This document shows positions 1-21,478 of a stretch of 21,478 nucleotides of DNA, piece by piece. The stretch covers positions 1 to 21,478 of IMG/VR virus record IMGVR_UViG_3300029624_000053. The stretch is one strand, 5' to 3'. Each line of letters opens with the position of its first letter. The first letter of the stretch is position 1. The DNA is from a virus. Both the position numbers and the translations under genes were made by a program. The notes under the pieces were generated by a model. It did no database searches. It was not told the origin of the DNA and saw nothing but the letters and a program-made list of their open reading frames with translations.

Positions 1-759
1 ACCGTGATCGGGAGCTTCGTTGATGAAGGTCTCGATCGAGTGATACGGCACCTTGAAAGCATTCGGGCCGGACGGCGGGCCGTAATAGCCCGTCGAAGGA
101 GACTTGAAGGTCGAGTAGACCCAGTTGAAGCGATCAACGAGCTCTTGAGATGTTTGCGCGAGAATGGTGATGACGCCGCCCGTGTTGTCCACCTGCCCTT
201 CGGAAGGATTGCTCAGGGAGACGTCGAGCGTGCCCGCCCCGGCCTCGCTGTCGATCAGGACAGTTACCGTTTTCTGCGTTTCGTTCGGCGCGAACGTCAG
301 CGTTCCGGAAGCTGGCGTGTAATCGCCCGGCTGCGCGGTGATCGCTACTGTCTGGTAGGAGACCGTAACCGCCTGGCTGTGCGTCCTGCTCATGGTGACC
401 GTCACCGAGGCCTGGCCTGCGGAGGGCGAAACGGTGACGTTGTTTACGGAGATGATCAGATCGCCGGGAGCGGTCCCGCCGGGGATGACCATGAGGCCAG
501 AGCCGTCAGCAATCACATATCCGGGCGATACCTCATAGATCGAGACCGTGAAGGCTTCCGAGGGGATGCTCTCCATATGGTCCCTGATCGGGACGACGAT
601 CTCCTTCGAGATTTCGCCGACACCAAAGGTCAGCGTTCCGCTTTGCGCCGTATAGTCCTCGCCCGCGGTCGCGGTGCCATCCAGCGTGCGATACTTGACG
701 GATACCGGCGCCTGCGGCGCCTCGCCAAGGCTGACCGTAAAGACTGCGCTTCGAGCCAT
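1..759 (-). CDS. Calx-beta fibre protein with GH48 cellulase domain (3' end beyond window)
   Basis: Only the first 253 codons are in the window; the frame is open at position 1. Residues 1-92 and about 98-200 are two Calx-beta-type beta-sandwich domains (motifs such as DGTATAGEDYTAQSGTLTF and PGDYTPASGTLTF). From about residue 203 the sequence matches the start of glycoside hydrolase family 48: RFNWVYSTFKSPSTGYYG, then PYHSIETFINEAPDHG at 238-253. In clostridial Cel48F the matching segment is PYHSIETLMVEAPDYG, with Glu44 in it and the catalytic acid Glu55 eleven residues later. Glu248 here corresponds to Glu44; the Glu55 equivalent would fall six codons past the edge. GH48 enzymes are processive cellobiohydrolases acting from reducing ends. 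The ATG overlaps the stop of the upstream fibre gene (TGATG), so the two are translationally coupled. No signal peptide is seen, as expected for a virion protein. The GH48 assignment is firm; integrity and activity of the catalytic domain cannot be judged here. Confidence 0.86.
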   Translation of the reverse strand, partial: MARSAVFTVSLGEAPQAPVSVKYRTLDGTATAGEDYTAQSGTLTFGVGEISKEIVVPIRDHMESIPSEAFTVSIYEVSPGYVIADGSGLMVIPGGTAPGDLIISVNNVTVSPSAGQASVTVTMSRTHSQAVTVSYQTVAITAQPGDYTPASGTLTFAPNETQKTVTVLIDSEAGAGTLDVSLSNPSEGQVDNTGGVITILAQTSQELVDRFNWVYSTFKSPSTGYYGPPSGPNAFKVPYHSIETFINEAPDHG

Positions 760-2360
760 CAGGCAATCTCCTCGAACCAGGCAAACGCGCCAGCCTCGAG
801 GGCGATGTACCCTGTGCCGTTGTTCGCAGCTTGCAGCTTCACCGTTCCGTTGCCCGTGCAGTTCAGGAACCCTTCGACAACAATGATCATCGACTTGTTG
901 GCTTCCGGAAACGACGGGAAGAGAATGTCCGTGGCGAATTCCGTCACGTCCACCTTGCGCGGGCCATCGTTGTCAGCGCCGGCGAAAGAGAGGGCGAGAA
1001 GCCGCTTTCCGGCCGTAGCGGAGAGGGACAGCTTGAGACCGATTGAGGTCGACCCGGCTTTTACAGGCAAGATCATTTTCACCCAGTAGAGCTTGCCGGC
1101 CGTCAGAGTCCAGTTGAAGCCCGTCACATCGGCCAGCGTGTCGCTCGAAATGCCGAAATCGGTATTCAGATCGACATGGTTGGTCGCGCGGTTGGCCGTC
1201 GTCCCGTCCTCACCGGCTGGACCTTGCGGTCCGGTCGGGCCTGCCGGGCCTGCGGGGCCGGTCGCGCCAGTCGCGCCCGCATCACCTTGCGGGCCGATGA
1301 TACCGGGGAGCTCAAGCCAGTGGGTGGTGTCGTCTTTCGGCTCGGTCGACGAGGAATAGGTGGTCGCGTCGGTCATAACCCAGAGGGCATCGCCGTCATC
1401 GGCCGAGTTTGTCGCTCGAACCGCCTCGCCCGGATCGTAGTCCCCTGCCTGCCATGCGCCGACATAGGCGAGAGGATCACCAACAGGCCCTTGCGGTCCG
1501 GTTGGCCCTGCGGGTCCCGTATCCCCCGCTGGGCCTTGCGCGCCGGTCGCTCCGTCGGCGCCATCCGCGCCTGCGGGGCCTTGCGGTCCGGCCGGGCCGG
1601 TATCTCCGGTATCACCTTTCGGGCCAGCCAGGCCTGCGTCACCGGCATCCCCCTTCGGTCCAGCCGGGCCCTGCGCGCCAGTCGGACCTGCGGGCGCCGA
1701 AAACTCGACCCAGTTTGTCGTATCGTCCTTCGGCTCTGTGGTCGATTGAAGCGGTGCGGCTCCCTTGAAGATGAAGACGCTGGCTTCGGCGCTGCCATTC
1801 AGCGCAGTCACATAGTCAGGAGCGCTGTAGGTGTTGCCGGACTGCCAGTTGCCGCGAAACGTCATGCTGGCGCCGGCGTCGCCCTTCGCCCCCTTCAGAT
1901 CAGCAACCCGAACGAGGTTGTTCCAAGTGCTGGTTCCCTTGTGCCGCCACTGAATCCATTCGGTTCCCTTCTGCATCTCTGGTTCGCGCCCATCGACACC
2001 ATCCGTGCCATCAACGCCAGGAGTTCCCTGCGCGGCGACAACATTCACGACGGCGCCGGTCTGCGAATTCTTCACGCGGATCGTGCAATCGATCGTCTGG
2101 GTCTTCAGGATTCCGTTGACGGGCGGATCGAGCTTGATGCTGAAGGTTTTGCCGGGCGTGGTGGTCGCATAGACGGTGATGGAGATCGTCTTTTCCGTTT
2201 CGCCCGGCAGAAAGGTCACCTCGCCCTTGGTGTACAGAAAGTCGACACCGGCAACGGCTGTGCCGTTTTTCGTCTCGTACTTGACGACAATGGTTTCCTG
2301 CCGCGCTTCGGCGAGCGTAATGACGAATACCGCTTGGGACGATCCGTTGAGATCAGGCAT
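759..2360 (-). CDS. Collagen-like phage fibre protein with N-terminal Calx-beta domain
   Basis: 533 residues. Residues 8-97 form a Calx-beta domain resembling the first domain of the next gene (KNGTAVAGVDF against LDGTATAGEDY). After this come collagen Gly-X-Y tracts (main ones about residues 223-294 and 353-386) interrupted by two related modules of about 55 residues that end in TTEPKDDTTNWVEF and STEPKDDTTHWLEL. Similar WxxGxxY-containing modules occur in many tail fibres. Residues about 388-533 form a non-repetitive C-terminal domain ending WFEEIA, the usual place for a trimer head or receptor-binding tip. Collagen-like tracts in phage fibres form trimeric stalks. The start lies 4 bp after the GH5 gene stop, with AGGAG upstream. 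It is probably a virion fibre or spacer that projects from the particle between the two cellulase genes; the exact receptor is unknown. Confidence 0.88.
   Translation of the reverse strand: MPDLNGSSQAVFVITLAEARQETIVVKYETKNGTAVAGVDFLYTKGEVTFLPGETEKTISITVYATTTPGKTFSIKLDPPVNGILKTQTIDCTIRVKNSQTGAVVNVVAAQGTPGVDGTDGVDGREPEMQKGTEWIQWRHKGTSTWNNLVRVADLKGAKGDAGASMTFRGNWQSGNTYSAPDYVTALNGSAEASVFIFKGAAPLQSTTEPKDDTTNWVEFSAPAGPTGAQGPAGPKGDAGDAGLAGPKGDTGDTGPAGPQGPAGADGADGATGAQGPAGDTGPAGPTGPQGPVGDPLAYVGAWQAGDYDPGEAVRATNSADDGDALWVMTDATTYSSSTEPKDDTTHWLELPGIIGPQGDAGATGATGPAGPAGPTGPQGPAGEDGTTANRATNHVDLNTDFGISSDTLADVTGFNWTLTAGKLYWVKMILPVKAGSTSIGLKLSLSATAGKRLLALSFAGADNDGPRKVDVTEFATDILFPSFPEANKSMIIVVEGFLNCTGNGTVKLQAANNGTGYIALEAGAFAWFEEIA
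1203..1304 (-). repeat. Collagen-like Gly-X-Y tract, second block
   Basis: Encodes residues 353-386 of the fibre protein, an uninterrupted G-X-Y run rich in GPAGP and GATG. The DNA is a degenerate 9-bp-periodic repeat. Confidence 0.85.
1479..1694 (-). repeat. Collagen-like Gly-X-Y tract, main block
   Basis: Encodes residues 223-294 of the fibre protein: about 24 consecutive G-X-Y triplets, many being GPAGP, GPKGD or GPQGP. This is the likely triple-helical stalk. Such tracts vary in length by slippage or recombination. Confidence 0.88.
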
Positions 2361-2364
2361 GGCT

Positions 2365-4341
2365 CTATGCTCCTGCTTCGCTGAGCAGATCAGCGATGAG
2401 ATTCAGTTTGGTTTGCTGGAGGGTGAGAAAATCCCCCTGAAGAATGCCGCCCGTGTCTGCGCTGATCGGCGGCCAGCCCCAGTAGGCGAAGCTGATACCC
2501 TTGTCGCCGGCGTCGAGATCGCTGGCGTCGTCATTGTCGAAATCGCCGTTGAGGTAGCGAACCAGTTCCGTCACCCACTGCGCCTCTTCAGTGCCGTGGG
2601 CGGATGCCGGCAGGGCAGAACCATCCGTGGCATCAACGCCGAAGTGCCCGCCAAACTCACCGATCCAGAGCGGGGCGATGTCTTGTTCAAAGATGAAGCC
2701 CCAATACTCGGTCCAGATCGGATAGAGGTTGTCCGGCCAGCCGACAGGCGGAGTTTGGCCGTTGTAGGCAAGCCACGACTGATTGCCGACAGACTGTCCA
2801 TACTCGTGAGGCGAATAGGCAACCTTGTTCGGAAGCGTCAGCGAAACCGGACGCGTAGCAACGCCCTTCAGATGGCCGCCCCACCAGTAATGGTCGTCGC
2901 CGTCATTGCCGACGCCCTCGACGAAAATGATCCAGTCCGGGGCGACCGCGTGGATAGCGTTCCCGCATCCCTCAGCGGCGGTTGCCCAGTCGGCCCAGGT
3001 AAGGTTGTGCGGCTCGTTGTGGATGTCCGCACCGACAACCGTCGGGTCATCGGCATATCGCGTTGCCAGCGTCACCCAGCTCGCATGCCAGTCGGCTGTC
3101 GTATAGCTGCCGTCCGTCGGGGCACCATCGGCGCCGGCACCAGACTGGCGGCGGTGATGATCGAGGACGACATAAAGCCCCACCTGCCCGCAATGACCGA
3201 TGATCGCATCGAAAATCTCGAGAACGGAAAGGTTTTCAAGGTCGGGATTGAGGAGAAAGTCGATGCCGCTGGGGGTCTGGCCAGCCGCTACAGTGTCACC
3301 AGAGAAAGCGAGGCGGATGCAGTTGAAGCCGACGCTCTTGATCTGGTCGATCATGGCCTTGTAATTGCGCGCCCAGAGCCCGTGCGGAACATGATTTGTC
3401 CCCTCAGCACCGAACCAGTTCACGGATTTCAGGCGGACAGCGTTCGACTGCGCGTCAACAAACTGGTTTCCGGATATCGACAGACGGGAAAGCGCTACTG
3501 GGACGGCTGTTGCGGTGCCGAACAGGGACACAGTCGACGGGCCGGAGCCGGCATTGGAAGCAATCGTGACCGAACCGTTGCGCGTGCCGGCGGCGGTCGG
3601 CTCGAAGGTGACGTCGACGGAAATGCTGGCATTCGGAAGAATGGGGTTTCCGGGTGTGTAGGTCGTAGAAGCCGAGTAGTCACCGTTGGCGGTAATGCTG
3701 TCGATGTAGAGCGATCCCGTACCGATATTGGTGATCGTGAAGGAGAGCGCATCGGACACATCGTCGACTTCGGTCGACGGAAACGACAGCGAGGTGTTGT
3801 CGATGCTCGTTATCGCCTCAAGGACCGGGTCGGAATCGATGCGAATGACGCCATCCGAAATCGTGACGGAAATCTGGTCCGGCTCGGACGAGTCACCATC
3901 CCCGACATACACGTCGCCCGCTTCCGCGAACATTTCGTAGAAATCCGAGACGCCATAGGTGATGAGCATGAAGGAGACGATCTTTCGCTTGCCATCGGTG
4001 GTTTCAAAACGGACGTGAACCCAGTGCTGGCCGCGATCCAGCCCACCAGCGAGCCAGATCATGACGCCAGTGTCTGCGTATCGGACTTTCGAGACGTATA
4101 GGTTCGCCGGCTCTGCATAGGCATCGGCAGCAGAAACGGACTCGTCCGGCTCGAGCCAGCGCTTCAGGTCAATGAAATAGTCGAGGTGATCCTCGGCATT
4201 CTTGTGTTCAACATCGAACTGATAGGGTCCGGTCGAGCGCACGCGACGGTGCTTGCGCACGGGCAAGTCCGCCTCGGTGATCGGCTCACCAATGGTGAGC
4301 ACGTCATCAGAGATAATGGGGACGGGTGCGAATTCGGGCAC
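2365..4341 (-). CDS. GH5 endoglucanase fused to a phage fiber-tail adaptor domain
   Basis: 658 residues, GTG start with GAAAGG eight bases upstream; it overlaps the upstream adaptor gene by 35 bp. Residues about 40-130 resemble the phage fiber-tail adaptor fold (DLKRWLEPDESV, then MIWLAGGLDRGQHWVHVRFE and TTDGKRKIVSF). Residues about 178-277 are a choice-of-anchor-D or hydin-like beta domain (SFTITNIGTGSLYIDSI, FGTATA). Residues about 284-658 are a complete GH5 cellulase close to the actinobacterial E1 type (subfamily 1): NWFGAEGTNHVPHGLW, Arg343 in IRL, acid/base Glu443 in DIHNEPHN, His512 and Tyr514 in SPHEYG, nucleophile Glu562 in WIGEFGG. All expected catalytic residues are present. The family hydrolyses internal beta-1,4-glucosidic bonds of cellulose. 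No signal peptide is seen and the N-terminus is phage-type, so a virion-bound depolymerase is inferred. It stands two genes before a GH48 gene. Confidence 0.93.
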   Translation of the reverse strand: MPEFAPVPIISDDVLTIGEPITEADLPVRKHRRVRSTGPYQFDVEHKNAEDHLDYFIDLKRWLEPDESVSAADAYAEPANLYVSKVRYADTGVMIWLAGGLDRGQHWVHVRFETTDGKRKIVSFMLITYGVSDFYEMFAEAGDVYVGDGDSSEPDQISVTISDGVIRIDSDPVLEAITSIDNTSLSFPSTEVDDVSDALSFTITNIGTGSLYIDSITANGDYSASTTYTPGNPILPNASISVDVTFEPTAAGTRNGSVTIASNAGSGPSTVSLFGTATAVPVALSRLSISGNQFVDAQSNAVRLKSVNWFGAEGTNHVPHGLWARNYKAMIDQIKSVGFNCIRLAFSGDTVAAGQTPSGIDFLLNPDLENLSVLEIFDAIIGHCGQVGLYVVLDHHRRQSGAGADGAPTDGSYTTADWHASWVTLATRYADDPTVVGADIHNEPHNLTWADWATAAEGCGNAIHAVAPDWIIFVEGVGNDGDDHYWWGGHLKGVATRPVSLTLPNKVAYSPHEYGQSVGNQSWLAYNGQTPPVGWPDNLYPIWTEYWGFIFEQDIAPLWIGEFGGHFGVDATDGSALPASAHGTEEAQWVTELVRYLNGDFDNDDASDLDAGDKGISFAYWGWPPISADTGGILQGDFLTLQQTKLNLIADLLSEAGA

Positions 4342-4957
4342 GCTGCTGGCCTTTCACGTTGAAATTCGCATTCCGGTCAATCGCCTCCCGGAAGAGAAGG
4401 CGACTGCGAGCGGCTTTGTGCGGATCGGTGTAGGTCTGTCCAGGCAGCTCGAGCATTTCTGCGAGCGCGCCGGCGGCGATAATTTCAGCGAAATGGTCGA
4501 AGAGAAAATCCGGCAGTATATTCGTGTCCTGCGACGGCTTCAGGATCATCGACACTGAAAGGCGGCCTGCCGAATAGGGATAGACACGGATCGTGTCGAA
4601 GCTCTCCTGCACGAGATACTCGGGGGCACCTTCAGGCACCGCATTGTCGGTGGTCCCGCCCGTGAACAGGCGCATTCGCGGAACCATGCCGAGATCAGCG
4701 GCCTGACGGGCGGTGATCGGCGTCAACGGGCGATCGTCAAACCAGGCTGCCTCGATCTTGTGAAGAACCGCCTCGCTCGGCAGTGCGAGAGGGGCGAAGG
4801 CCTCGACCGAGATATCGATATCGCTGGTTTCTCGCCAGCAGCTTGTCCGCTCACAAAATGTGCGGGCAGCCTGCCGGACATACTGCTCTGAAACAGGGTC
4901 GGGGCAGGACGGCGCATGCGGGCGGACGAACCTCAGAAAATCGCGCAACTCGCTCAT
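4307..4957 (-). CDS. Putative head-tail adaptor or virion protein, unknown family
   Basis: 216 residues. I do not recognise a named domain. The N-terminus (SELRDFLRFVRPHAPSCPDP, then ARTFCERTSCWR) is of a kind seen next to adaptor genes in alphaproteobacterial phages. The ATG overlaps the stop of the DUF6682-like gene by 4 bp (ATGA), so the two are probably translated together and act in the same structure. No membrane segment or signal peptide. Its position after the head genes and before the fibres suggests a connector or tail-hub component; this is inferred from context only. Confidence 0.78.
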   Translation of the reverse strand: MSELRDFLRFVRPHAPSCPDPVSEQYVRQAARTFCERTSCWRETSDIDISVEAFAPLALPSEAVLHKIEAAWFDDRPLTPITARQAADLGMVPRMRLFTGGTTDNAVPEGAPEYLVQESFDTIRVYPYSAGRLSVSMILKPSQDTNILPDFLFDHFAEIIAAGALAEMLELPGQTYTDPHKAARSRLLFREAIDRNANFNVKGQQRARIRTRPHYL

Positions 4958-5655
4958 GCGGCCGCCTCCCCGCTCGGCTTCCGGTTCGGGTTTTTCGCCA
5001 TGTCGTTGGCGATCTTGAATCCGACAGCGTTGGCGAAAGCCTGATAGTGCGTGGCGCCACGTGCGGCGTTCGCGGAGAATTGCGCGTCCTTGATGAAAGC
5101 GCGGTAGCAGACATAGTCGACCAGGGCGCCGCGGTAGATATCCGGCAGGGCGAGGACGGTCGTGTAGGTTGCAATGTTGTCCGGCGTCGGCGAGGCCAGC
5201 ACATCGGCCGGCAGTTGGGATGCGACCAATTCGACGCGACCCGTTCCGTCGTTACCAGGGTAGACATAGAAGCTGCGCGGATCGGCTTCATCAAAAACGA
5301 CGTGACGCACTGTCTTCTCGAACGGGACATAGACGGAGTCGTGCCAATCGGACATCTGCGCGTCGAGAATATCTCGATCAATGACGGTGATCGCTGCACC
5401 GCTGGACCGCGCGTCGGTCTTCAGGTTCCGGCGTACGCGCAGAAGATAGTGGTAGGCAGACGGAAGTGTCTGGAGCGTTCCCTCAACGAGGGTGTGAGCG
5501 AAAGTCTTGCTGCTCGCTTCCGGCTTTTGCAGAACGACTTCGCGCATGCCGTCGTTCAGCCAGACGCGAAGCTCGTCAAGCGTCCATCGTACAGAGTCCT
5601 CATCATTGAGAACTCGCCTTGCCCGCTCCAGCACTTCGCGCGCGACCATGGTCAT
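4954..5655 (-). CDS. DUF6682-like phage adaptor protein
   Basis: 233 residues. The N-terminus (REVLERARRVLNDEDSVRWT, then DELRVWLNDGMREVV) and the overall pattern resemble the DUF6682 family of phage proteins found between capsid and tail genes, thought to be head-to-tail adaptors. ATG at 5655 is used here; ATG at 5649 is an alternative, and neither has a strong Shine-Dalgarno sequence. The start lies 5 bp after the preceding gene, and the stop overlaps the next gene by 4 bp. The family match is from memory of the sequence pattern; the adaptor role is inferred mainly from gene order. Confidence 0.8.
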   Translation of the reverse strand: MTMVAREVLERARRVLNDEDSVRWTLDELRVWLNDGMREVVLQKPEASSKTFAHTLVEGTLQTLPSAYHYLLRVRRNLKTDARSSGAAITVIDRDILDAQMSDWHDSVYVPFEKTVRHVVFDEADPRSFYVYPGNDGTGRVELVASQLPADVLASPTPDNIATYTTVLALPDIYRGALVDYVCYRAFIKDAQFSANAARGATHYQAFANAVGFKIANDMAKNPNRKPSGEAAA

Positions 5656-5660
5656 GACGA

Positions 5661-6119
5661 TTACTCTGCATTGCTGTCTTCGACGGCCGACAGAATGCGC
5701 TCGACAGACCAGCGACCATCCGGCGCCTTGCCGAATTTTTCCGTGAAAAGGTCGACGGCCGCCTTCCGATCGCCAGTCAGCTTTGCCGCCTCTTCGTCGT
5801 TCACTTCATCCTCTTCGAACTCTTCACGTTCCTCGGCCTCTTCCGGCTGCTCGAAATTTCCCGAATCGTCGGACTTCTCGCCTTCTTCAGGCTCTTCCCG
5901 CTCTTTCGGGTTCGGGCCGGGCTTCGATTTGGGCTGGATCGCACCCGCATCGACGTAGGGCCTATAGCCTTCAGGCAGGCTCAGGAACCGGCTGAGGTGG
6001 TCTTGGTCGTCCACGTCACAGACCAGCTTCCCGTTTTCGAGGAGTTCGAAGTCATAGCTTGCGCCATCTTCGAAGGTGACGTTGAGTTTCGACCGCGGCT
6101 GGCGGCAAACGATGCGCAT
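5661..6119 (-). CDS. Small acidic protein of the head module, unknown
   Basis: 152 residues. An N-terminal segment of about 65 residues reads as a small beta domain (IVCRQPRSKLNVTFEDGASY). A low-complexity acidic linker follows (residues about 75-110, Glu/Asp/Pro-rich) and then a short helical C-terminus (KAAVDLFTEKFGKAPDGRWS). No recognised family. It lies between the putative decoration gene and the DUF6682-like gene and is probably a minor head or completion protein. The acidic linker biases any charge-based guess at function. Confidence 0.75.
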   Translation of the reverse strand: MRIVCRQPRSKLNVTFEDGASYDFELLENGKLVCDVDDQDHLSRFLSLPEGYRPYVDAGAIQPKSKPGPNPKEREEPEEGEKSDDSGNFEQPEEAEEREEFEEDEVNDEEAAKLTGDRKAAVDLFTEKFGKAPDGRWSVERILSAVEDSNAE

Positions 6120-6158
6120 GGCGACAATGCCCCGTGTGTTTGAGGTTGAACGGGCGAA

Positions 6159-6180
6159 AGGCCGCCTCGAGGGGCGGCCT
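6159..6180 (-). terminator. Hairpin terminator after the decoration-protein gene
   Basis: A perfect 8-bp GC-only-ended inverted repeat, AGGCCGCC with GGCGGCCT around a 6-nt loop, sits 6 bp past the gene stop. On the minus strand the 3' arm is followed by TTTCG, a short U-run. It could partly terminate leftward transcription, lowering expression of adaptor and fibre genes relative to capsid genes. Confidence 0.55.
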
Positions 6181-6185
6181 CACGC

Positions 6186-6635
6186 TTACATGTGATAGGT
6201 GATGACCAGCTTGAGCTTCTTGGTCGCCGCGCCGGTCACGTCTGCGGAAAGCTTCACGCCGATGCCGCGATGCTTGTCGGACGGAGCGATTGCGCGAACC
6301 GCCGCAACAGTGGCGGCCTGCTCTCCCTCGTCACACACGACATCGTTGAAGATGAGGGCGGTCGTCAGAGCGCGCGTCGCGTCTGCCGCATCGCCCGCCG
6401 CGCCGGTCATGATGCCGATATCGGCAGTCACGTCGGTGAGCGTGCCCGCCGGAACCAGCGTGGCACCAGCGAGCTTGCAGTGCGCCGGCAGGGTGCCGAT
6501 CTCGAGAATGTCGGTCAGCGCCGTGAAGTCGGCGGAAAGCACGAAGTCGAATTCGGCAACGTGCAGATCGCCAGCCTTGTACGGCGTATCGATGGTCTTG
6601 AAGAGCTTTCCGTGATCGGACTGAAAGATAGTCAT
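6186..6635 (-). CDS. Putative head decoration or stabilisation protein
   Basis: 149 residues, directly downstream of the major capsid gene, the usual place for a decoration protein. AGGAGA lies about 7 bases before the ATG at 6635. The sequence is rich in Ala, Thr and Asp with alternating beta-type segments (FVLSADFTALTDILEIGTLP, HRGIGVKLSADVTG), compatible with a compact beta protein. No named family is recognised, so the role rests on size, composition and position. A GC-rich 6-bp inverted repeat (6660-6665 with 6673-6678, no U-run) lies between it and the capsid gene. Confidence 0.77.
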   Translation of the reverse strand: MTIFQSDHGKLFKTIDTPYKAGDLHVAEFDFVLSADFTALTDILEIGTLPAHCKLAGATLVPAGTLTDVTADIGIMTGAAGDAADATRALTTALIFNDVVCDEGEQAATVAAVRAIAPSDKHRGIGVKLSADVTGAATKKLKLVITYHM

Positions 6636-6710
6636 GTCATGTCTCCTGATGAGCCGTGAGGCGGGTCAGCGGCCCGCCACCAGAGGCAGCGAGCCGCTCA
6701 ACTCAGCCGA

Positions 6711-7805
6711 TTAGTTCGGGTCCTTGGCGTAGGTGTCGATCGTCAGCACGCCGAAGTCGTGGCCGTTGAAGCGGGTCTTCTTGAACCCGTAGATGAGGCC
6801 GGCCGTGATCACGATTTCGTTGCCACGGTCTTCCTTCTCCTCGAACCAGTCGAGACGCATGCCCTTGCCGCGCGTGCCATAGGCGCAGGCACCTGCCTGG
6901 CGACCAAGAAACAGCGCTCGCGACGCCGGCAGGTTGGTGCCCGTCCCGTAGTCCGAGAACCGGATCACGTTTTCATGGACGTGCAGCACAGCGTTGTTGA
7001 CCATACCGAGACCGCCGCGGAAGATCGGGCTTTTCCGGCCCTCGGCTGCGGCTGCGGCCTTCTGGATTTCCAGCCACTGGGTAGCGGTGGTGCCAGTCCG
7101 CATGTCATGCGCCTGGAACGGGGACATGACGACGACGTAGTGCTTCTCGCCCATGATGTTGACGGGAAGCATGTTGGCGGTCGTCGGATCAGTTGCCCGC
7201 ATCATCTGCGCCTTGACGCAAGCGCGCTCGATGAGTTCGACAGACATCTTGTCTTCAGCCGCGATGGTTGCCTTGGAGGCCGCATCGCCGCCGTAGATGA
7301 TGTGTGCGGCATCGGGAGCCTGAATGGCGTTGGCAAAGCCGGTCCACCCGACAGGCTCGTAGAAGTCTTCGTTGATGCCGCGCGCGCCGGACAGATAGAT
7401 GAAGTGCAGCTCGTCGAGATACTTCGCCCAGTAGTCGCCGAGCCGGTCGCGAGCCACCATGCGAAGATCGTGGATGGTGCGCTTGTTGCTCATGCGGCCA
7501 CCAGCGGACACGCCGGAACGCATCTGGTCGATGACGATTTCGTCGGTGAAGAACTTCAGAGCTTCTTCCTTGCCGCGGAGCCGTTCGTCGCCGACGGTCG
7601 GCCGTCCGCGAAGCTGCACACTCAGGTCGAACTGGATGCGGTCACCCGCATCGCTTTCGAGTTCCGTCTTGCGCTGAATGACACTGTTCTCGCCATTTCC
7701 TACAAAACGGCGATCCCAGTAGGATTTTGCGTTGATGTCGCGGGCAAGTTCCGCGGACCACTTCTTGACGGCGAGTGCATCGCCGGCGGGCACATTGGTT
7801 TGCAT
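6711..7805 (-). CDS. Major capsid protein, N4-gp56 family
   Basis: 364 residues from the ATG at 7805, which has AAAGGA at proper spacing. A GTG at 7844 would add 13 residues but has no ribosome binding site and lies inside a leader hairpin. The segment around residues 55-135 fits the N4-gp56 capsid family: GRPTVGDERLRGKEEALKFF, IVIDQMRSGVSAGGRMSNKR, TIHDLRMVARDRLGDYWAKY, LDELHFIYLSGARG. The C-terminal part (NNAVLHVHENVIRF, ACAYGTRGKGMRLDWFEEKE, ITAGLIYGFKKTRFNG) also fits. This protein builds the HK97-fold shell. It follows the scaffold and CsrA-like genes and precedes the putative decoration gene. Its translation is likely controlled by the hairpin described separately. Confidence 0.95.
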   Translation of the reverse strand: MQTNVPAGDALAVKKWSAELARDINAKSYWDRRFVGNGENSVIQRKTELESDAGDRIQFDLSVQLRGRPTVGDERLRGKEEALKFFTDEIVIDQMRSGVSAGGRMSNKRTIHDLRMVARDRLGDYWAKYLDELHFIYLSGARGINEDFYEPVGWTGFANAIQAPDAAHIIYGGDAASKATIAAEDKMSVELIERACVKAQMMRATDPTTANMLPVNIMGEKHYVVVMSPFQAHDMRTGTTATQWLEIQKAAAAAEGRKSPIFRGGLGMVNNAVLHVHENVIRFSDYGTGTNLPASRALFLGRQAGACAYGTRGKGMRLDWFEEKEDRGNEIVITAGLIYGFKKTRFNGHDFGVLTIDTYAKDPN

Positions 7806-7808
7806 AAT

Positions 7809-7848
7809 GGACGTTCCTTTGCGGTTGAGTTTCCGCATAGGCACGTCC
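7809..7848 (-). promoter_or_regulatory. SD-sequestering hairpin in the capsid mRNA leader
   Basis: In the minus-strand transcript, the 16 nt from 7848 to 7833 can pair with the 16 nt from 7824 to 7809 around an 8-nt A-rich loop. 14 of 16 positions are Watson-Crick pairs, with two 1x1 mismatches (G-A and A-A). The 3' arm contains the AAAGGA ribosome binding site of the capsid gene and ends 3 nt before its AUG. A GGA also occurs at the top of the 5' arm and another at its base. Confidence 0.72.
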
Positions 7849-7863
7849 TGCGCCTGCTGCTGG

Positions 7864-7891
7864 CCTATATTTACCGGACTTCAGCGATCAA
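7864..7891 (-). promoter_or_regulatory. Possible weak promoter for the capsid gene
   Basis: On the minus strand TTGATC (7891-7886) and TATAGG (7869-7864) are separated by 16 bp, each matching four of six consensus bases. It overlaps the end of the CsrA-like gene. It could boost capsid transcription, but such matches also arise by chance. Confidence 0.25.
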
Positions 7892-8090
7892 ACAAAGCGC
7901 TTTTTTCCGTTTCCATTTCTCCTTCAGGGACTTCAGGCTCGGAAACCGGATTCCGGTCTATAACCGTCCGAACGTCAGCAGCTATTTCCAGGCGCGTGCG
8001 GCGCCCGGATTTATGCTTTGACGTTACTGTCGCAGAGCCGACGATTCGAATTGAATCGCCAGGCTCCAGATCAAGGACGATTTTTCCCAC
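7881..8090 (-). CDS. CsrA-like small RNA-binding protein
   Basis: 69 residues, GTG start with AGGAG six bases upstream, directly after the scaffold stop. Residues 10-47 align without gaps to the CsrA core from the TVT strand on: GDSIRI for GETLMI, and ATVTSKHKSGRR then TRLEIAADVRTVIDR for VTVTVLGVKGNQ then VRIGVNAPKEVAVHR. The conserved Gly and the final Arg (Arg44 of CsrA, needed for RNA binding) are kept. CsrA dimers bind GGA motifs in mRNA leaders and usually block translation. The C-terminal tail of about 22 residues is acidic and unrelated. Position between scaffold and capsid suggests control of nearby late messages. The identity is a short-sequence match and could instead be a small head protein with a similar beta pattern. 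Confidence 0.6.
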   Translation of the reverse strand: MGKIVLDLEPGDSIRIVGSATVTSKHKSGRRTRLEIAADVRTVIDRNPVSEPEVPEGEMETEKSALFDR

Positions 8091-8098
8091 TCGAGCTC

Positions 8099-9106
8099 CT
8101 ATCGCTCCAGAAACCGGAGCCGCTCGTCTTCACTCAGACGGTCGTACTGATTGTTGAATTCCATGGGGTCGTTCTGTAGCAGCCGCTCGAGAGTCTGAAA
8201 TTTCGTCTCGTTCGGATCGTCCATATCGCTCGACGGCATGTCCGCGAGCGTCGGCGGCATTTCAGGCTTCTTGGGCTTCTTGTTTTCCGGTGCATCCTTC
8301 TTCGGCGCAGGATCGGTTTTTTCCTCCGCAGGAACATTCTTTTTGCGCTTTTCGTCGCCCGGCTCGGCGTCGGTCGATGAGCCAAACGCGCTGCTGAATT
8401 GGTCGTAAGCCAGTTGAAGAAGCTTGCGGTTCGAATAGCGCTGGTTTTCCTCGTCGGCGGTCACGCGTCGGACGACGCTATCGAACGCGTCGAACACCAC
8501 TGTATTACCGAGGCGCTCTTTGAGGTCCGGATGGTCGTTCAAAAAGTCTTGGATGTCGCTTGCCCAGCGCTCAGCCTCCTGAGACTCACGGAGTTCCGTC
8601 GCCATCTCGGCCTTGCGCTTCTGCCATTCGAGGTCTGACCGCTCCTCCGCGATCTTGTCTAGGCCGGCGCGCAGTTCCTTCGGGTCGATGTCGCCAACGT
8701 CGGCCTGCTCGGTCAGCTCATCGGCGCGCTTCTTCAGGTCGTCGAGCCGCTGCTGATAGTCGTCCGGCAGATCAGCCTTCAGCGGATCGCGGAGAGGCTG
8801 ACGAAGGTCAGACGGGTCGTCGTGGTTTTCGTCCGCCTTGTCGTCCGCCTTGTCGTCCGCCTTGTCGTCCGCTTCGTCCGCCTTGTCGGTCTCGTCGTCT
8901 TCTTCGTCCGCCTCGTCGCCTTTTTCGCTGTCGGTCTCGTCGCCTTTTTCGCTGTCGGTCTTCTTTTCGGCGCTCTCTTCTCCTTCATCTTCGGAAAGCG
9001 CGGCAATTTCTTCCTCGGTCATACCCTCGAAGTCATCATCCTCAAGGGCATCTGTTTCATCATCCGGGATTACCGGATCGGGGATGCTGGTCTCTTTCTT
9101 GCTCAT
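8099..9106 (-). CDS. Scaffolding protein
   Basis: 335 residues, between portal and capsid genes, the standard scaffold position. It is strongly acidic and helical: residues about 10-100 are Asp/Glu-rich with tandem ADDK and DSEKGDE repeats, about 110-240 are predicted coiled or helical (YQQRLDDLKKRADELTEQAD, RWASDIQDFLNDHPDLKERL), then a Lys/Pro/Glu linker and a conserved-looking C-terminus (NDPMEFNNQYDRLSEDERLR). Scaffolds of this type hold capsid protein during procapsid assembly and leave afterwards; the capsid-binding part is often the C-terminus. No protease is seen in the window. Its stop abuts the ribosome binding site of the CsrA-like gene. Confidence 0.85.
   Translation of the reverse strand: MSKKETSIPDPVIPDDETDALEDDDFEGMTEEEIAALSEDEGEESAEKKTDSEKGDETDSEKGDEADEEDDETDKADEADDKADDKADDKADENHDDPSDLRQPLRDPLKADLPDDYQQRLDDLKKRADELTEQADVGDIDPKELRAGLDKIAEERSDLEWQKRKAEMATELRESQEAERWASDIQDFLNDHPDLKERLGNTVVFDAFDSVVRRVTADEENQRYSNRKLLQLAYDQFSSAFGSSTDAEPGDEKRKKNVPAEEKTDPAPKKDAPENKKPKKPEMPPTLADMPSSDMDDPNETKFQTLERLLQNDPMEFNNQYDRLSEDERLRFLER
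8831..8878 (-). repeat. 12-bp tandem repeat in the scaffold gene
   Basis: Three perfect copies of GTCCGCCTTGTC (plus-strand sense; 8831, 8843 and 8855) and one variant copy encode repeated ADDK units. In-frame slippage here would change linker length without breaking the gene. Confidence 0.9.
8912..8959 (-). repeat. 24-bp tandem repeat in the scaffold gene
   Basis: Two perfect 24-bp copies (8912-8935 and 8936-8959) encode two DSEKGDE units in the acidic N-terminal part. They appear to be a recent duplication. Confidence 0.9.
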
Positions 9107-9113
9107 TTCGTCC

Positions 9114-11399
9114 TCACACGGGCTGTGGTTCTGCCGGCATCGGTTGTTGCTCGGCTTCTTGCTGCTGGGTTGCGGCCTGCGCGGCCATCTGCTCGATCTG
9201 CTGGGCCTTCTGGTCGATTGCCGCGGCTTCCTGCTTTTCGGTCTCGCTCACATAGCCGCTGTCTTTCAGCAGGGCGTCCGCGACGGGGACGAGGTCCGGC
9301 GCCTGCATCATGGCCAGCGCTATTTCCAGCGCGGCCATCTTCACGTCCATGTTGTCGCCAGGAACGCTTGCCAGAACCTTCTGGATATCGGCTTCGGACT
9401 TGGAGGCGGCGGCGCGCTTCTGGAGTGCCGATGCTTCCTTCTCCTCCACCTGCGCAATCTGCATTCGCTTCTGAAGCTCGGCGGCTTCTGCTTCCTGCCG
9501 CTGGCGGGCGAGCTCTTCCGGTGTCGGTTCGTCCGCGTCCGGATCGCTCATGCCGGTCTGCTTCCGGATGCGAGCGACAAGCTCCTGACGGGCCGGGATG
9601 TCCATGGTCTCGACAAGCAGGTCGAGTGTGATAAGCACCACCTGAGGCGCCACCGGAGCCAGCTTCGACATGAGGTCGAGCAACTCCTCGGTCTGGGCTT
9701 GCCGGATGGTCGCGCGCCAGTCCTGCTCGGAAATAATGAAGTCGGCCTTGGTCGACACGATGTCGTTTTCGGGAAGGCCGTCGTTCACCTCGAGGTATTC
9801 CGGCGTACCGCGCTCGTTGGTGATCCGGAACGCTTTTTTCTCGTCGATGAATTGCTCGATCAGAGACAGCATCTTCGCGCCGTGTACCTGCTTCGCGAAG
9901 CGAAGGTTCTCGAAGTAGTGCGCCGTCGCAAGCTGCCCCTGATCCTGCCGGGCGGTGATAGCGCGCCCTGAGGAAGCATTGGTCTCGCGGCCGAGATTTT
10001 CGTCGGTCACGCCGCCAACCTGCTGGATCATGGCAATGGAACGCGCCATGAAATTCTCGTGCGAAACGTCGACACCGCGATCGGCATCGATCTGGAGTTC
10101 ATACCCCTTCTTTTTCACGATGATGGCGTCCGGCCGGGCCACCTCTTCTGCAAAATCGTCCAGGTCTTCGACCGCGTTCTCATCCATGATCACTTTTGAA
10201 GAGTTCAAAATATGGATGATCTTTGACGCGGCTTTGTTCACGTACCTGTTGATGTCTTTCACCGAACGAATGAATCCGTAGGGCATTCCATCTCTGCCGC
10301 GCCGGTTTCCCCAGAGCGGTGTGAACGGGAAGCGGTTGTGCCTGTAGGGGCTTTCGCCCAGATAGAGCAGGCCGGTAATCGTCATGATTGCAACATGGAC
10401 CCGCATGGACGGGCGCTCGATGATCTCGGCGCGACCTTCTTCGATCTCTTTGCGGTGGCCGGGCGATGCTTCATCAAAAAGCTCGCCGGAGAAATCGCCG
10501 CCCTGCATCTTGCGAACGGGCGTAACGGTTCGAAACCACACCTCGATGATGCGGAGGCGCTCGCGCTCGAAGCGAACATCGTCTCGACTGGCGCGGCTAC
10601 GGGATCCGTTTTCGAGATATTCCTCGGTCGAGTCCATCACCTCGTCGCCATATTCAGACTCGGTGAAATAGTCGTCGGACTCGCGCGTTGCGGTCTCCAC
10701 CACACTGGCGCGCTGGGGAAACCAGGCCTTGGCCATGTCGGCATCGACCCACTTCGTTCGGATTACATACCGGGCGTCGGATAGGTCGAGTTCCGTGCAT
10801 GCGCTGTCCCACAGCATGTTGCGCCAGGATTCGTAGCGGTCGCGGATCAGTTCGCCGTCCGAGTCGTTGCGGACACAGGATTCGAGCCATCCAATGCCGA
10901 CCTTGACGGCATCCTCAAAGGCGCGGCTTTCGTGGAATGGGCTGAAGTTGACGTCGCTGAGATACTTCATCAGCTGCGTCTTGCTCTGCGCTGGCTTCGA
11001 CGCGTCCTTCCGGCGAGGCAAGATGCGAAAGTCGGTGCGCGAGCGCTTCTGGCTGTTGATCACCCAATTCACGGCGGTCTGCGTGATGTTGTAGGTGAGC
11101 GCCATTTGCCCGCGTCCCTCGACGATGGCCTTGTCCTCGGGCGTCCATTGCAGGTTGTCGTAGAAATCCTCGTCTTCGGCCTGCTCGACGCGGTTGTCGG
11201 CCTGCCGGTCAAGCTCCTGCTGATAGTAGGATAGCAGCTTGCGGTGGAATTCTTGCGACTCTTCGGTGTCCAGCCTGTTGACCGCACGACGGCTGGCCGG
11301 CGCGGACGACGCAGGCAGACGGTCGATTGCCGTCGGGTTTTTTGCCTTGCCGGCAAAGCTCATGCCGCGACCGGCGTAGTCGTCGTCAGCATCAGACAC
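9114..11399 (-). CDS. Portal protein, P22-like
   Basis: 761 residues from the GTG at 11399, which overlaps the upstream stop by 8 bp (GTGTCTGA) and has GGAG about 10 bases before it; ATG at 11363 is a weaker alternative. Length and order fit the P22 gp1 portal family (about 725 residues): QALTYNITQTAVNW-type core near the N-terminus (MALTYNITQTAVNWVINSQK), WRNMLWDSACTELDLSDARY, PFTPLWGNRRGRDGMPYGFI, RSVKDINRYVNKAASKII, NASSGRAITARQDQGQLAT. The last 170 residues are helical and Gln/Ala-rich, matching the portal barrel. The dodecameric portal is the DNA entry point and seat of the packaging motor. It lies after two small genes that follow the terminase, and upstream of the scaffold. Confidence 0.94.
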   Translation of the reverse strand: MSDADDDYAGRGMSFAGKAKNPTAIDRLPASSAPASRRAVNRLDTEESQEFHRKLLSYYQQELDRQADNRVEQAEDEDFYDNLQWTPEDKAIVEGRGQMALTYNITQTAVNWVINSQKRSRTDFRILPRRKDASKPAQSKTQLMKYLSDVNFSPFHESRAFEDAVKVGIGWLESCVRNDSDGELIRDRYESWRNMLWDSACTELDLSDARYVIRTKWVDADMAKAWFPQRASVVETATRESDDYFTESEYGDEVMDSTEEYLENGSRSRASRDDVRFERERLRIIEVWFRTVTPVRKMQGGDFSGELFDEASPGHRKEIEEGRAEIIERPSMRVHVAIMTITGLLYLGESPYRHNRFPFTPLWGNRRGRDGMPYGFIRSVKDINRYVNKAASKIIHILNSSKVIMDENAVEDLDDFAEEVARPDAIIVKKKGYELQIDADRGVDVSHENFMARSIAMIQQVGGVTDENLGRETNASSGRAITARQDQGQLATAHYFENLRFAKQVHGAKMLSLIEQFIDEKKAFRITNERGTPEYLEVNDGLPENDIVSTKADFIISEQDWRATIRQAQTEELLDLMSKLAPVAPQVVLITLDLLVETMDIPARQELVARIRKQTGMSDPDADEPTPEELARQRQEAEAAELQKRMQIAQVEEKEASALQKRAAASKSEADIQKVLASVPGDNMDVKMAALEIALAMMQAPDLVPVADALLKDSGYVSETEKQEAAAIDQKAQQIEQMAAQAATQQQEAEQQPMPAEPQPV

Positions 11400-11823
11400 G
11401 GTCGAGAATCTCCGCGTAGTGCTCGGTGCCATCCTCATCGACACGCAGGGCGTCGGCGACAACCTCAAGGCCGTCTTTCGGCATGGGCGGCATGGCGACA
11501 AGGTCGCCAAGGTGATTGCGGATCAGCGACGAGATGCGCATGCACGTGTAGACGTTCTCGGCCGACACGTTCAGCGCCTTCGCGAAGGTATAGGATTGCC
11601 GGGCGGCATGGACCGGATCACCGGACTCTTCTGACCATATCCAGGCGGCGCTGAGCGGCACGACGCACGGCGTCACGCGCTCGAAGCCTTCGGCATGCGA
11701 CGGGACGAGCACAAGGGCTGGCTCCGGCGCATCATTGCCGATCAGCCATGTGCCGATGACGGTCAGGTCACCTTTGACGCGCTTGAAGTGCGCCTTCGAA
11801 AGATCAAGAGCCGGCCGGGTCAT
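11392..11823 (-). CDS. Hypothetical protein between terminase and portal
   Basis: 143 residues. Three ATG codons stand in a row (11829, 11826, 11823); the third is chosen because AAGGGA then lies at usual spacing. No recognised family. The sequence starts with a small beta-rich part (HFKRVKGDLTVIGTWLIGND, EPALVLVPSHAEGFERVTPC) and ends acidic. It contains PCVVPLSAAWIWSEESGDP, which suggests a compact domain. It overlaps both neighbours (20 bp with the upstream gene, 8 bp with the portal) and is probably part of the packaging operon. No function is proposed. Confidence 0.75.
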   Translation of the reverse strand: MTRPALDLSKAHFKRVKGDLTVIGTWLIGNDAPEPALVLVPSHAEGFERVTPCVVPLSAAWIWSEESGDPVHAARQSYTFAKALNVSAENVYTCMRISSLIRNHLGDLVAMPPMPKDGLEVVADALRVDEDGTEHYAEILDRV

Positions 11824-12130
11824 CATCATTCCCTTGGGCGGCGGGTCTCAGCATCTCGTCGCAGTAGGTGAGGAGCGAGGCCTTCGCGTGATCCAGCATT
11901 CCGATCAGGCCGAAAAGGTCACCGGGATGGCGGACTTTGAAGATCATCTCGTGGATATTCTGGCTGTCGACGTCGATGCCGACGAAAGTCCCGGCGATCT
12001 GCTCACCTTTCTCGATTCGGTCGGCATAGTTGCGCAGCTTTTCCGCGATAAAGGTATTGTATTCAGCCTCCTCCCGATCAAAGACTTGCTTCTCTTCGAG
12101 GACGGGGTGATTTACGAGGTTCGACTCCAT
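11804..12130 (-). CDS. Hypothetical helical protein after terminase
   Basis: 108 residues from the ATG at 12130, which has AAGGAAA upstream. An ATG at 12181 overlapping the terminase stop (ATGA) would give 125 residues, but the added part looks non-coding. The protein is mostly helical and acidic (FDREEAEYNTFIAEKLRNYA, HPGDLFGLIGMLDHAKASLL). No family is recognised. It lies between the large terminase and portal genes of the packaging operon; its role is unknown. Confidence 0.74.
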   Translation of the reverse strand: MESNLVNHPVLEEKQVFDREEAEYNTFIAEKLRNYADRIEKGEQIAGTFVGIDVDSQNIHEMIFKVRHPGDLFGLIGMLDHAKASLLTYCDEMLRPAAQGNDDDPAGS

Positions 12131-12177
12131 TGGCGTTTCCTTTCCTTGGGTTGGGAGGGTGTCCAGTCGTCGGCTGC

Positions 12178-13794
12178 TCATGCGGCCATACCTCCGGGTC
12201 TGCGCCGGCGAGGGCGGAAGTTTCCGCCGCCGGGAGCGCGAATGAGCCGCTCTTCCTTGGCCTGCGCCCACTGGCGAAAGCTGTCAGCGGCTTCGGTGTG
12301 CTCGTCCTTGACCGGGCGATCCGTCCAGGCGCCGACGCGCTGGTTCCAGTCCTTGCGATACATGCCCAAATGCGCGATGCCGGCTTCGCAATAGGTCTCG
12401 TCGAACCAGGCCGACCCGAAATGTTTGCGCACGATCTGGATGCCGTGCTGCAGTTCGAGCACCCGCGGCACGACGACGAATTCCCATGTAGGCTGGAGGC
12501 TTGACAGCGCGTCGAGCGGCGACGAGACGCTTGATGCTTGCTGTCGCCGTTGCTCTGCATCGTGCGGGAGGAAGTGCTGCCCCCAGACGTAGCCGAGGTC
12601 CTGCATTTCCCGGACAAACCAGTCGTAGGGCTTGTCCCACCCCTCGATAAAAGCGATGAAATGGTCGAGCGCACCTACCTGCTGGTGCAGCCAGATCGCC
12701 GTGCCATCGCTGGCGCCGATGTCCCAGAACGAGTTGACGGGAATGCCATCGCGATGGGGAACGCGTGTGATGCGGCCGTCTGCGCGGGCGCGCGACAGCT
12801 GGAAGGCAAAATAGGCACCTTCAATCGCGACTTTGAATGGCTCGTCGATATCGGTCGGGTACTCCTGCCACATCTTGTGCGGGTCGCCTGAGAAATCGGC
12901 GTCGCGGGTCTTGATGTACCAGGCGCGCTGGGCATCGGAGAGCGTGATGCCAAGTCGCTGCTCTGCGCCGTCGAAATAGGCCTTGTCTGTCGGCGTTACG
13001 ACGACTTGGGCCGGATCGAGGCGGTAATTAGGATCGCGGTGCCACGGGTAGAAATGCAGCCGGTAGTCGCGCTGGGTGAGCTCGGTCTTCGCATCGGCCA
13101 AAGCCTTGGCCCTCTGCGTCATGCGGTAGAATTCGCCGTCCTGCCCCTTTGCTGTGCTTTCGATAACCGCGATTCCATTAAGCGGCACGGCGGGCAGCGA
13201 GCCGGTAATGATCTCCTCAGCCTTCAGCGGATGGCTTGAGCAAATCTTGCCGAATTCCGAGACGTGCAGGCGATGGATGGTGCCCGAGCGGGCCGAAACG
13301 GTGACGGAAATCGACGAGTTGTTCTGAAATTCGATCTCAAGCTCGGTTTTCTTCCGGACCGGGCAGCCATTGCGCACCGCAGCGGGAAGGCGGTCATAAG
13401 CGAAAACGATCTTGTCGCGGAAAATGCGGGAGGCCTTGTTCAGGTCTTCGGCGATCATGGCGCAGCGCTGATCGCTGACGAAAAGCGCGTGGTCGAGCCA
13501 GAGCAGCGCTATCAGCGTGGTGAACCCGAGCTGCCGCGCCTTCAGGATGATGTTTCGGTACCAGAGATTGTCCAGGAGTTCGATTTGCGCGACGTTCGGC
13601 CGAAATGGGATGATAGCGCCTTCATCGTCCTCGTTCTCCTTCGTCATGATCCAGTAGAGCTGCCCAGACGTGATCCGCCAGCGCGCATCGCCAAGACACC
13701 GCCTGAGGTCTTGTTCGCCCCTCGGCACATAGTCCGGCGGCAGCGATCCATATGAGACCGGCTGCTCGGGGATGGCGATGGCGGCGGCTCCCAT
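12178..13794 (-). CDS. terL: Terminase large subunit
   Basis: 538 residues. N-terminal ATPase: a deviant Walker A, KARQLGFTT (85-93), and a Walker B-type segment RLHVSEFG (175-182) with likely catalytic Glu180. C-terminal RNase H-like nuclease: Asp358 in SFWDIGASDGTA, Asp412 in HFLPHDA, and Asp504 in HTEAADSFRQWA, the usual three acidic positions. It packages DNA into the procapsid through the portal and cuts the concatemer. The ATG is 1 bp after the small-subunit stop. The ending is very basic (FRPRRRRPGG). The packaging type (headful or cohesive ends) cannot be read from the window. Confidence 0.95.
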   Translation of the reverse strand: MGAAAIAIPEQPVSYGSLPPDYVPRGEQDLRRCLGDARWRITSGQLYWIMTKENEDDEGAIIPFRPNVAQIELLDNLWYRNIILKARQLGFTTLIALLWLDHALFVSDQRCAMIAEDLNKASRIFRDKIVFAYDRLPAAVRNGCPVRKKTELEIEFQNNSSISVTVSARSGTIHRLHVSEFGKICSSHPLKAEEIITGSLPAVPLNGIAVIESTAKGQDGEFYRMTQRAKALADAKTELTQRDYRLHFYPWHRDPNYRLDPAQVVVTPTDKAYFDGAEQRLGITLSDAQRAWYIKTRDADFSGDPHKMWQEYPTDIDEPFKVAIEGAYFAFQLSRARADGRITRVPHRDGIPVNSFWDIGASDGTAIWLHQQVGALDHFIAFIEGWDKPYDWFVREMQDLGYVWGQHFLPHDAEQRRQQASSVSSPLDALSSLQPTWEFVVVPRVLELQHGIQIVRKHFGSAWFDETYCEAGIAHLGMYRKDWNQRVGAWTDRPVKDEHTEAADSFRQWAQAKEERLIRAPGGGNFRPRRRRPGGMAA

Positions 13795-13795
13795 C

Positions 13796-14317
13796 TCAGT
13801 GCCTCACTGGCACGGATGCCCGCATCGCCTGCACATCCCGCATGAAGCTCGTGAAGACATCGACGGTCTCTTCGGCGCTGGTCTCACGCCACATACCCAG
13901 ATGCTTGCCGAGCAATTCCAGAGCACGCAGCTTGTCCCAGCTTTTCACCTTCGTGATTGTGGCCGGAAAATCACCGTCGCCCTTCACGCTCGTTGCCTCG
14001 AACTGCGCGATTGTGGCGACAACGCTCTCGTCCATCTCGGTGATGGATTTCAGCCGGCCGTCCCCATGAAAAAACGCAGCGGGCGATCCGAAAGCGATGC
14101 GGGCGAGTTCTTCCAGCACGCGATCCGCTTTGATTGCGGTCCGTTCCGCCTGCGCGTCGCGCAAACGCGCGATTTCGGCGGCAACTTCTGGTTTTTTGAG
14201 GTTCTCGCTGCCTATCGCGTAAGCACTCGCTCTCGAATAGCCCGCACGAAGAGCCGCCTGCGTCGCATTCAGGTCGACGAGGTATTCTTCACAAAATCGT
14301 TGCTGCTTGGGCGTCAT
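13796..14317 (-). CDS. terS: Terminase small subunit
   Basis: 173 residues, Terminase_2-type. The N-terminus has the characteristic pattern MTPKQQRFCEEYLVDLNATQ then AALRAGYSRASAYAIGSENL, a helix-turn-helix that recognises the packaging site; the rest is oligomerisation and helical (WDKLRALELLGKHLGMW). It provides DNA recognition for the large subunit encoded immediately downstream. ATG at 14317 is taken as start; a TTG at 14323 has better spacing to GGAA and would add two residues. It is the first gene of the leftward late operon. Confidence 0.92.
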   Translation of the reverse strand: MTPKQQRFCEEYLVDLNATQAALRAGYSRASAYAIGSENLKKPEVAAEIARLRDAQAERTAIKADRVLEELARIAFGSPAAFFHGDGRLKSITEMDESVVATIAQFEATSVKGDGDFPATITKVKSWDKLRALELLGKHLGMWRETSAEETVDVFTSFMRDVQAMRASVPVRH

Positions 14318-14396
14318 AGACAATGCTTTTCCATGTCCGAGCGATGGTCAACACCATTTCGGATTGGAAAATATCATTGAAAAACGAGATAAAATA

Positions 14397-14412
14397 TCAG
14401 GACATTACCTGA
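14397..14412. promoter_or_regulatory. 16-bp palindrome upstream of terS, possible operator
   Basis: TCAGG-ACATTA-CCTGA is a perfect 5-bp inverted repeat with a 6-bp spacer, 80 bp before the terminase small-subunit start. It contains GACAT, a half-site also found in the promoter palindrome at 14560. Function is inferred only from symmetry and position. Confidence 0.35.
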
Positions 14413-14414
14413 AC

Positions 14415-14440
14415 AAAAAACCCGGCGCGTGAACGTCGGG
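14415..14440 (-). terminator. Intrinsic terminator for leftward transcripts before terS
   Basis: CCCGGCG (14421-14427) pairs with CGTCGGG (14434-14440), with one position that differs between the arms, around a 6-nt loop. On the minus strand the hairpin is followed by six U residues (14420-14415), the classic layout. The U-run lies only on the minus-strand side; on the plus strand only CTTT follows. Confidence 0.65.
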
Positions 14441-14518
14441 CTTTCTGCATTTGTTTTCGCGGCGAGCACGAGCGGCCGCGTGCCGCCTATATCGACGTCT
14501 GGCGCCCTGTGGCCTAGC

Positions 14519-14548
14519 CGAAAAAAACGCGACGATCTATTTTTTTCG
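14519..14548. repeat. A7/T7 inverted repeat upstream of the promoter
   Basis: CGAAAAAAA (14519-14527) and TTTTTTTCG (14540-14548) form a perfect 9-bp inverted repeat with a 12-bp spacer. The T-tract falls about 10 bp upstream of the -35 box, where an UP element would be. Tract centres are about two helical turns apart, so the DNA may be curved. Confidence 0.55.
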
Positions 14549-14557
14549 CCCTATCTG

Positions 14558-14586
14558 TTGACATTCTTATGTCTATGTCCTATATT
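14558..14586 (+). promoter_or_regulatory. Near-consensus sigma70 promoter
   Basis: TTGACA (14558-14563), 17-bp spacer, TATATT (14581-14586): 11 of 12 consensus bases at ideal spacing. Predicted start is near 14593, about 50 nt before the first plus-strand gene. It should be active with host polymerase at once after entry, or constitutively in a prophage. Confidence 0.85.
14560..14573. promoter_or_regulatory. Palindrome inside the promoter, possible operator
   Basis: GACAT-TCTT-ATGTC is a perfect 5-bp inverted repeat overlapping the -35 box and spacer; a second ATGTC follows at 14575-14579. A repressor bound here would block the promoter. The helix-turn-helix protein of the same operon is a possible binder. 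Confidence 0.4.
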
Positions 14587-14642
14587 TTAACCATGGACGG
14601 AGGGGAACAGTCCCCCCGATCAGGTCAAGAAAGGACCGGAAA

Positions 14643-15110
14643 ATGAGCAACCCCGTATTTGATTTTTGGCTCGCCCAAGAAGGTGATCGCGAGATTGGAT
14701 TTGCCTTCAAAAGCGGCCAGTCCAGCGATCCGGTTTTCGTCTGGCAGGGTAGCTGGTATCGCCACCCTAACGGGCTCCAGGACGCCGACATCAAAAGCTG
14801 GAGCAAAGAAGCTTTCCGGCTGATGTACGAGGGCTCTGGGGCAGCGCCGCGGAACGGAGATCGCGTCATTGTCTACTACGACGACACCGATTCGGTGACC
14901 GTGTCTACCTACGAATATACCGGGGACGATGATGACGAGGAAGAGTACGGCGACGACGAGCGCAGCAATGCATGGGAGGAAATCGAGGAAAAAGAAGTCG
15001 ATCTCCAAAAGTACATCGCAGATCAGGTAGAGGATGTTTTCAACCTCTACGGAAAAGACGGGTTGCTCGAAGCGGCCAAATATCTAGACATTGTGGACAT
15101 CTCAGAATGA
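14643..15110 (+). CDS. Very acidic early protein, unknown function
   Basis: 155 residues with AAGGA seven bases before the ATG. By my count there are about 38 Asp/Glu and 13 Lys/Arg, a net charge near -25. Residues 1-90 read as a beta-rich domain (FWLAQEGDREIGFAFKSG, DRVIVYYDDTDSVTVSTYEY). A stretch of Asp/Glu follows at about 93-104 (GDDDDEEEYGDDE), then a helical acidic end (KYIADQVEDVFNLYGKDG). No family is recognised. It is the first gene behind the strong promoter and is coupled to a helix-turn-helix gene by ATGA. Charge, size and promoter recall DNA-mimic or anti-defence proteins, but no motif supports this and it remains a guess. Confidence 0.82.
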   Translation: MSNPVFDFWLAQEGDREIGFAFKSGQSSDPVFVWQGSWYRHPNGLQDADIKSWSKEAFRLMYEGSGAAPRNGDRVIVYYDDTDSVTVSTYEYTGDDDDEEEYGDDERSNAWEEIEEKEVDLQKYIADQVEDVFNLYGKDGLLEAAKYLDIVDISE

Positions 15111-15634
15111 CACACCGCCCCTTTACCGCCGACGAACTCAGTGTCGTCGGCGAGCTGCTTTGCGGCCCGCAATGGCAGCGCTCCCTCGCCAGAATGCTGG
15201 GCATGAACGAGCGGACATTGCGCCGCTACGCCCACCAAGGCGACAGACCCTTGCCGGACTGGCTGCCCGTCCGACTCGCCTTCCTCCTTCGCCGCCACGC
15301 CGCGCGGAGCGAGGCGGAAGCCCGGCGCCTAGCGGAGACATGGCCGACCCTGCACGGCCTCACCCATACCGACCTGGAGCGCCTCGCCTGGCTTATGGGC
15401 GATGCATGGATGACCGAGGGCATGGATCGCGAGTGGCTCGCAAAATACGCGAGCCCGGCGAAAGTGCTCCTTGACCGCTGCATGGTCGAGATGGCCGACG
15501 CCAAAGCCGGCGGGCGTATGATCAATGCCGAGGGAGAGGATGGCCACTTCGAGGCCGCGCTCGCCGCACTCGGCGACAGGCAGGCAATCGAAGTGCTGCG
15601 CGCCGCTATGGATATCTTGGAGGATGACACATGA
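15107..15634 (+). CDS. Helix-turn-helix protein, putative regulator
   Basis: 175 residues; the ATG overlaps the upstream stop (ATGA). Residues about 22-42 have a helix-turn-helix pattern (QWQRSLARMLGMNERTLRRY) followed by a basic helical part (DWLPVRLAFLLRRHAARSEA). The C-terminal half is helical (HTDLERLAWLMGDAWMTEGM, FEAALAALGDRQAIEVLRAA) without a known domain. It may bind DNA and control its own promoter or the terminase operon across the divergent region; this is inferred from fold and location. A larger frame opening at 14972 exists but would run through the acidic gene and is not used. Confidence 0.78.
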   Translation: MTHRPFTADELSVVGELLCGPQWQRSLARMLGMNERTLRRYAHQGDRPLPDWLPVRLAFLLRRHAARSEAEARRLAETWPTLHGLTHTDLERLAWLMGDAWMTEGMDREWLAKYASPAKVLLDRCMVEMADAKAGGRMINAEGEDGHFEAALAALGDRQAIEVLRAAMDILEDDT

Positions 15635-15726
15635 GCATCGCTGTCTATCAGTACGGGCTCCTCGCTCCGCTCGATTAAGACCAGGAGTTCGACGCCCCCT
15701 CCCGGAAGGCGCGATCACTTGCAAAT
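15631..15726 (+). pseudogene. Possible stump of a third gene in the plus-strand operon
   Basis: An ATG overlaps the previous stop by 4 bp (ATGA) and has a perfect GGAGG seven bases upstream, yet it opens only 15 codons (MSIAVYQYGLLAPLD) before TAA. The same frame continues after the stop as DQEFDAPSRKARSLAN. Together these resemble the start of a large phage protein type that begins with a YxYGLLxP motif and later has RxAxxYRN; here the R, A and N positions match. Most likely it is a gene broken by a stop and a deletion, or a genuine 15-residue peptide. The family match is from memory and short. Confidence 0.33.
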
Positions 15727-15746
15727 ATGGGGAATAAGCAGCAGAT

Positions 15747-16016
15747 TCACCCTTCCAGGGGAGTGGCGACAGTCCCTTGTGCAATGATGGCGCCCAACTG
15801 ATACCAGTCGCGCGCAAGGCACTCCCGCTCCGCCTCATCCCATGAGGCGGCATAGAACTGCCGCGTGTACATGGTCAGCCCGACAATTTCGACGGCGCCG
15901 AAAAGGATGAGTTCCTCACCGTCCGCTACTTTCGGCCCCGCTACGTTGGTCACCTGACCACCGTCGGGCGCCGGCAATGCGTGGTGCCGGTCATGCAGAT
16001 GCAGAATCACCGCCAA
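15747..16016 (-). CDS. Small hypothetical protein
   Basis: 89 residues from a TTG at 16016, with AGAAGG just upstream; a GTG at 16010 would give 87 residues. It is the last gene of the leftward early operon and overlaps the preceding gene by 26 bp. No family is recognised. It has an Ala/Asp/Trp-containing helical part (YAASWDEAERECLARDWYQ after a shift of one residue) and a beta-like N-terminal half. The gap to the convergent plus-strand operon (15679-15746) shows no clear terminator. Confidence 0.66.
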   Translation of the reverse strand: MAVILHLHDRHHALPAPDGGQVTNVAGPKVADGEELILFGAVEIVGLTMYTRQFYAASWDEAERECLARDWYQLGAIIAQGTVATPLEG

Positions 16017-16311
16017 GCGCCCTTCTTTCGACTTTGCTTATTAGCTCGTTCGTCCGATATAACCCCCATCCCCGCGCGTCTTCGAGTAATGCGATCTCGT
16101 AAGTGGCCGCGAAGAAAGTGCCGTAAAACCGGTCGAAAAGGACAGATATTTCAATCTCGTCTTGAGACATCTTTGCGCCGATCAGTATTGCCAATTCCAT
16201 CTGTGGGGCATTCACGTCAGAAATTCGGGCGTTGTAGGCCTGTGCGGCAGACATACAGCCCGCCACAAAAAGCCCAACCTGATCCGCACCATTAATGACA
16301 TTGTCAGACAT
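15991..16311 (-). CDS. Small hypothetical protein next to SSB
   Basis: 106 residues from the ATG at 16311, with GGGAGG seven bases upstream; a GTG at 16314 is closer than usual to it. The sequence is helical with a hydrophobic patch (QVGLFVAGCMSAAQAYNARI) that is too polar to be a membrane segment. No family is recognised. It follows the SSB gene by 12 bp in the early operon. Confidence 0.7.
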   Translation of the reverse strand: MSDNVINGADQVGLFVAGCMSAAQAYNARISDVNAPQMELAILIGAKMSQDEIEISVLFDRFYGTFFAATYEIALLEDARGWGLYRTNELISKVERRALGGDSASA

Positions 16312-16323
16312 CACGTTGCCTCC

Positions 16324-16770
16324 CTAGAACGGTACTTCGTCGTCGAACGGATCGGGCTCTGGCGCATTGCCGCCGCGGCTGTCAGGCTCGGCGTGCTGCC
16401 CGGGACGCGGCTCAGACCCCTTCGGATCGCCCAACATCACGAGCTTGCTGTCGAACCCGTTCATCACGACCTCGGTCGTGTAGCGATCCATGCCGCTCTG
16501 GTCGGTCCATTTTCGGGTCTGAAGCTTGCCGCGTATCATCACCTTGGCGCCCTTGCGCAGGTAGTCCCGCGCAACGCCGCCAAGTCCCTCGTTGAAGATC
16601 ACCACACGATGCCACTCGGTGCGTTCACGCCGCTCGCCGGTCTGCTTGTCCTTCCACTGCTCAGACGTCGCGACACTCAGATTCACAATCTGCCGACCGT
16701 CCTGGGTGCTCCGAACTTCCGGGTCTTTGCCAAGATTGCCGATCAGGGTCACCTCATTCAGATGCTGCAT
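16324..16770 (-). CDS. ssb: Single-stranded DNA-binding protein
   Basis: 148 residues. Residues 3-110 form the OB fold with typical motifs: LNEVTLIGNLGKDPEVRST, IVNLSVATSEQWKD, TEWHRVVIFNEGLGGVARDY, LRKGAKVMIRGKLQTRKWTD. A disordered linker is followed by the acidic tail DPFDDEVPF, which binds partner proteins in bacterial SSBs. It coats single-stranded DNA during replication and recombination. A strong AAGGAGG/GGAAGA region precedes the ATG; the start overlaps the previous gene by 17 bp. Slightly shorter than E. coli SSB (178). Confidence 0.96.
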   Translation of the reverse strand: MQHLNEVTLIGNLGKDPEVRSTQDGRQIVNLSVATSEQWKDKQTGERRERTEWHRVVIFNEGLGGVARDYLRKGAKVMIRGKLQTRKWTDQSGMDRYTTEVVMNGFDSKLVMLGDPKGSEPRPGQHAEPDSRGGNAPEPDPFDDEVPF

Positions 16771-17389
16771 TTTCTTCCGCCTCCTTGGGCTTTAGGGCTT
16801 CCACAAGCTCGGCCATCAGCTTTCGGCCACGCTCACGCTCTTCTTCGCTCGGCGGCTCGACTTCGCGCGCGCCGAGAACCTTGTCGATCCGGTAAATTTT
16901 AGCCCGCACCGCCGCGACATGCCGCTCTGCCATGATACGCAATTGCGGCGGGCGGGGCATGAAGGCGGGATTGGCGCCGTCCGGCAGGCTTTCGGCACGC
17001 AACCAGCCGCGTGCGGCAGATTCCACGGCCCAGGCAGGGACATCATCGAGAGCGAGATCAAACGCCATCATCTGCGCCTCAATCGCCTCTTCCGTCGCGC
17101 TCTGGCCATAGGTCATCAGCATCCCGATCAGCAGCTTCGCCCGTCGTTTCGCTGCATCTGCTTCCACCGTCAGCCGGCTCGTCAAGTTCCCACGGCTCGC
17201 GGTCAATTCGCTCCGCTGTGCCGTCGATAACCGGACCCCCTCCGGCAACCTCCAGTCCGTCGGGTGGCTCCCCTCCACAGCCCTCGCCCAGTCGTCGAGC
17301 CAGGACGGCGGTTGCGGCATCACGGGTGCGTTCGGCTGCGCTCTGGTAGCCATTTGCCTGCTTCGCGACGGTTCGCCTGCTTGCGCCAT
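16754..17389 (-). CDS. Hypothetical replication-region protein
   Basis: 211 residues from the ATG at 17389, with GGAAG six bases upstream; ATG at 17353 is an alternative. The first 35 residues are Pro-rich. The rest is helical (AAKRRAKLLIGMLMTYGQSA, ESAARGWLRAESLPDGANPA) with PAFMPRPPQLRIMAERHVAA, a pattern I associate with small proteins next to replication initiators in rhizobial prophages. The C-terminus is charged (EEERERGRKLMAELVEALKP). Position between a DUF1376 protein and SSB suggests a replication helper such as a helicase loader, which is unproven. It overlaps the DUF1376 gene by 311 nt in another frame. Confidence 0.72.
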   Translation of the reverse strand: MAQAGEPSRSRQMATRAQPNAPVMPQPPSWLDDWARAVEGSHPTDWRLPEGVRLSTAQRSELTASRGNLTSRLTVEADAAKRRAKLLIGMLMTYGQSATEEAIEAQMMAFDLALDDVPAWAVESAARGWLRAESLPDGANPAFMPRPPQLRIMAERHVAAVRAKIYRIDKVLGAREVEPPSEEERERGRKLMAELVEALKPKEAEENAASE

Positions 17390-18191
17390 AGGTGTCTTCC
17401 AACGTGTTCTCGAAGTTTGTTTTTTTCGCCAGCCACGGAAGCGAGGCGCGGAAATCGGTTTTTTCGCCACGCAGGAAGGGCGATCCGCGAATGGCATCCA
17501 GCGCCCGGTACCAGCCAGCGAGACCATGGGATTTCAGCCTCGCGGCGATCTGCGTGTCCCGCTCCGCCCTGCGCTGCCCTCTCGGAAGGTCGAACTCAAC
17601 GGCAAGCCGGTCCCACGCCTCGTAGGCACGTTCCAGCTCCGTTGTCCCGCCGACCCCTGCCGGCGGATCGGTCGCTCCTGCCTGCTCGGCGTCGCCAGTC
17701 GGAAAATTCGACGAGTCTTCGACGTAAGTCGAAGACAAAGAATCTTGAGTCTGAGTCTGAGTGGTTTCGTTTGGCTTTTGTCTCGGTTCCGATTTGGGTT
17801 TCTGTTTGGGTTCGCTTTTCGGTTCTTCTTTGGGTTCCTGTTTGGGTTCTGAGTGGGATGCTTTTGGCCTACCCCCCTTCGCCCCGTTCGCCCTGTTTTT
17901 TTCGACGTATCCGCGCGTCTCCTGAAGGCGTGCCTGTTTCCAGACCCCATCCTCGATGACAAAGAAGCGTTCGAGTGTGTCGCGAACCTTGATCCACCGG
18001 GCCTTGGGCAGCCGACAGAGAATGGCAAGGCGATCATCATCGTCTGGATAGTCGCAGGCTGAACGCTGCCAGGATGCCATCAGGATCATCATGTAGGCGC
18101 CGATCTCTTCGCAGGTCAGATCGACCGTCTTGGTGAGAAATGCGTCCGTAAAAAGGGGGAGCGCTGGTGTGCCGGGTTTCTTTTCGGTCAT
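17079..18191 (-). CDS. DUF1376-domain replication protein
   Basis: 370 residues; the ATG overlaps the zinc-ribbon gene stop (ATGA). Residues 7-105 match DUF1376: LPLFTDAFLTKTVDLTCEEI, GAYMMILMASWQRSACDYPD, DDDRLAILCRLPKARWIKVR, then LERFFVIEDGVWKQARLQE and NRANGAKGGRPK. DUF1376 proteins are common in phage replication modules and act as initiator-like, winged-helix DNA-binding proteins. A Lys/Pro/Glu repeat (114-140) links to a second helical region (RAYEAWDRLAVEFDLPRGQR, GWYRALDAIRGSPFLRGEK). The last 100 residues, shared with the overlapping gene, are Gly/Glu/Asp-rich and look less conserved, so the true reading there is uncertain. Confidence 0.85.
   Translation of the reverse strand: MTEKKPGTPALPLFTDAFLTKTVDLTCEEIGAYMMILMASWQRSACDYPDDDDRLAILCRLPKARWIKVRDTLERFFVIEDGVWKQARLQETRGYVEKNRANGAKGGRPKASHSEPKQEPKEEPKSEPKQKPKSEPRQKPNETTQTQTQDSLSSTYVEDSSNFPTGDAEQAGATDPPAGVGGTTELERAYEAWDRLAVEFDLPRGQRRAERDTQIAARLKSHGLAGWYRALDAIRGSPFLRGEKTDFRASLPWLAKKTNFENTLEDTYGASRRTVAKQANGYQSAAERTRDAATAVLARRLGEGCGGEPPDGLEVAGGGPVIDGTAERIDREPWELDEPADGGSRCSETTGEAADRDADDLWPERDGRGD
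17772..17852 (-). repeat. Tandem EPK repeats in the DUF1376 gene
   Basis: Encodes residues 114-140, an imperfect series of SEPKQ, KEEPK and SEPRQ units. The plus strand shows repeated GGGTTC/GGTTCC blocks. A flexible linker between the DNA-binding and C-terminal parts. Confidence 0.8.
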
Positions 18192-18385
18192 TCAGATCTC
18201 TCTCTGCGCAATCTCTGGCGCATTCCTTCAACCTGTCGGTAGCAGGGGTCGCACTCGACATCGCCGAGCCCGTTGACGACGAACGGCTTGGTGTCGACCG
18301 GCACACCGCAATGGATGCAGCGATCCTCTATTGGAGCGGCCTCAGCCCGCATCGGCTTGGGCTTTGTGCGGCGCGGGCGGCTCAT
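18188..18385 (-). CDS. Small zinc-ribbon protein
   Basis: 65 residues with four cysteines in two CxxC pairs (Cys23/Cys26 in CIHC and Cys45/Cys48 in CDPC), a zinc ribbon. Both ends are basic. The start overlaps the methyltransferase stop and the stop overlaps the DUF1376 start, each by 4 bp. Small zinc-ribbon proteins in phage early operons often bind nucleic acid or modify transcription; no specific function can be given. Confidence 0.8.
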   Translation of the reverse strand: MSRPRRTKPKPMRAEAAPIEDRCIHCGVPVDTKPFVVNGLGDVECDPCYRQVEGMRQRLRRERSE

Positions 18386-19392
18386 GCCAGCACCTCCATG
18401 ACGGCGCTTACGAACGCCGCCGCTTCCTGGGGAACGATTGCATTGCCGTATCCGCTGAGTTTGACCACTCGATGGGGTATCCCATCAGCCAGCGGGAATG
18501 TTCCGGGCTCAACGGGCCGCCACTTTCCATCTCGGCAGAAGAGCCAGTCAGCATCTCCCCAGATGCCGTTAGTCGGGCCGGGCCTGCCAGCGCCGCCATC
18601 TGCGAAAGAGGAATTCCCGTGTCCCACGGACGTGGCGGCTTCGATCCTCTGCTGTGATCCTCCGCCATTGGCGTCGGCCAGCCCGTCAACTGCGCTACCA
18701 TCGCGATGTCGGTCAGCGACACCCCCATCTTCGAGCCACGCTCGATAGAGCGCTGTTTCCGCGCCAGAAAGGCTTCCGGTGTCCCGTTGGCTGGTTGCGC
18801 CGTTGGCGTCGGCCATCCCGCTATCGCCGCGCACGCCGGTAGCCGGTCGATACCCTGGGACGGTCCGCCCTTTGGGCCATCCTGCGCCGCTGGAGTGGGC
18901 CACCCAATAAAGCCTGTCCCGGATGTGCGGGGCACCGACGCCCGCAGCCGGAAAAGGCACTGCCCCGACGGTGTAACCGATTGCTTCCAGGTCAGCCGAT
19001 ACAAGGTCGAGCCACTCCATTGCAGCCTTGCTCGCAACCTGCTCGCCAAAGACGACTGGAGGCTGGCACTGCTCGATGAGGTGGAACCAGTGCGGCCAGA
19101 GATGCCGCTCGTCAGTAACCCCTTCGCCTCGGCCTGCCGCGCTGAAAGGCTGGCACGGGCACGATCCTGTCCATACCGGCCAATCGCGGGGCCAGCCGGC
19201 GAGGTCAAGGGCGTAGGGCCAACCGCCGATGCCGCAGAAGAAGTGACATCGGCGAACCCCGGTAAGCTCAACTGGCGCGATGTCCCGAATGTCCCGCTCA
19301 TCGACGACGGCCTCCTCTATCTGTCCACAGGCGACGATCTGGCGGAGCCATGCCGCATGTTTCGGGCTGTGTTCGTTCATGAAGGCGGTCAC
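18382..19392 (-). CDS. DNA C5-cytosine methyltransferase
   Basis: 336 residues. The GTG at 19392 overlaps the previous stop (GTGA), like its operon neighbours; the ATG at 19380 is an alternative. Motifs: I, FFCGIGG (51-57); IV, PCQPF with catalytic Cys80 (79-83); VI, GEQV (116-119, Gln where Asn is usual); VIII, HIRDR (156-160); X, GYGNAIV (314-320). It transfers a methyl group from S-adenosylmethionine to carbon 5 of cytosine; the target site cannot be predicted. The region between motifs VIII and X (about 165-280) is Gly/Ala/Asp-rich with repeated ADANG and is shorter on structure than normal target-recognition domains. No restriction partner is present. A second long frame overlaps it (see 18408-19301). 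Confidence 0.92.
   Translation of the reverse strand: MTAFMNEHSPKHAAWLRQIVACGQIEEAVVDERDIRDIAPVELTGVRRCHFFCGIGGWPYALDLAGWPRDWPVWTGSCPCQPFSAAGRGEGVTDERHLWPHWFHLIEQCQPPVVFGEQVASKAAMEWLDLVSADLEAIGYTVGAVPFPAAGVGAPHIRDRLYWVAHSSGAGWPKGRTVPGYRPATGVRGDSGMADANGATSQRDTGSLSGAETALYRAWLEDGGVADRHRDGSAVDGLADANGGGSQQRIEAATSVGHGNSSFADGGAGRPGPTNGIWGDADWLFCRDGKWRPVEPGTFPLADGIPHRVVKLSGYGNAIVPQEAAAFVSAVMEVLA
18408..19301 (-). other. Overprinted open frame with GWPTP repeats inside the cytosine methyltransferase gene
   Basis: 297 codons open on the same strand in another frame, entirely inside the methyltransferase gene. The product has three GWPTP motifs (GFIGWPTPAAQDGPKGG, AIAGWPTPTAQ, LTGWPTPMAEDHS), GSTLYRLTWKQSVTPSG and LSPEHSRWLMGYPIEWS. 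I recall proteins of this type annotated in many prophages, often with such a methyltransferase. Each WPTP corresponds in the enzyme frame to ADANG-like text, so the resemblance may be a passive result of conserved enzyme sequence and codon use. I cannot tell from one sequence whether it is translated, and no strong ribosome binding site was identified. Confidence 0.35.
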
Positions 19393-20078
19393 GTGGCCAC
19401 CTCGACGGATCGACACTTCTCCGCCTCGGTTACCAAGTCGCCCTGCTTTGCGGCCTCTTCGATCCTGCGGCAGGCGATCTCGAAAAAGCGCTCATCAATC
19501 TCGATGCCGATGAACGGGCGCCCCAGCTTCACGCACGCAACACCGGTGGTGCCGCTGCCCATAAAAGGGTCGAGCACCGTCTCTCCAACGTCCGATCCCC
19601 AATGCACAAGCCAGTCGAAATGTACCTGTGCCCTCGACATTGGGTGACCGTTTGCCGGTCGCTGGCGGGGCTGTGCAATCGGCGCGCGCCCCGGAACGAC
19701 ACGTCTGCCTGGTGCCATCTTCGGCGGGGCGCCGAACCAATAGGCGATCTCGTCGCCTCCGAGCTTGCGACCGATGTAGCCTGGTACCGCATATGTCATC
19801 TGGATCGTGCGGAAGAATTTGCCCGGACATGGCCCCAAGAACCGGGGATCGCTGTCTGAGCGGAGCACCGTGATCAACCGCTGGTGTGTCGGCAATCGCT
19901 CGCAGCACGACCGCCAGAGGCCATACGGGTCTTCCCATCCCGGAACACGCTCCCGCGGACAGTTCGGCCACACGGGGTCCGTCAAGACGGTATCGACCGA
20001 CTGGAGTTGCGGCAGCAGCTCGAGCGCATCTCCGAGATAGATCGCGCAGGCGCCGATTTGTTCTTTGACACCCGTCAC
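19389..20078 (-). CDS. DNA amino-methyltransferase (N4-cytosine or N6-adenine)
   Basis: 229 residues; GTG at 20078 overlaps the previous stop (GTGA). Motif IV comes first as VLTDPVWPN (31-39), a variant of DPPY/DPPW with Val at the third position, and the SAM-binding motif I, VLDPFMGSGTT (168-178), comes near the C-terminus, followed by GRPFIGIEIDERFFEIA. This permuted order is that of beta-class amino-methyltransferases. The short middle region (about 45-145) would contain the target-recognition part (GYIGRKLGGDEIAYWFGAPP). Methylation of the exocyclic amino group of a base is expected; base and site are unknown. No restriction endonuclease lies beside it. Confidence 0.88.
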   Translation of the reverse strand: MTGVKEQIGACAIYLGDALELLPQLQSVDTVLTDPVWPNCPRERVPGWEDPYGLWRSCCERLPTHQRLITVLRSDSDPRFLGPCPGKFFRTIQMTYAVPGYIGRKLGGDEIAYWFGAPPKMAPGRRVVPGRAPIAQPRQRPANGHPMSRAQVHFDWLVHWGSDVGETVLDPFMGSGTTGVACVKLGRPFIGIEIDERFFEIACRRIEEAAKQGDLVTEAEKCRSVEVAT

Positions 20079-20632
20079 GCGGCCACCTCATTACCCCAGG
20101 CGGTCCAGTCCGCGCGCAAAGGCGGTCGGGCAAAAAGCTCCAACTTCGGCACACCCGGATGATATCTCTCGATCATCTCATAGGCGCCACTAGGCTTGCG
20201 GCTGTGACGACGCTCGGACGTCTCAGAAAGAACCGAAGGGACGGCACAACCTCTTTGAGGTGCCATCCCGCTTGCCTTTGGTATCGCGCCGATCAGGAGC
20301 AATTCGTGGCGACCACGAAGCCAGTAACCGGTGCCAATGCGCTGCTTGTCCCAGCAGAGATTAGTTTTGTAACAAAAGCCCCATGCGCGCATGACCTCCA
20401 GCGCCTGAGGCAGTAACGGATTAGTTGCCCACAGATAGAGAACCGCTGATTTTGCGGTGATATCCGCCACAGAAAGTGCGCAAATCTCCAACAAGCTCAT
20501 CGTCTGGTAGTGTGATATCGGGCCATCCGGCGAGCGCCCTCTGCCTTTCGCCGACCAGGTTTTGAAGCGCCACGGAGGATCGGCGTAGATCACGGGCCAG
20601 CCGCCCGGCCTCGACGGAAGCTCGGGCGTCAT
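20075..20632 (-). CDS. MT-A70 family adenine methyltransferase
   Basis: 185 residues from the ATG at 20632, which overlaps the GcrA gene stop (ATGA); earlier in-frame starts reach into that gene and are not used. The catalytic motif DPPW (18-21, in VIYADPPWRF) and the later LYLWATNPLLPQALEVMRAW, GFCYKTNLCWDKQRIGTGYW and LRGRHELLLIGA are typical of MT-A70 proteins. Bacterial and phage members methylate adenine N6 in DNA. The end (EMIERYHPGVPKLELFARPP) also fits the family. It is the first of three consecutive methyltransferase genes. Confidence 0.92.
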   Translation of the reverse strand: MTPELPSRPGGWPVIYADPPWRFKTWSAKGRGRSPDGPISHYQTMSLLEICALSVADITAKSAVLYLWATNPLLPQALEVMRAWGFCYKTNLCWDKQRIGTGYWLRGRHELLLIGAIPKASGMAPQRGCAVPSVLSETSERRHSRKPSGAYEMIERYHPGVPKLELFARPPLRADWTAWGNEVAA

Positions 20633-21183
20633 AGAGCCCCCAGCGCGTTGATGATCTCGCGCGAGGCCGGATGCTTCGGGTGGGCCAGCGCCCATGCGAG
20701 GCGTCGCCGATCCCGCTCCAGCTTGCTCTCGCCCTGACAAGCCTTTTTCTCATGCCTGGCGCAATAGGGACCGTCATCAGCGCGACGTTCGCCGCAGAAA
20801 CCGAATTCGCTCGATTTCGGGTCGCCGATCGGCCATTTGCAATGATGAGGCGCGAGCGCGTTTACGGCGGTCGCCGCATCTGTCGGATTTTTCGGATAAT
20901 CGTCATTCAGCGTGAGCGACACACAGCTTTCGGACCGCGGCGGAGGGGCCGTTGCCACCGGTACCTTCTTAGGGGCACGGGCACGCTTCTTTGACTTGCG
21001 AACCGGTTCCGATTTTCTCGATTTCTTCTGCGGCGTCGCGTCGGGAAGGCCAAGGCGATGCGCCTTCCCGATAATCGCATTTCGTCCTCGTCCGAGTTCC
21101 GCGCCGATCTTGGTGGCAGACATGGCTCCCCAGTTGTCGATGAGGAATACGATCTCCTGCTTGCTCCACTCGCGTCCCTTCAC
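20629..21183 (-). CDS. gcrA-like: GcrA-family cell cycle regulator
   Basis: 184 residues. N-terminal helix-turn-helix (residues 4-46: WSKQEIVFLIDNWGAMSATK, IGAELGRGRNAIIGKAHRLG) matches GcrA, including RNAIIGKAHRLGL. A basic linker (51-73) follows. The C-terminal domain has the family's CKWPIGDP (115-122) and FGFCGERRADDGPYCARHEK (127-146), with Cys115, Cys130, Cys141 and His144 as a possible metal site. In Caulobacter GcrA binds sigma70-RNA polymerase and activates promoters carrying CcrM-methylated GANTC. A tail of about 35 residues extends past the usual end. It is coupled by 4-bp overlaps to the nuclease gene before and the adenine methyltransferase gene after it. It probably redirects host transcription or controls phage genes. 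Confidence 0.93.
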   Translation of the reverse strand: MKGREWSKQEIVFLIDNWGAMSATKIGAELGRGRNAIIGKAHRLGLPDATPQKKSRKSEPVRKSKKRARAPKKVPVATAPPPRSESCVSLTLNDDYPKNPTDAATAVNALAPHHCKWPIGDPKSSEFGFCGERRADDGPYCARHEKKACQGESKLERDRRRLAWALAHPKHPASREIINALGAL

Positions 21184-21478
21184 GGCTTGCCTCCTGCGAT
21201 CAATGCGATGGCAAGCCCGAGCGGCAGCACGAGCAGCGGCTCCTGCCGATCAGCCTTCACGACCAGCGTGTCGGCCTCTTCCAGCCATCCGTAGAGTTGC
21301 TTGAATCCGTCAGCCTGGGCCTTGCACTCGACCGAAAGGTCGCCGAAGCCTGGCGCGGTGAAACGGACATCATTCGAAAAGCGCCCGCCGGCCTGCCCTG
21401 AGCGCGGCACCCGCTGAGCATCGAGGCCGGCGTTGCGCAGCATGCGCGTCACCTGTTGTTCGAGACGCTTGCCCTTGG
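21180..21478 (-). CDS. PD-(D/E)XK nuclease, Holliday-junction-resolvase-like (5' end beyond window)
   Basis: 98 residues to the stop, open at the right edge. The first visible residues are KGKRLEQQV, then RVPRSGQAGGRFSNDVRF and DLSVECKAQ. Glu6, Asp36 and Glu50-x-Lys52 have the spacing of the PD-(D/E)XK catalytic core, as in archaeal-type Hjc resolvases and related phage nucleases. It would cut branched DNA from replication or recombination. A GTG at 21452 starts 90 residues but drops the conserved Glu, so the true start lies outside. The stop overlaps GcrA by 4 bp. Confidence 0.78.
   Translation of the reverse strand, partial: KGKRLEQQVTRMLRNAGLDAQRVPRSGQAGGRFSNDVRFTAPGFGDLSVECKAQADGFKQLYGWLEEADTLVVKADRQEPLLVLPLGLAIALIAGGKP

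Follow-up and report, generated by a model that had tools for sequence, protein, structure and literature searches.

The question raised by this locus is how a gene for a cellulase-like enzyme came to stand among the tail genes of a phage, and what its product would do there. The window analysed here is an entire IMG/VR record (IMGVR_UViG_3300029624_000053; 21,478 bases), and from its gene content the virus is classed as a predicted short-tailed, Bcep22/Parlo-like podophage. Terminase subunits were recognised by Pfam and PHROGs, and the terminase large subunit (TerL), portal, major capsid protein and SU10 adaptors all had homologues in matching order in Bcep22/Parlo-like podophages, with identities of 46–54% for TerL and about 48–55% for the portal in comparison to Bcep22-like phages and the Parlo/PEp14/Itty13/PBC5 podophages. 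These genes were located as follows:

12178–13794, minus strand: terminase large subunit, with Bcep22-like relatives
9114–11510, minus strand: P22-like portal, nearest to those of Parlo, PEp14, Itty13 and PBC5
6711–7844, minus strand: major capsid protein (Phage_capsid_3, phrog_334)
4954–5655, minus strand: SU10-type adaptor (phrog_399)
4307–4957, minus strand: SU10-type adaptor / virion structural gene (phrog_437)

A second contig (L150; IMG contig 2806310599_000002) was 99.87% identical to window positions 5209–21478 and ends before the cellulase-like (GH5) gene. The phrog_437 gene shares 35 bases with the start of the GH5 gene, and the latter runs on the minus strand from a GTG start at 4341 to a stop ending at 2365, with GAAAGG at 4355–4350, 8 nt upstream of the GTG. 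Its product is composed of the following parts:

2365–4341, minus strand: tail protein gene, 658 aa, with a Gp77 adaptor, a choice-of-anchor-D/HYDIN Ig domain and a GH5 endoglucanase
3964–4203, minus strand: Gp77 fibre-tail adaptor domain, aa 47–126 (Pfam PF23148, E 1.9e-12)
3514–3801, minus strand: Ig-like HYDIN/DUF1573/choice-of-anchor-D domain, aa 181–276 (Pfam, NCBIfam)
2377–3495, minus strand: GH5 endoglucanase catalytic domain, aa 283–655 (Pfam PF00150)
3013–3015, minus strand: E443, predicted acid/base in the HNEP motif, invariant in alignments A1 and A3
2656–2658, minus strand: E562, predicted nucleophile in the GEFG motif, invariant in alignment A1

All four Pfam domains of the 658-aa protein exceeded their curated cut-offs, and the Pfam, PHROGs and NCBIfam domains together with AlphaFold folds confirmed the chimera of phage adaptor, hydin-like domain and GH5 enzyme described in a first-pass annotation of this DNA. 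Its view of the N-terminus as phage-type was likewise upheld by the Gp77 match, by a profile match of the adaptor domain to 8jou_D (3.8e-12) and by an AlphaFold model of aa 1–140, for which the only significant PDB match was 8jou_B, the fibre-tail-adaptor entry of phage GP4 (E 5e-6, TM-score 0.84 by target length, rmsd 1.6). The fold of window aa 47–126 thus resembles the GP4 gp77 adaptor, with the difference that the GP4 adaptor is a stand-alone chain of 93 residues and that of BcepIL02 a free-standing protein of 92 aa, whereas the adaptor in the window is fused to Ig-GH5. The middle region was detected as DUF1573 (aa 181–276, 4.9e-8) and as HYDIN Ig (aa 197–271, 1.8e-6), and the catalytic region as Cellulase/GH5 (PF00150) at aa 306–621 with an E-value of 1.4e-41 (143 bits vs a cut-off of 23.5). 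PDB sequence matches of the GH5 domain were led by CelE2 (8fc0; 6.6e-96) and E1 of Acidothermus cellulolyticus (1vrx/1ece; about 1e-79), both of which share its fold and active site at about 40–45% identity, and the AlphaFold model of the C-terminal part gave TM-scores of 0.89 to 8fc0 and 0.83 to 1ece (by target length). A chance match of the GH5 motifs was ruled out by the Pfam E-values and the E1 and CelE2 matches. The GH5 core, which we take to comprise two catalytic glutamates on strands 4 and 7 together with R, H, N, H, Y and W, was complete (R343, H396, N442, E443, H512, Y514, E562 and W621), and all eight residues were invariant in an alignment of ten phage GH5 domains, in agreement with the earlier description of an intact active site.

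The same position in related podophages is occupied by homologous genes. A tblastn search found 34 phage records with GH5. In 15 of them the match spanned 80% or more of the protein, with 41–45% identity in the best 13 of these long matches, and the GH5 domain of the window was 41–57% identical to those of other phages. Viral contigs scanned with the entire GH5 protein as a single sequence gave no match, the patterns probably being too strict; an alignment query did find matches. Parlo, LASTA, SJM3, SopranoGao, Pavtok and PEp14 carry, like the window, Gp77, Ig and GH5 after two SU10-type adaptors, with full-length identities of 41–45%. For LASTA and SJM3 the endoglucanase had already been proposed as a possible degrader of host exopolysaccharide (PMC10052179). 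The gene order SU10a-SU10b-[Gp77-Ig-GH5] was shared by Parlo, SJM3, Pavtok, PEp14 and Skulduggery, as well as by several metagenomic podophages. A Calx-beta fibre gene mostly comes next, and most of the named phages have an Ig domain between adaptor and GH5. Several proteins of the Parlo/LASTA/Pavtok type have an additional C-terminal part past GH5, and the hosts of these phages are gammaproteobacteria (Serratia, Klebsiella, Erwinia) in contrast to the probably alphaproteobacterial host of the window phage.

These relatives bear directly on the origin of the enzyme. The first-pass annotation had proposed that a phage fibre gene captured an actinobacterial-type cellulase of the E1 type through domain swapping, and such a capture, if recent, would fit the presence of E1 among the closest structures and the occurrence of the adaptor alone in BcepIL02. 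The likeness to E1 holds in that all listed motifs were found (NWFG 308, HGLW 320, NEPH 442, SPHEYG 510 and GEFGG 561) and the E1 match is strong, but CelE2 is closer and the tree sets the window apart from E1. In the phylogenetic analysis of GH5, a branch supported at 99/99.7 set apart 26 phage and prophage sequences, including that of the window, counted with three bacterial rows that fall within the clade set aside (L064, L070 and L114, the last two being long-branch sequences) and with the distant Skulduggery-type sequences (L014, L047) left out. E1 grouped with Streptomyces outside this clade, CelE2, mycobacterial and Reyranella GH5 sequences fell in other groups, and neither E1 nor CelE2 is a phage-type sequence. 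The bacterial rows had been found with phage-derived patterns and several branches are long. A clade of secreted host cellulases sharing the N-terminus of the window protein was not observed. Codon use was alike on both sides of the domain boundary (GC3 0.730 for aa 1–281 vs 0.718 for aa 284–655; Fisher p 0.79) and both parts fit the phage core genes, a lack of shift that argues against recent capture, as does the presence of the whole adaptor-Ig-GH5 architecture in several cultured phages (Parlo, LASTA/SJM3, SopranoGao, Pavtok, PEp14, Skulduggery). On the GH5 tree and codon use we therefore reject a recent actinobacterial capture, which we regard as hardly credible.

What stands of the domain-swapping proposal is modular assembly, seen in the stand-alone BcepIL02 adaptor and in other phage families, where homologous GH5 domains are attached to unrelated N-terminal parts. 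The Schitoviridae phages S6 and Pastis grouped with Hena1 and SNUABM_01 (Vequintavirinae; 100/99) rather than with the Schitoviridae phages Kuerle and EaP8, which makes transfer of the GH5 domain from one phage family to another probable. Judged from sequence, GH5 appears to be a long-standing phage enzyme lineage that has been re-anchored on different virion adaptors, and the comparisons support fusion and re-anchoring among phages as its apparent history. One of the bacterial rows within the clade, a chromosomal copy in Rhizobium bangladeshense (L064 7869–9128), has HNEP changed to HNKP and is joined to an apparent decarboxylase/acetolactate-synthase-like N-terminus; it looks like a decayed phage-type cellulase. 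Two other species, Rhizobium leguminosarum and R. ruizarguesonis, carry related GH5 genes on plasmids.

The genes downstream of the GH5 gene include a second putative hydrolase, a neighbour absent from the first-pass annotation:

759–2360, minus strand: fibre gene, 533 aa, with N-terminal Calx-beta (PF03160) and collagen-like repeats (PF01391)
1–759, minus strand: second hydrolase gene, truncated at the edge of the contig, with two Calx-beta domains (PF03160, 9e-27) and the start of GH48 (PF02011, 6.3e-7)
1–135, minus strand: first 45 aa of the GH48 domain (aa 209–253, ending PYHSIETFINEAPDHG), over cut-off at PF02011 profile positions 3–41

The 45-aa stretch also matched solved GH48 structures (E about 5e-4). 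The contig end cuts the gene ahead of the catalytic acid motif, and no extension of the truncated GH48 turned up when viral contigs were scanned for exact matches to the left end of this contig; that the gene is complete and active is what we infer, and it may be defective. Calx-beta heads the fibre genes and every phage GH48 gene seen in any family (window 759–2360 and 1–759; L010, L015, L025), and may be a common attachment module for both kinds of gene.

The nearest described parallel is Erwinia phage S6 (Schitoviridae), whose gp095 (Ig and GH5) degrades a carboxymethylcellulose-type model substrate and adjoins gp094, a Calx-beta and GH48 protein (PMC9544554); our own domain analysis of both proteins agreed. 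Bacterial cellulose is the first receptor of S6 and is required for infection (PMC9544554), and S6 is again listed as cellulose dependent in a 2026 paper (PMC13101476). Like S6, the window has a GH5 protein with a choice-of-anchor-D Ig domain near a Calx-beta and GH48 protein, here represented by 45 N-terminal aa of GH48. The two differ in that S6 has no Gp77 match and a different virion core, and in that its GH5 and GH48 genes are adjacent whereas one collagen-like fibre gene lies between them in the window. Parlo/LASTA/Pavtok-type phages gave Calx-beta matches only and no GH48 match, in contrast to the GH48 start of the window.

Within the podophage lineage of the window, a prophage of Rhodoblastus acidophilus DSM 142 (L065) and an IMG isolate contig (L025) likewise have GH5 followed by GH48, separated by a Calx fibre gene; GH48 is full length in both and their GH5 domains are about 55% identical to that of the window. 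No description of either was found in the literature searched. The adaptor and Ig-GH5 form two overlapping ORFs in L065 in comparison to one fused gene in the window, and this split form, overlapping by a few bases, was observed at L065 6632–9131 and L026 8632–11131. Full-length GH48 occurred in 17 records of the phage collection, all of them Erwinia phages and all 17 also with GH5. Among viral and genome contigs, GH48 near GH5 was found in L025 and L065, in two contigs whose genes are arranged much as in S6 (L031 and L038), in a prophage of Azotobacter (L063, with L023 near-identical to it) and in a further type of phage (L040). When 385 genomes of the Rhodoblastus class were searched for GH48, only Rhodoblastus itself had a full-length match. 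In a smaller tree with few outgroups, phage GH48 sequences were separate from bacterial ones (100/100), and L025 fell next to the S6/Hena1 group. BcsA above the TIGR03030 cut-off was present in both of the named hosts of GH5 and GH48 prophages, Rhodoblastus acidophilus and Azotobacter beijerinckii; BcsG (phosphoethanolamine transferase) was not detected in the Rhodoblastus or Azotobacter hosts.

Taken with these comparisons, the locus most likely encodes a virion-bound endoglucanase that, with a presumed GH48 partner, would cut host cellulose during adsorption. The Gp77 domain would dock the protein on the tail, a location that we infer from gene order and the GP4 structure, and the Ig domain would act as a spacer. 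GH5, a predicted endo-beta-1,4-glucanase, would then bind and cut bacterial cellulose made by the host and so open a path to the cell surface, while the downstream genes would provide a fibre with collagen-like repeats and a GH48 anchored by Calx-beta that could form an endo/exo pair with GH5. By analogy with S6, cellulose is likely to be the first receptor. Against this reading, the Klebsiella and Serratia relatives carry GH5 only, and GH48 is therefore not essential to the scheme; GH5 enzymes can also act on other beta-glucans.

Two other targets for the enzymes have to be weighed. GH5 includes the classical endoglucanases of plant cellulose, and related genes lie on the Rhizobium plasmids mentioned above, which would suit an auxiliary metabolic role directed at plant or environmental cellulose instead of the host coat. 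We find this very unlikely, as the N-terminus is a tail adaptor in which no signal-peptide-like stretch was seen on inspection by eye, the gene sits inside the tail module and S6 uses host cellulose as its receptor. The enzyme could instead act on another host exopolysaccharide, such as a mixed-linkage glucan, or now serve as a binding module. The identity of 41–57% between the GH5 domain of the window and those of other phages permits a substrate shift, and the Rhizobium bangladeshense gene illustrates that copies of the phage clade can decay. This too seems unlikely in view of the catalytic residues invariant among phage GH5 domains and of the presumed GH48 partner, whose family is to our knowledge specific to cellulose. 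The activity of the S6 homologue on a carboxymethylcellulose-type substrate also speaks for cellulose (PMC9544554).

The host of the window phage is suggested to be an alphaproteobacterium by one gene at the far end of the contig:

20629–21183, minus strand: GcrA-like regulator (PF07750, E 4.3e-29)

The gene scores under the cut-off of the GcrA equivalog model in NCBIfam, and this hint is therefore only suggestive. The regulator lies in a cluster (18382–21183, minus strand) with genes for a C5 methylase and an N6/N4 methylase and with an MT-A70 gene. Host GcrA reads methylated DNA, and the cluster could possibly be a phage-borne methylation and cell-cycle module. Two of its ORFs overlap in different frames (18408–19301 and 18382–19416, both minus strand), and both look like real genes because each matches its own phage DNA-methyltransferase family (phrog_1008, 6e-37; phrog_363, 6e-77).

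In summary, much of this system is familiar, being already known in a few phages, and what is new is GH48 in the Bcep22/Parlo-like lineage and a probable alphaproteobacterial host. More broadly, GH5 and GH48 may form a cellulose-breaching cassette that crosses unrelated phage families (Schitoviridae, Vequintavirinae, Bcep22-like podophages, an Azotobacter tailed prophage and another podovirus type) on the tail anchor of each, with GH48 kept where host cellulose is unmodified and crystalline; this interpretation is a tentative one that we hold with some doubt. The association of GH48 with unmodified cellulose is a lead and not a result, because it draws on two hosts, Rhodoblastus and Azotobacter, and a published statement on Erwinia (PMC9544554), and because Pavtok and PEp14, which are also Erwinia phages, have GH5 only.

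Phages that breach cellulose were known from Erwinia. The present findings add to them a podophage lineage whose probable host belongs to the alphaproteobacteria, which include important cellulose makers, and indicate that phage GH5 and GH48 form their own clades in the sampled trees, on different tail anchors. If the tentative cassette interpretation is true, it would offer a testable tie between phage enzymes and host cellulose chemistry and may provide candidate enzymes against cellulose biofilms.

Follow-up and report, generated by a model that had tools for sequence, protein, structure and literature searches.

The closest described systems to the locus analysed here are the acr-aca operons, which, according to passages of PMC9410906, combine a strong promoter with an inverted repeat in the core promoter, a poorly conserved cargo gene in first place and an HTH regulator gene in last place. 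The same passages give most of the Acr-associated Aca proteins a length of 60-65 aa, with Aca2 at 136, report that Aca6, 9 and 10 resemble HigA2 and point out that the acr-aca and toxin-antitoxin arrangements are alike (PMC9410906). We analysed a 21.5-kb virus record (21,478 bases, hereafter the window), probably a fragment of a phage genome, in which a near-consensus promoter is followed by an acidic first gene, P0001, and an HTH gene, P0002. In our judgement the chances are slightly better than even that this pair forms an acr-aca-type accessory cassette that limits its own expression.

The P0001-P0002 locus

The large terminase of the window phage resembles those of BcepIL02 (54% identity) and F116 (49%), and a near-identical phage copy, L002, matches positions 5209-21478 of the window at 99.9%. 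The features of the window were as follows:

759-2360, minus strand: tail-region protein with Calx-beta and collagen-like repeats
2365-4341, minus strand: tail protein that fuses the podophage fibre-adaptor domain Gp77 with a glycoside hydrolase of family 5 (cellulase, E 1e-41) and with Ig-like domains
14558-14586, plus strand: sigma-70-type promoter with 11 of 12 consensus bases (TTGACA at 14558-14563, 17-nt spacer, TATATT at 14581-14586)
14560-14573, plus strand: inverted repeat GACAT-TCTT-ATGTC overlapping the -35 box, possible extra operator half-sites
14574-14595, plus strand: operator-like site over the -10 box, left half TATGTCCTA perfect (14574-14582), right half degenerate
14596-14621, plus strand: leader hairpin 1 (single folds, covariation, leader models)
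14623-14637, plus strand: leader hairpin 2, GGTC-AAGAAAG-GACC (single folds, covariation, leader models)
14643-15110, plus strand: P0001, acidic cargo protein of 155 aa, net charge -25, pI 4.05
15107-15634, plus strand: P0002, 175 aa, with an N-terminal HTH of the phrog_3626 type, Aca2/HigA2-like, predicted autorepressor
18382-20740, minus strand: three DNA methyltransferase genes in a row (C5, N6/N4, MT-A70)

The preliminary description of this DNA had reported a promoter of 11 of 12 consensus bases driving a 155-residue protein of net charge near -25. Such a promoter is indeed present and is the sole site with at least 11 matching bases in the window (both strands, spacers 16-18); when the window was shuffled 60 times with dinucleotides kept, no such site arose. 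The computed charge of the protein also agreed (21 D and 17 E against 7 K and 6 R), and residues 95-120 form an acidic run. The unit is larger than had been described, as the second gene, P0002, and at 14574-14642 the operator and the structured leader had been overlooked. P0002 lies directly downstream of P0001 and its start overlaps the P0001 stop by 4 nt (ATGA, 15107-15110); we infer that the two are co-transcribed as a two-gene operon. P0001 had also been placed on the strand opposite to all other genes, which is true of the other genes assigned in the window except P0002, these two being the only ones on the plus strand. The codon use of P0001 is that of the phage's other genes, as its log-odds of 0.345 falls within the range of 14 of them (0.089-0.473), while two antisense ORFs gave 0.030 and -0.218. 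From its own sigma-70-type promoter, an early expression of P0001, set against late genes, is plausible.

Searches of phages, plasmids, viral contigs and genome contigs found only one relative of P0001, the near-identical copy in L002. Homologues were absent from the 385 class and 397 order genomes of G001 (the genome of L091, Rhodoblastus acidophilus, whose class and order served for this search) and, window copies aside, from 170 TerL-related loci, and P0001 matched no family of known function in the libraries searched. Several candidates were rejected: L003 was a chance match of 24 codons, L173 and L217-L219 were weak matches within frames of 261 to 1331 aa, and the match to PDB 7ue2 (E 3e-12) was an artefact, weak repeats of a designed protein having added up although no single stretch passed. 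Kinship with two other acidic first genes of 156 aa was not clear, the best E value being 0.048 and lying in the acidic run. Since P0001 has no other relatives in these collections, its function has to be deduced from context.

Elsewhere in the window, a gene for a GcrA-like cell-cycle regulator (20629-21183, minus strand; Pfam GcrA, E 4e-29) adjoins the DNA methyltransferases, one of which is weakly CcrM-like (E 1e-12, far below the cut-off of the CcrM model). The window phage may read or write the methylation-dependent cell-cycle control of its host.

A control region shared among HTH loci

About half of the HTH-family regions examined carry a common control region, made up of a -35 box, the palindrome TATGTCCTA-N4-TAGGACATA across the -10 box and a two-hairpin leader; next come a small gene that varies between loci and, after it, the HTH gene. 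Allowing up to 5 mismatches in 18 positions, we found the palindrome in 20 of 43 HTH upstream regions versus 17 of 2424 control stretches of 900 nt, a count that is partly circular because the consensus was derived from the same loci. The 43 regions correspond to HTH domains at E < 1e-6, with identical last 300 nt counted once; the phage's own copy L174 is one of the 20. The other 23, some of them cut short (e.g., L188 and L191), lacked this operator (at least 6 mismatches) and include Mannheimia phages, Klebsiella plasmids and Acinetobacter plasmids. In the window itself, 5 of the 18 specified positions deviate and only the left half is intact; TGTCCTA occurs a single time on either strand, at this operator site. 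The GACAT-TCTT-ATGTC repeat is weak, as some repeat of equal size appeared in 391 of 1000 promoter shuffles.

Given the shared origin of consensus and count, loci fetched by the palindrome only provided an independent test. Scanning viral contigs for its 14 specified bases gave at least 120 loci, among which 22 had a leader match (model R1, E <= 2e-4) and 20 had the HTH. All 20 fell within the 22 leader loci, and the HTH was found in none of the other 98 (0/98) and in one of 159 TerL control loci. The HTH lay downstream of the leader on the same strand in 19 of the 20; the exception, L340, has the two on different strands and its leader match is doubtful. The leader loci lacking the HTH were L226, which is cut short and shares its contig with L262, and L236. 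Three of the 22 (L246, L251 and L298) come from contigs already used in model training, and some loci share a contig.

Both hairpins formed in all eight leaders folded singly, with energies moderately better than those of shuffles (z -1.2 to -2.6). In the second one, loop and 3' arm hold the Shine-Dalgarno sequence, as they do in hairpin 2 of the window (AAGGA, 14631-14635). In an alignment of 34 leaders to R1, 9 of 11 pairs had changed on both sides, with 64 such cells versus a shuffled mean of 18.1 and 90.5% of cells pairing, figures that lean towards structure because the alignment was fitted to it. When the hairpin partners were slid, the covariation score fell from 0.437 to at most 0.054. 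Covariation supports the leader hairpins.

The window was among the 19 training sequences of R1, and circularity was avoided by leaving it out of two further models, R2 (25 leaders, MAFFT alignment) and R3 (the 33 other leaders, though aligned with R1). R3 found the window leader with 28.9 bits (E 6.4e-6) as its sole match up to E 10, and R2 found it with 17 bits (E 0.0013), again as the sole match. Furthermore, R3 gave nothing below E 0.2 in 96 of the 159 TerL-related loci (1.27 Mb), so that chance matches at the window's score are rare and the cassette looks like an accessory insertion. R1, under stricter filters, detected no leader in 150 genomes of the order either; with the leader absent from both sets, vertical conservation gives no argument. 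No Rfam family was found at the leader in the window and 15 loci at the gathering threshold, and a literature search covering part of the relevant papers found no earlier description of it.

The HTH family and its changing cargo

The HTH of P0002 spans residues about 8-50. A profile of 18 sequences (A3) matched HigA2 best among PDB entries (E 5e-4), followed by Aca2 (E 7e-4), with weaker matches to AcrIF25 (E 0.026) and to 7xi5, which is Aca10 (E 0.24). In the P0002 model, the HTH region (block pLDDT 78-89 at residues 11-50) superposed in VIA on NE0471, SO3848, Aca2, HigA2, Aca7 and Aca1 with Z 4.7 to 6.3 (4.7-5.9 for Aca2, Aca7 and Aca1), values for which a common HTH arrangement alone may suffice. 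The DALI neighbours that PMC9410881 gives for Aca10 nevertheless form nearly the same list. By sequence, the P0002 HTH belongs to a phage family that is broad and bears a distant likeness to HigA2 and to Aca2, a regulator associated with anti-CRISPR genes. The C-terminal part (residues about 80-175) was modelled with low confidence and has no assignment. In addition, the N-terminal 76 residues of AcrIF25 (PDB 8x24) were touched by both the HTH profile and the P0002 model (Z 5.7), hinting at an HTH-like domain inside this protein.

P0002-type HTH genes occur in viral contigs, bacterial genomes, phages and plasmids, and unrelated short ORFs often precede the related HTH genes, overlapping them by 1-4 nt in several cases (ORFs chosen mechanically). 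Klebsiella plasmids often carry an HTH relative too, accounting for 513 of the 691 plasmid records that matched. In the two such loci examined, L214 and L215, it lies near dnaC and a DNA cytosine methyltransferase gene, and these two loci had no leader match.

The first genes of the cassettes are mostly unrelated. Among those compared, four pairs were alike at E < 0.1, and in two of these one contig had been retrieved twice; judged by eye, L331 is also similar to the second cargo of L203, as is L318 to that of L206 and L223. Almost identical leaders precede different first genes in L202, L205 and L197. The contig of L265 has three leaders and one HTH found, and that of L203 two leaders, which suggests that one HTH protein may command several cassettes. 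The pI was below 5 in 12 of 32 cargo proteins and 8 or above in 15 (34 leaders, the window's own and L204 excluded). Thirteen distinct cargo proteins, compared with one or more of Pfam, PHROGs and NCBIfam (10 proteins per library, one also against the PDB), gave no family of known function, in libraries that may hold only part of the known anti-CRISPR families. Three of them matched PHROG families of unknown function (E < 0.001), and the best weak match to a known function was ParB-like (E 0.039).

Among individual cassettes, that of L303 (2757-2821, minus strand) has a 245-aa cargo with a long Ala-Tyr-Ala-Asp repeat near its end. L347 (G602) is a second cassette in one genome, with the same leader, a 68-aa acidic cargo and the HTH. 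Some 0.2-0.3 kb away, in the opposite orientation, is an ORF that we read as a Dam-type methylase and that matches an annotated DNA adenine methylase beside an Acidovorax phage cassette. With four query proteins, methyltransferase-like genes were found nearby in 4 of 33 cassette loci versus 0 of 98 operator-only loci, L347 being one of the four and the source of a query.

Proposed function and comparison with known systems

The sequence itself shows the two genes with their overlap, the promoter, the operator and leader common to other loci, the covarying hairpins, the HTH family and the turnover of cargo. As the promoter and leader are common to many loci, and given the HTH family and the acr-aca plan, P0002 is a probable autorepressor and P0001 probably the cargo of an acr-aca-like cassette. 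In the mechanism that we propose, host RNA polymerase would use the near-consensus promoter on entry and produce a burst of P0001, which would most likely disarm a defence system of the bacterium, either CRISPR-Cas or restriction. P0002, whose translation would start at the overlapping ATGA, would bind the TATGTCCTA operator over the -10 box and perhaps also the leader hairpin holding the ribosome-binding site, and this binding would shut off transcription and translation. That P0002 represses its own operon seems to us very probable, whereas we rate the odds that it binds the leader RNA as about even. For P0001 an anti-defence role, drawn from association, is the likeliest single reading and has roughly one chance in two. 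The preliminary description had already called P0001 a candidate anti-defence factor, on the basis of charge and promoter alone. This idea gains from the operon with an Aca2/HigA2-like HTH gene and from a promoter and leader common to unrelated cargo genes; its DNA-mimic part is not supported.

The alternative that survives best is a general accessory (moron) cassette, in which P0001 would serve host takeover, superinfection exclusion or lysogen fitness and P0002 would only tune its expression. The cargo is diverse, the tested cargo proteins have no known function and no anti-defence match, and a search of 96 related phage loci found no leader, all of which would fit. The architecture is close to that of the acr-aca operons described in parts of PMC9410906, however, and the methyltransferase-like genes near some cassettes hint, weakly, at anti-restriction surroundings. 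We consider a moron rather unlikely.

A type II toxin-antitoxin pair, with P0001 as toxin and P0002 as HTH antitoxin-repressor in the toxin-first HigBA order, is improbable. The toxin-first order with an autorepressing antitoxin would match, the likeness of such operons to acr-aca is stated in PMC9410906, and the best PDB match of the HTH profile is the antitoxin HigA2. Against this, P0001 has no toxin-family match in sequence searches of Pfam, PADLOC and NCBIfam at E up to 1. It is strongly acidic, which RelE/HigB toxins are not known to be. Additionally, most first genes in the family show no relation to one another, and three leaders with one HTH found on the L265 contig would be unusual for such a pair. 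Lastly, a DNA-mimic inhibitor (Ocr/ArdA-like), a special case of the acr-aca-type reading that the preliminary description had proposed and wished to see compared by structure, suits the net charge of -25 in 155 aa and the acidic run but is a poor prospect, because the AlphaFold2 model from one sequence is unusable (pLDDT 53), no Foldseek match reached E <= 0.001, likeness to solved structures stops at the repeat artefact and sister cargo is no less frequently basic than acidic. Several mechanisms are possible, among them DNA mimicry, for which nothing beyond charge gives support.

Returning to the acr-aca-type cassette, we tentatively suggest, at somewhat less than even chances, that the HTH family and the operator-hairpin leader define an undescribed class of phage cassette with swappable cargo, control at the DNA and RNA level and one HTH protein commanding several cassettes, and that the cargo, P0001 included, is largely counter-defence. 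The leader is a searchable handle: any small gene preceded by TTGAC, TATGTCCTA-N4-TAGGACATA and two hairpins can be treated as a candidate for counter-defence, even where the cargo has no recognisable sequence.

Compared with the acr-aca operons (Aca1-Aca10), as presented in portions of PMC9410906 and PMC9410881, the cassette shares the strong promoter, the small non-conserved gene followed by the HTH gene, an operator-like inverted repeat in the core promoter (in the window with only the left half intact) and an HTH like those of HigA2 and Aca2. In contrast to those operons, its cargo proteins are at most candidate Acr proteins. P0002, at 175 aa, is longer than the Acr-associated Aca proteins of PMC9410906, with about 95 extra C-terminal residues, and the cassette palindrome differs from one Aca10 site given in an excerpt of PMC9410881. 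Among families having a PDB entry, to which the comparison was confined, the HTH family bears no more than a distant likeness to Aca2 and Aca10. With a HigBA2-type toxin-antitoxin operon it has in common an HTH gene, here that of a probable autorepressor, in second place, but the first gene differs in having no likeness to RelE/HigB toxins in sequence searches. Aca2 reportedly exerts control at both the DNA and the RNA level (Birkholz et al. 2024 is said to describe this). As with Aca2, mRNA hairpins accompany a DNA operator in the cassette; here, in contrast, RNA binding by P0002 is suggested by the covarying hairpins that hold the ribosome-binding site. The P0002 cassette could also become, beside Aca2, a second test case for HTH repressors that possibly act on both DNA and mRNA.
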